Assembly (NCBI RefSeq): GCF_030269645.1
Contig: NZ_BSTR01000032.1
Coordinates: 1-64,000, forward strand
Direction of reading: 5' to 3'
DNA length: 64,000 nucleotides
Origin: Actinokineospora sp. NBRC 105648
Lineage (GTDB): Bacteria; Actinomycetota; Actinomycetes; Mycobacteriales; Pseudonocardiaceae
Positions 1 through 64,000 of this stretch are shown here, one piece after another (within the stretch, counting starts at the first letter, position 1; the number at the start of each line of letters is the position of its first letter). A program made the translations under genes and the position numbers. The notes below the pieces were generated by a model. It did no database searches. It was given only the letters and a program-made list of their open reading frames with translations, and was not told the DNA's origin.

Positions 1-692
1 CAGCACCCGGTCCGGTCGTGTCCGGGGGCGACCGCCGCCGGGGCGGGGCACCCGGATTCCCTCGATCACCGCCACGAACCGCGGACTGTCACCCCGCTGC
101 CCCGCGGTGAGCAGCAACGACAACGGCCTGCGCCCCTGCTCGCACGCCAGATGCAGCTTGCTGGTCCACCCACCCCGCGACCGGCCCAGGCCATGATCGG
201 CCGGCTCGTCCCCACCGGCCGGGGTATCGGGTGGTTCGACCCGCAGATCCCCCTTTTCCTGGCCCCCGCGGCATGCTGGTGGGCGCGGGTGATCGTGGAA
301 TCCACGCGGACGTCCCAGACAACCTGCCCGTCGGCGTCGGCACGGGCCTGCAACGCGGTCAGGATCACCCGCCACACCCCGGCCCGCTGCCACCGACGGA
401 ACAACCCGTAGACGGTCTGCCACGGGCCATACTCGGGCGGAACGTCCCGCCACGGGGCACCCACGCGGACCCGCCATCGGATCCCGTCGATCAACTGTCT
501 TCTGCTCCACTTCGGCGGGCGCCCGGGCTTGCGACCGGCAGGCAGGAGTGGCTGCAGCACAGCCCACTGCGCGTCGGTCAGATCGGCCCGGCCCGTCGCC
601 GCTACGCTGGCCACGAGGTCTCCGGTATTGGGGTTCGCTTGGTCGCTTACCCGTCTACCGGAGACCTCGCCACGTCCCGGGCACCGACACAC
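1..692 (-). CDS. IS5-family transposase, two overlapping frames, partial
   Basis: DDE transposase of an IS5-type element. The first frame (from about 692) carries the N-terminal DUF4096-like domain, with LTDAQWAVLQPLLP and a WRDVPPEYGPWQTVY motif, then VDSTITRAHQHAAGARKRG. The DDE-domain continuation (DHGLGRSRGGWTSKLHL, then LLLTAGQRGDSPRFVAVIEG) is in the -1 frame. The switch coincides with a run of four A and five G on the coding strand (positions 249-257), the usual kind of slippery site for programmed -1 frameshifting in this family. The gene continues past position 1. The start is uncertain: a GTG giving VSDQANPNTG is as plausible as the far upstream ATG. A broken copy cannot be excluded, but the conserved second frame argues for programmed frameshifting. 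Confidence 0.8.
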
Positions 693-717
693 CCAAGATC
701 CACATCTGAAACACGGC
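1..717 (-). mobile_element. IS5-family insertion sequence, cut by the left window edge
   Basis: The right part of an IS5-family element, containing the 5' half of its transposase. The outer end is taken as 717 because transposase-type sequence stops there and the next four bases (718-721, CTAG) fit the YTAR-type targets duplicated by IS5-group elements. The end reads GGCCGTGTTTCAGATG on the minus strand. The other end lies outside the window, so neither the inverted repeats nor the target duplication can be checked. CTAG overlaps the TAG stop codon of the neighbouring gene, so the element sits at its 3' end without shortening it visibly. Confidence 0.75.
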
Positions 718-1662
718 CTAGACCGCCTTGCCGCATTGGCCGACGGGCAGTTGGTTGAGGCCCCGCGCGGTGATGGCGGGTCGGGCCTGGGGCCCGCAGA
801 CCCACCCGACGTCCGTGCCGTCCGGGCCCGGGATGCCGGTGCCGAAGAGCGGCTGGAGCGCCGCCGGGACGCCGCCGTTGCCGCGCGGTCCGCCGTTGGT
901 GTCGCGGACGACCACGTAGACCCGAAGCGGTGCCCGCACCAGGTCCCACAGGCGGACCGGTTTCGCCGGGGGCAGCAGCTTGTACGCGCTCTGCGCGAAC
1001 GGCCCTATCCGGTTGGGGGCGCCCGCGAACGGCGCCGGGTCGTTCTCCGCTACCTCGGTGACGCACGCGCCGGGCGTGGTCACGTTGATCTGGGCCAGGA
1101 ACGCCCGCCTGGTCCCGGTGTCGGCGCGGGGCAGGACCGGTTCGATGGTCTGACCGGACTGCCCGGCCCGCAGCTGGTGCCAGGTGGTCGCCGTGCACTC
1201 GAAGACGCGTTTGAGGTCGGCGGCCAACAGCAGGCCCGGCGAGTTCGTGGTGGGGGCCGTCACGTAGCCCACCCAGTCGGAGGCGAACGGCAGGTGCAGC
1301 ACGCCGAACCCCGGATCGGCCACGCTCAACGAGTCCACCCTGCGGACGAAGTCGACCGTGCTGCCTGCTCGGTTGAGCTCGGCGACCCCCGCCGCGGTGC
1401 CACCCGGGCGGTCGATCGGGTCGGCCCCGTCGCGCGGGACGATGGGCGAGGGCCCCGCGGCGTCCCAGTTGGCGAGGAGGGCGGCAGGCGCACCGCCGTT
1501 GTAGGCGAGGGCCAGCGCGTCGAACAGCGGTTGGGCCTGCCCACCCCCGACACCGACCACGTCGTCGGCGTCAGGGAGCGCGACCGGGTCAGCCGCGGCG
1601 GGGACGGCGAACGCGAACGCGCACACCGACAGCAAAGCGGCTCTGCGCAACAGGGAACGCAC
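718..1662 (-). CDS. Secreted PstS-like substrate-binding protein (paralogue 1)
   Basis: A 314-residue exported protein. An N-terminal signal peptide (MRSLLRRAALLSVCAFAFAV, cleavage near AAAD) is followed by a PBP-like domain related to actinomycete PstS-type phosphate-binding proteins: DDVVGVGGGQAQ near the N-terminus, then PFASDWVGYV and the conserved cysteine stretch FECTATTW. GTG start preceded by GGAG. It lies 42 nt downstream of a clear paralogue at 1705-2655 in the same direction, so the pair probably arose by duplication and is co-transcribed. No ABC permease or ATPase is nearby, so a role in import is not supported by context; a ligand-binding or surface role is possible. Its TAG stop is also the inferred IS insertion target, but its C-terminus aligns in length with the paralogue, so it looks intact. 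Confidence 0.7.
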   Translation of the reverse strand: MRSLLRRAALLSVCAFAFAVPAAADPVALPDADDVVGVGGGQAQPLFDALALAYNGGAPAALLANWDAAGPSPIVPRDGADPIDRPGGTAAGVAELNRAGSTVDFVRRVDSLSVADPGFGVLHLPFASDWVGYVTAPTTNSPGLLLAADLKRVFECTATTWHQLRAGQSGQTIEPVLPRADTGTRRAFLAQINVTTPGACVTEVAENDPAPFAGAPNRIGPFAQSAYKLLPPAKPVRLWDLVRAPLRVYVVVRDTNGGPRGNGGVPAALQPLFGTGIPGPDGTDVGWVCGPQARPAITARGLNQLPVGQCGKAV

Positions 1663-1704
1663 GGGGACGGCTCCTTCGTCAGAGGTTCACTGGTTCGTCA
1701 GGGT

Positions 1705-2655
1705 TCACTGGGCCCGGCCGCAGGACTGCGCGGCGGTCAGCTGGGTGAAGGCGTTGCTGGCGATGGGCGCGAGAGCGGTCGAACCGCAGATCCACCCCGC
1801 GCCCACGCCGGTGGGGGTGGGAAGACCGTTGCCGAGGAACGGTTGCAGGGAAGCCTCGACACCACCGTTGGTCGGGCCGCCGCCGTTGACGTCACGGACC
1901 ACGGTGAAGACCTTGTACAGAGCGGAGAAACCCGTGGTGTTGAGCTGAACGGGTTTCGGTGACGGCAACAGCGCGTGGGCGTGCTCGGTGAACGGGCCGA
2001 TGCGGTTGGGGTTGCCCGAGATCGGCGTCGGGTCGTCCGCGGCCACGTCGACCACGCACGCCCCCGGGGTGGTGAGGCCGATCGCGGTGAGGAAGACCGG
2101 GCGGGCGCTGTCCGAGCCCACCGGCAGCACCGGTGCGATGGTCGCCGACGACCCACCCGGGCGCACGGCGCTCCACGTCGTGGCCGTGCAGTTGTAGATC
2201 GAGAACAGCTCGGTGGAGCTGAGGTTCACCGGGGCGTTCGTGGTGTTGGCGACGGCGTACCGGACGACATCGCTCGCGAACGGCAGGTACAGCACCGGTT
2301 CGGCGGCGTCGACCCGCTTGCGCGACGACCGCGCGAAGTTCGTCGCGGTACCCGCGCGCTTGAGCTCGGCGATCCCCTGGTCGGAGTTCCGCGGCCGCGG
2401 AATCGGCGCGGCGCCCTGCCTCGGCGTGATGGGCGACGGACCATCGGCGTCCCACGAGGCGACCCGGACGACGGGATTGCCTGCGTTGTAAGCGATCGCG
2501 AGGGCGTTCAGCGCCCCCTGCGCGGACCGGGCACCGGTACCGACGGCGTCGTCCGCGTCGGGGAACGGACTCCCCGGCGGGTCGGCGCCCGCGGGTACGG
2601 CCATGAGCACGACCGCCGCCACGACGGCCAAGCCCCGGCGGAACGTTGCGCGCAT
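1705..2655 (-). CDS. Secreted PstS-like substrate-binding protein (paralogue 2)
   Basis: A 316-residue exported paralogue of the downstream gene. It has a signal peptide (MRATFRRGLAVVAAVVLMAV, cleavage near AGAD), then the same blocks: DDAVGTGARSAQ, AIAYNAGNP, PFASDVVRYAVA, YNCTATTWSAVRPGG and NPNRIGPF. The ATG at 2655 is chosen because AGGAG lies eight bases upstream; a GTG six codons earlier is in frame. It is the first gene of a two-gene unit. A tandem 18/17-bp repeat about 50 bases upstream may be its operator. The ligand is unknown; the PstS resemblance suggests an oxyanion, but that is only a family inference. Confidence 0.7.
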   Translation of the reverse strand: MRATFRRGLAVVAAVVLMAVPAGADPPGSPFPDADDAVGTGARSAQGALNALAIAYNAGNPVVRVASWDADGPSPITPRQGAAPIPRPRNSDQGIAELKRAGTATNFARSSRKRVDAAEPVLYLPFASDVVRYAVANTTNAPVNLSSTELFSIYNCTATTWSAVRPGGSSATIAPVLPVGSDSARPVFLTAIGLTTPGACVVDVAADDPTPISGNPNRIGPFTEHAHALLPSPKPVQLNTTGFSALYKVFTVVRDVNGGGPTNGGVEASLQPFLGNGLPTPTGVGAGWICGSTALAPIASNAFTQLTAAQSCGRAQ

Positions 2656-2703
2656 CAGCGAACTCCTCGTCACCGGACCGCGTGCCGGGGGCAGATCGCC
2701 GCC

Positions 2704-2738
2704 GGACAGGTTGTCATTGCGGGACAGTTGTCATTGTG
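2704..2738. promoter_or_regulatory. Tandem direct repeat upstream of the PstS-like pair
   Basis: Two adjacent near-identical units, GGACAGGTTGTCATTGCG and GGACAGTTGTCATTGTG, lie about 50 bases upstream of the start at 2655. Phasing of about 18 bp and position in the promoter region suggest a two-site operator. Each unit contains an imperfect inverted ACAG...TTGT arrangement. No other repeat of this unit was noticed in the window. Confidence 0.4.
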
Positions 2739-2739
2739 G

Positions 2740-3223
2740 GATAAGGGGAATCGCCCTTCCACCCCCGCACGGGTCAAGTTCGCGCACCGACCCGGTGAAC
2801 CAGCACCCAACGGTCACCGCCGTTAGCCGCCGAACCCCGCTACCGTGGGCGACGGACCCAACGGGCAACCCGAGCGCCGCCCGGGGCCCGCGGCCAAGTG
2901 ACTTCGTGGTCTTGTGCCGGGGGTGTCGCGGCCAGACCCGGGGAGTGGGCGGGCAGATGCGCGGACCGTCCTACTCGGACCAACAACGACCGACCGGTCG
3001 CACGGCGAGAGCGGCGGCACGCGGCTCGGTCTCGACGACCGCGCGCCGTGTACGCGCGCGGCCCGACGACGATCACGTCTTCGGCGCCACCGGCGCCGGG
3101 GAAGAGGGAGCGGCCCCGTCCAGCTGATCGGGGGGCTGTCAGAAGACTTGGCCGGGGCCGCTACCCAGCAGGTCGCACCACGCGGTCGTGCTGTTACACG
3201 CCCGTCTTAACCGGGATTTCCCA
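2740..3223. other. Intergenic region without recognisable gene
   Basis: About 480 bases between the upstream side of the PstS-like pair and the 3' end of the aspartokinase. Open frames here are short and have arginine/proline-rich translations typical of GC-rich noncoding DNA. I see no gene, tRNA or convincing terminator. Confidence 0.6.
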
Positions 3224-4462
3224 TCACCACCCGCGGCCGCTGCCCGCGTACACCACGGCCGGGTCGGAGCTGCCCAGCTCGAACGCCTCGTGCAGGGCGC
3301 GGACCGCCCGGTCGAGGTCGACCTCGCGGCACAGCGCGGAGATCCGCAGCTCAGAGGTGGTGAGCAGGTCGATCGCCACGCCGTGGTCGGCGAGGACCGC
3401 GCAGAAGGTGGCCGCGACCCCCGCCTTGACGCCCGCGCCGACCACCGAGATCTTGCCTATCCCGGCGTCCGCCGTGACGCTGGTGAAACCGAGGTCGGCG
3501 CGGTGCGCGCGCAGGGCGGACACCGCCGCCTCCGCCATCGCCCTGGGCACGGTGAACGACAGGTCCGCGCCGCCGCGCACCGGCATGTCCACCTCGACCT
3601 CGGTGTCGGCGAGCACCCGCAGCACGCCCGCGACGTGCCCGGGCAGCCCGGCGACGGTGACCAGGGCGGCGCCGCGGTCGTGCGCGATGGCGGTGACGGC
3701 CGGCTTCTCCACTGTGGACTCCTCCGGGTCGCCGGCCACCAGGGTGCCGGGGTCGGTGGTGAACGACGAGCGCACGTGCAGCGCCACGCCGTGCCTGCGG
3801 GCGTACTCGACCGAGCGCGGCATCAGCACCTTGGCGCCGTTGGCCGCCAGCTCCAGCATCTCCGCGTAGGACACCCGCTCGAGCAGCCGCGCGGTGGGGA
3901 CGATCCGCGGGTCGGCCGAGCAGACGCCGTCGACGTCGGTGTAAATCTCGCACACGTCGGCGCGCAGGGCGCAGGCCAGCGCCACCGCGGTGGTGTCCGA
4001 GCCGCCGCGGCCCAGCGTCGTGACGTCGTCGGTGTCCTTGGACAGGCCCTGGAAACCGGCGACCAGCACGACCTGGCCGCGGTCGAGCTCCTGGCGGACC
4101 CGGGTCGGCAGCACGTCGACGATGCGGGCCCGGCCGTGGTCACCGGTGGTGAACACCCCCGCCTGCGGGCCGGACAGCGAGCAGGCGGGCAGGCCGAGGT
4201 CGGTGAGCGCGATCGCCAGCAGGGCGTTGGCGACGCGCTCGCCCGAGGACAGCAGCATGTCCAGCTCGCGGGGCGGGCCGGGCGCGCGGGACACCCGGTT
4301 CGCCAGGTCGAGCAGCTCGTCGGTGGTGTCGCCGATGGCCGAGGCGACCACCACCACGTCGTGCCCGGCCGCCCGGGTCTCGGCGACCCGCCGGGCCACC
4401 CGCAGGATCCGCTCGGCGCCACCCACCGAGGACCCGCCGTACTTCTGCACCACGAGGGCCAT
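3224..4462 (-). CDS. ask: Aspartate kinase, diaminobutyrate-pathway copy
   Basis: Phosphorylates L-aspartate to 4-phospho-aspartate, the first step towards aspartate semialdehyde. The 412 residues show the amino-acid kinase N-terminus MALVVQKYGGSSVG, the substrate region TTLGRGGSDTTAVALA and the dimer-domain marker EIYTDVDGV, followed by two C-terminal ACT domains (about 265-400) containing TSELRISALCREVD. The ATG at 4462 fits the family N-terminus and lies one base after the stop of the aminotransferase gene, so translation is probably coupled. Aspartokinase for general metabolism usually sits beside asd; here it is third in an operon with a diaminobutyrate aminotransferase and a Pls-type synthetase, suggesting a dedicated second copy for precursor supply. 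Whether it escapes lysine/threonine feedback cannot be judged from sequence alone. Confidence 0.9.
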   Translation of the reverse strand: MALVVQKYGGSSVGGAERILRVARRVAETRAAGHDVVVVASAIGDTTDELLDLANRVSRAPGPPRELDMLLSSGERVANALLAIALTDLGLPACSLSGPQAGVFTTGDHGRARIVDVLPTRVRQELDRGQVVLVAGFQGLSKDTDDVTTLGRGGSDTTAVALACALRADVCEIYTDVDGVCSADPRIVPTARLLERVSYAEMLELAANGAKVLMPRSVEYARRHGVALHVRSSFTTDPGTLVAGDPEESTVEKPAVTAIAHDRGAALVTVAGLPGHVAGVLRVLADTEVEVDMPVRGGADLSFTVPRAMAEAAVSALRAHRADLGFTSVTADAGIGKISVVGAGVKAGVAATFCAVLADHGVAIDLLTTSELRISALCREVDLDRAVRALHEAFELGSSDPAVVYAGSGRGW

Positions 4463-4463
4463 G

Positions 4464-5813
4464 TCAACCGCGTCCCGGGTGCGGCAGCCGCTCGATCTCG
4501 GCCACGATGATGTCGCAGGCCAGGTCGACGACCTCGGCGGTGACGTTGAGCGGCGGCAGCAGCCGCACCACCCGGTCGTCGCGGCCACCGAGCTCGATGA
4601 TGAGGCCCTGGCGCAGCGCGCGGTCGCGCACCGTGGCGGCGTCCGCGGGGTGCACCAGCTCCACCCCGCACATCAGGCCCAGCCCGCGCACGTCGTGCAC
4701 CAGCGGGTGGCCGGCGACGACCGAGAGCCTGCGCGCGACCTGCTCGCCGCGCAGGCGGACGTTGGTGAGCACGTCGTCGCGGCGGATCACCCGGATCGCC
4801 TCGGTGCCCGCGGCGAAGGCGAGCTGGTTGCCGCGGAAGGTCCCGGTGTGCGCGCCGGGCTGCCAGGTGTCGAGTCTCTTGTCGTAGAGGATCAGCGCGA
4901 CCGGCGCGCCGACGCCGCTGAGCGCCTTGGACGCGACGACGACGTCCGGCTCGATGCCGTACTGCTCGAAGGCGAACCAGGTGCCGGTGCGCCCGCAGCC
5001 GGTCTGCACCTCGTCGACGATCAGCGGGATGTCCAGCTCGGCGGTCACCGCCCGGATCCGGCGGACGAACTCCGGCCGGGCGGGCACCACGCCGCCCTCG
5101 CCCTGGACCAGCTCCATGATCACCGCGGCGGGCCTGGGCAGGCCGCCGTTGGGGTCGCGCAGCGAGCGCTCCAGGTACTCGACGCAGTTGGTCGAGCAGG
5201 TGTCCGGGCGCAGGCCCAGCGGGCAGGCGGCGCACGAGGAGAACGGGAAGAAGTGCACGCCGGGCATCGGGTTGGCCACCGGGGCCTTCTGCGACACCAG
5301 CCCGGTCAGCGCCATCGCGGCGTGCGTGGCGCCGTGGAAGCCGCCCTGGAACGAGACGATGTCGCCGCGCCCGGTGGCGGTCTTGCACAGCTTGATGGCC
5401 GCGTCCACGGCGTTGGCGCCGGTCGGGCCGCAGAAGTGCACCCGGGTCCGCTCGCGCATGGTGGCGGGCAGCATGGACAGCTGGGCCTCGAGGAAGGCGT
5501 CCTTGGCCGGGGTCGGGAAGTCCAGGCCGTGGGTGAGCACGCCGAGCTGCTCGACCACGGCCGCGACCAGCTCGGGGTGGTTGTGCCCCAGGGAGAGCAC
5601 CCCGGCCCCGGCCAGGAAGTCGATGAAGACGTTGCCGTCGACGTCGCGGACGAAGCTGCCCTGGCCGCGCTCGATGGCGATCGGGAGGTTGCGCGGGTAG
5701 CTGCGGGCGTTGGACTCGGTGCGCTCCTGGCGGGCGAGGTAGCGCGCGGACTGCTCGCCGGGCAGGTTCCCGTCGACGTGCGGCCTGCTCAGCTCGACGA
5801 TCATGTCGGACAT
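4464..5813 (-). CDS. dat: Diaminobutyrate--2-oxoglutarate aminotransferase
   Basis: A PLP-dependent class III aminotransferase, 449 residues, that converts aspartate 4-semialdehyde plus glutamate into L-2,4-diaminobutyrate. Visible are the N-terminal [20 protein letters not shown], the cofactor segment [30 protein letters not shown], the [13 protein letters not shown] motif and the Schiff-base lysine in VVASKALSG. The cysteine-rich segment [19 protein letters not shown] is typical of the Dat/PvdH branch. It lacks the ectA and ectC neighbours that an ectB would have. The ATG at 5813 is preceded by GGGAG; it starts 17 bases after the synthetase gene and stops one base before the aspartokinase ATG. 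EctB and Dat share the same reaction, so the assignment to polymer supply rests on the operon. Confidence 0.92.
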
Positions 5814-5830
5814 GTGGTGGCTCCCGTGGG

Positions 5831-8800
5831 TCACGGCAGGGTGGACAGGGACGACGGGGACGCCGCGGGATCGACCGCGGTGGACCCGGTTGTGCGGTGC
5901 TCGGGTGGGACGGGACCGGGTGGCGCGGGCTCGGTCGAACCCGCGGGCTCGAGCGCCGGGGAGTCGGCCGGGGCGAGGGCGGCGTGGCCCGGGGTCAGCT
6001 CGACCGCCGGGTTGCCCGCCCAGCGGGCGCCCGGGTCGACCTCGCCGCCCTTCATCAGGAACGAGTCGGCCTCGAGCACCGCCCGGTCGCCCACCCGCAC
6101 CCCGTAGTGGGCGAACGCGGCGACGCCGAGGGTCACCCCCGCGCCGACCTGGACGCGGTCGGACTTGAAGGTGCCGTCCTCCAGCGAGTGCCCCTGGATC
6201 ACGCTGCTCGCGTTCAGGACGGCGTCGGCGCCGACGGCCACCAGGGACTTCTCCGGGATGCCGCAGCCGTCGTCGAAGACCCGCGGGCCCATCCGGACGC
6301 CGAGCAGCCGCCAGATCAGCACCTTGAACGGGGTCCCGTTGAACACCGCCAGGTAGCGGCCCGCGCTGAGCTTCCAGAAGCGCTCGTGCCGCCAGAACAC
6401 CGGGTCGTAGATGGAGCAGAACCTCGGCCGCAGCGCGCGGAACCCGGTCACCGCGCGCTCGACGAACACGCCGAAGGCGACCACGAACAGGTAGGTGGCC
6501 AGCAGCCCGGCCGCCGTGGCGAGGGTGCCCAGCCGCGGGTACAGGCTCGCCGCGATCAGGTTGATCACCACGACCGCCCACAGGTCGACGCACCGGGTGA
6601 GCAGGAACAGCGCCACCGTGGCGGTGTTGTGCCGGTTCTTCGCCCGGAGCAGCCGCCGGAACTCCGCGCCGGTCTTGAGGTGGTCGAACGAGGCGTCGCG
6701 CCGCACCGAGCGCGGGATGGCGAACGCGGGCGAGCCGAGCAGACCGGTGTCGGCGCGCACCTCCCCGTCGAGCGGCACCATCACCTTGGTGGCCAGCAGA
6801 ACGTTGTCGCCGGTGCGGCCGCCCGGCGGGTAGACGATGTTGTTGCCGAGGAAGTTGCGCGGGCCGAGTTCCGTGCGCCGCACCCGGAACGCGGTGCCGG
6901 AGTAGTCGGCGTTCACCGTGGACAGTCCGTCCGAGACCATGGTGCCGCTGCCGATCGTGGTGAGCAGCGGCGAGTCGTGCTTGACGTCGATGCCGAAGTT
7001 GGACCCGGTCTGCACGATGGTGCCCAGGTCGTACCCGAGCAGCCGCAGGTAGTGCACGATGTAGGAGCTGTCGCCGAAGAGCTGGGTGTAGGTCCGCAGG
7101 TTGCTCAGCCGGGTCACCGTGCGCTGCAACGAGTACCGAACGCCGTAGAGCGGGTACACCGCGTCGGGGACGAGGAAGGCGCTGAGCAGTCGCGGCACGG
7201 TGAACGCCAGCACGAGTCCGGCCAGCAGACCGCCGAGGTAGAGCACCGCCACCCCACCGAGCTGGACGGCGTAGAACAGCGGGCTGCCCGGGTCGACCGG
7301 CATCGCGCCGCGCAGCAGCTCGGTCACCACGTCGCCGACGAGCAGTCCCAGCGGGAGGTAGATCGCCGCCGTGTTGAGCAGTTGGGTGAGGCAGTAGACG
7401 AACCGCCGCCACCGGCTCGGCGGGGCCGAGATGTCCGCGCGGTAGTCCACTGTGGCCGGTTCGGCGGGCGAGCCGTGCCAGCTCTGCCCGGCGGGGACCG
7501 AGGCGCCCGCGGGCAGGCAGGACGCGTGCCCGAGCTGCGCGTGGTCACCCAGCTCGGTGTCGATGTCCAGGGTGCTCAGCTCACCGACGAACACCTCGCG
7601 GCCCAGGGTGACCGGACCGGTGACGACGCGACCGGCGTGCGCCCGGTAGCAGCTGAGGAGGGTGTCCTTGCGCACCACCGAGCCCGCGCCGATGGTGAGC
7701 AGGTCGGTGCACACCGGCACGTTCGACGACAGGACGATCACCCCCGGGCCGACCTTGGCGCCCAGTGAGCGCAGGTAGAGCACGTAGAGCGGCGAGCCGA
7801 CGAACAGCCGGATCGGGTTGAACCGGGTGAGCGAGCGCACCACCCAGAACCGGAAGTAGGCCAGGCCCCACAGCGGGAACTCGGTCGCCCGCCACCGTCC
7901 TATCAGGACCCATTTGAGGATCACCGGCACCGTGCAGGCGACCAGGAAGCCCACGCCGCCGAAGGCCACGGCCCGCAGGTAGGTCGCCACGACGCCCGAG
8001 GCGCCGACCACCCACCCGATCCCGATGTCGAGCACCAGGGCCGAGAAGTACAGGTACGCCAGGAAGAACGCCGCCTGCGCCGCCCCGCACAACAGGTAGC
8101 GCCACCCGCGCACGGGCTCGACCTGTTCCACCGCAACCGTTTGCACCTGCTCGACGCGGGCGGGCAGCGCAGCGGCGAGCGACCGGACCGTCGGGTGGTC
8201 GTAGACCTGGCGCATCGACAGCGCGGGCAGGTCGTCGCGCCTGCGCACCCGGGCGCAGAACCGGGACATCAGCAGCGAGTCGACCGCGAGCTCGTCGAAG
8301 AAGTGCCCCTCGACCGACACCTGGTCCAGGCCCAGCACCCGCGCCAGCTCCGCCGCCAGTGCCTGTTCGGCGGGGGTCTCGGGCGCGACGTGGTGGGCGC
8401 TCGCGGCGCGGCGCGGACCGCTGGGCGCGGGCAGGTTCTTGCGGTCGGCCTTGTTGCTCGGCGTCATCGGGATCAGGTCGAGCCGCTCGAGGTAGGCCGG
8501 GACCATGTAGGCGGGCAAGCGTTCGCGCAGCACGCCCAGCAGCTCGTCGTGGTCGAGCGGATCGGCGTCCTCGCGCAGCGTGTAGAAGGCGACCAGCTCG
8601 ACGGTGTCCGGGTCCGGGCGGTGGGTGTCCACCACCGCCTGGGCGATCCCGGGCACGCGCAGTAGCACCGACTCGATCTCGGTCAGCTCGATCCGGTAGC
8701 CGCGCACCTTGACCTGGGTGTCGATCCGGCCCAGGTAGTGGATGTTGCCGTCGACGCCGACCCGGCCCAGGTCGCCGGTGCGGTAGATCCGGCCCGACGG

Positions 8801-10003
8801 GTTGTTGTCCAGGCTGAGGAAGTCGTCGATGAACGCGCGCCCGGTGAGGTCGTCGCGGTTGAGGTAGCCGCGGGCCAGCCCGATGCCCGCGATGCCGATC
8901 TCCCCGGTCTCCCCGCGCGGCAGCGCGTGCGCCCGCTCGGGGTCGAGGATCACGACCGAGTAGGTCGGCAGCGGCAGGCCGATCGTCACCGGCCGGTCCG
9001 GGTCCAGTGTGGTCCAGGTGGCGGTGACGGTGGCCTCGGTGGGGCCGTAGACGTTGAGGAACCGCCTGCCCGGCCGGTGCCACCGGGAGATCAGGTCCTG
9101 CGGGCACGCCTCCCCCGAGACCAGCAGGAAGCGCAGGTCGGGCAGGTCGTCCTCGACGGTGGCCAGCAGGGTCGGCACGCAGCACAGCGCGGTGATCCCG
9201 TTGGTGTGCAAGAACTCCCAGAGCTCGTGCCCGACCAGCGCGGTCCCGCTGGGCCGCGGCACCAGGGTCGCGCCGACCAGCCACGGCACCCAGATCTCCT
9301 CGACGGAGAAGTCGAAGGCGATCGTCATGCCCTGGTAGACCCGGTCGTCCTGGTCGAGCCCGTAGACCTCGCCCGCGACCCGGACGAAGTTGCAGATGCC
9401 CGCGTGCTCGACCGCGACGCCCTTGGGGCGGCCGGTGGAGCCGGAGGTGTAGACGATGTAGCACAGGTCGTCCACCGGTTCGCCGCGCTCACCGGGGCTC
9501 AGCGGCAGCTCGCTGAGCTCGTCGACGGGTTCGGTGTCCACACTCGACGCGGCCAGCCCGGGCAGCCCGCCCGCCAGGTGCGCCTGGGTCAGCACCAGGC
9601 GCACGTCGGCGTCCTGGGCGATGTAGCCGATCCGGTCGGCCGGGAAGGCCACGTCCAGCGGCACGTAGGCGGCGTTGACCTTGAGCACCGCCAGCATCGC
9701 CACGTAGGACCGCCAGGCCTGGTCGAAGAGCAGGCCGACCCGGTCGCCGGACCGCACGCCGCGGCGCAGCAGGTGCCGCGCGAGCTGGTTGGCACGCGCG
9801 TCGAGCTGCGCGTAGGTCAGCCGGACCGGACCGGCGTCCACGGCGAGCCGGTCGCCCGCCGCGGCGCACCGGTCGCTGAATAAGTGCTCCAGCCGCTCCC
9901 CCGGCCGCCACCGGGCGCGGTGGCTGGCCCCCGGGTCGACCAGGACGGTCCCGGTGTCGTCGGCGCGGACCTGGGCGACCGCCACCGACTCCGGCTTGAT
10001 CAT
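5831..10003 (-). CDS. Pls-type membrane-bound NRPS (cationic homopoly-amino-acid synthetase)
   Basis: A 1390-residue single-module synthetase with the full architecture of epsilon-poly-L-lysine synthetase (about 1320 aa). The adenylation domain (about 45-525) shows [50 protein letters not shown] and the PSNKADRK lysine motif. The thiolation domain has its serine in [10 protein letters not shown] (Ser576). There follow three pairs of membrane segments separating three soluble hexapeptide/acyltransferase-like domains. At the pocket positions equivalent to GrsA 235/236/239 it reads D231-F232-E235; an acidic third residue also occurs in lysine and ornithine codes, consistent with a basic substrate. 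With dat and ask downstream, L-2,4-diaminobutyrate is the likely monomer. The ATG at 10003 (MIKPES) has AGGG about ten bases upstream; an in-frame start 17 codons earlier is less likely. No polymer-degrading enzyme is adjacent. Confidence 0.9.
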
Positions 10004-10489
10004 GAATAATGTTCCCTTCCTCGACCGGGAATTACCAGGTTCACCACTCGACATTCACAGCGATTCACAGTTACGCGGATGTCGGCGATACCGGAAAGAT
10101 AGCTGTTGTTAAGCAATGAGAGGTAGGCCAGTCGAGGTAGAAGAATTCACAACCGGACACCCGAAGGGAGTAGTCCAACCGGGAAGCGACCATTCCGGAC
10201 CACCGGCACCAATGTCCGCATACGAAATCTTGTTCGTCGAATGGACAGCTACATAACATGGCGGCATAGCGCGCGGTGATACCCACGTCCGACCGGCCGG
10301 ACGTATCGGCCCGAATGAACCAACTCGGTCAGCCGTCTGCCCATAATTCGGCGTATTAGCGGGTCGACACTAGAGGATCTGCCCGAATTGTGGACACCGC
10401 GCACCGTCGAAGTGCGCACCGGCACTGGATGCGCGAAGATGCCTCGGGCGCCGTGGGCGGGAAATTGTGCAGTCTCGCGAAAATGCGAC
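10004..10489. promoter_or_regulatory. AT-richer upstream region of the synthetase operon
   Basis: About 490 bases visibly richer in A and T than the surrounding coding DNA, lying between the synthetase start and a terminator hairpin. It should contain the operon promoter, but no -10/-35 pair can be assigned with confidence. GGGTCGACACTAG at 10361-10373 recurs with one change at 10490-10502. Small open frames here (for example 10071-10286 on the minus strand) have no recognisable family or ribosome binding site. Confidence 0.5.
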
Positions 10490-10515
10490 GGGTCGACACC
10501 AGCAGGTGCCGACCC
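10490..10515 (-). terminator. Intrinsic terminator after the DUF2630 gene
   Basis: An 11-bp stem with one mismatch (GGGTCGGCACC against GGTGTCGACCC on the minus strand) closing an AGCA-type tetraloop. It sits 16 bases beyond the DUF2630 stop. A TTTT follows a few bases after the stem on the minus strand. It separates the DUF2630 unit from the synthetase promoter region. Confidence 0.55.
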
Positions 10516-10531
10516 GTCGAATAGTGGACTA

Positions 10532-10777
10532 CTACTGTCGGTATCCCTCGACCTCGGCCGCGGGCCGGGCACTGGCCTCATCGGGGTTCTGCCCGGCCTC
10601 CCGACGGGCCCGCCGCTGGCGCAGCAGGTCCCAGCACTGGTCCAGCGCGACCTCCAGGGCGTCGAGCCGGGCCTGCTCCTCCTGCGGGGTCACCGCGCCG
10701 TGCTGGGCGCGCTCGCGCAGGGAGTGCTCCTCGGCCACCAGGGCGCTGATTCGGGTGTGGATCTGCGTGTCGTCCAT
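10532..10777 (-). CDS. DUF2630 family protein
   Basis: A small cytoplasmic protein of 81 residues found widely in actinobacteria and of unknown function. It is mostly alpha-helical and charged. The diagnostic block LDQCWDLLRQRRARREAGQN and the terminal EVEGYRQ match the DUF2630 signature. The start MDDTQIHTRIS matches the family N-terminus; a start four codons upstream is in frame but not conserved. It is monocistronic or follows the lipoprotein gene by 40 bases, and ends at a hairpin. Confidence 0.85.
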   Translation of the reverse strand: MDDTQIHTRISALVAEEHSLRERAQHGAVTPQEEQARLDALEVALDQCWDLLRQRRARREAGQNPDEASARPAAEVEGYRQ

Positions 10778-10817
10778 GCCCGCCACCATAGGCGCTGGGC
10801 ACCGCGCTGGGCCGCGC

Positions 10818-11714
10818 CTAGCTGCCGGGCACCGCGATGGGCCGCTGCGGCGCCACCTGCGGCGGGTCGGTCCGGTAGGTGTCCAGCACCGCGGGCGCGA
10901 GCTCGGCGGCGGTGCCGCAGTCGGGGGCGCGCACGCGGATGACGAGGTCGCCGAGGTCGGGGAACGGCGAGCCGGACGGCCCGGCGGTCCACGCGTACTC
11001 GCAGTCGCGGGCCCTGGTGATCGTGACCTCCCGGCCGTTCAGCCGGTCCTGGCTGGGCGCGGGGCGGCCGTAGCGGAGCTGCACGAGGTAGACCTGCTCC
11101 CAACCGCCGGGGACCGCGCGGCGGGCTTGGCAGTTGTCCAGCCCGTAGTTGGCCTCGTCGAACCGCAGCTCGAGCCCGTCGAGCCGGTTGCCCGCGGCGC
11201 GGTGGAGCAGGTCGCAGGCGTCCCGGCGGGAGTCGGTGCTCACGCTCTCCGGCCGGGCGAGCCTGCCCACGACGGTCTTGGCCGCGGCGGTGGCGTCGTC
11301 GCAGCGGTTCCGCTGGGTGCGCTGCGACGTGCGACCGGTCTCGCTGGTAACGCGGATCGCCAGGTCGGCGCCGACCGGGATGGCGACCTGGCACCCGGTG
11401 TCGAGGGACCGGCGGTAGCCGCGGGCCCCGTCGAGCGCGATCTCCTCGTGGGCGTCGCGGGTGGCCTGGTCGAACTGGGCACCGACGACGAGGAAGAGGT
11501 AGTCGGCGCCGCCCTGGCCCTCGAACCGGCAGCGGTGCGGGCCGAGCGCGACCTGGTTCAGGCCCGCGGTGGCGCCGAGGAGGCACGGGTCGAGGGGCCG
11601 CAGGGCGGCGGTGACGGCGGAGAGCGGGCGGTCGTCGCTCGGCGCCCGCGGGCCCTCGGGCGCGGCGGTGCAGCCCGCGACGAGGGCCAGGGCGAGCAGC
11701 AGCGACGATCTCAC
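10818..11714 (-). CDS. Lipoprotein, two DUF3558-like repeats
   Basis: A 298-residue predicted lipoprotein. The signal peptide MRSSLLLALALVAGC ends in a lipobox (LVAGC), so it should be anchored outside the membrane. The mature part contains two similar halves, each with a conserved pair of cysteines (CLLG...HRCRF and RDACDLL...NCQAR), a PxxxxLDPC-type motif and GADLAIRV/GDLVIRV strands, resembling the actinomycete DUF3558 fold. No enzymatic motif is visible; ligand binding or an envelope role is possible. It starts with ATG and precedes the DUF2630 gene. Confidence 0.65.
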   Translation of the reverse strand: MRSSLLLALALVAGCTAAPEGPRAPSDDRPLSAVTAALRPLDPCLLGATAGLNQVALGPHRCRFEGQGGADYLFLVVGAQFDQATRDAHEEIALDGARGYRRSLDTGCQVAIPVGADLAIRVTSETGRTSQRTQRNRCDDATAAAKTVVGRLARPESVSTDSRRDACDLLHRAAGNRLDGLELRFDEANYGLDNCQARRAVPGGWEQVYLVQLRYGRPAPSQDRLNGREVTITRARDCEYAWTAGPSGSPFPDLGDLVIRVRAPDCGTAAELAPAVLDTYRTDPPQVAPQRPIAVPGS

Positions 11715-11866
11715 CGGATCAGGGTAGTGGGAGCCGCCGGTGACCGGGAGCGGTCACGCGTTCCGACTACAGTGGACGGCGAGAACTGTTGGTACGGCGG
11801 CATTCCACGGCTCCGAGCGGCACTCCGACTGGCGCGTCCGACCGGCGGACGGGCGCGCCGCTGTGC

Positions 11867-12378
11867 TCAGTCGGGGAAAGCGGCGACGGAGACCTCCCGG
11901 CTCAGGGGCCGCGCGAGGTAGCCGCCCGTCACGGGGACGAAGACGCCGTGACGGGCGCCGGGGTCGCCCACTGGGTCTGCAGGTCGTCGTGCCGGATCGC
12001 GGTGATCGTGGCGTCGCTGGTGGCGTAGGCGAGCCCCGACGCGTGCTCGAAGTACTCCGAGGGCAGCGAATCGCGGTGGGCGGAGGGGGTGGGGTCGCGG
12101 GGTGAGTGCAGGGCGGCCGAGTGGCCCCAGGTGACGAGCATGTGCACCTCGCCGTTGAGGCGCACGGCCGTGCAGGTCCCGGTCCCGTCCCAGAGCACGG
12201 ACCCGTCGCGGAGATCGATGACGTGGAACTCACCGCCGGTCTCGTTGTCCGCCACGACCACCGCGGTGGTGTCGTCGAGCCGGTCGCCGCCCTCCCGCAC
12301 GAGGGTGCCCTCCTGGACGGTCACCGCCTCGGGGGACCGCCACAGCTCGGCGCCGGTTCCCCGCTCACCCGAACAAGG
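11867..12378 (-). pseudogene. Relic of a PQQ-type beta-propeller protein
   Basis: A frameshifted, 5'-truncated fragment. From 12378 a frame reads GTGAELWRSPEAVTVQEG, then VIDLRDGSVLWDGTGTCTAV and ASGLAYATSDATITAIRHDD, which are PQQ/WD-like blades. It stops at 11929. In the adjacent frame the propeller continues immediately as HGVFVPVTGGYLARPL and ends in SVAAFPD at 11867. A single-base indel near 11950 therefore explains the break. Upstream the frame is closed by a TGA at 12379 with no start or ribosome site, so the N-terminal blades are missing. A GTG at 12324 could in principle start a 131-residue product, but that would begin inside a blade. Confidence 0.6.
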
Positions 12379-12388
12379 TCAACCCCGA

Positions 12389-12796
12389 CTAGTACTGGTC
12401 CCCGCCGAAGAACATCTCCTCGATCTGGTCCGCCGTGCCCGCCAGCAGCTCCAGCGGGTCGGTGAACTCGTGGATGTCGAGGTCCTTGAGCGGCAGCGAG
12501 TGCCGCAGCACGACGTGCTCGCCCATGATCGCCGCGCCGCAGGCGATCGAGGACAGGCCGATCTCGGTGAGCAGCGCCTTGAGGTCGGCGCGCTCGACCA
12601 GGCCGACCGGGGTGGCCAGCTGCACCCACTCGTGCTTGGCGTCGAGGATCTCGCGGGCCAGGATGATGATCTGGGTGCGCTCGTCCTCCTCGTTGACGTC
12701 CTCGAAGTTGACCTGGATGCGGATCTCCTCGTCGTTCTCGGAGATCACCTCGTACTCGCCGCGCACGAACCGCGCGAGATCAGCCCACGTAGCCAT
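12389..12796 (-). CDS. YbjN/CesT-like small acidic protein
   Basis: A 135-residue, strongly acidic soluble protein (MATWADLARFVRGEYEVISE at the start, EEMFFGGDQY at the end). The alternating strand/helix pattern, with DEEIRIQVNF followed by TQIIILAREI, resembles the type III secretion chaperone-like (YbjN/CesT) fold common in actinobacteria, where it is not linked to secretion. It overlaps no neighbour and ends ten bases before the propeller relic. Function unknown; a chaperone-like or partner-binding role is only a fold-based guess. Confidence 0.6.
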   Translation of the reverse strand: MATWADLARFVRGEYEVISENDEEIRIQVNFEDVNEEDERTQIIILAREILDAKHEWVQLATPVGLVERADLKALLTEIGLSSIACGAAIMGEHVVLRHSLPLKDLDIHEFTDPLELLAGTADQIEEMFFGGDQY

Positions 12797-12920
12797 GCGA
12801 TGAGCGTATCGCCGAGTCGATCACCCACGATCGGGTGAAGGGACCCCGGGCGGACGTAACGCGGGTCACACCCATTCGGACGTCACTCGCAAGGGGCTGA
12901 CCGAGCGAGCGGAGTGCGAC

Positions 12921-13304
12921 ATGGAATGGCTCAACACCGGCATCCGCGCCCTGATCACGCTGGCCCTGGTGGGCGTGGTGATGTGGTGCCTGATCCTGGT
13001 CTCCAACCAGCTGTTCGCGGGCGCGTTCACCGACAGCGCGGGCAACACCGTCGATCCCCACCAACGGGCGAAGGACCTGCTGCTGGTGGTGATGCCGCTG
13101 GTGACCACCGTGCTCGGCTTCTGGTTCGGCACCCGGGACCAGGACCGGGTGCGCGCCTCGGCGGCCGTCCAGGTGGAGCAGGCCGAGAACCGGGCCGCGG
13201 CGGCCATCGACAAGCTGACCACCGTGACCGCCGTGTCCACCGAACCCGACCTGCTCCCCAGGGCGCGGACCCTGCGCCCGGACCTGTTCGCGCCGAACAG
13301 CTAG
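12921..13304 (+). CDS. Small membrane protein with two membrane segments
   Basis: A 127-residue protein. A first membrane helix (about 8-30, LITLALVGVVMWCLILV) and a second (about 52-68, LLLVVMPLVTTVLGFWFG) are separated by a short hydrophilic loop. The C-terminal tail is soluble and helical, with RVRASAAVQVEQAENRAAAA resembling a short coiled coil. No family was recognised. It is the only plus-strand gene between 3.2 and 20.6 kb and converges with the SDR gene, whose stop is ten bases away. Confidence 0.65.
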   Translation: MEWLNTGIRALITLALVGVVMWCLILVSNQLFAGAFTDSAGNTVDPHQRAKDLLLVVMPLVTTVLGFWFGTRDQDRVRASAAVQVEQAENRAAAAIDKLTTVTAVSTEPDLLPRARTLRPDLFAPNS

Positions 13305-13314
13305 TCCAAGGCGA

Positions 13315-14103
13315 TCAGTCGAAGGCGATGGTGGGCAGGTCGACCGCGCTGGCGCCCGCGTCCGCGGTCACCACCGCGCCGCTGACGATCGCGGCGTCGG
13401 AGGAGGCCAGGAAGGCGATCACCGAGGCGATCTCCTCGGGCTCGGCCGGGCGGCCCAGCGGGGTGTTCTCGGTGACGAGCTCGTAGGCGGCCGCCCGGTC
13501 GATGCCCTTGCCCGAGCCGAGCTCGTCCATCTGCTCGTCGGCCATCGGGGTGCGCACCCAGCCCGGGCACACCGCGTTCGCGCGCACGCCGTGCTTGCCG
13601 TAGTCGCGGGCGATCGAGCGGGTGAGGCCGATCAGCCCGTGCTTGGTGGTCACGTAGCCCGCCACCGCGGGCCCGGAGAACAGGCCGGCGAGCGAGGACA
13701 CCAGCACCACCGAGCCGCCGCGCACCGACAGCGCGGGCAGCGACTCGCGGATGGTGACGAACGCGCTGGTCAGGTTGACCTCGATGGCCTTCTGCCAGCC
13801 CGCGTCGTCAGTGTCGGTAGCTGTGCCCAGGCCGTGGCCGCCCGCGTTGGCGACCACGTTGTCCAGCCTGCCGAACCGCTCCAGCAGCGCCGCCACGATC
13901 CCGCGCACCGCGGTCGAGTCCGCTGCGTCGCCGGGGAGCACCAGGGCCAACTCGCCCAGTGACTCGGCCACCTCGCGCAGCGGGGCCTCGCGCCTCCCGG
14001 TGAGCACGACCCGGCCGCCCTCGGCGACCAGCCGACGGGCCGTGGCCGCGCCGATTCCCGTGCCCGCCCCGGTGATCAGGGTGACCGTGTCCGCGAACCT
14101 CAT
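13315..14103 (-). CDS. SDR-family oxidoreductase
   Basis: A 262-residue short-chain dehydrogenase. Visible are the cofactor loop TLITGAGTGIGAATAR, an arginine after the second strand (LTGRREAP, suggesting NADP preference), VVANAGG, the catalytic serine in VLVSSLAG, the YVTTK active site and the PGWVRTPM segment. The ATG at 14103 overlaps the stop of the preceding SDR gene by four bases (ATGA), so the two are co-translated. As last gene of the homoprotocatechuate operon it may act on an aromatic side-chain alcohol or a ring-cleavage intermediate, but the substrate is not predictable. Confidence 0.85.
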   Translation of the reverse strand: MRFADTVTLITGAGTGIGAATARRLVAEGGRVVLTGRREAPLREVAESLGELALVLPGDAADSTAVRGIVAALLERFGRLDNVVANAGGHGLGTATDTDDAGWQKAIEVNLTSAFVTIRESLPALSVRGGSVVLVSSLAGLFSGPAVAGYVTTKHGLIGLTRSIARDYGKHGVRANAVCPGWVRTPMADEQMDELGSGKGIDRAAAYELVTENTPLGRPAEPEEIASVIAFLASSDAAIVSGAVVTADAGASAVDLPTIAFD

Positions 14104-14759
14104 GCGCCAGTTCCTCTCGTCTTGATCGTCTGTCCACTCAGGTGGGCGCCCTCCGGACCCGCCAGCCAGTGCACGGCCGCGGCGATGTCCTCGGGCACCA
14201 GGAAGTCCGCGCACTCCGGGGCGACCGCACCGACCACGATCCCCAACGGCGCGACGTCGCGCGCCACCGACGCGGTGAACGCGCGCATCGCGCCCTCGAC
14301 CGCGCTGTGGTGGGCCAGGTGCGCGCAGTCGGCCGAGATCGACACGATGACCCCGCTCCGCTGGCCGCGCATCGCCCGCAGCGCGGCCCGGGTGCCGTAG
14401 AAGGTCCCGTCCAGCCGCAGCCCGAGCGCCGAGTGCCACTGCTCGTCCGTGATGTCCATTGTGGACCCCGGGGCGGCCGGACCGCAGTCCCAGCCGCCCG
14501 CGTTGTTCACCAGCACGTCCAACCGCCCGAAGTGCTCGACCACCGCGGCGACCGCGGCGTCGACCTGGGTCGGGTCGGCCACGTCGGCCCGCACGACCAT
14601 GCCGTGCCGCAGCACCCGGGAGGCCAGCTCGGCCGCCGTGGAGTCCCCGTCGAGCACGGCCACCGTGGCGCCCTCGTCGTCGAAGCGCCGCGCGATCGCG
14701 GCCCCGACGCCCGAGCCCGCCCCGGTGACCAGTGCCACCCTGCCGTCCATGCTGCCCAT
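14100..14759 (-). CDS. SDR-fold protein with altered catalytic residues
   Basis: About 219 residues with a normal SDR nucleotide-binding start ([19 protein letters not shown]) and [10 protein letters not shown]. Where YxxxK is expected, after the serine strand [13 protein letters not shown], the sequence is HHSAVEG, so the tyrosine is histidine and the lysine glutamate. Catalysis by the standard SDR mechanism is therefore unlikely. It may be a non-catalytic partner of the downstream SDR, to which it is coupled by an ATGA overlap, or use different chemistry. The start at 14759 (MGSMDG) is chosen because the Rossmann strand follows directly; no clear ribosome site is seen, and 14750 is an alternative. 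Confidence 0.75.
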
Positions 14760-14858
14760 AGCCGCGCACGCTAATTCGCCGTTGGCCGGTTTCCGACGCG
14801 GCGAAGTCCACTGTGCGCAGCCGTACAACGAATGTTCGCCGTCGGGCAACTACAGCGA

Positions 14859-16358
14859 TTACCTGCCGAAGCGCGGTGCCGCGAGGTCCCCGACGGCCAC
14901 GTGCACGGCGCGCACGTCGCTGTAGAAGTCGATGCTGTGCACGCCGCCCTCCTGGCCGACACCGCTGGCCTTGATGCCGCCGAACGGGGTGCGCAGGTCC
15001 CGCACGTTGTGCGAGTTGATCCACACCATGCCCGACTGCACCGCGCGGGCGACCCGGTGGCCGCGGGCGAGGTCGCTGGTCCAGACGTAGCCCGCCAGGC
15101 CGTACTTGGTGGCGTTGGCCAGCTCGACGCCCTCCTCCTCGGTGTCGAACGGGGTCACCGCGACGACCGGGCCGAAGATCTCCTCCTGGAAGATCCGGGC
15201 GTCCGGGCGGACGTCGGCGAACACCGTCGGCTGCAGGAAGTTGCCCTGCGGCAGGTGCTCCGGGCGGCCGCCACCGGCGACCAGGCGGGCCTCGCGCTTG
15301 CCGATCTCGACGTACTCCAGCACCCGGGCGTAGTGCTCGGGGTGGATGAGCGCGCCGACCTCGGTGGTCGGGTCGGCGGGCATGCCGACCCGCACGGCCG
15401 AGGCGCGCTCGGCCAGCGCGGCGACGAACCGGTCGTAGATCCCGCGCTGGACGATGACCCGCGAGCTGGCCGTGCAGCGCTCGCCGTTGAGGGAGAACAC
15501 GCCGAACACGGCCGCGTCGACGGCGCGCTCGAAGTCGGCGTCGTCGAAGACCACGCACGGGGACTTGCCACCGAGCTCCATCGACACCTCCTTGAGGTTC
15601 TCCGCCGAGGACCGCATGATGATCTGCCCGGTGCCGCTCTCGCCGGTGAAGGAGATCCGCGGCACGTCGGGGTGCGCGACCAGGGCGGCGCCCGCCTGCT
15701 CGCCGATGCCGTGCACCAGGTTGAACACGCCGTCGGGCACGCCCGCCTCGGCCATGATCTCCGGCAGCAGGCTGGCCGAGAGCGGGGACCACTCGGCGGG
15801 CTTGAGCACCACGGTGCAGCCCGAGGCCAGGCTGGGCGCCAGCTTCCAGGTCTCCAGCATGAACGGGGTGTTCCACGGCGTGATCAGGCCCGCCACGCCC
15901 GCGGGCTGGCGGATCGCGTAGTTCACCTGCTTGTCGCCGACGATGTAGGCCTCCTCGTGCAGGGCCACGATCACGTCGGCGAAGTAGCGGAAGTTCTCCG
16001 CGGCGCGGTGCGCCTGGCCGCGGGCCTGGGTCACCGGCAGGCCGGTGTCGAAGGTCTCCAGCTCGGCGAGCCGCTCGGCCCGGACCTCGATGCCGTCGGC
16101 GATCTTGTTCAGCACCTTGGCGCGCTCGCGGGCGGTCAGCCGCGGCCACGGGCCGTCGGTGAACGCGCGCTTGGCGGCCGCGACCGCCAGGTCGATGTCG
16201 GCGGTGTCACCGGCGGCGACCCGGCCGTAGACCTCGTTGGTGACCGGGTCGGCGACCGGGAAGGTCGCCCCGTCCACACTGGACGCGGGCTTGCCGTCGA
16301 TGAAGTGCCGCAGGTCGCTGGGCAGATCGGCCGGACGGGGGACGGCTGACTCGGTCAT
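14859..16358 (-). CDS. hpaE: 5-carboxymethyl-2-hydroxymuconate semialdehyde dehydrogenase
   Basis: A 499-residue NAD-dependent aldehyde dehydrogenase that oxidises the ring-fission semialdehyde of homoprotocatechuate to 5-carboxymethyl-2-hydroxymuconate. Family marks are TPWNTPFMLETWKLAPSL, FTGESGTGQ, the general-base glutamate in SMELGGKSP and the catalytic cysteine in SLNGERCTASSR (near residue 300). The short loop after NGERC and the NSHNVRDLRTPFGG end segment resemble HpaE-type enzymes. It lies in an operon with the ring-cleavage dioxygenase and an HpaG-like protein, which is the main reason for the specific name. It starts with ATG, 87 bases after the DapA-family gene. Confidence 0.85.
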   Translation of the reverse strand: MTESAVPRPADLPSDLRHFIDGKPASSVDGATFPVADPVTNEVYGRVAAGDTADIDLAVAAAKRAFTDGPWPRLTARERAKVLNKIADGIEVRAERLAELETFDTGLPVTQARGQAHRAAENFRYFADVIVALHEEAYIVGDKQVNYAIRQPAGVAGLITPWNTPFMLETWKLAPSLASGCTVVLKPAEWSPLSASLLPEIMAEAGVPDGVFNLVHGIGEQAGAALVAHPDVPRISFTGESGTGQIIMRSSAENLKEVSMELGGKSPCVVFDDADFERAVDAAVFGVFSLNGERCTASSRVIVQRGIYDRFVAALAERASAVRVGMPADPTTEVGALIHPEHYARVLEYVEIGKREARLVAGGGRPEHLPQGNFLQPTVFADVRPDARIFQEEIFGPVVAVTPFDTEEEGVELANATKYGLAGYVWTSDLARGHRVARAVQSGMVWINSHNVRDLRTPFGGIKASGVGQEGGVHSIDFYSDVRAVHVAVGDLAAPRFGR

Positions 16359-16445
16359 GGTGGTGCTCCTCGTCGGAATGACACGGGCGTGTCGGAGGGT
16401 GAGCTGGCGGCGGTGGGGAACGGGGGTGCTGGTGGGGCTGGGTGC

Positions 16446-17369
16446 TCAGGCGGGCTTGACGAGCAGGTGCTCGGCCTGGGCGCGCAGGGCGTTGATCCGC
16501 TCCAGGCCCTTGGCGGTCGGCTCGATCAGCGGGGCGCGGACGAAACCGCTCTCGATCAGGCCCAGGTCCTTGAGCACGTGCTTGGCAGGCGCCGGGTTGG
16601 TCTCGACGAAGAGCAGCTCCACCAGCGGGGCCAACTGGTAGTGCAGGTCGATGGCGGCGTCCTGGTCGCCGGAGACGTAGAGCTCGTACATCCGGGCGAC
16701 CGCGGCCGGGGCGATGTTGGCCAGCGCGCTGACGAAGCCGATGCCGCCGATGGCCAGCAGCGGCAGGCAGAGCAGCTCGATGCCCGACCACATCAGGAAG
16801 TCGCGCCCGCACTGGGCCAGCACGTGCGAGAAGTGCTCGAAGTCCTTGGTGGTCTCCTTGATGCCCACGATGTTGTCGTGCGCGCGGCGCAGCCGGGCGA
16901 CGGTCTCCGGGGCGATGTCCACCGCGGTGCGCGAGGGCACGTTGTAGATCACGATGGGCTGGTCGGGGAACTCCCGGGCGACCGCGCCGTACCAGGCGAC
17001 CAGGCCGTCCTGGGTGGGCCTGCTGTAGTACGGGGTGATGACCAGGGCCAGGTCGGCGCCGAGCTTGATCGCGGCCTCGGTCAGCTCCAGGGTCTCGTCC
17101 AGCTTGGTGGAGCCGGTGCCGGGCAGGAACGGCACCCGGTCGCCGATGACCTCGGACACCGCGGTCATCGCGGCGATCCGCTCGGCCACGGTCTGCGCGC
17201 TGGGCTCGCCGGTCGAGCCGCCGATGGAGATGCCGTGCGAGCCGGAGTCGAGCTGCCAGCGCACGAGCCTGCGCAGGCCGTCGAGGTCCACCGCCCCCTC
17301 GGCGGTGAACGGGGTGACGACCGGGGCGATCGAGCCCTTGATCTGGGCGGGGTCGGAACGGAACTTCAT
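16446..17369 (-). CDS. DapA-family aldolase of the homoprotocatechuate operon
   Basis: A 307-residue class I pyruvate-dependent aldolase of the dihydrodipicolinate synthase superfamily. It shows ISIGGSTGEPS, the tyrosine in VIYNVPSRT and the Schiff-base lysine in VGIKETTKD. In this operon it probably takes the place of HpaI, cleaving 4-hydroxy-2-oxoheptanedioate to pyruvate and succinate semialdehyde; a lyase or hydratase-aldolase role, as in other aromatic pathways of this superfamily, is equally possible. The true DapA is unlikely because lysine genes are absent. It lies 37 bases after the GntR gene. Confidence 0.8.
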   Translation of the reverse strand: MKFRSDPAQIKGSIAPVVTPFTAEGAVDLDGLRRLVRWQLDSGSHGISIGGSTGEPSAQTVAERIAAMTAVSEVIGDRVPFLPGTGSTKLDETLELTEAAIKLGADLALVITPYYSRPTQDGLVAWYGAVAREFPDQPIVIYNVPSRTAVDIAPETVARLRRAHDNIVGIKETTKDFEHFSHVLAQCGRDFLMWSGIELLCLPLLAIGGIGFVSALANIAPAAVARMYELYVSGDQDAAIDLHYQLAPLVELLFVETNPAPAKHVLKDLGLIESGFVRAPLIEPTAKGLERINALRAQAEHLLVKPA

Positions 17370-17406
17370 CTGGGTCTCCAGGCTTGGGACGCCGACTCGG
17401 GCGGTG

Positions 17407-18078
17407 TCAGTGGAACTTCACGGCGGGACCGGACGCCGAGGACACGGCGGACACGGTGTTGAGCTTGTGCTGGCGGGCGAACGCCTCGACCTCGGCGGCG
17501 GGCGCGCCGGTGCGCAGCAGCCGCAGCAGCTCGTCGTGCTCCTCGACCGACTCCCTGGCCCGACCGGGCACCAGGGCGAAGGTGGAGCGGCGGAGCACGT
17601 CGAGCAGGTTCCACTCGCGGGTGATCAGGTCGCGCAGGTGCGGGTTGGGGCAGCCGCCGCAGAGCAGCAGGTGGAACTCCCGGTTGAGCCGGGTGAAGCC
17701 GAGCGGGTCGAACTCGGCCAGCGTGTCGCGCATCCGGTCGTTGAGCCGCTGGGCCTTGGCCAGCAGCGCCGGGGTCACCCTCGCGGTGCCCATGGCGTGC
17801 CCCTCCAGCAGCGCGAGGGTGTGCATGGCGTGCCGGTACTGGTCCGGGTCGACCCCGGCCACCTGCGCGCCGACGTTGCGCTCGAAGACGACCCAGCCCT
17901 CGGCCTCCAGCCGCCGCACCGCCTCGCGCACCGGCACCGGGCTGACCCCGAGGTCGCGGGCGATCCGGTCGAACACCAGCCGGGTGCCGGGGCCGTACCA
18001 GCCCTCGACGATGCGCTGCTTGAGCGTCTCGTAGGCGTACTGGGTCTTCGACCGCCCCTCGAGCGCCGGGGCGTTCAC
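17407..18078 (-). CDS. GntR-family regulator (FCD type)
   Basis: A 223-residue transcription factor. The N-terminal winged helix-turn-helix (about 10-75) contains FDRIARDLGVSPVPVREAVR, and the helical C-terminal ligand domain is of the FadR/FCD kind, with NREFHLLLCGGCPNPHL and the later histidine HDELLRLL that usually bind a metal. A GTG start overlaps the TGA of the preceding hpaG-like gene (GTGA), so it is made as part of the operon. It likely senses a pathway acid and represses the cluster. A second, AraC-type regulator is divergent at the head of the operon. Confidence 0.85.
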   Translation of the reverse strand: MNAPALEGRSKTQYAYETLKQRIVEGWYGPGTRLVFDRIARDLGVSPVPVREAVRRLEAEGWVVFERNVGAQVAGVDPDQYRHAMHTLALLEGHAMGTARVTPALLAKAQRLNDRMRDTLAEFDPLGFTRLNREFHLLLCGGCPNPHLRDLITREWNLLDVLRRSTFALVPGRARESVEEHDELLRLLRTGAPAAEVEAFARQHKLNTVSAVSSASGPAVKFH

Positions 18079-19472
18079 TCCCCGTCCCACTTCTCGTACT
18101 CCGCGCGCCAGCGCGGACCCAGCGGGTAGAGGCCGTCGACGGACTCGCCGTCGTCGACCCGGGCCAGGATGAACTTCTCCTGCCGCTCCATCTCCAGCGA
18201 GTCGGCGGCGACCTCGTCGACGATGGCGGGCGGGATCAGGATGACGCCCTCGCCGTCGCCGACCAGCACGTCGCCCGGGCGGACCAGCACGCCCGCGCAG
18301 GCCACGTCCACGCCGATCTCCCAGGGCACGTGCTTGCGGCCCAGGACCGCGGCGTGCGCGCCCGCCGAGTAGGTCGGGATCTCCAGCGAGCCGAACGAGG
18401 GGCTGTCGCGCAGGCAACCGTCGGTGACGATGCCGACCGCGCCGCGGCGGGCCGCGCGCAGCGCCAGGATGTCGCCGATGGTGCCCGCGCCGTGCTCGTC
18501 GCGGCAGTCGATGACCAGCACCTGGCCCGGGCCGATCGCCTCGACGGCGCGCTTCTGGGCGTTCATGCCGCCGCCGCGCTGGTCGAACATGTCCTCGCGC
18601 AGCGGCAGGTAGCGCAGCGTGTGCGCGGTGCCGAGCAGCCGCAGGTCCGGCCGCGCCGGGGCGAGCCCGGTCAGGAAGGTGTGGTTCAGACCGCGCTTGC
18701 GCAGCTGGCTGGAGATCGTCGCGGTGGACACCGCGTTGAGCGCCGCCGCGGTCTCCGGGCGGATCGCGGGCACGTCGTTGCCGTAGGCCGCGGCCCGGTC
18801 GACCGCGCTGACCTGCGGGCGCGCACCCGGCTTGGGCAGCTCGGCGTCGGCCTCGACCACGGTGTTGACCAGCCGCTCGGTGTCGCCGAGGGCCACCTCG
18901 ACCACGTCGCCGGGTTCGACCACGGTCGCGCCGGTGGGGGTGCCGCACAGGATGAGGTCGCCCGGCTCCAGCGTGATGGTGCGGCTGAGGTCGGCGATCA
19001 GGTAGGCGAAGTCGAAGAGCAGCTCGTCGACCTTGGCCTCCTGGACCAGGGTGCCGTTGACCCAGGTGCGCAGGGTCAGGTCGGCGGTGCGCGGGTCGAG
19101 CAGCGCGGGCCCGACCGGGGTGTAGCCGTCGGCGCCCTTGCTGCGCAGGTTCGAGCCGCGGTCGGCGTAGCGCAGGTCGTGCACGCCGAAGTCGTTGGCC
19201 GCGGTGACACCCGCGACGTGGTCCAACGCCTCGGACCGCGGCACCTGGTAGGCCGTTTTCCCGATCACCACGGCGATCTCGCCCTCGAACGCGGAGAGGA
19301 CAGTGCCCTTGGGACGGACGAGGTCGCGCCCGGACCAGGACAGCGAGGACGGCGGCTTGACGAAGTAGGACGGCTCGTCCGGGAACCGGCCGCGCTCGGC
19401 GGCCCGGCTGCGGTAGTTCAGGTGCACCGCGATGATCTTGGTCGGCGCCAGGCCGAGCGGGTGCGCGCTCAT
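18075..19472 (-). CDS. HpaG-like isomerase/decarboxylase fused to an RraA-like domain
   Basis: 465 residues. The N-terminal 265 are a fumarylacetoacetate-hydrolase domain with the metal-ligand block AFEGEIAVVIGK, TAANDFGVHDLR and LCGTPTGATVVEPGD; in HpaG such a domain decarboxylates and isomerises 5-oxo-pent-3-ene-1,2,5-tricarboxylate. The C-terminal half (about 275-450) is RraA/HMG-aldolase-like, with GTIGDILALRAARRG followed by the GIVTDGCLRD signature. Enteric HpaG instead is a duplication of two FAH domains. The second domain could supply decarboxylase or class II aldolase activity. ATG overlaps the dioxygenase stop by four bases. Confidence 0.85.
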   Translation of the reverse strand: MSAHPLGLAPTKIIAVHLNYRSRAAERGRFPDEPSYFVKPPSSLSWSGRDLVRPKGTVLSAFEGEIAVVIGKTAYQVPRSEALDHVAGVTAANDFGVHDLRYADRGSNLRSKGADGYTPVGPALLDPRTADLTLRTWVNGTLVQEAKVDELLFDFAYLIADLSRTITLEPGDLILCGTPTGATVVEPGDVVEVALGDTERLVNTVVEADAELPKPGARPQVSAVDRAAAYGNDVPAIRPETAAALNAVSTATISSQLRKRGLNHTFLTGLAPARPDLRLLGTAHTLRYLPLREDMFDQRGGGMNAQKRAVEAIGPGQVLVIDCRDEHGAGTIGDILALRAARRGAVGIVTDGCLRDSPSFGSLEIPTYSAGAHAAVLGRKHVPWEIGVDVACAGVLVRPGDVLVGDGEGVILIPPAIVDEVAADSLEMERQEKFILARVDDGESVDGLYPLGPRWRAEYEKWDGE

Positions 19473-20335
19473 GCCGGGACCGGGAAGTCGACGATGACCT
19501 GGCCGGTGCCGCTGCTGGGGAAGTAGTCGCAGAGCTGCTCGCCGCTGCCGGTGTAGGCGTCCCAACCGAGCAGGCCGAAGAGCATGGCGGTGTCGGCCAT
19601 CGCGGCCTCGCCGGTGAAGCGCTCGTTGTAGGTGGGCAGGGTGGCCAGGAACTCCGGGACCCTGCCGCCGGTCCACTGCTCCAGCACGACCCGGTCGGCC
19701 TGCTCGTTGAGCGGGTTGCTGATCTTGTTGAGGTACTGCGAGGAGATCTCGTTGGTGGGGAACTGGTGCGAGAGCGACCCGCTGGCCAGGAAGGCGACCT
19801 TGCGGTCGGAGCGCTTGATGGCGCGCAGCATGGCCTCGCCGACCCGGCGGTTCTCGTCGATGGTGGAGTAGATGTTGCAGCCGATCGGGACGACCGCGAG
19901 CTGCCGCGCGCCCTCGGTGTTCTCCGGGCGGTTCATGAAGTGCATCGGGACCAGCGTGGCGTACTCGAGGCCGAGGTCCTTGACGTCGTGCACCATGGCC
20001 TTCTGCCCGCCGGCGTTGATCTCCTCGCCGATGAGGGTCGCCAGCTCGGGGCCGCCCTCGTAGTCGTACTCGAGGTCGGCGATGAAGTGCGGCAGCTCGT
20101 GGCTGGCGTAGCTGCCGTGGTGGCGGGCCTTGCCGTTGAGGTGGAAGCTCATGCTGTTCATCCAGTGCGAGTCCGCGACCAGGAACGTGTCCGCGCCGCG
20201 CTCGCGCGCCCGGCGGCCGACCTCGGCCAGCCCCTGCTCGGCGGGCTTGCGGATGCCGTGGTTCTTGCCGGGCTGGATGGACAGCCAGATCGACGGCACG
20301 TGCGTGATCTTCGCGGCTAGCACCAGTTCACCCAT
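19469..20335 (-). CDS. hpaD: 3,4-dihydroxyphenylacetate 2,3-dioxygenase
   Basis: A 288-residue class III (LigB-type) extradiol dioxygenase that opens the ring of homoprotocatechuate. The iron-ligand region AAKITHVPSIW, FLVADSHWMN, YDYEGGPELA and the acid/histidine region ASGSLSHQFPTN are visible, and length matches HpaD. The ATG at 20335 is preceded by a strong AGGAGG, so the in-frame start five codons earlier is rejected. It is the first gene of a seven-gene operon (dioxygenase, HpaG-like, GntR, DapA-like, HpaE, two SDRs) reading down to 13315. Confidence 0.9.
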   Translation of the reverse strand: MGELVLAAKITHVPSIWLSIQPGKNHGIRKPAEQGLAEVGRRARERGADTFLVADSHWMNSMSFHLNGKARHHGSYASHELPHFIADLEYDYEGGPELATLIGEEINAGGQKAMVHDVKDLGLEYATLVPMHFMNRPENTEGARQLAVVPIGCNIYSTIDENRRVGEAMLRAIKRSDRKVAFLASGSLSHQFPTNEISSQYLNKISNPLNEQADRVVLEQWTGGRVPEFLATLPTYNERFTGEAAMADTAMLFGLLGWDAYTGSGEQLCDYFPSSGTGQVIVDFPVPA

Positions 20336-20599
20336 GGTGACCTCCTGCATCGGCTTTCACCGCGGGAATCGTGTACCGGATCGCATATGATTCCCACGCG
20401 GACGGCGGCGGACGGCCGTCATGGGAACAGGTCTACCCACTCCCGGCGTTACTTCCTTGGCCGGCCGCGCACAGCGGTTGACTGCGAGCGCATCGAGTGT
20501 TGCGGGCGGGTCTCGGAGCCGGGCGTACCCTTGACGGGGATGAGGCGCGGGGCACAGTGTTCACAGTCACGCACGGTCATCTGGTGATGGAGGTCAGCG
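20336..20599. promoter_or_regulatory. Divergent promoter region of the homoprotocatechuate operon and its AraC regulator
   Basis: 264 bases between two divergently transcribed genes. It should hold both promoters and operators for the AraC- and GntR-type regulators. An AT-richer stretch around 20370-20400 is the most promoter-like part. No exact palindrome long enough to name as an operator was found. Confidence 0.5.
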
Positions 20600-21565
20600 T
20601 TGACGTACTCGGTGACTACGGCGGGCGCGCCTGCGGCGCAGCAGTTCGACCTGTGGGAGTCCGCGGTGTCGCAGACGTTCGTCCCGCTCGAGGCCGCGCC
20701 CGGTGAGCGCGCGGCATTCCGCGGCAGGCTGCGCGGGCAGAACCTGGGCAGCGTCGCGGTGTACGAGGCCACCGCCGACGCGCACACCGTGCGCCGCACG
20801 CAGCGCGCGATCGCGCGGTCCAACCCGGAGCTCTACAAGCTGGGCCTGCAGCTGCACGGAACCGCGCGGCTGAGCCAGGACGGCCGCCAGGCGGCGCTGG
20901 ACCCGGGCGACTTCGCCATCTACGACACGACCCGACCGTACACACTGGCCTTCGACGACGTGTCGTCCACTTTGGTCTTGATGTTCCCGCGCGACATGCT
21001 GTGCCTGCCGTCGGGCCACGTGGAACAGCTGACCGCCACGCGGTTCAGCGGCGGGTCCGGGGTCAGCGGGATCGTGAGCTCGATCCTGGTGCAGCTGGCC
21101 AGGAACCTCGACGACCCGCAGGTCTACGGCAGCGTTCGGTTGGCGCGCAACGTGGTCGATCTGCTGGGCACGGCCCTGGCGGACCGGGTGGACTACTCCG
21201 GCGTCCCCACCGAGTCCACCCGCGGCGCCCTGCTGGTGAAGATCAAGTCCTATGTGGAAACCCACCTGAACGACCCGTCGCTGAGCCCGACCGAGATCGC
21301 GGCCGCCCACCACATCTCCACCCGCTACCTGCACAAGCTCTTCAGCGACGCGGGCGTCACGGTCTCCGGCTGGATCCGCCAACGACGGTTGGAGAGGTGC
21401 GGACAGGACCTGGCGGACCCGAGCAAGCAGCAACTGGCCATCGGCGCCATCGGCGCCCGCTGGGGCCTGGTCGACGCCTCTTACCTGAGCCGAGCCTTCA
21501 AGACCGAATACGGCCTAAGCCCCAGCGAATACCGCCAACGCAGCGTCGTCCACCGCGGCGACTGA
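20600..21565 (+). CDS. AraC-family transcriptional regulator
   Basis: A 321-residue regulator. The N-terminal half (about 1-190) is an AraC-binding-like sensor domain, with LGLQLHGTARLSQDGR and GDFAIYDTTRPYTL. The C-terminal half holds two helix-turn-helix motifs: LSPTEIAAAHHISTRYLHKL and a second around AIGARWGLVDASYLSRAF ending in GLSPSEYRQ. A TTG start is chosen because GGAGG lies six bases upstream; no better ATG exists. Divergent from the dioxygenase operon and so probably its activator. Confidence 0.88.
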   Translation: MTYSVTTAGAPAAQQFDLWESAVSQTFVPLEAAPGERAAFRGRLRGQNLGSVAVYEATADAHTVRRTQRAIARSNPELYKLGLQLHGTARLSQDGRQAALDPGDFAIYDTTRPYTLAFDDVSSTLVLMFPRDMLCLPSGHVEQLTATRFSGGSGVSGIVSSILVQLARNLDDPQVYGSVRLARNVVDLLGTALADRVDYSGVPTESTRGALLVKIKSYVETHLNDPSLSPTEIAAAHHISTRYLHKLFSDAGVTVSGWIRQRRLERCGQDLADPSKQQLAIGAIGARWGLVDASYLSRAFKTEYGLSPSEYRQRSVVHRGD

Positions 21566-21717
21566 CCAGCCTCACCACCCACCCGCCGCCCCTCGGCGAC
21601 CTACTGTGACGCGCACGGCCCAGTGGAAAGCATGACGAAACCAAGCATGTCGTCCTGGACGTCCGGGAGCCGCGCCGAAGCCCGAGTGTTCAAATCCAGT
21701 CGTCAAGGATGCCTTCG

Positions 21718-22488
21718 GTGAGCACCCGCGTGGACCTCCTTGTCGACTCCTACCTGTCGTGGATTCAGCGTTCGGTATCGGCGCGAGAACTGGACTCCGG
21801 GGTGCACGAGCTGACGACCCCGTTCCTGGACCGGCACAACGACCACCTGCAGATCTACGCTGAGCAGCACGCGCAAGACCTGATCCTGCTGACCGACGAC
21901 GGCTACATCATCGCCGAGCTCAAGTCGAGCGGCGTCGACAGCCGTGGTCCGCGCAGGCAGGCGCTGCTGGAGCAGATCCTCGGCGGCTACGGGATCGAGA
22001 TGCGCGACTCGGAGTTGCGGGCCACCGCCACGCTCGACCAGCTCGGGCACCGGTTGCACAGCCTGGTGCAGGCGATGCTCAGTGTCGACGACCGGTTCGT
22101 CCTGGCGCAGAACACCGTCGGAACGATCTTCGCCGAGGATGTGGCCCGCTACCTCGACCTGCGCGACATCCGCTACACGCCGAGGATCAAGTTCCCCGGG
22201 AAGAGCGGTTTGGACCACATGATGGACTTCGTGGTCCCCAAGTCGACCCGGGCACCCGAGCGCGTCGTCCAAGTCGTGAACTCGACCAGGCGCGATCGGG
22301 TGGAGAACGTCCTCTTCGCGATCAACGACGCGCGCGCCCTCCGCGGACGCGACACCGAGTACTTCGCCGTGGTCAACAACGGGGAGGTCGGGATCTCGTC
22401 CGAGGTGCTCCAGGCCTTCGACACCTACGACGTCAAGGCTCGACCGTGGTCGGCCAAGGAGCAGTTGACCACGGAACTGGCCGCGTAG
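21718..22488 (+). CDS. DUF1828/DUF1829 domain protein
   Basis: About 256 residues. The N-terminal DUF1828 domain contains the diagnostic LTTPFLDRHNDHLQIYAEQ followed by ILLTDDGYIIAELKSSG; the C-terminal DUF1829 domain follows from about residue 150 (DHMMDFVVPKS). These paired domains are sporadic, often near mobile or phage genes, with unknown function. The alternating acid/lysine pattern (DDG...ELKSSG) recalls restriction-endonuclease-like folds, but that is only an impression. The GTG at 21718 has AAGGA eight bases upstream; the ATG at 21709 would leave no spacing. It stands alone between two unrelated units. Confidence 0.75.
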   Translation: MSTRVDLLVDSYLSWIQRSVSARELDSGVHELTTPFLDRHNDHLQIYAEQHAQDLILLTDDGYIIAELKSSGVDSRGPRRQALLEQILGGYGIEMRDSELRATATLDQLGHRLHSLVQAMLSVDDRFVLAQNTVGTIFAEDVARYLDLRDIRYTPRIKFPGKSGLDHMMDFVVPKSTRAPERVVQVVNSTRRDRVENVLFAINDARALRGRDTEYFAVVNNGEVGISSEVLQAFDTYDVKARPWSAKEQLTTELAA

Positions 22489-22723
22489 CGGGGATCTCGG
22501 GTTCGCCCGCCGTGGTGAGTGCGCGCAGCGCCCGTCCAGGCCAGTTCGTCACTTGGCGTGACGACCATCGCGGCGGCGGCCGGGGTTCGGTGTCGCCCGC
22601 CACACCGCCAGGTCACCGGGCACGGCGGATCAACGGCCATGCGCTGACAGGCAATCACGGAAGGGTCTCCCCGGCCGACACTGGCTACCGCGTTCGTCCA
22701 GTGGCGGCAAGGAAGGGGAGCCG

Positions 22724-24172
22724 ATGCGCACCGAGAGTCTGTACATCGATGGGGAGTGGGTTCGGCCGTCGGGGGCGGGCGAGTTCACCACGCACGACCC
22801 GGCCACCGGCGAGGCGATCGCGACCCTGGTCGACGCGGGGGACGCCGAGGTCGACGCGGCCGTGGCCGCCGCGCGGGCGGCGCTGCCCGGGTGGACGAGG
22901 TTCCCGGCGACCGAGCGGGCCCGGCTGCTGTGGAAGATCGCCGACCTGATCGAGGCGCACGGCGACGAGATCGCCGCCCTGGAGACGCTGGACCAGGGGC
23001 AGCCGCTCGGCGTCGCCAAGGCGGTCAGCGTGACCGGCGCGGTGGAGCACTTCCGCTACTTCGCCGGGTTCACCACCAAGATCGACGGTGCCGTCCGGTC
23101 GGTCTCCTTCCCGGACACGCTGCAGTTCGACAAGCGGGAGCCGGTCGGGGTCTGCGCGCTCATCGCGCCGTGGAACTTCCCGTTGATGATCATGGTGTGG
23201 AAGCTGGCACCGGCGCTGGCCTGCGGGAACACCGTGGTGCTCAAGCCCGCTGAGCAGACCTCGCTGAGCGCGGCCTACCTGGTGCGCCTGTGCGAGCAGG
23301 CGGGCGTGCCCAAGGGTGTGGTCAACCTGATCACCGGCGGGCCTGCCGCGGGCAAGGCGCTCGTGCGCCACCCCGGCGTGGACAAGGTCTCCTTCACCGG
23401 GTCCACCGACGTCGGCAAGGACATCGTCGCCGCCTCCGCGCACGACCTCAAGCGGGTCACCCTCGAGCTCGGCGGCAAGACGCCGACCGTGATCGCCCGG
23501 GACGCCGACATCGACGCCGCGGTCAACGGCGCCGTCGCGGGCGGGCTGCTCAACAGCGGCCAGGTGTGCGCCGCGTTCGCCCGCCTCTACGTCGACTCGA
23601 GCCGGGTGGACGAGTTCGCCACCAAGCTGGGCAAGGCCGTCGACGGCCTCAAGATCGGTCCCGGCAACGCCGCCGACACCCAGCTCGGCCCGCTGGTCAC
23701 CGCCGAGCACCTGGCCAAGGTCGACTCCTACGTGCGCGGTGGCGTCGACGCGGGCGCGCAGCTGGTCGCGGGCGGCTCGCGGGTCGACGGCGACCTGGCG
23801 GCGGGCAACTTCTACCGGCCGACCGTCTTCTCCGGCGTGTCCGACGACATGGCGATCGTCCGCGAGGAGATCTTCGGCCCGGTGCTCACCGTGCTGGGCT
23901 ACGGTGACGAGGACGAGCTGCTGCACCGGGTCAACGACTCCCCCTACGGCCTGGCCGCCTCGGTGTGGACCGACGACGTGCGCACCGCCCACCGGCTCGC
24001 CGACGGCATCCGCGCGGGCGCGGTGTTCGTCAACATGCCGTGCATCCCCGACGCGGTGGCGCCGTGGGGCGGGTTCAAGTCCAGCGGCTGGGGCCGCGAG
24101 ATGGGCCCGTACGCCATCGAGGCCTACACCGAGGTCAAGGGCGTGTGGATGCACTACGGGGCAGGCCTGTGA
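22724..24172 (+). CDS. Aldehyde dehydrogenase (betaine/phenylacetaldehyde type)
   Basis: A 482-residue NAD(P)-dependent aldehyde dehydrogenase. It shows APWNFPLMIMVWKLAPALAC, FTGSTDVGKDI, the general-base glutamate in VTLELGGKTP, the catalytic cysteine in NSGQVCAAFARLY and the terminal PWGGFKSSGWGREMG. The sequence resembles the betaine/phenylacetaldehyde/gamma-aminobutyraldehyde group. A clear GGGGAG precedes the ATG. Its stop overlaps the GTG of a second, different aldehyde dehydrogenase, so the two act in one pathway; proximity to the homoprotocatechuate operon would fit phenylacetaldehyde or amine-derived aldehydes, but this is inference. Confidence 0.85.
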   Translation: MRTESLYIDGEWVRPSGAGEFTTHDPATGEAIATLVDAGDAEVDAAVAAARAALPGWTRFPATERARLLWKIADLIEAHGDEIAALETLDQGQPLGVAKAVSVTGAVEHFRYFAGFTTKIDGAVRSVSFPDTLQFDKREPVGVCALIAPWNFPLMIMVWKLAPALACGNTVVLKPAEQTSLSAAYLVRLCEQAGVPKGVVNLITGGPAAGKALVRHPGVDKVSFTGSTDVGKDIVAASAHDLKRVTLELGGKTPTVIARDADIDAAVNGAVAGGLLNSGQVCAAFARLYVDSSRVDEFATKLGKAVDGLKIGPGNAADTQLGPLVTAEHLAKVDSYVRGGVDAGAQLVAGGSRVDGDLAAGNFYRPTVFSGVSDDMAIVREEIFGPVLTVLGYGDEDELLHRVNDSPYGLAASVWTDDVRTAHRLADGIRAGAVFVNMPCIPDAVAPWGGFKSSGWGREMGPYAIEAYTEVKGVWMHYGAGL

Positions 24173-25596
24173 GCACTCCGTACTGGGTCGCGGGCAAGCC
24201 CCGCACCTCCGACTCCCCGGTGACCGTGCGCAGCCCGTATGACGCCGCGGTCACCGGGGTCACCAGCAACGCGACCGCCGCCGACATCGAGGAGGCGGTG
24301 GCCGCGGCCGCCGCCTGCCGCGACGAGGTGGCCGCGCTGCCCGCGCACGTGCGCGCCGACGCCCTCGACCACGTGTCCCGGCGGCTGGCCGAGCGGTTCG
24401 ACGAGGTGGCCGCACTGATCACCGCCGAGTCCGGCAAGCCGATCACCTGGGCGCGCACCGAGGTCAGCCGCGCCATCGGCACGTTCCGCTGGGGCGCCGA
24501 GGAGGCCCGCCGCTTCTCCGGCACCGTGCAGCGGCTGGACACCGAACCCGGCTCCGAGGACCGGGTGGCACTGGTGCGCCAGGTCCCCCGCGGGCCGGTG
24601 CTGGGCATCACCCCGTTCAACTTCCCGGTGAACCTGGTCGCGCACAAGCTGGCCCCGGCCATCGCCGCGGGCTGCCCGGTGATCATCAAGCCCGCCCCCG
24701 CCACCCCGCTCTCCGCGCTGCTGCTCGGTGAGTTGCTCAGTGAGACGGACTTGCCCGCGGGCAGCTGGTCGGTGCTGCCGATGACCAACGAGCAGATCGC
24801 CGGGCTGGTCGGCGACCCGCGCCTGCCGGTCATCTCCTTCACCGGCTCCGACGCGGTGGGCTGGCGGATCAACGACGCCAACCCCCGCAAGCACGTGCTG
24901 CTGGAGCTGGGCGGCAACGCCCCGGTGCTGCTGTGCCCGGACTGGACCGACGTGGAGGGCGCGGCCGCCCGGGTGGCGGCCTTCGGGACGCACCAGGCGG
25001 GCCAGTCGTGCGTGTCGGTGCAGCGGGTCTACGCGCACACCGACGTCTACGACGCGTTCGTGCCCGCGCTGGTGCGGCACGTGCGCGAGCTGGGCACCGG
25101 CGACCCGGCCTCGCCCGAGACCCACGTCGGCCCGCTGATCAACGCCGACGCCGCCCGCCGGGTCACCGACTGGGTCACCGACGCGGTCGCGCGCGGGGCG
25201 AACCTGCGGACCGGTGGCCCCCGGGAGGGCAACGCCCTGGCCCCGATCGTGCTCACCGACGTCCCGGCGGACTGCGCGGTGGTGACCGAGGAGGTCTTCG
25301 GCCCGGTCGTCGTGGTGGTGCGGGTCGAGTCGGTGGACGAGGCGATCGCGCTGGCCAACAGCTCCCGCTACGGCCTGCAGGCCGGGGTGTTCACCCACGA
25401 CCTGCGGGTGGCCGCCTACGCCACCGCCAAGCTCCAGGTCGGCGGTGTGGTGATCGGCGACGTGCCGACCTACCGGGCCGACCAGATGCCCTACGGCGGC
25501 ATCAAGGACTCCGGCGTCGGCCGCGAGGGCGTGTACTCGGCGATGCTGGACCTCACCGAGCCGAAGGTCATGGTGCTGACCGAGTTCGTCGCCTAG
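24169..25596 (+). CDS. Aldehyde dehydrogenase (lactaldehyde/glyceraldehyde-phosphate-like)
   Basis: A 475-residue aldehyde dehydrogenase of a different branch from its partner: ITPFNFPVNLVAHKLAPAIA, FTGSDAVGWRI, LELGGNAPVLL and the catalytic cysteine in HQAGQSCVSVQRVY. These marks are shared with lactaldehyde, phosphonoacetaldehyde and NADP-dependent semialdehyde dehydrogenases. The GTG overlaps the preceding stop (GTGA). It is followed by a strong hairpin terminator at 25617. The substrate cannot be read from the sequence. Confidence 0.85.
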   Translation: MSTPYWVAGKPRTSDSPVTVRSPYDAAVTGVTSNATAADIEEAVAAAAACRDEVAALPAHVRADALDHVSRRLAERFDEVAALITAESGKPITWARTEVSRAIGTFRWGAEEARRFSGTVQRLDTEPGSEDRVALVRQVPRGPVLGITPFNFPVNLVAHKLAPAIAAGCPVIIKPAPATPLSALLLGELLSETDLPAGSWSVLPMTNEQIAGLVGDPRLPVISFTGSDAVGWRINDANPRKHVLLELGGNAPVLLCPDWTDVEGAAARVAAFGTHQAGQSCVSVQRVYAHTDVYDAFVPALVRHVRELGTGDPASPETHVGPLINADAARRVTDWVTDAVARGANLRTGGPREGNALAPIVLTDVPADCAVVTEEVFGPVVVVVRVESVDEAIALANSSRYGLQAGVFTHDLRVAAYATAKLQVGGVVIGDVPTYRADQMPYGGIKDSGVGREGVYSAMLDLTEPKVMVLTEFVA

Positions 25597-25616
25597 TGCC
25601 GCCTCGTGCTGATAGA

Positions 25617-25656
25617 GGCCTGCGGTGGGCGCTGTCCCACCGCAGGCCCTGCTTTT
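25617..25656 (+). terminator. Intrinsic terminator after the aldehyde dehydrogenase pair
   Basis: A perfect 13-bp stem, GGCCTGCGGTGGG with CCCACCGCAGGCC, closing a six-base loop, followed by CTGCTTTT. It lies 20 bases after the stop. Confidence 0.85.
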
Positions 25657-25736
25657 CCCGACGCGCTCCAACCGGGTCCGGGTTCATCGTCTGAGCCGGG
25701 ACTTGGGCGCGACCGAGCACCGGTGAGGTGCCTGGG

Positions 25737-26447
25737 TCAGTTCCGGAAGCCGCCGACGCCGATGTCGATCACCGGGTGGGCGTTCGGGTCGAGCCAGGTG
25801 AGCACTGAGTCGAGCGCTGCCGCCGGGATGCTGACGCAGCCCGCGGTCGGCCCGCCGGTGCTGACGTGCAGGAAGAACGCCGACCCCCGCCCGGACACCG
25901 CCGGGTTGCGGTTGTAGTCGATGACCACCGCGCGGTCGTAGGCGTAGCCCACCTTGCCGAGGTCCTCCCCCGCGGCCTCGTTGAACGGGCAGGTGCCCGG
26001 GGCGCACCGCTGGTAGGTGTTGTAGAGCGGCGAGTGCACGTCCGACACCCACCAGTCCGAGTCGTCCACCCGCCGATAAGGCAACCGCGTCCCATTCGAC
26101 GGCTTGTGCCCGAACGCCTCGGTCAGGGTGTGCACACCGACCGGCGTCCTGGTCGACCCCTCACTGGCGATACCGATACCCGCCGACCCGACGAAGGCGC
26201 TGACCGGCCCGATCTCGGCGACCCACCCACCCTCACTGCGCCGCCACCCGGTGAGCACCGCGGACTGCGACCCCGCCGTCTTGGCGACCACGGTGATCAA
26301 CTGGCCGGCGTCACCGGTGTACACCAACGGCAACTGGTCCACCCGGGCCGAGGGCAGCGTTGGCCCACCGCCGGGCGCGGCCGCGGCCACCGCAGGCGGC
26401 ACGACCAGCCCAACGGCCACGAGCAGCGCCAACACACGACCTCGCAC
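25737..26447 (-). CDS. Secreted L,D-transpeptidase-like (YkuD-type) protein
   Basis: A 236-residue exported protein with signal peptide (MRGRVLALLVAVGLVVPP, then AVAAAAPG). The C-terminal half resembles the L,D-transpeptidase catalytic fold, with the sequence FFLHVSTGGPTAGCVSIP giving the HxxS...GCVS active-site pattern with the nucleophilic cysteine. Enzymes of this kind cross-link or modify peptidoglycan outside the membrane. The upstream part (VDQLPLVYTGDAGQLITVVA) is typical of actinomycete members lacking peptidoglycan-binding repeats. GTG at 26447 is preferred because GGGAGGA precedes it; a TTG six codons earlier contains that ribosome site within the reading frame. Confidence 0.75.
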   Translation of the reverse strand: MRGRVLALLVAVGLVVPPAVAAAAPGGGPTLPSARVDQLPLVYTGDAGQLITVVAKTAGSQSAVLTGWRRSEGGWVAEIGPVSAFVGSAGIGIASEGSTRTPVGVHTLTEAFGHKPSNGTRLPYRRVDDSDWWVSDVHSPLYNTYQRCAPGTCPFNEAAGEDLGKVGYAYDRAVVIDYNRNPAVSGRGSAFFLHVSTGGPTAGCVSIPAAALDSVLTWLDPNAHPVIDIGVGGFRN

Positions 26448-26604
26448 AATTCCTCCCGGTTTCAAGCCTGGAAACCAAGGTAGCGGAGCCGCGCCGACTC
26501 CCCTCGAAGTTCCCCCGATGATCTACAGTACTTGCCCCATCGAGGTGAAGGCCAACGAGATCGACGGGCCGGATGACCCGGGATGCAGTACGCGAAACCT
26601 GAGA

Positions 26605-27015
26605 TCAGGGCCTGATCAGCGTCAAACCCGGCATACCGTCGAAATGTCGCACGTTGTCCGTCATCAACGGGGAATCATGAAAGATCGCCGTGGCGCAGAT
26701 CCACAGGTCATTGGTGTGCTGGGCCTGCCCGAGGGAATGCCCGGTCTTGCGCGCACGACTCTTCAAGTCGGCCCAGAGAACCGCGATCTCGGGAGTGTAG
26801 GGCGCGATGACATAGCGGCGGATCGCCGCTTCCAGTTCGGCCCGTCGTCTCTGCCCCCAGTTGGCATAGCTGGCGCCAAAATACGCCTCCGCTACTGAGG
26901 TGAACGAGAGCACTGGGGTAACGCCGCGCAGGGCGCTCACATACGCGGGCGCAACCTTCCTGTTCTGCCAAAGACGGGAGAAGACATCCGTGTCGACGAC
27001 GACGAAACTACTCAT
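26605..27015 (-). CDS. PIN-domain (VapC-like) ribonuclease toxin
   Basis: A 136-residue PIN-domain protein. The first acid is in VVVDTDVFSRL, the middle glutamate in SVAEAYFGA, later acids in HTNDLWICATAI and the final one in LMTDNVRHFDGMPGL, matching the four-acid metal site. VapC proteins cleave RNA. No short AbrB/RHH-type antitoxin is adjacent; instead its ATG lies inside the end of a 297-residue gene with an eight-base overlap (ATGAGTAG), so the two are translationally coupled. Confidence 0.85.
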   Translation of the reverse strand: MSSFVVVDTDVFSRLWQNRKVAPAYVSALRGVTPVLSFTSVAEAYFGASYANWGQRRRAELEAAIRRYVIAPYTPEIAVLWADLKSRARKTGHSLGQAQHTNDLWICATAIFHDSPLMTDNVRHFDGMPGLTLIRP

Positions 27016-27901
27016 CAGAGCCGCGGGCGATGCGGATGCCTTCGAGGAAGACGTCGACGTCGTCCGTTTCAACACCGCGCAACTCGCCGATCCAGCGCAA
27101 CGGAGTCACACCCTGCTCTGCGGCCAGTTCGCGCAACGAGGCCGAACGGGAACTCTCGATGACGGAAAGGCCGGTCAGGTGCAGAAGCCGAACGGAACCG
27201 TCGGAGTGCAATTCGGCGGACCCAGTCGCCATGACCAGGTGATCCAAGCTGTTCAGCACGTCATCTCGCAGGTCGATGTCGAAATCACACCAGATGCTGC
27301 CCAGGTTCGTGTCGACTCGACATCTCAGTGACAAGGGCTCGAAGTCACCCATGTGCAACCGGCCGACAATGGTGGTCTCGGCTTCCAGGTTCGATCTCTG
27401 AATGCGCCTGAGGTGCCGCTGGATCTCCCCGTCCAAGGTGAAGTGGACGTCCGCCCCGGTCTTGAACTCGATCGCGGTCAGGTTCGATTCACCGATACCG
27501 CCGCACAACGTGACCAACCCGTTGAGCACCGATGTGCTGAAATGGCTCTCCACCTCGCCTGACGGGCGTTCCCCGCTGGCTCGGATCTGCCGGATCCCCT
27601 CCACCAGCGTGGTGAACGAGGCGTCGAGGAGCCCGTCGAGCGAGGCCTTCTCCGCCGGGCGCAGGGCCAGCACCGCGGACCCGTGGGAGAACCCCACGAA
27701 GTCCATCCGCACCGACTCGGCGATCTCCACCGGGCGCCTGCCCGATCGCGGGCGGGCCCCAGTGATCGACATCGCGATTCGCTCAAGTGTGGCCTGGAGG
27801 TTGGACGCGATGCGGGCCAACTCGGTCAGCGAGATGCGGTTGCCCGCGGTGGCCGGGCCCGCCGCCCGCACGGTCAGGCCGCCATCGAGTGACGTGGCCA
27901 T
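27008..27901 (-). CDS. Unknown protein coupled to the PIN toxin
   Basis: A 297-residue soluble protein of no recognised family. The N-terminal part (to about 100) is mixed with a helical segment (LTELARIASNLQATLERIAM). The C-terminal 110 residues are strand-rich (TIVGRLHMGDFEPLSLRCRV, then IWCDFDIDLRDDVLNSLDHL). The last 50 residues (LRELAAEQGVTPLRWIGELR) resemble the linker often found before or within antitoxins. The ATG at 27901 has GGAGGTGAGGGAG just upstream. The overlap with a VapC-like gene implies it controls the toxin or acts with it. It is far longer than normal antitoxins. Confidence 0.65.
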   Translation of the reverse strand: MATSLDGGLTVRAAGPATAGNRISLTELARIASNLQATLERIAMSITGARPRSGRRPVEIAESVRMDFVGFSHGSAVLALRPAEKASLDGLLDASFTTLVEGIRQIRASGERPSGEVESHFSTSVLNGLVTLCGGIGESNLTAIEFKTGADVHFTLDGEIQRHLRRIQRSNLEAETTIVGRLHMGDFEPLSLRCRVDTNLGSIWCDFDIDLRDDVLNSLDHLVMATGSAELHSDGSVRLLHLTGLSVIESSRSASLRELAAEQGVTPLRWIGELRGVETDDVDVFLEGIRIARGSDE

Positions 27902-28127
27902 CTCCCTCACCTCCAGCACGGCGTCGTTCAGGCCATCAGCTTAGAGGCATTGGAGACGTGGCACAGACATTCGAAAGTCGATCACCCGATGGCGCGCGAA
28001 CATCGCGAGCCGGACTGCGCGACGTCACACCTGCCAGGAAAGAGTGGGATCGGAAGCGCACCCTGTCCAGACCAGTGGGTACCGGGCATGATCGTCAGGA
28101 TACCCAGCCCAGGCCGGAGGACCGCGG

Positions 28128-28898
28128 ATGACGACCACCCTGACCCACATCGGCGGCCCCACGGTCCTGATCGAGGTGGACGGCTGGCGGCTGCTGACCG
28201 ACCCCACGTTCGACCCGCCCGGGAAGCGCTACGCGTTCGGTTGGGGGACCTCGTCGGTGAAGGTCGCGGGGCCCGCGGTCGCGGTGGCGGGGCTGCCCCC
28301 GATCGACGCGGTCCTGCTCACCCACGACCACCACGGCGACAACCTGGACACCGCGGGCCGGGCTCTGCTGGCAGGCGTCCCGGAGGTGGTCACCACCGTC
28401 GCGGGCGCCCGCAGGCTGGGCACCGGGCGCGGGCTGGCGCCGTGGGCGACCACCCGGTTGGACAAGCCCGGGCTGCCGCCGTTGGAGATCACCGCGACCC
28501 CGGCGCGGCACGGGCCCCCGCTGAGCCGCCCCATCACCGGCGAGGTGGCCGGCTTCGCCCTGCACACCAGCACCGGCGTGGTGTGGGTGTCCGGCGACAC
28601 GGTGCTCTACCCGGGCGTGCGCGAGGTGGCGTCCCGGCTGGATGTGGACGTCGCGCTGCTGCACCTGGGCGGGGTGCGGTTCCCCGTCAGCGGTCCCCTG
28701 CGCTACACGATGACCGGCGCGCAGGCCGTGGAGCTGACCGCGCTGCTCAAGCCGCGCGTCGCGGTGCCCGTGCACTACGAGGGGTGGCAGCACTTCCGGG
28801 AGGGCCGCCCGGGCGTCGAGGCGGCCCTGGCGAACGCGACGGCCGACGTGCGCGACCGGTTCCGCTGGCTCGAACCCGGGGTGCCGACCGCGGTGTAG
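28128..28898 (+). CDS. MBL-fold metal-dependent hydrolase (UlaG-like)
   Basis: A 256-residue metallo-beta-lactamase-fold enzyme. It begins with LTHIGGPTVLIEVDGWRLLTD, has the metal motif LLTHDHHGDNLD, a later histidine in TPARHGPP, an acid in VSGDTVLYPG and a C-terminal PVHYEGWQHF histidine. This arrangement is the UlaG-like/L-ascorbate-lactonase group, which is broad in substrate. GGAGG precedes the ATG. Nearby genes do not define the substrate. The following SET gene starts ten bases later. Confidence 0.85.
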   Translation: MTTTLTHIGGPTVLIEVDGWRLLTDPTFDPPGKRYAFGWGTSSVKVAGPAVAVAGLPPIDAVLLTHDHHGDNLDTAGRALLAGVPEVVTTVAGARRLGTGRGLAPWATTRLDKPGLPPLEITATPARHGPPLSRPITGEVAGFALHTSTGVVWVSGDTVLYPGVREVASRLDVDVALLHLGGVRFPVSGPLRYTMTGAQAVELTALLKPRVAVPVHYEGWQHFREGRPGVEAALANATADVRDRFRWLEPGVPTAV

Positions 28899-28908
28899 CT
28901 TCGGAGCT

Positions 28909-29412
28909 GTGGATCATCGTTCGACCGCGGACCACTGCGAGCTCTCCCCCGCCGTCCGCGTCGGGGACTCGGCGATCGAGGGGCTCGGGCTCTTCGCCCG
29001 CGCCCCGATCGCGACGGGTGAGGTGGTGGAGCGGCTCGGTGGTCAGGTGATCGATGACGCCGAGCTGGCCGCGCTCACCCCGCCGTACAGCAGTCTCACC
29101 GTGGCCCCCGGGGTGCACCTGCTGATCGACCCGGCGCACCCGGTCCGCTACGGCAACCACTCCTGCGCGCCGAACCTGTGGCACGCCGACGCCACCACGG
29201 TCGTCGCCCGCCGCGACATCGCCGCGGGCGAGGAGCTGACCATCGACTACGCGACGCACACCGGGGTCGAGTCGTGGTCGATGGTGTGCCGCTGCGCGGC
29301 CGCGGGCTGCCGGGGCACGATCACCGGCGCGGACTGGCGGTCGCCGGAGCTGCGCAGGGTCTACGGCGACCACTGGAGCCCCGTGCTGCTCGACCGCATC
29401 CGGGCGCTCTAG
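28909..29412 (+). CDS. SET-domain protein
   Basis: A 167-residue SET-domain protein, a fold of lysine N-methyltransferases. The N-terminal GLGLFARAPIATGEVVERLGG, the pseudoknot core GNHSCAPNLW and EELTIDYAT are complete, and a C-terminal post-SET-like cysteine group follows (VCRCAAAGCRG). GTG start. Bacterial members methylate protein targets that are mostly unknown. The short distance (ten bases) to the metallo-hydrolase gene suggests one transcript. Confidence 0.85.
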   Translation: MDHRSTADHCELSPAVRVGDSAIEGLGLFARAPIATGEVVERLGGQVIDDAELAALTPPYSSLTVAPGVHLLIDPAHPVRYGNHSCAPNLWHADATTVVARRDIAAGEELTIDYATHTGVESWSMVCRCAAAGCRGTITGADWRSPELRRVYGDHWSPVLLDRIRAL

Positions 29413-29449
29413 GCGACAGAGCCCGCAGCGGGGAGCACCGCGACCGGCT

Positions 29450-30481
29450 TCACGGCCAGTGCGGTTCCGCACCCCGGGTGAGGCGGTGCAGGTCGCCGAC
29501 GCCGCCGGGGCCCGGGGTCGGCCGGACGATGCCCGCGCGGGCCGCCACCCCGGCCGCCTCGCCGCGGGACTGGCAGTCGAGCTTGCCCAGCAGGCGCTCG
29601 ACGTAGGTCTCCACCGTGCGGCGGCTGACGACCAGCCCCTCGGCGATCGCCTGGTTCGACAGGCCCGCCACGATGCCGGTGGCGACGTCGACCTCGCGGG
29701 CGGTCAGGCCCAGCGCGTTCGCGTACGGGGCGCTCGCCAGGATGACCCCCGTGCGGACGCCGTCAGTCACGCGGAGCAACCGGACCCGGTACCAGCCCTC
29801 GCGGCCCGGCCAGAGGAACGCCACCGTGCCCACCGACAGGTCGGCGAAGACCGCGCCGAGGGCCTGGATGGTGGGGTCGTCGGCGAGCGGGGACGGCGCG
29901 CGGTCGGCCAGCGGCAGCGGCGAGCCGCCCGGGACCAGCCTGCTCGCGGTCCACTCGGGACCGAACCAGGCCTCGAAGCGCGGCGAGCGCAGCGGGTCGA
30001 CCCGGCGGGCCAGCGCGGTCTCCAGCTCGTGGACGAAACCCCGGGTGCGCTCGCCGAAGGAGTCGCGGACCGAGGCGTTGATGTGCAGCATGCCGACCAC
30101 CCGCTGCGGACCGAGGCGCAGCGCCGCCGAGAGGCCGTCCTCCAGGCCCGCGGGGCGCAGCATCTCCTGGTAGTGCGGGGAGTCGCGGAAGTTGTGCGGG
30201 GCGTCGTCCATCAGCAGCGGGACGTCGGAGTCGAAGAGCTGGCCGCCCCAGCGGGTGCGCGGCAGCTCGTGCGCGAGGTCCTGGGAGATCGACCGGGTGT
30301 AGCCGCGCTCGGCCAGGATCACGAACCGCCGGGCGACCGGGTCCCAGCCGACGACCTGGGCGGCGCACAGCGTGGGCACGGCCCCGACGATGGCGTCGAA
30401 GACCTCGTCCCACTCGACGTCGGCGCTGGTGCCCAGGGCGGCGCCGATCCGCACCGCGGCGGCCACCATCGTGGGATCCAT
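29450..30481 (-). CDS. LuxR-family regulator with N-terminal sensor domain
   Basis: A 343-residue regulator. The N-terminal region (about 10-190) is GAF-like (DEVFDAIVGAVPTLCAAQVV, then RVVGMLHINASVRDSF). The C-terminal DNA-binding domain is of the LuxR/FixJ kind: LTAREVDVATGIVAGLSNQA, followed by SRRTVETYVERLLGKL. The ATG at 30481 has GAGGGAGG upstream, so far upstream starts are rejected. It sits just past the end of a ten-gene operon, separated by hairpins, and is the obvious candidate to control it, although no binding site can be shown. Confidence 0.85.
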   Translation of the reverse strand: MDPTMVAAAVRIGAALGTSADVEWDEVFDAIVGAVPTLCAAQVVGWDPVARRFVILAERGYTRSISQDLAHELPRTRWGGQLFDSDVPLLMDDAPHNFRDSPHYQEMLRPAGLEDGLSAALRLGPQRVVGMLHINASVRDSFGERTRGFVHELETALARRVDPLRSPRFEAWFGPEWTASRLVPGGSPLPLADRAPSPLADDPTIQALGAVFADLSVGTVAFLWPGREGWYRVRLLRVTDGVRTGVILASAPYANALGLTAREVDVATGIVAGLSNQAIAEGLVVSRRTVETYVERLLGKLDCQSRGEAAGVAARAGIVRPTPGPGGVGDLHRLTRGAEPHWP

Positions 30482-30561
30482 CGCGCCCTCCCTCAGCCCG
30501 GCCGCCAGCCTGGAAAACCTACGGCCATTGAGCCGAACGGGGCAACACCGCGGGCCGAGCA

Positions 30562-30627
30562 GACCCGGAGCACACGCGCACCGTGCGCTCCGGGTCAACC
30601 CCGCGTTCCCCACCGGACAAGGTGGGG
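30562..30627 (-). terminator. Double hairpin at the end of the amide-catabolism operon
   Basis: Two inverted repeats lie between the operon end and the LuxR gene. The first is CCCCACC with GGTGGGG (30608-30627, six-base loop). The second is GACCCGGAGC with GCTCCGGGTC (30562-30596), extended inward past one mismatch. No long T run follows, so termination efficiency is uncertain. Confidence 0.5.
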
Positions 30628-30633
30628 TGACGG

Positions 30634-31602
30634 TCAGTGACCAGTCGGATCCACGACGTCGCGGTCGAGCCACAGGTCGGCGACGGCCGCGCGGATCTCG
30701 GCGCCGTGCTTCTCGGCGAGTTCGACCGCGCCCAGGTTGGCCTCCAGCTGGGCCAGTCGGGAGGTTCCGAACAGGACGGTGCTGACCAGCGGGTCGGCCA
30801 GGCAGAAGGCGATGCCCGCCTGGGCCGCGGTGGCGTCGAAGCCCTCGGCGATGGCGGCCAGCTTGACCGCCGCGTCGGCGACCTGCTCGCGGATGCCGCC
30901 GGGGTCGCGGCCGACCATCCGGTCGGGCACCAGGTTGCCCGCCAGGATGCCGCCCTCGAACACGTCCGAGGCCTGGATGGTGATGCCGATGTCGTCGGCC
31001 AGCCGGCGGAACGGCTCACCGTCGGGGATGGACCGGCGCACCACGCTGTACTTGAGCTGGGCCATCGACGGCCCCGGGATGCCCTGGGCCGCGGCCGCGT
31101 CGTGCGCGGCCCGGATGTCGTCGACCGACCAGTTGTTCACGCCCCAGCCGCCGAGCTTGCCGGACTCGATCAGGTCGCCGAGCCCGCGGGTCAGCGCGGT
31201 CATGTCCGGGGTGGTGCCGAACAGGTCGCCGAGCACGGTGTAGTCGGCGTGCTCGACCCCGACCCTGGCCAGCAGCGGGTCGAGCTGGTCGGCGAACGAG
31301 ACCTCCGGGAACGCCTGGATCCAGAGCTTGACCGAGAGCAGCCAGTCCGCGCGCGGGATGCCCGCGACGGCCACGGCCCGGCCGAAGATGATGTCGGTGT
31401 AGGACTCCTGGACGGTCTTGCCGTCGATGGTGAAACCGCCGTAGTAGCCGACGTCGAACAGGTTGACGCCCGCGTCCACGGCGCGGCGCACCATCTGGAC
31501 GGCCTCTTGGAACGGCATCCGGTCGTAGATGTGCCACGAGCCCATGGAGAGCACGGACACCTCGGGACCGTCCGCCCCGATCTTGCGGCGTGGAACCGTC
31601 AT
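30634..31602 (-). CDS. Aldo/keto reductase-fold protein
   Basis: A 322-residue TIM-barrel protein of the aldo/keto reductase superfamily (VSVLSMGSWHIYDRMPFQEA, GGWGVNNWSVDD, LFGTSRLAQLEANL). The cofactor end GTSRLAQLEANL is well kept. The catalytic tetrad is only partly standard: D and K are present (NLFDVGYYGG, SVKLW), but where a histidine is expected after strand 4 the sequence is DYTVLGDLFG. The closest relatives are likely the potassium-channel beta-subunit/Gfo-like group. ATG overlaps the esterase stop by four bases. It is the last gene of the operon. Confidence 0.8.
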   Translation of the reverse strand: MTVPRRKIGADGPEVSVLSMGSWHIYDRMPFQEAVQMVRRAVDAGVNLFDVGYYGGFTIDGKTVQESYTDIIFGRAVAVAGIPRADWLLSVKLWIQAFPEVSFADQLDPLLARVGVEHADYTVLGDLFGTTPDMTALTRGLGDLIESGKLGGWGVNNWSVDDIRAAHDAAAAQGIPGPSMAQLKYSVVRRSIPDGEPFRRLADDIGITIQASDVFEGGILAGNLVPDRMVGRDPGGIREQVADAAVKLAAIAEGFDATAAQAGIAFCLADPLVSTVLFGTSRLAQLEANLGAVELAEKHGAEIRAAVADLWLDRDVVDPTGH

Positions 31603-32570
31603 GACTTCCTCTCGGTGCTGGAGTACGGGGTCAACCCCCGGGTGAAGGCCTTGCGCAGGGTGTCGATCGCGCGCTGGTGGGCGATCTCGGCGATGCTGAG
31701 CCGGTCGACCAGCAGCGCGAAGAAGCCGTGGACCTGGCCGTGGTAGCGCACCAGCTCGGTGGGCACGCCCGCGTCCATCAGCCGGTGGGCGAACTCCTCG
31801 CCCTCGTCGCGCAGCGGGTCGTACTCGGCGGTCATCACCAAGGCCGCCGGGAGCCCGGTGAGGTCGGTGGCCGCCAGCGGGTCGAGGTAGGGGTTGTTCA
31901 GGTCCGCGGCGTCGCGCGCGTACTGGGCGAAGAAGAAGTCCATGTTCGCGCGGGTCAGGAAGTGACCCACCCCGTAGTCCACATAGGACGGACGGTCGCC
32001 CGGCGGGGCGATCACCGGGCAGGCGAGGACCTGCACCAGCGGCAGCCGACCGCCGCGGTCGCGGACCATCAGGCACGCCACGGCTGCGAGGTTGGCGCCC
32101 GCGCTCTCCCCGGCCACCGCGATCCGGGTGGTGTCCACACCCACCTCGGCGCCGTGCTCGGTGACCCAGGTCAGCGCGGCGTGGGCATCCTCGGCCGCGG
32201 CCGGGAACGGGTCCTCGGGGGCCAGCCGGTACTCCACCGACACCACGACGGCCTCGGCCTCGGCGCACAGCGTCCGGCAGGTCTGCTCGTTCTCCGCCAG
32301 GGAGCCGATGACCCAGCCACCGCCGTGGAACCACACCACCGCCGGGAAGGGACCGTCGCCGCGCGGCTCGTACACGCGCACGCGCAAGTCAGCCGCCGGA
32401 CCGGGGATGGTGCGCTCGTAGACCCGGCCGACCGGAACCGGGTTCTCCGGCATCCGCCAGCTCGCCGCGAACGCCGCGCGCATCTCGGCCGCGGAGACGC
32501 CCTCGGGGATGAGCCCGCCCTGGGCGGCGGTCGCCTCGATGACGGCCTTGGCCTCGGGGTGCAGTGCCAC
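31599..32570 (-). CDS. Alpha/beta-hydrolase esterase (HSL family)
   Basis: A 323-residue serine hydrolase of the hormone-sensitive-lipase family. The oxyanion motif is WFHGGGWVIGS, the nucleophile elbow VAGESAGANLA, the acid lies in TAEYDPLRDEG and the histidine in GQVHGFFALL. It hydrolyses carboxyl esters, possibly of the same imported compound handled by the amidohydrolase. The GTG start directly follows the stop of the dimethylformamidase-like gene with no gap, and its own stop overlaps the aldo/keto reductase start. Confidence 0.88.
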   Translation of the reverse strand: MALHPEAKAVIEATAAQGGLIPEGVSAAEMRAAFAASWRMPENPVPVGRVYERTIPGPAADLRVRVYEPRGDGPFPAVVWFHGGGWVIGSLAENEQTCRTLCAEAEAVVVSVEYRLAPEDPFPAAAEDAHAALTWVTEHGAEVGVDTTRIAVAGESAGANLAAVACLMVRDRGGRLPLVQVLACPVIAPPGDRPSYVDYGVGHFLTRANMDFFFAQYARDAADLNNPYLDPLAATDLTGLPAALVMTAEYDPLRDEGEEFAHRLMDAGVPTELVRYHGQVHGFFALLVDRLSIAEIAHQRAIDTLRKAFTRGLTPYSSTERKS

Positions 32571-34727
32571 TCAGAACTCCTTTCCGGTGAAGGACCGTAA
32601 GACGGCGGCGGTGAGCTTCGAGACGTCGTTGGCGTCCCCGGCGTGCGAGAGCGCGGCGCACCAGCCGATCGACCCGGTGGCGAACACGGTGCCGCCGCCG
32701 GGGGTGTCCAGCAGGGTCAGGTCGGACCGGCGGTGGTCCACCGGGTCGGCCATCGGGTGCCGGGTGGTGGGCCCGGTGTCGGCGGACATGTAGGACTCGC
32801 CGAGCAGCGCGCGGGCGATGAGCCTGGTGTTCGGCGGACTCCCCTGCAGGAGGTCGAAACCGTCGGTCTCGAAGGAGGCCGCGCCGCCGAGCAGCGCGCC
32901 GAACGCGCCCAAGGGGGCATTCCGGTCCACACCGCGCAGCAACCGGTCGATGACCGGGTCCCCGAAGCGGGCCAGGACCTCGTACGAGCCGCCGGTCGTC
33001 AGACCCGCGGCGGTGGTGCCGATGCCGAAGAGGCGGTGCGGCGACCGGCCGCGCTCGGACCACAGGCCGCCGGGCTCACCGGTGCTCGCGAGCACCAGCT
33101 CGCCCGGTTCGCTCTCCCACATCCGCACGCCCGCGTAACCGCGGCGCAGCTCGGCGACGTGCGGCTTCTCCGGGTGCACCGCGGTGACCCAGTACGCGCC
33201 GTTGCCGCCGAGGTAGGCGAGCTTGCCGCCGCCGTGCAGATGCGCGGTGGCGGCGTCGAGCATCGACCCGGTCCAGTACTCGGGGTGGCTGCCGGTGACC
33301 ACGGTCGAGTAGCCGTCGAGCGCCGCGGCGCCCTCGCGGTCGAGGTCGTGGTCGGTGACCAGGTCGAACTGGAACCCCTGGCGGCCGAGCCAGCCGACCA
33401 GGTGCAGGTCCTCGCTGTACTGGTGCGGGCCGCTCGCGTGCCGGAAAACGTGGTCGTCGCGCACCCCAAGCAGCGGCCTGCGCAGCGAGGCGGTGGCCGC
33501 GCCGCTGCCGTCGCGGTGGCGGTCGTAGAGGCTGTGCAGGCTGTTGCGCCGGGCGAACGGCGCGGCGACCTCGGCCGGGTCCTCCGGCAGGAACGCCATG
33601 TGCACGTGCTCCAGCGCGTACGCCAGGTAGCTCAAGGTGGGCACGAGGAAGGCGATCGGCGCGCGGGGGGCGTCCTCCGGGGGGCGGACGAACAGCGGCA
33701 ACCGGTCGACGCCCAGCGGGCTCGCAAGCTCGACGGCGTAGCAGCCGCCGGGCAGGTCCGCGGGCAGCTCGACGGTGAGCACCGGGTCCCAGCCCGCGTC
33801 CTCGAGGTCGTCGGAGTGGAAGTGCACGGCGCCGTAGCCGGTGTCGGCGAAGCGCCAGTCGAGCACCTCGCCGGTCCAGTCGTGCGCGGTGACCCCGCGC
33901 AGCGGTCCGTTGTGGAGGGTGCCGTGCAGGCCGTCGACCAGGTCGAGCAACCGGTCGCCGCCGATGTCCTGGGCCAGGTCCCACTGCGCGCGGGCGCCGC
34001 GGTGCCAGGCCCCGGTGGTGTCGGCGGCGAGCTCGGTGACCTGGGCGGCGTCGAGCGCCCGGTCGAACACGCACGGCGCGCTGAGCTTGCCGTCGTAGTG
34101 GTCGGTGACCACCCGGTCGACCGACCGCGCCGCGAACACCAGCGGAGCGTCCGAAGTGGACAGATCACCGCGGGCCGGGGAGACGACCACGGTGGCGGGC
34201 CGCTCGTCCCCCAGCGGGGCGCCCGGCCGGACCTCCAGCCGGACGCCGCGCTCGGAGTACGAGCCGGTGAGCAGGTACCAGCGGCGCACCCGCAGCGGCG
34301 CCGACGCGGTCACCGTGACCGCGCCCTGCCCGGTGTGCGCGGTGAAGCCGACCCGGCCGTCCGCGTCGAGCACCAGCTCGGCGACCCCGGCCTGGGTGAG
34401 CAGACCCGCGCGGCCCTCCGGCAGCGCGGTCGGCCACACCCAGACCGCGAAGGTCACCGCCCCGTCGAACACCGGCGGGGTGGGCACCAGGCCGTAGGAG
34501 CCCAGGGCCAGCTCCTGGTGCGGCACGGTGACCCGCTCCGGCAGCCCGGCGGCGACCGGCACCCGCACGGCGGCGGTCCCGTCGTGGTCGATCAGCAGCA
34601 GCCGCACCCGCACATCCGGGTCGGTCGAGCTGGCGTGCACGCGCACGCGCTCGCCCGGCCGGACCGAGAGCCGGTCGGTGTAGCCCACTACGGGCGCGTC
34701 GGTGTGGTCGACCGGGCGACGAGTCAC
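32571..34727 (-). CDS. N,N-dimethylformamidase large-subunit-like amidohydrolase
   Basis: A 718-residue protein resembling the large (beta) subunit of dimethylformamidase, which splits DMF into dimethylamine and formate with one iron. The first 240 residues are lectin/LamG-like, with FAVWVWPTALPEGRAGLLTQ and RRWYLLTGSYSERGVRLEVR. The rest is the amidohydrolase core. The family's iron ligands (Tyr, His and Glu with H-x-E spacing) fit Tyr401, His481 and Glu483 (SLYDRHRDG; TGSHPEYWTGS). The small subunit gene is absent. The true substrate may be another amide. GTG start seven bases after the SDR gene. Confidence 0.8.
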   Translation of the reverse strand: MTRRPVDHTDAPVVGYTDRLSVRPGERVRVHASSTDPDVRVRLLLIDHDGTAAVRVPVAAGLPERVTVPHQELALGSYGLVPTPPVFDGAVTFAVWVWPTALPEGRAGLLTQAGVAELVLDADGRVGFTAHTGQGAVTVTASAPLRVRRWYLLTGSYSERGVRLEVRPGAPLGDERPATVVVSPARGDLSTSDAPLVFAARSVDRVVTDHYDGKLSAPCVFDRALDAAQVTELAADTTGAWHRGARAQWDLAQDIGGDRLLDLVDGLHGTLHNGPLRGVTAHDWTGEVLDWRFADTGYGAVHFHSDDLEDAGWDPVLTVELPADLPGGCYAVELASPLGVDRLPLFVRPPEDAPRAPIAFLVPTLSYLAYALEHVHMAFLPEDPAEVAAPFARRNSLHSLYDRHRDGSGAATASLRRPLLGVRDDHVFRHASGPHQYSEDLHLVGWLGRQGFQFDLVTDHDLDREGAAALDGYSTVVTGSHPEYWTGSMLDAATAHLHGGGKLAYLGGNGAYWVTAVHPEKPHVAELRRGYAGVRMWESEPGELVLASTGEPGGLWSERGRSPHRLFGIGTTAAGLTTGGSYEVLARFGDPVIDRLLRGVDRNAPLGAFGALLGGAASFETDGFDLLQGSPPNTRLIARALLGESYMSADTGPTTRHPMADPVDHRRSDLTLLDTPGGGTVFATGSIGWCAALSHAGDANDVSKLTAAVLRSFTGKEF

Positions 34728-34734
34728 GCCGTGG

Positions 34735-35490
34735 TCATCCCTTCAGGAGTTGGCCGCCGTCGACCGGGAGGATGGTGCCGGTGATGTGCCGGGCATCCGC
34801 CGAGGCGAGCAGCAGGATCTGCGGGACCAGGTCGGCCGGGGTGGCGATCCGGCCGAGCGGGATCCGCTCGGTCCAGAACGCCAGCGCCTCGGGCGGCGCG
34901 GCCGAGAAGTTGGTCATCGGGGTGTCGACCGGGCCGGGGGCCACCGCGTTGACCCGGATGCCGTGCTCGGCCAGCTCCAGCGCCGCGGAGCGGATGAGCG
35001 CGTTCATGCCCGCCTTGGTGGCCTCGTAGTGCCCGAGGCCGGGGGTGGGCGAGAACGCGCCCGCGGAGCTGATGTGCACCATCGCGCCCTTGGTGCCCGC
35101 GGCGATCATCGCGTTCGCGACGGCCTGGGTGATCAGGAACGTGCCGCGGAAGTTGACCCGGCTGACCGTGTCGAACACCTCCACCGGCAGCCCGTTGAGC
35201 GGGCCGCCGCCACCGACGATCCCGGCGGTGTGCACCAGGACCCCGATGGGGCCCAAGGCGTCCGTGGCGGTCTTGACCGCGGCCGCCACGCTGTCGGCGT
35301 CGCCGACGTCGAGGCCGACCGCCAGCCCGCCGATCTTGTCCGCGTGCGCCTTGGCCGCCTCCTCGTTGAGGTCGGCGACCGCGACCTTGGCGCCCCGCTC
35401 GGCCAGGGCGGTGGCCACGGCGCCGCCGATGCCACCCGCCCCGCCGGTCACGAAGGCGACGACGCCGTCGAAGGAGCCCACCGCGGTCAC
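34735..35490 (-). CDS. SDR-family dehydrogenase
   Basis: A 251-residue short-chain dehydrogenase with an intact active site: VAFVTGGAGGIGGAVATAL, VAVADLNEEAA (aspartate favouring NAD), VLVHTAGIVGGG, HISSAGAFS, the HYEATKAGM tyrosine/lysine pair and APGPVDTPM. GTG overlaps the methyltransferase-like stop (GTGA). It would oxidise an alcohol or reduce a ketone in the pathway encoded by this operon. Confidence 0.87.
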   Translation of the reverse strand: MTAVGSFDGVVAFVTGGAGGIGGAVATALAERGAKVAVADLNEEAAKAHADKIGGLAVGLDVGDADSVAAAVKTATDALGPIGVLVHTAGIVGGGGPLNGLPVEVFDTVSRVNFRGTFLITQAVANAMIAAGTKGAMVHISSAGAFSPTPGLGHYEATKAGMNALIRSAALELAEHGIRVNAVAPGPVDTPMTNFSAAPPEALAFWTERIPLGRIATPADLVPQILLLASADARHITGTILPVDGGQLLKG

Positions 35491-36467
35491 ACCGCTTCCG
35501 CGATGATCACGCGCGGCGAACCGGGCAGCGGACGGGTCTCGACCCAGCGCCAGCCGGTGGCCTCGAGCCAGCCCTTGACCTCGTCCTCGGGGTAGACCAC
35601 GGTGCCGTCGATGACCAGGTACTCGCCGGCGAGCACCGCGTCGAGGCGGCGGCCGTCGGAGGCGTCGAGCAGGAAGTCGAGCACCAGCAGCGCGGCGCCG
35701 ACGTCGACGGCCTCGCGCGCCCGGGTCAAGATGGTCTTGTTCTCCTCCGGGGTGAAGCGGTGCAGCACGTGCTCGAGCAGCACCGAGTCGTAGTGCCCGG
35801 GGACCGCGGTGGTCAGCGGGTCGGCCTCGTGGAACTCGACGAAGTCGCCGAAGCCCGCGGGGGCGCCGCCCTTGGCCATCTGCAGCATCATGTCGGTGCT
35901 GACGAACGCGCCGCGCAGCTTGGGGTTGCGCTTGTGCGCCTCGTCCAGGAACGCCGTCGACAGGCCCGCGAGGTCGAGCAGGTTCTCGTGCTGGGTGAAG
36001 TCGTAGTTCTCGGCCAGCATCAGCGCGTGCAGCGAGTTGTAGGTCTGCACACCGCCCATGAAGACCTCCATCCGCTCGCCGCCCATGTCGAACGGCGCGG
36101 GCTCGGCGGTGCGCATGGACTCGGTGTAGGAGAGCCAGTGCGGGTAGCTCAGGCCGTCCCAGAAGCCCAGCCACGGGCGCAGGTCCAGGCCCTCGCCACC
36201 GGCGAGGTAGGCCGCGGTGGCCTCGGTGTTGGTGTACTGGCCCTCGGCGTAGGACAGCAGCTCCAGGCCGACCATGGCGTCGGCCAGGATGCGCACCGAG
36301 CGCTCGGGCGCGCCCGTGGTGGCGGCGATCTGCGCCGTGGTGGCCGAGCCGGTGCCGATGGCGGCGAACAGACCCAGCTCGCTCGCGGCGAACAGCTGCT
36401 TGGCCGCCATGAAGCCGCTCGCGACAGCCGCGAGTCGGCTCGGGTCGGCGGCGGGGGTGGTGGTCAT
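35487..36467 (-). CDS. Methyltransferase-fold protein without the normal SAM motif
   Basis: A 326-residue protein of the O-methyltransferase (acetylserotonin/hydroxyneurosporene) family. The N-terminal helical dimerisation and winged-helix domain (about 1-110) is clear: FMAAKQLFAASELGLFAAIG, then APERSVRILADAMVGLEL. The second domain starts with ENLLDLAGLSTAFLDEA where the glycine-rich SAM loop (DxGGGxG) should be, so SAM binding is doubtful. The general-base region is LLEHVLHRFTPEEN, keeping one histidine. It may be a repurposed fold, as in methyltransferase-like decarboxylases or hydroxylases, or bind another cofactor. ATG overlaps the dehydrogenase stop. Confidence 0.7.
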   Translation of the reverse strand: MTTTPAADPSRLAAVASGFMAAKQLFAASELGLFAAIGTGSATTAQIAATTGAPERSVRILADAMVGLELLSYAEGQYTNTEATAAYLAGGEGLDLRPWLGFWDGLSYPHWLSYTESMRTAEPAPFDMGGERMEVFMGGVQTYNSLHALMLAENYDFTQHENLLDLAGLSTAFLDEAHKRNPKLRGAFVSTDMMLQMAKGGAPAGFGDFVEFHEADPLTTAVPGHYDSVLLEHVLHRFTPEENKTILTRAREAVDVGAALLVLDFLLDASDGRRLDAVLAGEYLVIDGTVVYPEDEVKGWLEATGWRWVETRPLPGSPRVIIAEAV

Positions 36468-37594
36468 GCGGATATCTCCTCAAGATCGAGTGCTGGGTTG
36501 ACGACGGCCTTGACGGCCGCCATGGAGGCCATGTCCTTGATGGCCTGGTCCGCGCCCGCCAGGCCGACCGGTTCGCCGAACATGGCGTCCCAGTCGAAGC
36601 GGTGGGCGAAGGAGTTCAGGAAGCGCAGCGAGCGGTCCAGGTCGGACACGTCGCCGTTGAGCGAGCCGATGACCTGGATCTCGCGCATCATCACCACGTC
36701 CATCGGCACCGGCAGCGCCCGCGGGCCCGCCAGTCCGACCACGACGTGCTTGCCGCGGTGCCCGCACATCAGCACGCCCTCGCGGTTGGCCGAGGGCGAG
36801 CCCGCGAAGTCGAACACCAGGTCGGCGCCGCGGGCCTCAGTCAGCTCCTCGACCCGGGCCACCCGCTCGTCCGGGTCGGGGACCTCCTCGACCGCGATGG
36901 TGACGTCCGCGCCGAACTTGGCGGCCACGGCGAGCCGGTTGTCCGGCCCGCCGATGGTGATCACCTGGCCCGCGCCGGAGGCCCGGGCGAACGCGGTGCC
37001 CACCAGGCCGAGCGGGCCCGCGCCCTGGATGACCACAGTGGACTCCGGGCGCACGCCGCCCGCGTTGGCGAACGCGCGCAGCACGGTCTTGACCGCGCAG
37101 CCCGCCGAGGCGGCCCAGGTGTCGGGCATCTCCTCGGGCACCACCAGCCGGTGCGCGCCCGGGGGCAGGTAGGTGTACTGCGAGAGGCCGCCGATGACGA
37201 ACGGCCACTTGTCCGCGCGCTGGCGGAACCCGTAGCCGCGGTTGACGCAGAGCACCGGCACGCGCAGCACCGTGCAGGGGTGGCAGCGCCCGCAGACCGA
37301 CTCCGACCACACCAGCTTGGTCCCGACCACCACCGGCCGCCCCAGCGCGTCCTGCTCGGCGTACGGGCCGAGCGCGACGACCTCGCCGACCATCTCGTGG
37401 CCCAGCACCATCGGCAGCCCGACGAAGGGCATGACGCCCTGCCACAGGTGCGCGTCGGTGCCGCACAGGGTCGTGCGGGTCACCCGGACCAGCGCCGAAC
37501 CCGGCGGCAGGTCCGCGGGCAGCGGCAGCTCCTCGATCTCCAGCGGTGCGCCGAACTCGCGCAGCACCGCGGCCATCGTCGTCTTGGGGCGCAT
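36464..37594 (-). CDS. Zinc-dependent alcohol dehydrogenase
   Basis: A 376-residue medium-chain dehydrogenase. Catalytic zinc ligands are in TTLCGTDAHLW and LGHEMVGEV, structural zinc in SVCGRCHPCTVLRVPVLC and the Rossmann site in VVIQGAGPLGLVGTAFA. The ATG at 37594 has GAGAGGAG eight bases upstream. It is the first catabolic gene after the transporter genes in the operon, and could oxidise an alcohol liberated by the esterase or amidase. Confidence 0.88.
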   Translation of the reverse strand: MRPKTTMAAVLREFGAPLEIEELPLPADLPPGSALVRVTRTTLCGTDAHLWQGVMPFVGLPMVLGHEMVGEVVALGPYAEQDALGRPVVVGTKLVWSESVCGRCHPCTVLRVPVLCVNRGYGFRQRADKWPFVIGGLSQYTYLPPGAHRLVVPEEMPDTWAASAGCAVKTVLRAFANAGGVRPESTVVIQGAGPLGLVGTAFARASGAGQVITIGGPDNRLAVAAKFGADVTIAVEEVPDPDERVARVEELTEARGADLVFDFAGSPSANREGVLMCGHRGKHVVVGLAGPRALPVPMDVVMMREIQVIGSLNGDVSDLDRSLRFLNSFAHRFDWDAMFGEPVGLAGADQAIKDMASMAAVKAVVNPALDLEEISA

Positions 37595-37665
37595 GCGGAC
37601 TCCTCTCGAGCGTGTTGGCCGGTGCCTCATCAGTCCACAGTGGACGGTGTGGTCCGGCGGCGGAC

Positions 37666-38532
37666 CTAGGAGGGCTCGTCCCAGCGGTCCCCGCGCCGGG
37701 TCCAGACCAGCACGACCAGGATCACCACGAACGGCAGCACACCGCGGTACTGCTGGAAGGACTGCCAGGTGCTGGCCAGGCCCTGCAGCACGCCGAGGGC
37801 GAGGCCGCCGACCAGGGTGACCGGGAAGCTGCGGAACCCGCCGATGAGCACCGCGGCCAGCGCCGGGGTGATCAGCGCGGCCTGCGAGCCGAAGTCGCTG
37901 GCCAGCTGCGGGGCGATGATCATGATGGCCAGCGCGCTGGCCGCGCCCGCGATCGCCCAGACCACCATGGACAGCCGCGGCACCCGGATGCCGATCAGCT
38001 CGGCGGTGGTCGGCCGCTCGGCCTGGGCGCGCAGCAGCAGGCCGATCCTGGTGCGGCGCAGCAGGACCGCCGGGGCGATGGCGAACAGCACGGCCAGCAC
38101 CATGGTGACGATGGCGGTCCAGGTGACCACCACGCCGCCCGCGGTGAACGCGGGCGAGTCGAACGGGCTGGGGAAGCGGTGCGGGTGCTGCGCCCCGAAC
38201 AGGCGCAGCCCCACCGCGGCCAGGCCGGTGTAGATCGCGATGGTGACCGCGGCCTTCACGCCCTCGCCGGACTCCGAGAACCAGCGGACCATGATCGCGC
38301 CGAGACCGCAGTGCAGCAGCGCGCCGACGGCCATGCCCGCGGGCACCGCGAGGATCAGCGGCAGGCCCTCCTCGTAGAGGACGACCATGGAGAACGCGCC
38401 GAACGCGCCGACGGCGGCCTGGGCGAAGTTCACCACCGACACCAGGCGGTAGGTCAGCAGCGTGGACAGCCCCATCAGGGCGTAGGCCCCGCCGGTGACC
38501 AGTCCCGCGATGGCCGCGGACAGTTGGAGCAC
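37666..38532 (-). CDS. Branched-chain-type ABC transporter permease (LivH-like)
   Basis: A 288-residue integral membrane protein of about eight segments, LivH family: LVTGGAYALMGLSTLLTYRL at the N-terminus, SVVNFAQAAVGAFGAF, the cytoplasmic coupling loop RAQAERPTTAELIGI, and terminal VVILVVLVWTRRGDRW. GTG start. With the LivM-LivG fusion, LivF and the binding lipoprotein in the same operon it completes an importer of the HAAT family, which handles amino acids, amides and urea. Confidence 0.88.
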   Translation of the reverse strand: MLQLSAAIAGLVTGGAYALMGLSTLLTYRLVSVVNFAQAAVGAFGAFSMVVLYEEGLPLILAVPAGMAVGALLHCGLGAIMVRWFSESGEGVKAAVTIAIYTGLAAVGLRLFGAQHPHRFPSPFDSPAFTAGGVVVTWTAIVTMVLAVLFAIAPAVLLRRTRIGLLLRAQAERPTTAELIGIRVPRLSMVVWAIAGAASALAIMIIAPQLASDFGSQAALITPALAAVLIGGFRSFPVTLVGGLALGVLQGLASTWQSFQQYRGVLPFVVILVVLVWTRRGDRWDEPS

Positions 38533-38574
38533 GACAGCCTCCGGATCAGGAGTTTCTCAGCTCTGGCGGGGGAA

Positions 38575-39735
38575 TCAGGAGGACGGGACGGTGATGAAGT
38601 CGCCGATCGGGTTCCACTTGGAGTCCTTGAGCTCCACGATCTTGGAAGCCTGGTTCGGCGCGTGCCGGTCGCCGGGGCCGAAGAGGAACGGGCTGCCCAC
38701 CATCGGGTTGCTGATCGGCTGCATGGTCTTGAGCGCCTGGTTCACCGAGTCCCGGGTGATGTCGCCCTTGATGCCCTTGAGCACCTGCACCATGAACGTC
38801 GCGGCCAGGAAGCCGCCCTGGGAGAACGCGCTGGCCGGGGCGCCCGCGCGGGTGACCGCGTCCTTCCACGGCGCGTTGGCCGGGCTGTCGGCGGTGAACG
38901 GCTCGAACTCGCTGCCCGCGTAGATCTTCAGCCCGAGGCCGCCGACGGCCTTGGCGACGCTGTCGGTGTAGGCCGGGGCCAGCAGCAGGAAGTCCACATC
39001 GGACATGCCCTGGGTCTGGGCCGCCTTGAGGAAGGGCACCACGAGCTGCTCGCTCGGGTTGAACATGATCGCGTCGCAGCCCGCCTGCTTGGCCTTGAGC
39101 AGGTACGGGGTCAGGTCACCGCTCTGCTGGACGGTCATGTCGTTGACCGCGAGCTGCTTGCCGGTGATCTTCGTCCACTGCTCGAGGGCGTTCTTGACCG
39201 CGTCCTCGGAGCCGGGCAGCACGACGGTGAAGTTGCAGAGCTTGTCGTCCTTGAGCGTCTGCGAGGCGTAGAGCAGCTCGGCGGTCATCAGGGTGAACGG
39301 GCCGACGTTGACCGGCGCGATGTTCGGGCTCTGGAAGCACTTGGGGGTGGCCGCGACGGCCATGATCGAGCTGATCTTCTGCTGCCGGTAGAAGGCGTCG
39401 TTGACGTCGCAGTCGGTGAAGCTGGCCGAGCCGGTCATCGCCACCACGTCGGCGTCGGCGAGCTCGCGCGCCACCTGGGCGGTGCGCTGCGGGTTGCCCG
39501 CGTCGTCCTTGACGATGTAGTCGATCTTCTTGCCGTTGATCCCGCCCTGGTCGTTGACGTCGTCGAAGACGCGCTTGGCGGTCTTGATGACGTCATCGGT
39601 GATAAAGGCGCCGGTGAGGCCCGCGATGGCCCCGATCTTGATCTCGCCGCTGTCCGAGCTGCCGCAGCCCGCGAGGACGGTGGTGGCCAACAGGGCGGCT
39701 GTGGCCACCCCGCCTATCTTGGTGATCGCTCGCAT
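38575..39735 (-). CDS. ABC transporter substrate-binding lipoprotein (LivJ-like)
   Basis: A 386-residue extracellular lipoprotein with a lipobox (ATTVLAGCGSSDSGE). It has the periplasmic-binding fold of the HAAT family, beginning KIGAIAGLTGAFITDD and containing KIDYIVKDDAGNPQRTAQVA, VVAMTGSASFTDCDV and FLLLAPAYTDSV. It probably delivers the substrate of the operon to the LivH/LivM pore. ATG is preceded by GGAGAG. The ligand is not predictable from the sequence; amide-like compounds are suggested by the downstream hydrolase. Confidence 0.87.
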   Translation of the reverse strand: MRAITKIGGVATAALLATTVLAGCGSSDSGEIKIGAIAGLTGAFITDDVIKTAKRVFDDVNDQGGINGKKIDYIVKDDAGNPQRTAQVARELADADVVAMTGSASFTDCDVNDAFYRQQKISSIMAVAATPKCFQSPNIAPVNVGPFTLMTAELLYASQTLKDDKLCNFTVVLPGSEDAVKNALEQWTKITGKQLAVNDMTVQQSGDLTPYLLKAKQAGCDAIMFNPSEQLVVPFLKAAQTQGMSDVDFLLLAPAYTDSVAKAVGGLGLKIYAGSEFEPFTADSPANAPWKDAVTRAGAPASAFSQGGFLAATFMVQVLKGIKGDITRDSVNQALKTMQPISNPMVGSPFLFGPGDRHAPNQASKIVELKDSKWNPIGDFITVPSS

Positions 39736-39806
39736 GTGTCTCTCCTGGGACGGGAAGTGGCTCGGAAGGCGTCGGTGGGGCGGGCGGACGTGGGCGGCCA
39801 GCGGGC

Positions 39807-41576
39807 TCAGCGCGTGCTGTCGCCGAGGTAGGCGGCGATGACGGCGGGGTCGGAGAGCACCTGCTCCGGCGGCCCGGAGGCGATCACGCTGCCGAAGTCG
39901 AGCACCACGATCTGGTCGCAGACGGCCCTGACCAGCTCGATGTCGTGCTCCACCAGCAGCAGCGAGGTGTCGAACCGCTCCGGGATCTCGGCGAGCCGGT
40001 CGACCAGCAGCCGGGTCTCGTCACTGGAGTGGCCCGCGGCGGGCTCGTCGAGCAGCAGGACCCGCGGCCGCCCGACGGCCAGGCCCGCGACCTCGAGCAG
40101 GCGCCGGGTGGCCACGTCCACGACCTCAACCGGGGTGTCCGCGGGCGGGCAGCCGAACAGCGCGAGCTGCTCGTCGATCGCCTGCCTCGTCAGCGTCGCA
40201 CCCGCGGCGACCTGCAGGAACATCCCGACCGAGATCGAGGTGGGCACGCGCAGCTGCTGGAAGCTGCGGCGCACGCCCGCCCGGGCCCGGCGGTGCGCGG
40301 AGAGGTCGTCGACCGGCTTGCCGTCGAGCAGCACCTGGCCGGTGTAGCGGCCGGTGAACCCGGTGACGGTGTTGATCAGCGTCGACTTGCCCGCGCCGTT
40401 GGGGCCGACCAGGCCGACGACCTGCCCGCGCGGGAGCACCAGGTTGACGTCGTTGACCGCGACCAGGTTGCCGAAGGTGACCCGCAGGTCGCGCACCTCC
40501 AGCGCGGGGGCGCCCCGGCGGACGATCCGGGCGGGGCGCTGCCGGGGGAAGACCTGGACCGGGGGCGCCTGGATCGGCGGCAGCGGGTTGCGCTCGGCCC
40601 GCTTGCGGCGGCGCTGGGTGCGCAGCAGGTCGGTCTGGCTCATGCCCAGCCGCAGCACCTGGATCGCGCCGACGCCGAAGAGCAGCGAGGCGAGGTCCTG
40701 CGGGATGCCGATCGCGTCCATCAGCACCGGGACGAAGGCGCCCATCACCCCGCCCGCGATCGCGCCCTCGATGTTGTTGGTGCCCACGAACAGCGCGATG
40801 GCGAACATCGCGACCGAGGCGAAGGAGGAGAAGTTGCCCGCGGTGACGATGCCCAGCTGGCCCGCCATCAGACCGCCGCCGACGCCCGCGACGAACGCGC
40901 TGAGCGCGAACGCGGCCAGCTTGCCCTTGGTCACGCTGATGCCGTGCGCGGCCGCGGCCCGCTCGGAGTGCCGGATCTCCACCAGCGCGCCGCCCAGCCT
41001 GCTGCGGTCGAGGAAGTAGAGGCCGACGAAGATCACCGCGACGACGATGGCGGTGAAGACGAAGTAGGCGGCGTCGGTGTCGAACAGCTCCGGCCTGCGG
41101 ACGAAGTTGTAGTCGTTCTGGCCGGGGAAGCTCAGCCCGCCGAAGACGACGTCGAGCGCGATGGCGAAGGCGAAGGTGGCCACCGCCAGGTTCACCCCGC
41201 GCAGGCGCAGCGCGGGCAGGCCGATGAGCAGACCGGCCAGCACCGCGACCAGCCCGCCGAGCAGCAGCCACACGTACAGGCCGCCGGGCACCTCGTGCAC
41301 GTTGGCCCAGCCGACCGTCCACGCGCCGATGGCGGCGAAGGAGAGCTGGCACAGCGAGATGACCCCGGCCCGACCGGTGATCAGGCCGTAGCTCTGCATG
41401 AACACGACCGCCACGGCCGCGGCGGTGAGGTTGAACAGCATCGAGCTGCTCGACACCGACGAGAGCACGATGACCACCACCGCGGCGGCGATCAGGGTCA
41501 GCGGCAGCGGCTTGCCCAGCGGGCCCGCGGCGGCCAGGAGCCCACCGCGCTGTCCGGGCTTGCGCAAAGTCTCCAC
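39807..41576 (-). CDS. Fused LivM-LivG permease-ATPase with degenerate signature motif
   Basis: A 589-residue fusion. Residues 1-330 are a LivM permease (about nine segments, with SYGLITGRAGVISLCQLSFA and the coupling loop EIRHSERAAAAHGISVTKGK). A proline-rich linker (LPPIQAPPVQVFPRQ) leads to a LivG-type ATPase: Walker A VGPNGAGKSTLIN, Walker B VLLLDEPAAGH and H-loop LVEHDIEL. The region that should carry the ABC signature (LSYGQQRR or LSGGQ) reads VVDVATRRLLEVAG, so the signature is absent. The partner LivF (downstream of promoter, 21 bases upstream in the operon) has an intact one. GTG start. Confidence 0.85.
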   Translation of the reverse strand: METLRKPGQRGGLLAAAGPLGKPLPLTLIAAAVVVIVLSSVSSSSMLFNLTAAAVAVVFMQSYGLITGRAGVISLCQLSFAAIGAWTVGWANVHEVPGGLYVWLLLGGLVAVLAGLLIGLPALRLRGVNLAVATFAFAIALDVVFGGLSFPGQNDYNFVRRPELFDTDAAYFVFTAIVVAVIFVGLYFLDRSRLGGALVEIRHSERAAAAHGISVTKGKLAAFALSAFVAGVGGGLMAGQLGIVTAGNFSSFASVAMFAIALFVGTNNIEGAIAGGVMGAFVPVLMDAIGIPQDLASLLFGVGAIQVLRLGMSQTDLLRTQRRRKRAERNPLPPIQAPPVQVFPRQRPARIVRRGAPALEVRDLRVTFGNLVAVNDVNLVLPRGQVVGLVGPNGAGKSTLINTVTGFTGRYTGQVLLDGKPVDDLSAHRRARAGVRRSFQQLRVPTSISVGMFLQVAAGATLTRQAIDEQLALFGCPPADTPVEVVDVATRRLLEVAGLAVGRPRVLLLDEPAAGHSSDETRLLVDRLAEIPERFDTSLLLVEHDIELVRAVCDQIVVLDFGSVIASGPPEQVLSDPAVIAAYLGDSTR

Positions 41577-41597
41577 TTTCTTCGACTCCAGTCGCCG

Positions 41598-42299
41598 TCA
41601 GTTGTGGGTGTCGCCGAGGTAGAGCGCCCGCAGCAGCGACTCGTCGGCCAGCAGGGCTGCCCCGTCGCCCGCGAAGACCATCTCGCCCTTGGCCATGACG
41701 TAGGCGCGGTCGGAGATCCCGAGCGCGAGGGTGGCGAACTGCTCGACCAGCAGCACGCCGACGCCGGTGTCGGCGAGCCTGCGCACCGCGCGCGCCAGCC
41801 GCTCCACCACGATCGGGGCCAGGCCCAGCGACATCTCGTCGATGAGCAGCACCCGGGGCTCGCCCAGCAGCGCCCGGCCGACCACGAGCATCTGCTGCTC
41901 ACCGCCGGAGAGCAGGCCCGCGGGCGCGGCGATCTGCTTGCGCAGCTCGGGGAACAGGTCCAGCACCGCGTCGATGGAGCCACCGGGGCGGCAGGCCGCG
42001 CGCAGGTTGTCCTCAGTGGACATGTCGCGGAACACGGTGCGGTTCTGCTCGACGTGAGCGAGCCCGGCGCGCGCCCGGCGCCAGGCCCGCAGCCTCTCGA
42101 TCCGCGCACCCCCGAGGGTGATGGACCCGCCCGAGACCGGGATGGCGCCGGAGACGCCCTCCAGCAGGGTGGTCTTGCCCGCGCCGTTGGCGCCGAGCAG
42201 GACGGTCACCTCGCCCTCGGCGACCGAGACCGTAGCGCCGCGCACGATCGGGAGACCGGATCGCTCGACGCTGACGTCCTCAATGGACAGAACACTCAC
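41598..42299 (-). CDS. Branched-chain-type ABC transporter ATPase (LivF-like)
   Basis: A 233-residue ATPase. Walker A LLGANGAGKTTLLEGVSG, Q-loop HVEQNRTVF, signature LLSGGEQQML, Walker B VLLIDEMSLGL and H-loop LLVEQ are all present. The shortness and the EMSLGLAP segment are typical of LivF. It is the first gene of the ten-gene operon. GTG at 42299 with AAGGAT about ten bases upstream; an earlier start would add a non-conserved extension. Confidence 0.9.
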   Translation of the reverse strand: MSVLSIEDVSVERSGLPIVRGATVSVAEGEVTVLLGANGAGKTTLLEGVSGAIPVSGGSITLGGARIERLRAWRRARAGLAHVEQNRTVFRDMSTEDNLRAACRPGGSIDAVLDLFPELRKQIAAPAGLLSGGEQQMLVVGRALLGEPRVLLIDEMSLGLAPIVVERLARAVRRLADTGVGVLLVEQFATLALGISDRAYVMAKGEMVFAGDGAALLADESLLRALYLGDTHN

Positions 42300-42443
42300 G
42301 GGTGAACACCATCCTTGGGATAACGGGGGGTGGCGGTGTGTCGAACAGCGTGCGCCTGTGCTCTGGGCCACGGTGTCCGTAGAAATACCGAAATACGGTG
42401 GGACGGCTGGACAAGATCCGCACGGCCGTACCCGGACACACGA

Positions 42444-42476
42444 GATACCCGCCCTGAAATGTCCAGGGCGGGTATC
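42444..42476. terminator. Strong hairpin between the amine oxidase and the transporter operon
   Basis: A perfect 13-bp inverted repeat, GATACCCGCCCTG with CAGGGCGGGTATC, closing a seven-base loop, 45 bases downstream of the amine oxidase stop. It should end that transcript and isolate the livF promoter (42300-42443). Confidence 0.75.
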
Positions 42477-42520
42477 ATTCTCGTCGCTATTTCGCTAGCT
42501 CGGCAACTTATACCCGGTTG

Positions 42521-44470
42521 TCAGTGATTGCACGCGCACTGACCCGGCGGGCAGTGTGCGCGGGAAGCGGTTCCGTCGGGCAGGTCCAGCGCCGGGTTGC
42601 GGTCGCAGAACCCGTGCGGGCGGAGCATGAATCCGCTGTAGTCGACCGGCATGACCGGCCAGTCCTCCGGCCTGGGCACGTGCGTCGGGCCGAATACGTG
42701 CCAGAGGACGAGGTCCTCCTCGGTCAGTTCCCGATCGGCCCTCGTCCAGACCGCCAAACCGTCGTTGCCGGGGTTCTGGTTCGGGTAGTCGCCCGCCGGG
42801 AAGCGCTCGGCGTCGTCGTGCCGGGTCACCCACAGGTGCTTGGTGGCGAAGGCCGCACGGGTGGCCACGGTGGCCTCCGGCTGGGCCAGCAGGGTGGGGC
42901 CGGGGTTCGGCACCAGCTGGTAGGCGCGCGGCTTGCCGAGCCGGTTGCGGCTGTCCTCGTTGCGGATGAGCCAGGACCGCCCGCGCGCCGGGTCGGCCAG
43001 CCGCTGGGCCTGCGACTCCCTGGTCAGCGGGGTGACGGTGGTGGTGAAGGCGTTGCCGTAGGGGTTGTCCGGACCGATCGGGATCCCGACCACGTCGACC
43101 TCGTCGACGGTGTTGCGCTCGCCCGCGACCTCCATGTCCAGCCGGGCGCAGAACAGGTGCTGGTGCACCGGGGCCATCAGGCCCGGGGCGATCTCCGCGG
43201 CGTACGGCGAGACCGTGCCCGGCTCGGCGGACCCGCAGAACACGATCCCGGTGGCCTTGGCCTCCAGCTGGATCGTGCCGTCGAGGTAGAAGTACCAGAA
43301 GAAGCCGTAGTCGTAGTTCCCGATCGTGGCGAAGAACGAGACCACCAGCCGCCGGGAACGCCGGACCTCGGTGGCGCCGGTGAGGATGTTGGTGTGTTTC
43401 CAGAGGATTCCGTAGTCCTCCTCGTGCATGCAGATCGCCTGCGGGATCGTGACCGGGTTCGAGTGGTCGTCGGCGACGACGGCGTCGAAGTAATGGATCA
43501 CGCCGAGGCAGTCGCAGCCTAGTTTCAGCGAGTTCGCGTTCTTGCCGAGCAGGTACTCGCCCGCGTCGAAGTAGCTGATCCAATAGCGCCACGGCGCCGG
43601 GTCGCCGTAGGGCACGACCATCTCCGCCATCGACGCGCGGTTGATGACCGGCCGGTGCTCGCCGCTGTTCTCGGCGAACTCGACCCGGTGCAGCGTCAGG
43701 CCCTCGCGGGCGTTGAAACCGACCCGGAAGCGCCAGTTCTCCCAGGTCACCTCGTTGCCCTCGACGGTGAAGCTGACCCCGTCGGGCTGGGTGATCTCGA
43801 TCGGCTTGAGCGTGGTGCGGGCGGGGCCGACGTGCTCGGCGTCGAAGTTGCCGTGCTCGTGCGGGACCGGGACGTCGCCCTCGTCGACCACCGAGATGAC
43901 CTCACCGGAGATGAGGTCCACCTTGGCCAGCAGCCCCTCGACCGGGTGCGCCCACGGGCTGTCCTCCACGTGGTCGCGCAGGAACGTCAACGCCCGGAGA
44001 ACGCGGCGGCCGCGTTCCTCGGGGTGGTCGAAGAAACCGGGCGAGAGCGGCGCGACGAAGGCGAGGGAGAAGTCCTCGACGCCGCGGCGGCGCAGGGCGG
44101 CCTGCCAGCGCGGGTCGGCGCGCACCAGGTCGGCGCTGCGGTCGTACTCCTCGAACAGCACGGCGGGCTGCCCGGTGCCGGGCGCCAGCTCGCGCCAGTC
44201 CACGAGCGCACCGGCGACCAGGTCGACGACGGCCTCGGCGGCGGCACCGGTGGCCGTGTCGAGCAGGACGGCCTGCGCGCGGCGGCTGATGAGCGCGCCG
44301 TCGGTGAAGGCGCGCACCTCCGACTTCGGCGGCTCCAGCAGCAGCACGCTGGGAAACCGCGTGCTCTCCCCTACCCGACCGGCCTCGACGAGCACCGCGC
44401 GCACGCGCGCGATCTCCTCGCCGGAGAGCGGGTCGAGAGGATGCCGGACCAGGGGTGTCGTCGCCGTCAT
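42521..44470 (-). CDS. Copper-containing primary amine oxidase
   Basis: A 649-residue copper/topaquinone amine oxidase, which oxidises primary amines to aldehydes with release of ammonia and hydrogen peroxide. The modified tyrosine lies in TIGNYDYGF, the catalytic aspartate in YFDAGEYLLG, two copper histidines in HQHLFCARLD and the third in PHGFCDRNPALDLP. The unusual C-terminal tail PPGQCACNH adds two cysteines. ATG at 44470 is chosen because upstream extension is not conserved. It lies upstream of the transporter/amidohydrolase operon in the same direction, separated by a terminator; a link through a released amine is plausible. Confidence 0.92.
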   Translation of the reverse strand: MTATTPLVRHPLDPLSGEEIARVRAVLVEAGRVGESTRFPSVLLLEPPKSEVRAFTDGALISRRAQAVLLDTATGAAAEAVVDLVAGALVDWRELAPGTGQPAVLFEEYDRSADLVRADPRWQAALRRRGVEDFSLAFVAPLSPGFFDHPEERGRRVLRALTFLRDHVEDSPWAHPVEGLLAKVDLISGEVISVVDEGDVPVPHEHGNFDAEHVGPARTTLKPIEITQPDGVSFTVEGNEVTWENWRFRVGFNAREGLTLHRVEFAENSGEHRPVINRASMAEMVVPYGDPAPWRYWISYFDAGEYLLGKNANSLKLGCDCLGVIHYFDAVVADDHSNPVTIPQAICMHEEDYGILWKHTNILTGATEVRRSRRLVVSFFATIGNYDYGFFWYFYLDGTIQLEAKATGIVFCGSAEPGTVSPYAAEIAPGLMAPVHQHLFCARLDMEVAGERNTVDEVDVVGIPIGPDNPYGNAFTTTVTPLTRESQAQRLADPARGRSWLIRNEDSRNRLGKPRAYQLVPNPGPTLLAQPEATVATRAAFATKHLWVTRHDDAERFPAGDYPNQNPGNDGLAVWTRADRELTEEDLVLWHVFGPTHVPRPEDWPVMPVDYSGFMLRPHGFCDRNPALDLPDGTASRAHCPPGQCACNH

Positions 44471-44645
44471 TCCGCGAGTATCGGCCGACCGGCGCGCGGG
44501 GTCTTGCCCTGCGACGTACAGCGGTTGACCGGCAGGGAACGGCCCGACACGGCGGCGACCGTGCTCGACCAGGCAACCCGGGCTGCGCGCTGACATCAGC
44601 CAACTGCCCGTGGATCACTCTTCCGGGTGGTTATCCTCAGGCGCC

Positions 44646-45386
44646 GTGCTGCCTGCCGTCACCGAGATCACCGACCATTACCTGCGCGTGGCCGACGAGG
44701 TCGCCCCCGGCCTGGTCACCGGCCTGCACCTGACCGGCTCGGTGGCGCTGGGAGCGTGGCGACCACCGCACAGCGACATCGACGCGGTCGTGGTCACCAG
44801 CCGCCCCGCCGACGCGGTGGAGCTCGCGGCGGTGCACGCCCGGGTGCCCGCGCTCCTGGAGTGCGTCTACCTCGACGAGGAGACCTTCGCGACCCAGCCC
44901 GCGGATGGGCGAGTGGTCCCGTTCAGCGTCGACGGCAAGATCGTGACGGACCGGCCGTGCGGCAACCTGAACCCGGTGCAGTGGCTGACGCTGCGCCGCT
45001 ACGGGATCGCGGTGCGGGGTGAACTGCCGGACTACCAGGTCTCACTGGCCGAGCTGTGGAACTACAACCTGGTGAACCTGCGGGAGTACTGGGCACCCCT
45101 GGCCGAACGCGCCCGACGCACCTGGCCCGCCGACGGCGACGCGATCGCCTGGCTGGTGCAGGGACCGGCACGGCTGCACTACACGCGGGCGAAGTCCGAC
45201 GTGATCTCCAAAGCGGCGGCGGGACGGTACCTGGCAGCGCTGTTCCCGCAGTGGGCGGCGTTGGCCGAGCGGGTGGAGCGGTTTCGGGAGAACCAGGTGG
45301 AAATGTTCACCGAGCGTGACCTGGACGCCGCTGCTGATTCGGTCGAGGCCATGGTCGAGGACGCCTGGGCGCAGTGGGGCCGCTAG
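44646..45386 (+). CDS. Nucleotidyltransferase, DUF4111/AadA-like
   Basis: About 246 residues. The N-terminal nucleotidyltransferase domain has LTGSVALGAWRPPHSDIDAV, giving the GS-x9-DxD catalytic pattern of ANT-type enzymes. The C-terminal helical DUF4111 domain follows (LSLAELWNYNLVNLREYW-like region from about 135, then ARLHYTRAKSDVISKAAAG). Such proteins resemble aminoglycoside adenylyltransferases, but resistance cannot be assumed. GTG at 44646 (VLPAVTEITDHY) is preferred; an upstream GTG at 44610 is in frame. No good ribosome site is seen, as with many leaderless actinobacterial genes. Confidence 0.8.
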   Translation: MLPAVTEITDHYLRVADEVAPGLVTGLHLTGSVALGAWRPPHSDIDAVVVTSRPADAVELAAVHARVPALLECVYLDEETFATQPADGRVVPFSVDGKIVTDRPCGNLNPVQWLTLRRYGIAVRGELPDYQVSLAELWNYNLVNLREYWAPLAERARRTWPADGDAIAWLVQGPARLHYTRAKSDVISKAAAGRYLAALFPQWAALAERVERFRENQVEMFTERDLDAAADSVEAMVEDAWAQWGR

Positions 45387-45700
45387 ACGCCCGGGCCGCT
45401 AGACGCCCGGGCCGCTAGATGACTGGGTGCGGTGGGCCCGCTGGTGGATGACCCCGATGACGTGCCCGGACAAAAGCGGTGGTGCTCGATTGGGTGGACT
45501 GCCTTCGCGCGGGGCCCCTAGAGCACCGCGGTGGGGAAAAAGCGTGGGGTGAAGGGCATCCCCACACACGGCCAGTTTAGCGGTGCTCTCCCCCCACACG
45601 AAGGCAGTCCACCCAATCGAGCACATCCGTAGCGGGGCCGCCGGTCCCAGCGGGCATGGGCTCAGGGAGTGAAAGAATTCGTTGGTGTGGCCTGGATTGG
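45387..45700. other. Intergenic region holding repeat copy 1
   Basis: Between the nucleotidyltransferase stop and the convergent glycosyltransferase stop. It starts with a short duplication of GACGCCCGGGCCGCTA (45387 onward, immediately repeated) and contains the structured repeat. The remaining bases show no gene. Confidence 0.6.
45482..45624. repeat. Structured repeat element, copy 1
   Basis: A 143-bp element bounded by a perfect 26-bp inverted repeat (45482-45507 with 45599-45624; GTGCTCGATTGGGTGGACTG then CCTTCG). A second inverted pair GAGCACCGC (45521-45529) with GCGGTGCTC (45580-45588) lies inside, with CCCCTA bulged from the left arm. The loop contains GGGGTGAAG and GGCATCCCCACAC. 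Copy 2 at 49870 has the same plan. No coding capacity is evident. Confidence 0.8.
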
Positions 45701-46777
45701 TCAGTGTTTAGCGCGTGAGCCCAGGTAGGTGGCCAGCGGCGTGATCAGAGGGCGTGCGCCAAGGGCCGCAGCTCGCTCACACAGAGTCGCCACCCGGTCC
45801 GGCTTGCCCGCTCGTTCCCACAACCGGGTCTCGGCCAGGGCCAAACCCGCCGGCTTGCCGCGGCGGACCACCGTTCCCTCCCCCGCGCCGTACACGCACG
45901 CGGCCGGGAATCGCCAGGCCAATGTCTCCAACTGGGCCCGCGCGTCGGCTGCTGGGGTCACCGACGGGTCCACCACCAAGGTGTACTCAGCCGCCGGCCG
46001 TCCGACCTCGCGCAGCCGGGACGCCCGGGCCCACCCTGTGGTCGATCGCAGTTTCCCGGCCGCGAGTACCGCCGCGAAGCCGGGTAGGTGCGGCCAGAGC
46101 CCAGGTCTGCGGGCCACCACTCGCAGGTTCCCAGTCCGATCGACCGACGGTGAGGTCTCCAGTGCCGCGTTCCCGGACCTCCACCGTCGCACAACATCCA
46201 CCAGCTCGCGTCCCTCTGGCAACACCAGCAAGAACGCTCCCTCCCGCACCACCACGCGTTCGTCCGGGGCGAACAGCGTCCGGACGAAGGCGTCGTCGGC
46301 GACGATCGGGGGGAACTCCGACCAGCGCTCCCGGCCGGCCGCGGACACCGCGTAGCAGCCCGCGCCGATCACGTCGCCCTCGACGCCGGGCAGTCGTGTC
46401 CACACGGCCGCGAAGTCCCGGCCCAGGCGTCCGGTCGGGCGGACCAGGAGTGGGCGCGGCGCGGCCAGCAGCGGGCGCGGGGTGTCCAGCACTCGGGCCA
46501 GGGCCTCGGTGGTGCCGGGGGTCAGGACGGTGTCGGCGTCCAGGAAGACGACCGCGGCACCGTCCCGGCACCGGCTCAGGCCCGTGTTCAGCGCCGCCGC
46601 TTTGCCCCGCGCGGCCGTCTCCACGACCTCCGCGCCCGCCTCGGCGGCTCGCTCGGCGGTGTCGTCGGAACAGCCGTCGGCCACCACGACCACTCGCACG
46701 CCGGGTGCGGACACCGACCGCAGGCAAGCGCCGATCAGCGCGCCCTCGTCGCGTGCGGGGACGACCACGTCGATCAC
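45701..46777 (-). CDS. Family 2 glycosyltransferase
   Basis: A 358-residue glycosyltransferase of the GT-A fold. It starts MIDVVVPARDEGALIGACLR, has VVVVADGCSDDTAERAAEAG and the DxD metal site in VVFLDADTVLTPGTTEALAR, with a base-region acid in PIVADDAFVRTLF. The C-terminal 100 residues lack membrane segments. GTG at 46777 overlaps the preceding stop (GTGA); a GTG three codons upstream is also in frame. It probably works with the fused glycosyltransferase encoded just before it. Confidence 0.82.
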   Translation of the reverse strand: MIDVVVPARDEGALIGACLRSVSAPGVRVVVVADGCSDDTAERAAEAGAEVVETAARGKAAALNTGLSRCRDGAAVVFLDADTVLTPGTTEALARVLDTPRPLLAAPRPLLVRPTGRLGRDFAAVWTRLPGVEGDVIGAGCYAVSAAGRERWSEFPPIVADDAFVRTLFAPDERVVVREGAFLLVLPEGRELVDVVRRWRSGNAALETSPSVDRTGNLRVVARRPGLWPHLPGFAAVLAAGKLRSTTGWARASRLREVGRPAAEYTLVVDPSVTPAADARAQLETLAWRFPAACVYGAGEGTVVRRGKPAGLALAETRLWERAGKPDRVATLCERAAALGARPLITPLATYLGSRAKH

Positions 46778-48429
46778 CGGCGCCACCGGTCGGCCACGGC
46801 GGCCGCCGCGTGCACGGCCAGGAACACCGTCGCCGCGGCCGGGCTGCGCAGCAACGCGCCGATGACGCCGCGGTGGCGGGCGGCGCCGTCGCCGTGGGCC
46901 ATGTTCAGGCCGTCGAGCTCGTCGTTGCCGCGCTGGTAGCGCAACCGGGCCCGCACCAGTTCCCGGGCGCCCTGCGGGACGATCACCTCGTAGGACGCCG
47001 ACACGACCGCCCGCTCCGACGGCGCGAAGTGCCAGCGCACCCACTTGTCGTCCGACCGGACGCGCGCGAACCGCCCCCAGCGCGTGCGGCCGCTCGCCGA
47101 GACCGCGTACGCGCCCATGGTCACCGGCGACTGCCGCACGTACGGAAGGCTCCGCCAGGCCCGGAAGTAGGCCCGCGACACCCGGCTCCCGGTCGAGATC
47201 CGGACGGCGGGCACCGCGAAGTGCACGCCGCCACCGGGGGCCAGCGCCTCGGCCAGCCGGGTCAGGCCGTCCGGGGAGAGCACCGCGTCCTGGTCGAGGT
47301 AGAGCCGGGGCCCCGGGGGCAGCACGGCCTCGGCGGCGTCGATCGCGGCCACCCGCCCGGGCTCGGAAGTCAGGACGGTGCAAGCGATCCCGGCCGAACG
47401 GAGTCTCGGCGCCAGCCGTTCGGCCGCGGCGGTGGTGCTCGCCTCGCCGTCGTTGACCGCCACCACGACGTGCACCTCGCCGGAGTAGGTCTGCGCCACG
47501 AGCGAGTCCACGCTGCGCCCCAACACATCCGCGCCCCGGTAGGTCGGGATCACCACGCCGAACACCGGACCGGACCGCATCGGCCGCGGTGCCAGCGCGG
47601 GCCAGTGGCGTGCCAGCAAACCACCGGACATGGCCATGTTCCGCGGCCGGGGTAGACCACCCGGCAGATCACGCCGCGACACCGCGCGCAGCGACGGCTC
47701 GACCCCGAGTCCGGCGGCGATCCGCACGACCATGTCCCGCGCGGTCAGCACCTCGGGGCCCGCGACGTGCACCAGTCCACGTACCCGCCGCTCCCCCAGA
47801 CCGACCACGACCCGAGCGGCGTCGACGAGCGAGACCGGCGTGCGGTACTCGTCGACGCACACCGGAACCTCGTCACCCGCCCGCAGCGCGGCTTCGATCC
47901 GCGTCCACGTGGTCTGCCTGGGGCACAACGGAAGGCCGTAGAGCAACGAGAGCCGCACGACCAACCCGACGCCGCGCACCGCGCGCTCCCCGTCGAGCTT
48001 GCTCGCGGCGTAGGCGGTCAGCCGCGACGGTGTATCGGTCTCCAGGTAGCGCCGTCCCGCGACGCCGTCCCAGATGAAGTCGCTGGACGGGTAGAGCAAC
48101 CACGCATCGGACTCGCGCGCGTAGTCCGCGAGCTGACGGGTCACACCGGCGTTGAGCGCCCAACCGGCGAACGGCTCACTAGCGACCCGCGCGGGCGAGG
48201 ACATCCCGCCAAGGTGCGCGATGTGCGTCGGCCGGTAGCGGCGCAACACGGCGTCGAGGTCCTGACCGCGGCGCAGGTCGAGGGCGACGACAGAGGCGTG
48301 GTCCCCCGGGCAGTCGCGATGACCGATCCCGAGCACCGGCACCCCGCGACGGGCCAGCTCCGCGGTCACGTGCGCGCCCAGCTGCCCGCAGCAGCCAGTC
48401 ACCAACCACCGCTCCGATAAACCGGACAC
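46774..48429 (-). CDS. RmlD-like reductase fused to a family 2 glycosyltransferase
   Basis: A 551-residue two-domain protein. Residues 1-285 form an NAD(P)-dependent sugar reductase of the extended SDR/RmlD type, with WLVTGCCGQLGAHVTAELA, IAHLGGMSSPARV, YPSSDFIWDG and the active-site YAASKLDGE. Residues 295-551 form a GT2 glycosyltransferase with FGVVIPTYRGADVLGRSVDS and a DQD motif in RLYLDQDAVLSPDG. The fusion suggests that reduction of a nucleotide-linked 4-ketosugar, or a similar step, is coupled to transfer. GTG is preceded by GGGGGGAG. It heads a two-gene unit and diverges from the luciferase-like gene. Confidence 0.8.
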   Translation of the reverse strand: MSGLSERWLVTGCCGQLGAHVTAELARRGVPVLGIGHRDCPGDHASVVALDLRRGQDLDAVLRRYRPTHIAHLGGMSSPARVASEPFAGWALNAGVTRQLADYARESDAWLLYPSSDFIWDGVAGRRYLETDTPSRLTAYAASKLDGERAVRGVGLVVRLSLLYGLPLCPRQTTWTRIEAALRAGDEVPVCVDEYRTPVSLVDAARVVVGLGERRVRGLVHVAGPEVLTARDMVVRIAAGLGVEPSLRAVSRRDLPGGLPRPRNMAMSGGLLARHWPALAPRPMRSGPVFGVVIPTYRGADVLGRSVDSLVAQTYSGEVHVVVAVNDGEASTTAAAERLAPRLRSAGIACTVLTSEPGRVAAIDAAEAVLPPGPRLYLDQDAVLSPDGLTRLAEALAPGGGVHFAVPAVRISTGSRVSRAYFRAWRSLPYVRQSPVTMGAYAVSASGRTRWGRFARVRSDDKWVRWHFAPSERAVVSASYEVIVPQGARELVRARLRYQRGNDELDGLNMAHGDGAARHRGVIGALLRSPAAATVFLAVHAAAAVADRWRR

Positions 48430-48636
48430 CGCGATCTCCCCCCGGCAATTCCGCCACCCACGGGAAGATCGTCAGCACCCCCCGGGCCGATACTGCGCCG
48501 AACGGGTCGACCTTGCCGCAACCGCGCCGGGCGGCCGGGTATTCCGGCTGTCCCACATCCCGGAAACCGCTGGTCGGGACCGACCTCGCGGGTAGCGTCA
48601 CAGGGGTTGGACCAGGGAAAAGGGGAAGGGGAACCC

Positions 48637-49764
48637 ATGTCGACTCCACTGTCTATTTTGGACCTAGCAGTGGTCGCCGAAGGCCGCTCACCCGCTGACG
48701 CGCTGCGCGAGAGCGTCGACCTGGCCCGACAGGCCGAGCAGTTCGGCTACCACCGCTTCTGGGTCGCCGAGCACCACCTGGCCTCCGGCGTCGCGTCGTC
48801 GTCCCCCGCCGTCCTGATCACCCTGATCGCCGACGCCACCGAGCGGATCCGGGTCGGCTCAGGCGCGGTGCTGCTGGGCTACTACGCCCCGCTGTCGGTC
48901 GCCGAGCAGTTCGGCACCATCGCGCTGGCCCACCCCGGCCGGGTCGACCTGGGCCTGGGCCGCTCCGGCCTGGTCAAGGCCAAGGACCTGGTCAAGCGCT
49001 TCGCCGCGCCGAGCGCACCACCGGAACCGTCGAGGGTGGTCGACGGCCTGCTGATCCCCGGCACCGCCAAGTCCGCCTTCGGCCAGCCCGAGACCCTGGC
49101 CCGCCTGGAGGCGGGCCAACGCCTGCTGGGCGCCCGCGAGGACTCCGGCGGCGACTACACCGGGCAGGTGCGCCAGATCCTCGACTTCCTCACCACCGGC
49201 CACACCAACGCCGAGGGCACCGAGTTCCACGCACCGACCGCGGAGGGCGCCGACGCCCAGGTGTGGGTCCTGGGCTCCAGCGCGGGCCCCAGCGCCAAGG
49301 CGGCGGGCGAGCTCGGCCTGCCCTTCACCGCCAACTACCACGTGAGCCCCTCCACGGTCCTGGAAGCGGTGGGCGCCTACCGCGAGGCATTCGTCCCCTC
49401 GGCGAACCTGGCCCACCCGCACGTGATGGTCTCGGCCGACGTGGTGGTCGCCGAAGACTCCGCCACCGCGAAGGAACTCGCCTCCCCCTACGCCAGGTGG
49501 GTCCTCAGCATCCGCGCGGGCGACGGCGCCATCCCCTTCCTCACCCCCGAGGAGGCGGCGGAGTTCCCCTGGACCGACGACCAACGCGCCCTCGTGGCCG
49601 ACCGGGTGGCAACCCAGTTCGTGGGCACCGCGCAAGAGGTCACCGAGCAGCTGCACATCCTCCGCAAGGCGACTCAGGCGGACGAGATCATGGTCACCAC
49701 GGTCACCCACGCCCACGCCGACCGGGTCCGCTCCTTCGAGCTGCTGGCCAAGGAATGGCAGTGA
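48637..49764 (+). CDS. LLM-class flavin-dependent oxidoreductase
   Basis: A 375-residue bacterial-luciferase-like monooxygenase. It starts TPLSILDLAVVAEG, has YHRFWVAEHHLASGVASSSP, RIRVGSGAVLLGYYAPLSVA, RVDLGLGRSG and the C-terminal substrate loop WVLGSSAGPSAKAAGELGL. Enzymes of this class use FMN or F420. The ATG at 48637 is preceded by GGGGAAGGGGA; an in-frame start ten codons upstream is within this purine run. No pathway neighbour explains its substrate. Confidence 0.88.
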   Translation: MSTPLSILDLAVVAEGRSPADALRESVDLARQAEQFGYHRFWVAEHHLASGVASSSPAVLITLIADATERIRVGSGAVLLGYYAPLSVAEQFGTIALAHPGRVDLGLGRSGLVKAKDLVKRFAAPSAPPEPSRVVDGLLIPGTAKSAFGQPETLARLEAGQRLLGAREDSGGDYTGQVRQILDFLTTGHTNAEGTEFHAPTAEGADAQVWVLGSSAGPSAKAAGELGLPFTANYHVSPSTVLEAVGAYREAFVPSANLAHPHVMVSADVVVAEDSATAKELASPYARWVLSIRAGDGAIPFLTPEEAAEFPWTDDQRALVADRVATQFVGTAQEVTEQLHILRKATQADEIMVTTVTHAHADRVRSFELLAKEWQ

Positions 49765-49821
49765 CCATCCACTAAGGACTTTCGGTTGGTCGCTTTGGTA
49801 TGGCTCATGTCCGGGTGGGCT

Positions 49822-49843
49822 GCTCGATCGGGTGGAGTGGCTT
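49822..49843. repeat. Partial copy of the structured-repeat arm
   Basis: 22 bp, GCTCGATCGGGTGGAGTGGC followed by TT, identical with one change to the left arm of the full element that starts 48 bases later. It has no matching right arm of its own. Confidence 0.65.
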
Positions 49844-49869
49844 GCGTTGGGGTTGGGTTGGCGGGGTGG

Positions 49870-50011
49870 GCTCGATTGGGTGGAGTGGCTTTGTTCGGGG
49901 CCCCTAAGAAAAGAGGCGCCGGGGTGAAGCGGGTGGGAAAGGGATCACCCACGCCGAAGCCAGGCTAGCGCCTCTTTTCTCCCCGAACAAAGCCACTCCA
50001 CCCAATCGAGC
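49870..50011. repeat. Structured repeat element, copy 2
   Basis: A 142-bp element with a perfect 31-bp inverted repeat (49870-49900 with 49981-50011), extended after a CCCCTA bulge (49901-49906) by a second perfect 13-bp pair, AGAAAAGAGGCGC (49907-49919) with GCGCCTCTTTTCT (49968-49980). The apical part carries GGGGTGAAG and GGGATCACCCACGC, matching copy 1. It lies between convergent genes, as copy 1 does. Confidence 0.85.
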
Positions 50012-50067
50012 AGGACCGCCGGCCGGGTGCGGTTTCGTTGTGGTGCAATCGGTTCCCTGTGACCGGT

Positions 50068-50099
50068 GGTCGATGGTCGATGGTCGATGGTCGATGGTC
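50068..50099. repeat. Short tandem repeat of a 7-bp unit
   Basis: Four full copies of GGTCGAT plus a partial fifth. There is no protein-coding reason for the period. Likely a slippage tract. Confidence 0.7.
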
Positions 50100-50137
50100 T
50101 TAGCGTCCGGTGACCCAGCCAGCCCCAGCAACCAGCG

Positions 50138-50785
50138 TCAAGCCGCCAGGGCCACAACCCCAGCGCCCTCAACCACAATCGCCGTGGCGTTGTCCGCACT
50201 CCCAGTGGCCCGAACCAAAGCAGCGGCCGGGTCTCCCGCGTACCGCAGGATGTTCGCCAGTTGCGCCAACGGCACCGACACCCCGTCGCTGGCCAGCACC
50301 AAGCTCGCCACCGAGGGCACCGACACCACTCCGACCCCGGCGCGCTCGACCGCCCGAGCGCTCGCGGTCACCACGTGCTCCAAGCGCGGCCCCACCACCA
50401 CCCCGCGGTCGCGGAAGTACTGCGCCACAGTCTGATCCACCGTCACCTGCCGCACCTCGGCCCCGTTCCAGGCGTAGGCGCGGGCATCGCCGACCCAGGC
50501 CACCTCGTACCCGTCGTCCACCGGTACCGCCACCACCAGCACGCAGTCCCCGGCGGGCAGCGCGCGCAACGCCACGCCCGCGGCCAGTACCGCGGCCACC
50601 GCGCCACCGCCTGCGGACACCGCGGCCGAGGCCGCCACCCGGGCGGCGGTGGCCGCCACCTCGTTGTCGCCGATCCCGTCGGCCAACGCGAAGACCAAGT
50701 CCCCCGAGGCCGACCGCGCCGACGCCACCGCGTCCGCGTTCACCCGTCGCCCGCCCTGTGCCCCCGCCACTCGCCACGTCCGCAT
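50138..50785 (-). CDS. PP2C-family protein phosphatase
   Basis: A 215-residue minimal serine/threonine phosphatase. The metal motifs are recognisable: GGRRVNADA near the N-terminus, FALADGIGDNEVA for the usual DGMGG, VAWVGDARAYAWNG, LVLASDGVSVPL and SADNATAIVV at the C-terminus. It has no membrane segment. It is 81 bases downstream of a PAS histidine kinase gene in the same direction, suggesting a shared signalling role, perhaps with a serine/threonine kinase elsewhere. Confidence 0.87.
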   Translation of the reverse strand: MRTWRVAGAQGGRRVNADAVASARSASGDLVFALADGIGDNEVAATAARVAASAAVSAGGGAVAAVLAAGVALRALPAGDCVLVVAVPVDDGYEVAWVGDARAYAWNGAEVRQVTVDQTVAQYFRDRGVVVGPRLEHVVTASARAVERAGVGVVSVPSVASLVLASDGVSVPLAQLANILRYAGDPAAALVRATGSADNATAIVVEGAGVVALAA

Positions 50786-50866
50786 GACCCGCTCCCTCCG
50801 ACACCACCCAGCCTCGGCCGAGACCCTGTGGAAACGCTGTGCGGGTGCTGACCGGACCCTGTGGGA

Positions 50867-52606
50867 TCAAACAGCCAGCGGGAGCTCCACCCGGACGGTC
50901 GTGCCGCCCTGGCGCGCGGGCCGGAGGTAGACCGCCCCACCGTGCCGCTCGGCGATGGCCCGGGCGAGCGCGAGACCCAGCCCGGACCCGATCAGCGGGT
51001 CGCCCTCCCGGTCCCCGCGCGGCACCGTGGTGAACAGCCTGCCCGCGTCGACGGTGAGCGGGCACTCGTCGGTCACCTCCAGCACCCAGCCCTCGGGCTC
51101 GCGCGCCGAGCACACCCGGACCGTGGCCGAGGGCGGCGAGCTGCCGATCGCGGCGGCCAGCACGTGGTGCACCATCCTGGCCAGCAGCTCGCGGTCGCCG
51201 GGCACGACGGTGACCGCACCGGGCTGCTGGTGCACCACCAGCACCGAGCGGGTCGAGGCGTGCGCGGCCAGCGCCGCCACCTGGGCGCCGACCAGCGGCT
51301 CCAGCCGGGTCGGCACGATCTCCAGTTCCCGGCTGCGCGACTCGACGGCGGCCAGGAACAGCAGCGTCTCCACCAGCTCGGCCAGCCTGGTCACGTTGCG
51401 CTCGACCGCCTGGGCCAGCAAGCCGTCGCCGCCGTCGGTGAGCATCGGGGTGAGCGTGGTCAGGGTGGTCAGCGGGGTGCGCAGCTCGTGCGAGACGGTG
51501 GCGATGAACTCGGTCTTGAGCGCCGCCAGCCTGGACAGCTCGTCGTTGCGCGCGACCAGCGCCCGCTGCAGCTCCACCTGCTCGGTGACGTCGCGCAGCA
51601 CCCACAGCTGGCCGAGCCGCCGGTCGTCGAGGACCACCGGCACGAAGTCGACCTCGACGACCCGGTGGGCGCCGAGCGCGACCTCCGCGCCGTGCACCTC
51701 GACCCCGTCGGCCAGGCACCGCCTGCCCAGCTCATCGATCTCGCGGTAGTGCTCGGCAGGCATGCCGCGCAGCCCGCGCAGCTCCTCGGCACCCAGTCCG
51801 GCCAGCTCGGCGGGCGGTTTGCGTAGGTCGAGCAGGGTGGCCGCGGTCGAGTTGGCGATCAGCACGGTGCGGTCGGCGTCCTGCAGCAGCACGCCCACGT
51901 GCAGCGCGCCGACCAGCGCGTCCAGCCGGGCGGCGGTGAGCGCCAGGGTGTACTCGGTGTCGTGCAGGGCGGTGACGTCGCTGCTGAAGGTGATCAGCCC
52001 GCCGATGGCGGGGTCGTCCACCCGGTCCAGCACGATCACGTCCATCACGATCCAGCCGCCGTCGTCGCGGCGCACCCGGACGGTGTTGCGGATCTGGCCG
52101 CCGGGGTCGCGCTCGTGCAGCGTGGCCAGCGACTCGGCCAGCGCGCCCTGGTCGCCGGGGTGCACCAGCGCGGTGATCGCCGAGATCTGGGTCTGGCCGT
52201 AGGCCACCCGGGTGCCGTCGGGCCACTCGACCACGTTGGTCCACAGCAGCAGCCCGTCCGGGCTGAACAGGGCGATGAAGGTCGGCATCTGCGCGATCAG
52301 GGCGTCGCGGAAGTCGACGCCCGCCGGGGCGACGGCCTCAAGGGTGGCCGCGACGGTGTCCGCCAGCGGGGCCAGCCGGGGGTCGGCCGGGCCCGAGCAG
52401 CTCAGCGAGAGGGTCTGCCCCGAGGCCATCGGCACGACCACCTCGGCGCCCGGCACCGGGTCGCCGACCACCGCGTCGAGCACCCCCGGCAGCGCCCGCA
52501 GCAGGCCGGTGGCGACCGGGGTCGCCTGGCCGGCGCGGTCGGCCCTGGTGATCGCGCGCACCGCCGCGGCGTGGTTCCACGGGCGGTCCGCAGAGGTGTG
52601 CGGCAT
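50867..52606 (-). CDS. Cytosolic PAS-domain sensor histidine kinase
   Basis: A 579-residue kinase with no membrane segments. The N-terminal 100 residues are a helical domain shared in outline with the divergent kinase, followed by two PAS-like domains (about 105-220, around IAQMPTFIALFSPDGLLLWT, and 235-350). The HisKA histidine is in FIATVSHELRTPLTTLTTLT and the ATP-binding G-box in LIGSGLGLALARAIAERHGG. The usual N-box asparagine region (HHVLAAAIG) is altered, with no clear NAxKF. ATG at 52606 follows AGGAGG. It has no adjacent response regulator on its strand. Confidence 0.88.
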   Translation of the reverse strand: MPHTSADRPWNHAAAVRAITRADRAGQATPVATGLLRALPGVLDAVVGDPVPGAEVVVPMASGQTLSLSCSGPADPRLAPLADTVAATLEAVAPAGVDFRDALIAQMPTFIALFSPDGLLLWTNVVEWPDGTRVAYGQTQISAITALVHPGDQGALAESLATLHERDPGGQIRNTVRVRRDDGGWIVMDVIVLDRVDDPAIGGLITFSSDVTALHDTEYTLALTAARLDALVGALHVGVLLQDADRTVLIANSTAATLLDLRKPPAELAGLGAEELRGLRGMPAEHYREIDELGRRCLADGVEVHGAEVALGAHRVVEVDFVPVVLDDRRLGQLWVLRDVTEQVELQRALVARNDELSRLAALKTEFIATVSHELRTPLTTLTTLTPMLTDGGDGLLAQAVERNVTRLAELVETLLFLAAVESRSRELEIVPTRLEPLVGAQVAALAAHASTRSVLVVHQQPGAVTVVPGDRELLARMVHHVLAAAIGSSPPSATVRVCSAREPEGWVLEVTDECPLTVDAGRLFTTVPRGDREGDPLIGSGLGLALARAIAERHGGAVYLRPARQGGTTVRVELPLAV

Positions 52607-52821
52607 GTGGCCTCCTGAGTCGTGATCCAGTGTCCCCGGCACCGGCGCGCGAGCCCGCCGGGACAACCGTTCCGCACCGGTTTCACTACCCGATTCGGTG
52701 AAAAAGGCAGCCCTGGCACCGGATCACCCCGAATGCGCGCACGCCGCTCGTAGGCTGGCGACGGTGGACCACGGCGATCCCCGGACCGCCGACCAGCTCC
52801 GGACCGCCAGTGGAGAGCCCC

Positions 52822-54546
52822 ATGTCGTCGGATCAGGCACGCAGGCGAGCGGGCACCCGCCCGCCGCTGGCCGGGCTGCTCGACGAGGCGGGCCGGGCGG
52901 CGGCCGAGGACCCGGCCCTGGCGGCGGCCCTGCTCGAGGAGGCGGTCGGCTCGGGTCTCGGCGCGGCCGATGCCGCGGTGGTCCGCTCGGTGCTCACCCT
53001 GCTGCGGGCCGTGCACACCCCCGCCCTGGGCGCCGACAAGAGACACAGCACCGAGGGGACCGACCGAACCGACAACCTGGATGGCGCCGTGCCCGCGCCG
53101 CGGTCCGGGGTGTTCCCGGTGGTCGACCGGGCGCTGGTGGTGACCATCGACGCGCTGGGCACGATGACCGCGACCCCGGACGCGGTGCGCGACCTGCTCG
53201 GCTACCCGGTCGGCGAGGTCCCGGCCGACGGCATGCGGGCCCTGGTGCACCCCAACGACCTGCCCGCCGTGCAGCGCGCGTTCGAGTCGATGGTGCGCGC
53301 GCCGGGCAGCCAGGTCGAGGTCGACGCCCGGGTCCGGCACGCGGGCGGCCACTGGCTGGTGCTGGGCATCAGCATGGTCAACCTGCTCGACATCACCGGC
53401 ATCAACGCGGTGGTGGCGCACGCGCACAACGTCACCGAGCGGCGCGCCGCCGAGCGGGCGCTGGCCACCGAGCGGTCCCGGCTGCGCGAGCTGGTGCTGC
53501 ACCTGGCGGGCGCGGTGGTCGTCGACGACGGCCTGCGGGTGATCATGGACAACGCCGCGTTCGACAGGCTGCTCGGCACCGGCGGCGCCACCGGGCTGGC
53601 GGTGGCCGAGTTCGTCGACCTGGTCGCCACCGCCTCCGCCGACCGCGCGACCACCCAGGAGCTGCTGGCAGGCCTGGTGCGCTCGGGCACGCCGCACCGC
53701 GGCGTCCGGCTGGCGCTGGCCGACGGGCGGATCGCGACCTGCGACGTGGTCCCGCTGCGCGCGGGCACGCTCTGGTACTTCCGCGACGTCACCCGGGAGA
53801 CCCGGGAGTCCGCGGCCCGCTCGGAGCTGGAGGAGACCAACCGGGCGCTGGAGGAGGCGGCCGCGCTCAAGGGCCGGTTCGTGGCCACCGTCTCGCACGA
53901 GCTGCGCACCCCGCTCACCGCGGTGCTCGCGTTCGGGGAGATGCTGGCCGACTCCCCCGAACCGCTCACCGCGGAGCAGGCAGGCCACCTGCGGGTGATC
54001 AGCCGCAACGCCGAGCGGCTGCTGCGGCTGGTCGACGACCTGCTGCTGCTCTCCCGGCTGGAGACCAACCAGCTGTCGATGGCCTTCACCGAGGTCGACG
54101 TGGCCGACCTGGTGGGCAAGGCGGTCGAGGACCACGCCGCGGTCGCCGTGCGCACCGGCACCGCGGTGACCGCCGAGGTGCGGCCCGGCCCGCCGATCCA
54201 CGGCGACCCGGCCCGGCTCACCCAGGTGCTGGGCAACGTGCTGGCCAACGCGATCAAGTTCACCCCGGCGGGCGGGGCGGTGCGGGTCAGCGCCACCCCG
54301 GCCCGCTCGGGCTGGGAGGTCGCGGTCAGCGACACCGGGATCGGCGTGCCCGCCGCCGACCTGCCGAGGCTGTTCGAGGCGTTCACCCGGGCGTCCAACG
54401 CGAGTGAGGCGGGCATCCCGGGCAGCGGGCTGGGGCTCTCGATCTGCAGGCAGATCGTGGCCGCGCACCAGGGGTCGATGGGGATCGAGAGCACCGAGGG
54501 CATGGGCACCACGGTGCGGATCACCCTGCCGGGGGCGCCGCGATGA
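52822..54546 (+). CDS. PAS-domain sensor histidine kinase of a two-component pair
   Basis: A 574-residue cytosolic kinase. The helical N-terminal domain (LLDEAGRAAAEDPALAAALL) is followed by two PAS domains (about 95-215 and 235-335), HisKA with the phosphorylated histidine in FVATVSHELRTPLTAVLAFG, an N-box LANAIKFTPAGG and G-boxes SDTGIGVP and GSGLGLSICRQIV. The ATG at 52822 has GGAGAG upstream. The stop overlaps the response regulator start (ATGA), so the two form a classical pair. It is divergent from a similar kinase across a 215-base promoter region. Confidence 0.92.
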   Translation: MSSDQARRRAGTRPPLAGLLDEAGRAAAEDPALAAALLEEAVGSGLGAADAAVVRSVLTLLRAVHTPALGADKRHSTEGTDRTDNLDGAVPAPRSGVFPVVDRALVVTIDALGTMTATPDAVRDLLGYPVGEVPADGMRALVHPNDLPAVQRAFESMVRAPGSQVEVDARVRHAGGHWLVLGISMVNLLDITGINAVVAHAHNVTERRAAERALATERSRLRELVLHLAGAVVVDDGLRVIMDNAAFDRLLGTGGATGLAVAEFVDLVATASADRATTQELLAGLVRSGTPHRGVRLALADGRIATCDVVPLRAGTLWYFRDVTRETRESAARSELEETNRALEEAAALKGRFVATVSHELRTPLTAVLAFGEMLADSPEPLTAEQAGHLRVISRNAERLLRLVDDLLLLSRLETNQLSMAFTEVDVADLVGKAVEDHAAVAVRTGTAVTAEVRPGPPIHGDPARLTQVLGNVLANAIKFTPAGGAVRVSATPARSGWEVAVSDTGIGVPAADLPRLFEAFTRASNASEAGIPGSGLGLSICRQIVAAHQGSMGIESTEGMGTTVRITLPGAPR

Positions 54547-55235
54547 GCACCGTGCTGGTGGTCGAGGACGAGCCGGACATCGCGCTGGCGCTGCGGGTCA
54601 TCCTGGAGCGCGCGGGCCACCAGGTGCGGGTGGCGCCCGACGGCCGGGAGGGTCTGCGCGCGCTGCACGAGACCCGGCCGACGCTGGTGCTGCTGGACAT
54701 CGGGCTGCCGGTGCTCGACGGCTGGGCGGTGCTCGAGCGCATCCGCGACGTCAGCGACGTGCCGGTGCTGCTGCTCACCGCGCACGGCATGGAGGCCGAC
54801 AAGGTCCGCGGCCTGCGCGGCGGCGCCGACGACTACCTGACCAAGCCGTTCTCCACCGCCGAGCTGCTGGCCAGGATCGAGGCGGTGCTGCGCCGCGCCG
54901 ACGGCGCCGGGCAGTCCGACGGCCCGGTCGAGGTCTACGACGACGGCGCGGTCCGGATGGACCACCGGTCCCGCCGGGTGTACGTGTGCGGGGTGGAGGC
55001 CGAGGTCAACGCCACCGAGTACCGGTTGCTGGCCACCTTCGTCGCGCACCGGGGCGCGGTGCTCTCGCCGCGCCAGCTGCTGGCGCTGGTGTGGAACGAC
55101 CCGACCGGCATCGGCGCGGAGCGGGTCAAGTTCGCCGTGCTCCGGCTGCGCCGCAAGCTCGGCTGGACCGCCCAGGACTCGCCGATCCGGGCCGCGCGCG
55201 GCATGGGCTACCGCTACGACCCGCCCCGGACCTGA
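54543..55235 (+). CDS. OmpR-family response regulator
   Basis: A 230-residue regulator. The receiver domain has the acidic pair VVEDEPDI, the phosphorylated Asp52 in VLLDIGLP, the threonine LLLTAHG and the lysine DYLTKPFS. The C-terminal winged helix shows VNATEYRLLATFVAHRGAVL and VKFAVLRLRRKLG, ending in GMGYRYDPP. Translationally coupled to the upstream kinase. Confidence 0.93.
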   Translation: MSTVLVVEDEPDIALALRVILERAGHQVRVAPDGREGLRALHETRPTLVLLDIGLPVLDGWAVLERIRDVSDVPVLLLTAHGMEADKVRGLRGGADDYLTKPFSTAELLARIEAVLRRADGAGQSDGPVEVYDDGAVRMDHRSRRVYVCGVEAEVNATEYRLLATFVAHRGAVLSPRQLLALVWNDPTGIGAERVKFAVLRLRRKLGWTAQDSPIRAARGMGYRYDPPRT

Positions 55236-55568
55236 CTCGGACTCACCTGACCCTGGCCCGGCGTGGCGCCCGCGAAGGTGACCTTGAGTGAGGCCGACAA
55301 AACGCCCATAATTCGCACGCACTCATCGCTAATCGGGCCGACAAAGTCCGTCCGATCGCGAAAAGATAGTGACGGAAGCTAACGAAAGACAACTGATACA
55401 CCGTATTGACACGCGCCGCCGCCAGATTTCCCGGCACTGTTTATTTCCCAGGGATCCAGTGTGAACCAGGACACATGGCGAAGGTAAAGGCCGATGTTAC
55501 GATCCGCGCTCGCACGGCCCGGGCACCGGCTCGGGCCGCCACCGGTGGACGCGCGACCGGGAGGGGCC
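55236..55568. promoter_or_regulatory. Upstream region of the XRE regulator
   Basis: 333 bases, AT-richer in the middle. GGCCGACAAA occurs twice (55292-55301 and 55336-55345), 44 bases apart. A TTGACA-like hexamer sits at 55405-55410 but no matching -10 is convincing. No gene is supported; a frame starting at 55475 (MAKVKADVTIRARTAR) is the only candidate and lacks family support. Confidence 0.45.
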
Positions 55569-56942
55569 ATGGCCACCGACACCACCCGGGACCCCCGCCA
55601 GTGGCACGAGTTCGGCAGGCGGCTGCGCGACTGGCGCAGGCGCGCGGGCCTCACCCAGGCCCAGCTCGGCCTGCGGGTCGGCTACCACCACAGCCTGATC
55701 TCCAAGCTGGAGAGCGGTGTGCGGGTCCCGCCCGCGGGTCTGGTGGACCGCCTCGACGACTTCCTCGGCGCGGGTGGCGAACTGGTCGCGCTCTGCCGCG
55801 AGCCCGCGCACGAGCCCGACCCTCCACAACGGACACTGCTGTCGGTGCTGCCCGGCGCCGCGGCCGAGCGGGCCGAGCTGGCGATCCGGTTCTGGCCGAC
55901 GACGCTGCCCGCCGACGGCCTGGGCTGCCCGCTGCACGGCCCGGTCGAGTGCCCGGTGCCCGACCTGGCGACCGCGCGCGACCTGCTGGCCCTCATCGGA
56001 CCCGGCCGGACCCCGCCGCGCGGCACCGAACCGGACCTGACGCACGCGCTGACCGCGCTGCTGGCCGAGTACACCCGGCTGAGCCTGGAGAGCCACTCGG
56101 ACACGATCCTGGAGTCGGTGGAGTGGCTGCTGCACGCGCTGGCGAGGCTGGGCGAACGCGGTGAGCCCGCCCCCGCGCACGTCCGGCTGGCCGCCTACTT
56201 CGCCGCCATCGCGGGCAGGCTGCGCCTGCACCGGGGCAGGCGCGCGCTGAGCATGGCCTGGTTCGGCCACGGCCTGCGCAACGCCGACCTGGGCGGCGAC
56301 GTGGGCGCCCGGGTGCGGCTGCTGGCCGAGCTGACCGCGCTGGCCCGGCTCGACGGCGACGTGGACACCGCGCTGGCCTGCGGGCGGGCGATGGCCGCGG
56401 CCGACCCGGGCCGGGCGTGGACCGCCACCCTGGCCGACCTGGCGCTCGCCCGCGGCCACGCGCTGGCCGGTGACGACGTGGAGTGCCTGCGGCACCTGGC
56501 CGGGGCCGAGCGCGGGCTGGGCAGGCTCGACGAGCGCGACCGGCTCGAGGTGCCCTGGCTGGCGGGCTCGATGGGCAGGCTGCGGGTCGACTCGGCGGCC
56601 GGTGGCGCGCTGCGCGACCTGGCCGCGCTCACCGGCGACCGGGCGCTGGCTCGGCGCGCGGTGGCGGTGACCGCCGAGGCGGTCGACCTCGTGCCGGAGC
56701 GGATGCGCCCGGCGTACCTGCTGCTGGTGCTGCGGCTGGCCGACGCGCACGCCTGCGCGGGCGAACCGGACGCCGCGGTGGCGGTGGCCGAGCCGGTGGC
56801 CCGCGAGGCGGAGCTGGCGGGTCGGGCCACGATCAGCGCCGAGCTGGGTGGTCTTCGGGCGCGCTTGGGGCGCCGTTGGGGCGCGGTGCCCGAGGTCCGG
56901 GCGTTCACCGCGGAGCAGCGACCCCATACGACTTGGCCATAA
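55569..56942 (+). CDS. XRE-family regulator with helical repeats
   Basis: A 457-residue transcription factor. The N-terminal helix-turn-helix (about 12-65) has FGRRLRDWRRRAGLTQAQLG and HSLISKLESGVRVPP, the HTH_31 type of actinomycetes. The rest is a long alanine-rich helical domain, probably TPR-like (SMAWFGHGLRNADLGGDV, then LADLALARGHALAGDD). Two cysteines in LGCPLHGPVECPVPD are notable. The ATG at 55569 has GGGAGGGG upstream. Targets are unknown; the secreted peptidase follows in the same direction but has its own promoter region. Confidence 0.8.
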   Translation: MATDTTRDPRQWHEFGRRLRDWRRRAGLTQAQLGLRVGYHHSLISKLESGVRVPPAGLVDRLDDFLGAGGELVALCREPAHEPDPPQRTLLSVLPGAAAERAELAIRFWPTTLPADGLGCPLHGPVECPVPDLATARDLLALIGPGRTPPRGTEPDLTHALTALLAEYTRLSLESHSDTILESVEWLLHALARLGERGEPAPAHVRLAAYFAAIAGRLRLHRGRRALSMAWFGHGLRNADLGGDVGARVRLLAELTALARLDGDVDTALACGRAMAAADPGRAWTATLADLALARGHALAGDDVECLRHLAGAERGLGRLDERDRLEVPWLAGSMGRLRVDSAAGGALRDLAALTGDRALARRAVAVTAEAVDLVPERMRPAYLLLVLRLADAHACAGEPDAAVAVAEPVAREAELAGRATISAELGGLRARLGRRWGAVPEVRAFTAEQRPHTTWP

Positions 56943-57209
56943 CTACTTTGCGCGTCCGGAAATCGAACACCCGCTTTCACCTCACCATTCACGGCGGCGC
57001 GGGTAAATGCATCCCACTCCCCGGTGTATGGGGATTTGCCGGAAGTTGACAATCGGGCGTTCCCAGCATGGATTCCATTGACTGTCACATGGCCATATCT
57101 GAATGCTTCGCTGCGCTCGGTGACGTCCGCGTTCCCACCGGCGGTGCGCTCTGCCCACAAGGCGGGGCCCGGCCGTACTGAGCACCACCCTGCCCACAAG
57201 GAGCACTCG

Positions 57210-60200
57210 ATGAAGCGCAGAACGATGACAGCCGGGGTCGCCCTGGCTGTCTTCGCTGGGACGGCGGTCGCCTTGACCGTCAGCCCGGTGTTCGCCAGCC
57301 AAGAGCAGCAAGCCCAGACCCAGGACCGCCAGGCCCTGGCCGTCTCGGCCGCCGACCGCGCGGCCGCCAGCGGCGCGGACGCGCTGGCCAAGGGCCCGGA
57401 CGAGACCTACTCGCGTGACCTGGTCACGCCCTACACCGCCGACCTCTACTCGGTGAGCTACCAGCGCAGCTACCGCGGCCTCCCGGTCGTCGGCGGCGAC
57501 GCCACCGTGCTGGCCGACGGCCAGGGCCGCGTGCAGGCCATCATGGCCGCGACCAAGTCGAAGGTGGCCGTCCCGTCCACCTCGGCCCGCGTCGGCAAGG
57601 CCGCCGCCGAGCAGACCTCCCGGGGCCTGCAGGCCAAGACCGACAAGGTCGAGTCCAGCCGGCTGGTCGTCAAGGTCGTCAACGACGCGCCGAAGCTCGC
57701 CTGGGAGCACGTGCTCGTCGGCAGCTCCAAGGAGGGTGGCCCGAGCCACCTCAACGTCTGGGTCGACGCCAACACCGGCGCGGTCCTGGACAAGGTCGAG
57801 GACGCCGCCCACGGCACCGTCAACGGTGAGTGGAACGGCAACGTCAACATCGACACCACCAACTCCGGTGGCACCTACCGGCTGGTGGACCCGAACCGCC
57901 CCGGCCTGCAGTGCGCCGACTACACCGGTGGCACCGTGTTCTCGAAGTCCTCGGACTCGTGGGGCACCGGCTCGGAGACCAGCAAGGAAACCGGCTGTGG
58001 CGAGCTCATGTACGCCGCCCAGCAGGAGTGGAACATGCTCCGCGACTGGCTCGGCCGCACCAGCCACAACGGCTCCGGCCGCAGCTGGCCCGCCAAGGTC
58101 GGCCTGAACGAGCAGAACGCCTACTGGGACGGCTCCCAGATCACCATCGGCAAGAACTCCGCGGGCAAGTGGATCGCGTCCATGGACGTCGTCGGCCACG
58201 AGTACGGCCACGGCCTCGACCAGAACACCCCCGGTGGCACCTCCTCGGAGGCCGGCCTGGGTGAGGGCACCGGCGACATCTTCGGCGCCCTGACCGAGGC
58301 GTACGCCAACAACGCCAAGGACACCCCGGACTACCTGGTCGGCGAGACGATCAACCTCGTCGGCAACGGCCCGATCCGCAACATGTACAACCCGTCGCAG
58401 GTCGGCAACAACCCGAACTGCTACAGCTCCTCGATCCCCAACACCGAGGTGCACGCGGCCGCGGGCCCGCTGAACCACTGGTTCTACCTGCTGGCCGAGG
58501 GCAACAACCCCGGCGGCGGCAAGCCCACCAGCCCCATCTGCTCGGGTGGACCGTCCTCGGTCACCGGCGTGGGCATCAAGGACGCCGGGCGCGTCTTCTA
58601 CGGCGGCATGCTGCTCAAGACCAGCGGCATGACCTACAAGAAGTACCGCGTCGCCACCCTGACCGCGGCGAAGAACCTCGACGCGACCTGCAACCTGTAC
58701 AACCGCACCAAGGCCGCGTGGGACGCCATCACCCTGCCCGCGCAGTCCGGTGAGCCGACCTCCTGCACCCCGCAGGGCGGCAACGAGTTCTCCCTGTCGC
58801 TGAGCCCGGCCTCGGGTTCGATCGCCAAGGGCGCCTCGGGCACCTTCTCCGTCGCGACCCAGACCACCTCGGGCTCGGCGCAGAACGTCTCGCTGTCGGC
58901 GACCGGCCAGCCCTCGGGCGTGACCGTCTCCTTCAACCCGTCCTCGGTGCAGTCCGGTGCCTCCTCGACCGCGACCGTCTCCGTGGGCGCGAACGTCACC
59001 GCGGGCTCGTACACCATCACCGTGACCGGTGCCGGTGCGACCAGCCACACCGCGACGTACAACCTGACCGTGACCGGTGGCAACGACCCCGACCCGAACC
59101 CGACCGCGCCGAACATCGACGTGGCCGCGGTTCAGGCGCACCTGTCCCAGCTCGGCACCATCGCCTCGCAGAACGGCGGCAACCGCCGCGCCGGTAGCGC
59201 GGGCTACACCGCGTCGGTCGCGTACGTCAAGAGCAAGCTGACCGCCGCGGGCTTCACCGTGTCGGAGCAGGTCTGCACCACGTGCACCTACCGGTCGAAC
59301 AACATCATCGCCGACTGGCCGGGTGGCGACGTCAACAACACCTACATGTTCGGTTCCCACCTCGACGGCGTGGCCGCGGGCCCGGGCATCAACGACAACG
59401 GCTCCGGTTCGGCCACGCTCCTCGAGGTCGCCCTGCAGCTCGCGGCGAAGAACCCGACCCTGGCCAAGCACATCCGCTTCGGCTGGTGGACCGACGAGGA
59501 GCAGGGCCTCAACGGCTCGAAGTTCTACGTCAGCCAGCTGACCTCGGCGCAGAAGACGGCGATCAAGGGCTACTACAACTTCGACATGGTCGCGTCGAAG
59601 AACGGTGGCTACTTCATCAACAACATCAACACCGCCGTCGCCACCCCGCTCAAGGAGTACTGGAACAGCCTGAACCTGTCCCCGGAGGAGAACGTCGAGG
59701 GCGCAGGCCGCTCCGACGACTACTCCTTCCAGCAGGCGGGCATCCCGTCCTCGGGCTACGCCACCGGTGCCTCGGCCCGCAAGACCTCGGCCCAGGCCAC
59801 CAAGTGGGGCGGCACCGCGAACGCGGCGTACGACGCCTGCTACCACAGCTCGTGCGACACCACCAGCAACATCAACGCCACGGCTCTCGACCGCAGCGCT
59901 GACGGTGTGGCGTACACGATCTGGAAGCTCGCGGTGACCAGCACGCCGAACCCGACCAACGACTTCTCGGTGTCGTTGAGCCCGACCTCGGGCACGGTTC
60001 AGCCGGGCAACTCGGCCACCACCACGGTGTCGACCCAGACCACCTCTGGTTCGGCGCAGAACGTCACCCTGTCGGCCACGGGCGCTCCCTCGGGCGTGAC
60101 CGTGTCCTTCAACCCGAGCTCGGTGCAGACCGGTGCCTCCTCCACCGCGACCATCAACGTCGGTTCGTCGGTCGCCGCGGGCACCTACTCGATCACCATC

Positions 60201-60722
60201 TCGGGCGTGGGCAGCACGACCAAGTCGGCGACCTACACGCTGACCGTCGGCGGCACCAACCCGGGCAACTGCACCGGCGCGAACGTGATCGCCAACGGTG
60301 GGTTCGAGAGCGGCACCTCGCCGTGGACCACCACCTCCGGCGTGATCGACGCCTCGGCGCAGGAGCCGGCGCACGGCGGTTCCTACAAGGCGTGGCTGAA
60401 CGGTTGGGGCTCCGCCCGGACCGACTCCGCCGCGCAGTCGGTGACCATCCCGGCCGGTTGCTCGAACTCGACCCTGTCGTACTGGCTGCACATCGACACG
60501 GACGAGACCGAGAACGTCGCCTACGACAAGCTGACCGTCACGGTCGGCGGCACCACGGTGGCGAGCTACTCGAACACCAACGCCAACAGTGGCTACCAGC
60601 AGGTCAACGTCAACGTCGGCCAGTTCGCCGGCCAGACGGTGACCGTCAAGTTCAACGGTGTCGAGGACGCCAGCCTGCAGACCAGCTTCGTCATCGACGA
60701 CGTGTCCCTGCAGACCAGCTGA
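57210..60722 (+). CDS. Secreted double peptidase: M4 thermolysin-like plus M28 aminopeptidase
   Basis: 1170 residues. A signal peptide ([20 protein letters not shown]) is followed by an FTP/PepSY-type propeptide to about 200. The M4 domain has the zinc site [14 protein letters not shown] and the third ligand in [13 protein letters not shown], with the proton-donor [15 protein letters not shown] first Ig-like repeat (about 525-620) leads to an M28 domain with [32 protein letters not shown] and NFDMVAS. Then come a second near-identical repeat and a C-terminal jelly-roll domain ([15 protein letters not shown]). Endopeptidase and aminopeptidase on one chain would release amino acids from proteins outside the cell. 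ATG is preceded by AAGGAG. It ends at a strong terminator. Confidence 0.93.
58782..59072 (+). repeat. Ig-like repeat 1 within the double peptidase
   Basis: A module of about 97 residues ([20 protein letters not shown] onward) that recurs later with most residues kept, including [20 protein letters not shown] and the following SFNPSSVQ. It links the M4 and M28 domains. Confidence 0.85.
59958..60248 (+). repeat. Ig-like repeat 2 within the double peptidase
   Basis: The second copy ([20 protein letters not shown] onward, same length as copy 1), linking the M28 domain to the C-terminal jelly-roll. Nucleotide identity is also high. Confidence 0.85.
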
Positions 60723-60748
60723 ACCAGCACTAGCTAGACCCACCTGAG

Positions 60749-60789
60749 GCAGGGGTGGGGCGCTCCGGCGCCCCACCCCTGCTTCTTTT
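60749..60789 (+). terminator. Intrinsic terminator after the double peptidase
   Basis: A perfect 15-bp stem, GCAGGGGTGGGGCGC with GCGCCCCACCCCTGC, a TCCG tetraloop and TTCTTTT directly after it. Confidence 0.93.
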
Positions 60790-60862
60790 GGCGGCCCACC
60801 CGGATCGGACATCCAGGGCATTAGTCACTTTTAGTAGCTGTTCGATTGCGCAGAAAACATAT

Positions 60863-60875
60863 ATTGGCTACCAAT
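60863..60875. promoter_or_regulatory. Palindrome upstream of the asparagine synthase gene
   Basis: ATTGG-CTA-CCAAT, a perfect 5-3-5 inverted repeat in an AT-rich stretch 35 bases before the start. A possible operator, for example of the MarR-type regulator encoded downstream. The 10-mer GGAGGCACGA occurs at 60882-60891 and again at 60901-60910, duplicating the ribosome site. Confidence 0.4.
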
Positions 60876-60909
60876 GTAGTTGGAGGCACGACACACACGG
60901 GGAGGCACG

Positions 60910-62739
60910 ATGTGCGGGATCGTCGGCTGGGTGGGCTTCGACCAGGACCTGACGCAGGCGCGGCCGGTGCTCGCGGCGATGACCGAGACGATGGCCTGCC
61001 GCGGCCCCGACGACTCGGGCACCTGGCTCGCCCGGCACGCCGCGCTGGGGCACCGCAGGCTCGCGGTGATCGACCTGCCCGGCGGCGCGCAGCCGATGGC
61101 GGTGGACACCCCCGAGGGCGCGCTGGCCATGGTCTACAGCGGTGAGGCCTACAACTTCACCGAGCTGCGCGCCGAGCTGGCGGGCCGCGGCCACCGGTTC
61201 CGCACCGACAGCGACACCGAGGTGGTGCTGCGCGGCTACCTGGAGTGGGGCCCGGCCATCGCGGAGCGGCTCAACGGGATGTACGCGTTCGCGATCTGGG
61301 ACGCGCGCACCGAGCGGCTGGTGATGATCCGGGACCGGATGGGCATCAAGCCGTTCTACTACCACCCCACCGCCGACGGGGTGCTGTTCGGGTCCGAGCC
61401 CAAGGCGATCCTGGCGAACCCGCTGGCCGAGCCGGTGGTCGACGCGGCGGGGCTGCGGGAGCTGTTCACCTTCACCAAGACCCCCGGCGCCGCGGTGTGG
61501 GCGGGCATGCGGGAGGTGCTGCCGGGCACGGTGGTCACCGTCGACCGCGGCGGCGTGCGCGAGCACACCTACTGGCGGCTCGACGCCCGCGAGCACACCG
61601 ACGACACCGAGACCACGGTGGCCACCGTCCGCGAGCTGCTCGACGACATCGTGCGCAGGCAGCTGGTCGCCGACGTGCCGCGGTGCGTGCTGCTCTCCGG
61701 CGGCCTGGACTCCAGCGCGCTGACCGCGCTCGCGGCCGGGCAGCTGGGCGCCGAACAGGTCCGCAGCTTCGCGGTGGACTTCGTCGGGCAGGCGGAGAAC
61801 TTCGTGCCCGACGAGCTGCGCGCCACCCCGGACGGGCCGTTCGTGCACGACGTCGCCGAGCACGTCGGGTCGGCGCACGAGGACATCGTGCTGGACACGA
61901 GCGCGCTGGCCGACCCGGAGCTGCGCCGCAGGGTGGTCACCGCCCGCGACCTGCCGTTGGGGCTGGGCGACATGGACAGCTCGCTCTACCTGCTGTTCAA
62001 GGCCATCCGGCAGCGCTCCACGGTGGCGCTGTCCGGCGAGTCGGCCGACGAGGTGTTCGGCGGCTACAAGTGGTTCCACCAGCCCGAGGTGCAGCGGGCG
62101 GACACCTTCCCCTGGCTGGCGGCGCAGTCGATGATCCCGACGCGCAGCGGGCTGGTGCCCGAGGTGGAGGCACTGCTCGACCTCCCCGGCTACGTGGCCG
62201 ACCAGTACCGCTCGGCGCTTGCCGAGGTCGACCACCTGCCCGGCGCGGACCCGCACGAGCGCCGGATGCGCGAGATCTGCCACCTGCACCTGACCCGGTT
62301 CGTGCGCACGCTGCTCGACCGCAAGGACCGGATGAGCATGGCCGTGGGGCTGGAGGTACGGGTGCCGTTCTGCGACCACCGGCTGGTCGAGTACGTCTAC
62401 AACACCCCGTGGTCGCTCAAGACCTTCGACGGCCGGGAGAAGAGCCTGCTGCGCGCGGCCACCCGGGACGTGCTGCCGCGGTCGGTGGCGGAGCGGGTGA
62501 AGAGCCCGTACCCGTCCACACAGGACCCGAGGTACACCGTGGAGCTGCAGCAGCAGGTGAAGGAGCTGGTGGTCGCCCGCGACCACGCGCTGTTCGACCT
62601 GGTGGACCACCGCGCGGTCGAGGAGATGGCCCAGCTCGACCCCGCGAGCATCGGCCAGATGGCCCGGTTCGGCCTGGAGCGGGTGCTCGACCTGGCGGTG
62701 TGGCTGGACATCTACCGCCCCCGGGTGCGACTGTCCTGA
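60910..62739 (+). CDS. asnB: Glutamine-hydrolysing asparagine synthase
   Basis: 609 residues. The class II glutaminase domain starts with the nucleophilic cysteine (MCGIVGWVGF), has ACRGPDDSGTW, GHRRLAVIDL, the ammonia-channel region MYAFAIWD and RDRMGIKPFYY. The synthetase domain has the ATP pyrophosphatase loop LLSGGLDSSALTAL and ALSGESADEVFGGYKW. Length and domain order match AsnB, which makes asparagine from aspartate, glutamine and ATP. The second GGAGG copy precedes ATG. It is followed by a MarR regulator 51 bases later, an unusual neighbour for a housekeeping AsnB, so a role in specialised metabolism cannot be excluded. Confidence 0.92.
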   Translation: MCGIVGWVGFDQDLTQARPVLAAMTETMACRGPDDSGTWLARHAALGHRRLAVIDLPGGAQPMAVDTPEGALAMVYSGEAYNFTELRAELAGRGHRFRTDSDTEVVLRGYLEWGPAIAERLNGMYAFAIWDARTERLVMIRDRMGIKPFYYHPTADGVLFGSEPKAILANPLAEPVVDAAGLRELFTFTKTPGAAVWAGMREVLPGTVVTVDRGGVREHTYWRLDAREHTDDTETTVATVRELLDDIVRRQLVADVPRCVLLSGGLDSSALTALAAGQLGAEQVRSFAVDFVGQAENFVPDELRATPDGPFVHDVAEHVGSAHEDIVLDTSALADPELRRRVVTARDLPLGLGDMDSSLYLLFKAIRQRSTVALSGESADEVFGGYKWFHQPEVQRADTFPWLAAQSMIPTRSGLVPEVEALLDLPGYVADQYRSALAEVDHLPGADPHERRMREICHLHLTRFVRTLLDRKDRMSMAVGLEVRVPFCDHRLVEYVYNTPWSLKTFDGREKSLLRAATRDVLPRSVAERVKSPYPSTQDPRYTVELQQQVKELVVARDHALFDLVDHRAVEEMAQLDPASIGQMARFGLERVLDLAVWLDIYRPRVRLS

Positions 62740-62790
62740 CCCGACGGCGGGACAGCCCCCGCCGCCCGCGGCGGCCCCGGGAGGCACACG

Positions 62791-63258
62791 ATGGCGGCGG
62801 ACGGTGCGCACGACCAGGCCGCGCTCGACTTGGTCGTCGCGCTGCACCGGGTGATCCGCAGCCTGCGCGGCGGCGCCGGCCTGTCCCCGACCCAGCTGGT
62901 AGTCCTCTCCACCCTGGTAGAACACGGCCCGCTGCGGGTCGGCGAACTGGCCGCGCGCGTGCACAGCTCCCAGCCGACGGCCACCACCGTGGTGGCCGCG
63001 CTGACCGCGGCGGGCCTCGTGGAGCGCACCCCGGACCCGGACGACGGCCGCGCCGTACGCGTCCAGCTCACCGAGGAGGGCGAGCGCCGGATCCGGTCGG
63101 TGGCCCACAGCGAGGCCGACGAACTGGCCGCCCGCCTGCTCCAGCTGACGCAGGCGGAGGCCGACCAGGTGCGCGCCACCATCCCGACCCTGCGCAAGCT
63201 GGCCGACCTCCCGTCACGCACCGCACCGGGCCACGAACGAGGCCACCGACCCGGGTGA
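62791..63258 (+). CDS. MarR-family regulator
   Basis: A 155-residue winged-helix regulator. It has LSPTQLVVLSTLVEHGPLRV, the recognition region HSSQPTATTVVAALTAAGLV and the wing RTPDPDDGRAVRVQLTEEGE. A GGGAGG lies upstream of ATG. It follows asnB closely and may be co-transcribed with it, and could act on the palindrome upstream of asnB. Confidence 0.9.
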   Translation: MAADGAHDQAALDLVVALHRVIRSLRGGAGLSPTQLVVLSTLVEHGPLRVGELAARVHSSQPTATTVVAALTAAGLVERTPDPDDGRAVRVQLTEEGERRIRSVAHSEADELAARLLQLTQAEADQVRATIPTLRKLADLPSRTAPGHERGHRPG

Positions 63259-63375
63259 CTTCCGACATGCGGCAGCATGACGGCGGGCGGGAACGCGACC
63301 GTGGCGCGGGTTCCGGGGCCGAGAATCCTCTGCGGCGCTCCCCCGGGCGCCGGAGGATCTCACCGAGGAGTCCAG

Positions 63376-63831
63376 ATGAGACTGCGCGCGTTGATCGTGC
63401 TGCTGTTCACCGCCGTGTCGCTGGGAACGGCACTACCCGCCTCGGCCGACGTGGCCGCCGACAAGGTCAGGATCGAGAACTTCGCCACCGGCCGCGCCCT
63501 GGACACCGACGTCCAGGGCAACGTGTTCAGCAACCCGGCGCAGCCCAACAAGTTCCAGAAGTGGGTCCTGGAGGACGCGGGCCACGACACGGTCCGAATC
63601 CGCAACGTCGCCACCGGTCGCTACCTGGAGAGCAACGAGACCGGCACCGTCTACACGAGTCCACGGTTCGTCTACACCTACCAGAAGTGGATCATCCACA
63701 AGGCGGGCGCAGGCACCCGGCGCATCGAGAACCTGGCCACCGGCTTCGTCCTGGACACCGACCGAGCGGGCTACGTCTTCACCAATGCCGAATACCCGAC
63801 CAACACCCAACGCTGGATCCTGGAAGACTGA
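63376..63831 (+). CDS. Small secreted beta-trefoil (ricin-type) lectin
   Basis: A 151-residue exported protein. The signal peptide MRLRALIVLLFTAVSLGTAL is cleaved near ASAD. The mature part consists of three repeats, each with IxN(F/V/L)ATGxxLxxxxxGxVxxxP...QxW: QKWVLED, QKWIIHK and QRWILED. This is a single ricin B-like trefoil without a catalytic domain, as found in actinomycete carbohydrate-binding proteins. The ATG at 63376 has GAGGAG upstream; an earlier in-frame start would bury the signal peptide. Confidence 0.8.
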   Translation: MRLRALIVLLFTAVSLGTALPASADVAADKVRIENFATGRALDTDVQGNVFSNPAQPNKFQKWVLEDAGHDTVRIRNVATGRYLESNETGTVYTSPRFVYTYQKWIIHKAGAGTRRIENLATGFVLDTDRAGYVFTNAEYPTNTQRWILED

Positions 63832-64000
63832 CAACTCCCGCACCGAACGGTCCGCACCGCACCGCCACACCGCACTCACTCACTCACTCACTCACCAGCT
63901 CACTCACTTTGCCCGCTCACTCATCCCCCAACTCCAGCCACAATTTCTATGCCCAGCCCACCCCCTCATCTTCACCCCTATTCTATATCCCTATCTTTAT
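63832..64000. repeat. Low-complexity C-rich tract with ACTC tandem repeat
   Basis: After the lectin stop the plus strand is nearly free of G. It contains five copies of ACTC (63874-63893) and further CTCA runs to about 63927, then C/T/A-rich sequence to the end, where GC drops. No gene is seen. It is strikingly unlike the rest of the window. Confidence 0.7.

Follow-up and report, generated by a model that had tools for sequence, protein, structure and literature searches.

What polymer would be made by a three-gene operon, pldA-dat-ask, on contig C32 of the 8.43 Mb Actinokineospora genome? The initial annotation had read it as an operon for gamma-poly-L-2,4-diaminobutyrate (gamma-poly-L-Dab). 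Gene linkage, pocket code, clade and the lack of a racemase back this reading, and we consider it very probably correct. The features under discussion lie in the window, the whole stretch of 64,000 nucleotides that was analysed:

3224..4462, minus strand: ask, dedicated aspartokinase, 412 aa, with gaps of 7 residues across the C. glutamicum Q298-S301 loop and of 3 residues at ~273-277
4464..5813, minus strand: dat, L-2,4-diaminobutyrate--2-oxoglutarate transaminase, 449 aa
5831..10003, minus strand: Pls/PosA-family single-module synthetase (pldA-like), 1390 aa, pocket code DFECLSVVTK
6005..8089, minus strand: C-terminal polymerising part of the synthetase (TIGR02353); hydrophobic blocks span residues 640-704, 875-946 and 1127-1186
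8165..8365, minus strand: carrier domain (domain match), residues 547-613, VDSL motif at 574
8450..9877, minus strand: adenylation domain, AMP-binding and C-terminal part (PF00501, PF13193), residues 43-518
10143..10170, minus strand: upstream element CTCCYTTYRGGT-N7-TGTGAATTC, conserved before the operon with and without synthetase

Operon layout and synthetase

All three genes are encoded on the minus strand. As initially annotated, and in agreement with both coordinates and family models, the Pls-type synthetase is followed by dat and then by ask, with intergenic gaps of 17 bp and 1 bp. Most code-matched relatives show this gene pairing as well (see below), which argues against a chance arrangement. 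The reading frame of the synthetase is open to 10054. We placed its start at the ATG at 10003 because this codon is preceded by the Shine-Dalgarno-like GAGGAAGGG and because it aligns with the start region of congeners. Contig C27 carries a housekeeping ask directly beside an asd-family gene. A scan for promoter and terminator consensus sequences around the operon found none, PADLOC returned no result on three neighbour genes, and the genes that follow ask in congeners yielded no assignment. Downstream of ask, window positions 66-2673 hold two paralogous PBP-like proteins (~50% identical), followed by a match to an IS5-type transposase where the contig ends.

The synthetase matches the Pls/PosA model TIGR02353 over positions 2-695 of 695 with 706 bits (NCBIfam cut-off 423), and its A-T architecture with the TIGR02353 C-terminal part is that of a Pls/PosA-family synthetase. 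Enzymes of this family have six TM helices, paired around three soluble domains. Each of the three hydrophobic blocks that follow the carrier domain in the window synthetase has room for two helices, as judged from hydropathy, which does not separate single helices. The pocket code is D-F-E-C-L-S-V-V-T-K, with positions placed by motif alignment and numbered in what we take to be GrsA numbering. According to the available text of PMC10522769, PDAP and PDAB synthetases carry Phe at the second pocket position, PosA carries Met and Pls carries Ala. The window synthetase has Phe there, in line with a PldA-type enzyme. The D-F-E assigned initially to positions 235/236/239 was recovered in the motif alignment, but the choice of Glu239 as the informative residue did not hold, since Glu239 is common to lysine-type and Dab-type enzymes; the informative one is Phe236. 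According to the same excerpted source, Dab, Dap and beta-lysine synthetase homologues are hard to tell apart by alignment (PMC10522769).

The nearest named relatives of the synthetase are found in Actinokineospora terrae, diospyrosa and globicatena (69-71% identity). The genome also encodes a second Pls paralogue (L122 7673-11662, on contig C34) with the lysine-like code DAESIGTVVK, so that two polymers may be produced by this strain. This code is also present in five other genomes of the genus (G008, G010, G011, G014, G015).

In the proposed route, the operon aspartokinase, with part of its lysine/threonine feedback pocket gone, would drive the conversion of aspartate to aspartyl phosphate, which housekeeping Asd would reduce to the semialdehyde for transamination by Dat to L-Dab. 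The synthetase, with its short pocket (Phe236, Glu239), would adenylate L-Dab and load it onto its own carrier domain, and its membrane part would then use the side-chain amine to link the units, giving a cationic polymer with gamma bonds. Substrate, stereochemistry, gamma linkage, export and antimicrobial action of the polymer are thus predictions read from the genes.

Monomer and handedness

Relatives of the window synthetase were sought in 84,980 species genomes, and the best 79 loci of 174 relatives, picked by similarity to it, were kept with stretches of up to 8 kb on each side. Seven of the 79 have no adenylation part in the frame used and so yield no code; in four more the final code position is unsure. 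Among these best 79 of 174, the code DFECLSVV[TS]K is present at 59 loci (one Ser variant included). A Dab-forming aminotransferase is found at 48 of the 59, in 37 cases dat-type (at least 60% identity) and in 11 EctB-type (at least 50% identity to the aminotransferase of L028); the other 11 loci have neither type in the stretch, some being cut by contig ends. An aspartokinase gene is present at 34 of the 59. In a family sample, dat was found at 6/6 other DFECLSVVTK loci, at least one of which duplicates a locus of the 79.

Two of the 11 divergent aminotransferases (L028 and L058) score above the EctB cut-off, and ectC was absent from the stretches of all 14 loci with an EctB-type aminotransferase (the 11 together with L073, L079 and L080). 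Because of this score and this absence, the EctB-type enzymes look like dedicated recruits, that is, a putative second solution of precursor supply at Dab-code loci (L026, L028, L031, L035, L042, L045, L055, L058, L061, L069 and L084).

A quick FastTree phylogeny was built on 114 rows, 20 of them with odd composition, which remained of 129 synthetase rows once 15 had been removed as duplicates, fragments, A-domain-only hits or, in most cases of that type, lysine-type rows. It placed the window synthetase inside a supported 17-row clade in which all rows are dat-linked. The racemase-linked synthetases formed one distant clade, and the rows linked to Dap genes fell within an 18-row clade that itself lies among Dab-type rows. 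Taken together, gene linkage, the pocket code and the tree position support Dab as the predicted monomer.

The nesting of the Dap-linked clade is one of several observations that would suit a synthetase making beta-poly-L-2,3-diaminopropionate (PDAP), or one taking both Dap and Dab. Phe236 is common to Dap and Dab synthetases (PMC10522769, as excerpted), and the Dap enzyme of S. albulus is described as weakly activating Dab in the part of PMC4668381 available. That paper gives NjxA and NjxB as the Dap-forming pair, for which we take the PALP-type and ornithine-cyclodeaminase-type genes that are both present at L070, L078, L088, L089 and L095 (families confirmed for one each). All five loci lack dat. 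The two rows among them with a readable code, L070 and L078, carry Ala or Cys at position 301, where the window has Ser. A further locus with a partial PALP (NjxA-like) neighbour, L171, has the odd-looking code DCQCLSVVT- and Ser at 301 as in the window, which speaks for the Dap reading and puts this locus outside the 301 rule. No NjxA/NjxB-like match was found within window positions 1-20000, and dat and ask fit Dab only. On the absence of Njx-like genes from that stretch, and more weakly on the code, against which L171 speaks, we rejected Dap as the monomer and give a PDAP or mixed product only a slim chance. A D-configured product, gamma-poly-D-Dab, would call for a racemase elsewhere or a D-selective pocket. 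Racemase-linked loci do exist in the same genus, and there dat-ask stands apart from that synthetase. However, no DapF-like racemase gene adjoins the window synthetase, and a PF01678 profile search of the genome returned two stretches that are the two halves of a single 283-aa DapF on contig C9, with no second DapF-like gene as a candidate PddB; PF01678 is also the family of the DapF-like neighbour of one racemase-linked synthetase. With no PddB, L-Dab is the expected monomer. Furthermore, the racemase-linked synthetases carry DFECLSCVSK in 4/4 cases, differing from the window at 322 and 331, and are only 35-40% identical to the window enzyme. The missing racemase and the residues at 322 and 331 thus support a predicted L rather than D monomer; on racemase and code the D-Dab product was rejected, and it is the least probable of the readings weighed here. 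L-code and D-code synthetases occur together in 0/74 genomes, but for the genus by itself, with 6 and 2 genomes of 16, non-overlap would arise by chance with a probability of 0.375, so this figure proves nothing.

There is also a very small probability, between those of the two preceding readings, that dat and ask supply ectoine synthesis or some other peptide with Dab in it, the synthetase being unrelated or silent. An ectoine-branch aminotransferase had been raised as an objection in the initial annotation itself. The ectoine route also passes through Dab, and ectoine-synthase matches are present in the genome, on contigs C34 and C62, none of them at the operon. On C34, ectC adjoins an EctB-type gene and a PhyH-family gene. 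The ectB frame there ends early, so that dat might stand in for it. Nevertheless, dat scores 449 bits with TIGR00709 (cut-off 401.6) and 376 bits with the ectoine EctB model, below its cut-off of 552 (both NCBIfam), and by these scores it is assigned to another subfamily than the C34 EctB-type gene. With 17 and 1 bp between the genes, dat and ask are tied to the synthetase, and dat lies near the synthetase at 37 of the 59 code-matched loci (best 79 of 174 relatives). On the EctB score and the EctB-type/ectC pair of C34, with the reservation of the shortened ectB frame, the ectoine branch was rejected for dat. At the C34 ectoine locus (L123 7481-10690), the ectB frame matches models only as far as 378-382 of 412-425, and the match to the PhyH family extends over two frames, possibly reflecting broken genes or assembly faults.

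Gamma-poly-L-Dab is thus the preferred product. Several other loci of the survey are described here in their own right. L044 (Pseudonocardia xinjiangensis) combines a Dab-type synthetase at 3289-8118 and dat with a second synthetase frame at 9935-12901 and a PALP-type gene, and two synthetase frames lie side by side at L047 and L082. The Dap-gene-linked synthetases of L088, L089 and L095 are split, with the C-terminal part and the adenylation part in separate frames. The code DFEY[LIV]GTVTK occurs in eight rows (L176, L177, L178, L180, L182, L185, L186, L195) and DGESVSVVNK in three (L181, L189, L190), with no dat in the stretches fetched, which were mostly short. A Pls-type synthetase of genome G042 (L196 2433-6788) has the code DSECYGGVTK, that of a Bdellovibrionales enzyme described as most active with L-arginine in the available part of PMC10522769.

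The dedicated aspartokinase

The ask product scores 568 bits with the best aspartate kinase model, just under its cut-off of 585, and lies above the cut-offs of three other such models; it is a predicted monofunctional aspartokinase. Among solved structures, its best relatives are 3ab4 and 3aaw, which we take to be the C. glutamicum enzyme. Of 16 catalytic-domain positions, 15 match the reference or the housekeeping form, the exception being Cys at 180. The 7-residue gap in the regulatory part was placed at 298-304 by MAFFT and at 299-305, with Arg at 298, by HMMER, and S301 is missing in both alignments. In addition to the 3-residue gap, the protein has Val at 279 and Ala at 361, while S381, I375 and E382 are kept.

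Residues of the Q298-S301 region are kept in 11/11 housekeeping aspartokinases and lost in most of 33 cluster ones. Each housekeeping enzyme is the top-scoring aspartokinase of its genome, the set being drawn from the own genome and ten genomes of named loci; the cluster set includes the window enzyme. L149 and L154, third-copy aspartokinases that both lack the QN motif, stand outside the counts. Residues were kept as follows (housekeeping; cluster).

Positions named in the excerpted text of PMC10464499:
A279: 11/11; 4/33
Q298: 11/11; 8/33
T361: 7/11; 8/33
S381: 11/11; 24/33
I375: 10/11; 10/33
I272: 0/11; 2/33
E382: 11/11; 12/33
Further positions:
N299: 11/11; 5/33
S301: 11/11; 8/33
T308: 11/11; 4/33
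G359: 11/11; 8/33
N374: 11/11; 2/33
G345: 10/11; 30/33

Q298G heads the list of deregulating changes of the C. glutamicum aspartokinase in the text available of PMC10464499. On the aspartokinase tree the cluster label needs two changes and the Q298 state four. If the housekeeping form is ancestral, the two label changes imply that aspartokinases were recruited to clusters at least twice; we claim nothing beyond two recruitments because long branches meet there on the tree. From its residues, we infer that the operon kinase may be feedback-insensitive. Note, however, that the ectoine-linked Ask_Ect, which likewise lacks the conserved feedback residues, is nevertheless described as inhibited by threonine (PMC5924519, in excerpt), so lost residues are no proof of an unregulated kinase. 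Ask_Ect is, like the operon enzyme, a dedicated aspartokinase, but it belongs to the ectoine pathway; the two are likened here by description.

The locus across the genus and known systems

Among 16 genomes of the genus, the own genome (G000) included, a close synthetase is present in six (69-73% identity in the other five). Two more, G002 and G006, have a 37-39% identical, racemase-linked synthetase with the D code, located elsewhere in both genomes. At the syntenic locus, beside the same aldehyde dehydrogenase, these two keep dat (82%) and ask (74-75%) together with the upstream element and without an L-synthetase (L156 10382-13061 in G002; L157 8338-10981 in G006). A tblastn search of both stretches gave no convincing L-synthetase remnant; the best E values were 0.75 and 0.008, and the match with 0.008 lies far from dat. 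The dat of both genomes groups with that of the genus. The flank tree leaves the order of the three lineages open, as does the outgroup-rooted dat tree at the same fork, and the unrooted dat and ask tree joins the window with G002/G006 against the other five (100/100). The exact pattern of the upstream element occurs in 4/16 genomes (G000, G002, G006, G014), with a single match per genome, each at this locus, and no control match; it misses the other four locus carriers, each of which differs in some letter. Neither the element nor a shared operator was found before the racemase-linked synthetases of G002 and G006.

The plain reading of these sequences is that the L-synthetase was probably lost in G002 and G006 and the supply genes kept, loss being favoured over late gain mainly by parsimony. 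The dat-ask pair of these strains would then feed the D-polymer. A wider reading, to which we give slightly less than an even chance, is that the genus switches polymer handedness by synthetase exchange alone: dat-ask and the upstream element would stay at the ancestral locus, the L-synthetase would be cleanly lost, and a D-synthetase and racemase elsewhere would use the same supply. On the same tentative reading, housekeeping-type aspartokinases were recruited at least twice and lost their feedback pocket, a natural repeat of the desensitisation selected by breeders in lysine producers.

A cluster with its own aspartokinase, highlighted at first annotation, is not unusual and has published precedents, so the pldA-dat-ask arrangement is not new. 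In the text available of PMC8117764, pldA is linked with dat and ask in Streptomyces celluloflavus, a producer of gamma-poly-L-Dab; as in the window, a Pls-type synthetase is accompanied by linked dat and aspartokinase and by no racemase. The host genus differs, and PldA (WP_110952768) and the window are likened by published description rather than by sequence or gene order, S. celluloflavus lying outside the best 79 of 174 relatives. In Streptoalloteichus hindustanus, pddA-pddD is described for gamma-poly-D-Dab (PMC8225329, in excerpt). There too a pathway-specific aspartokinase, PddD, and a Dab transaminase, PddC, feed a Pls-type synthetase, but that cluster has the racemase PddB and the window has none; the racemase-linked synthetases compared here, of which the S. 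hindustanus one lies outside the named loci, differ from the window in code and identity as given above. The PDAP synthetase of Streptomyces albulus (PMC4668381) shares the architecture of the window enzyme and Phe at the second pocket position (PMC10522769), with Dap supply genes NjxA/NjxB where the window has dat and ask, as far as these excerpts describe it. On the kinase-pocket pattern in such clusters and on a synthetase-less supply locus, no statement was found in the extracts of the literature searched.

With this operon, Actinokineospora becomes a predicted source of a cationic polymer like those used as food preservatives, and the rule that combines pocket code with neighbour genes helps to separate L-Dab from D-Dab synthetases. 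The cluster aspartokinases are candidate feedback-resistant enzymes for engineering. Together, the synthetase-less supply locus and the aspartokinases with worn feedback sites would offer natural test pairs for the evolution of both polymer handedness and precursor flux.
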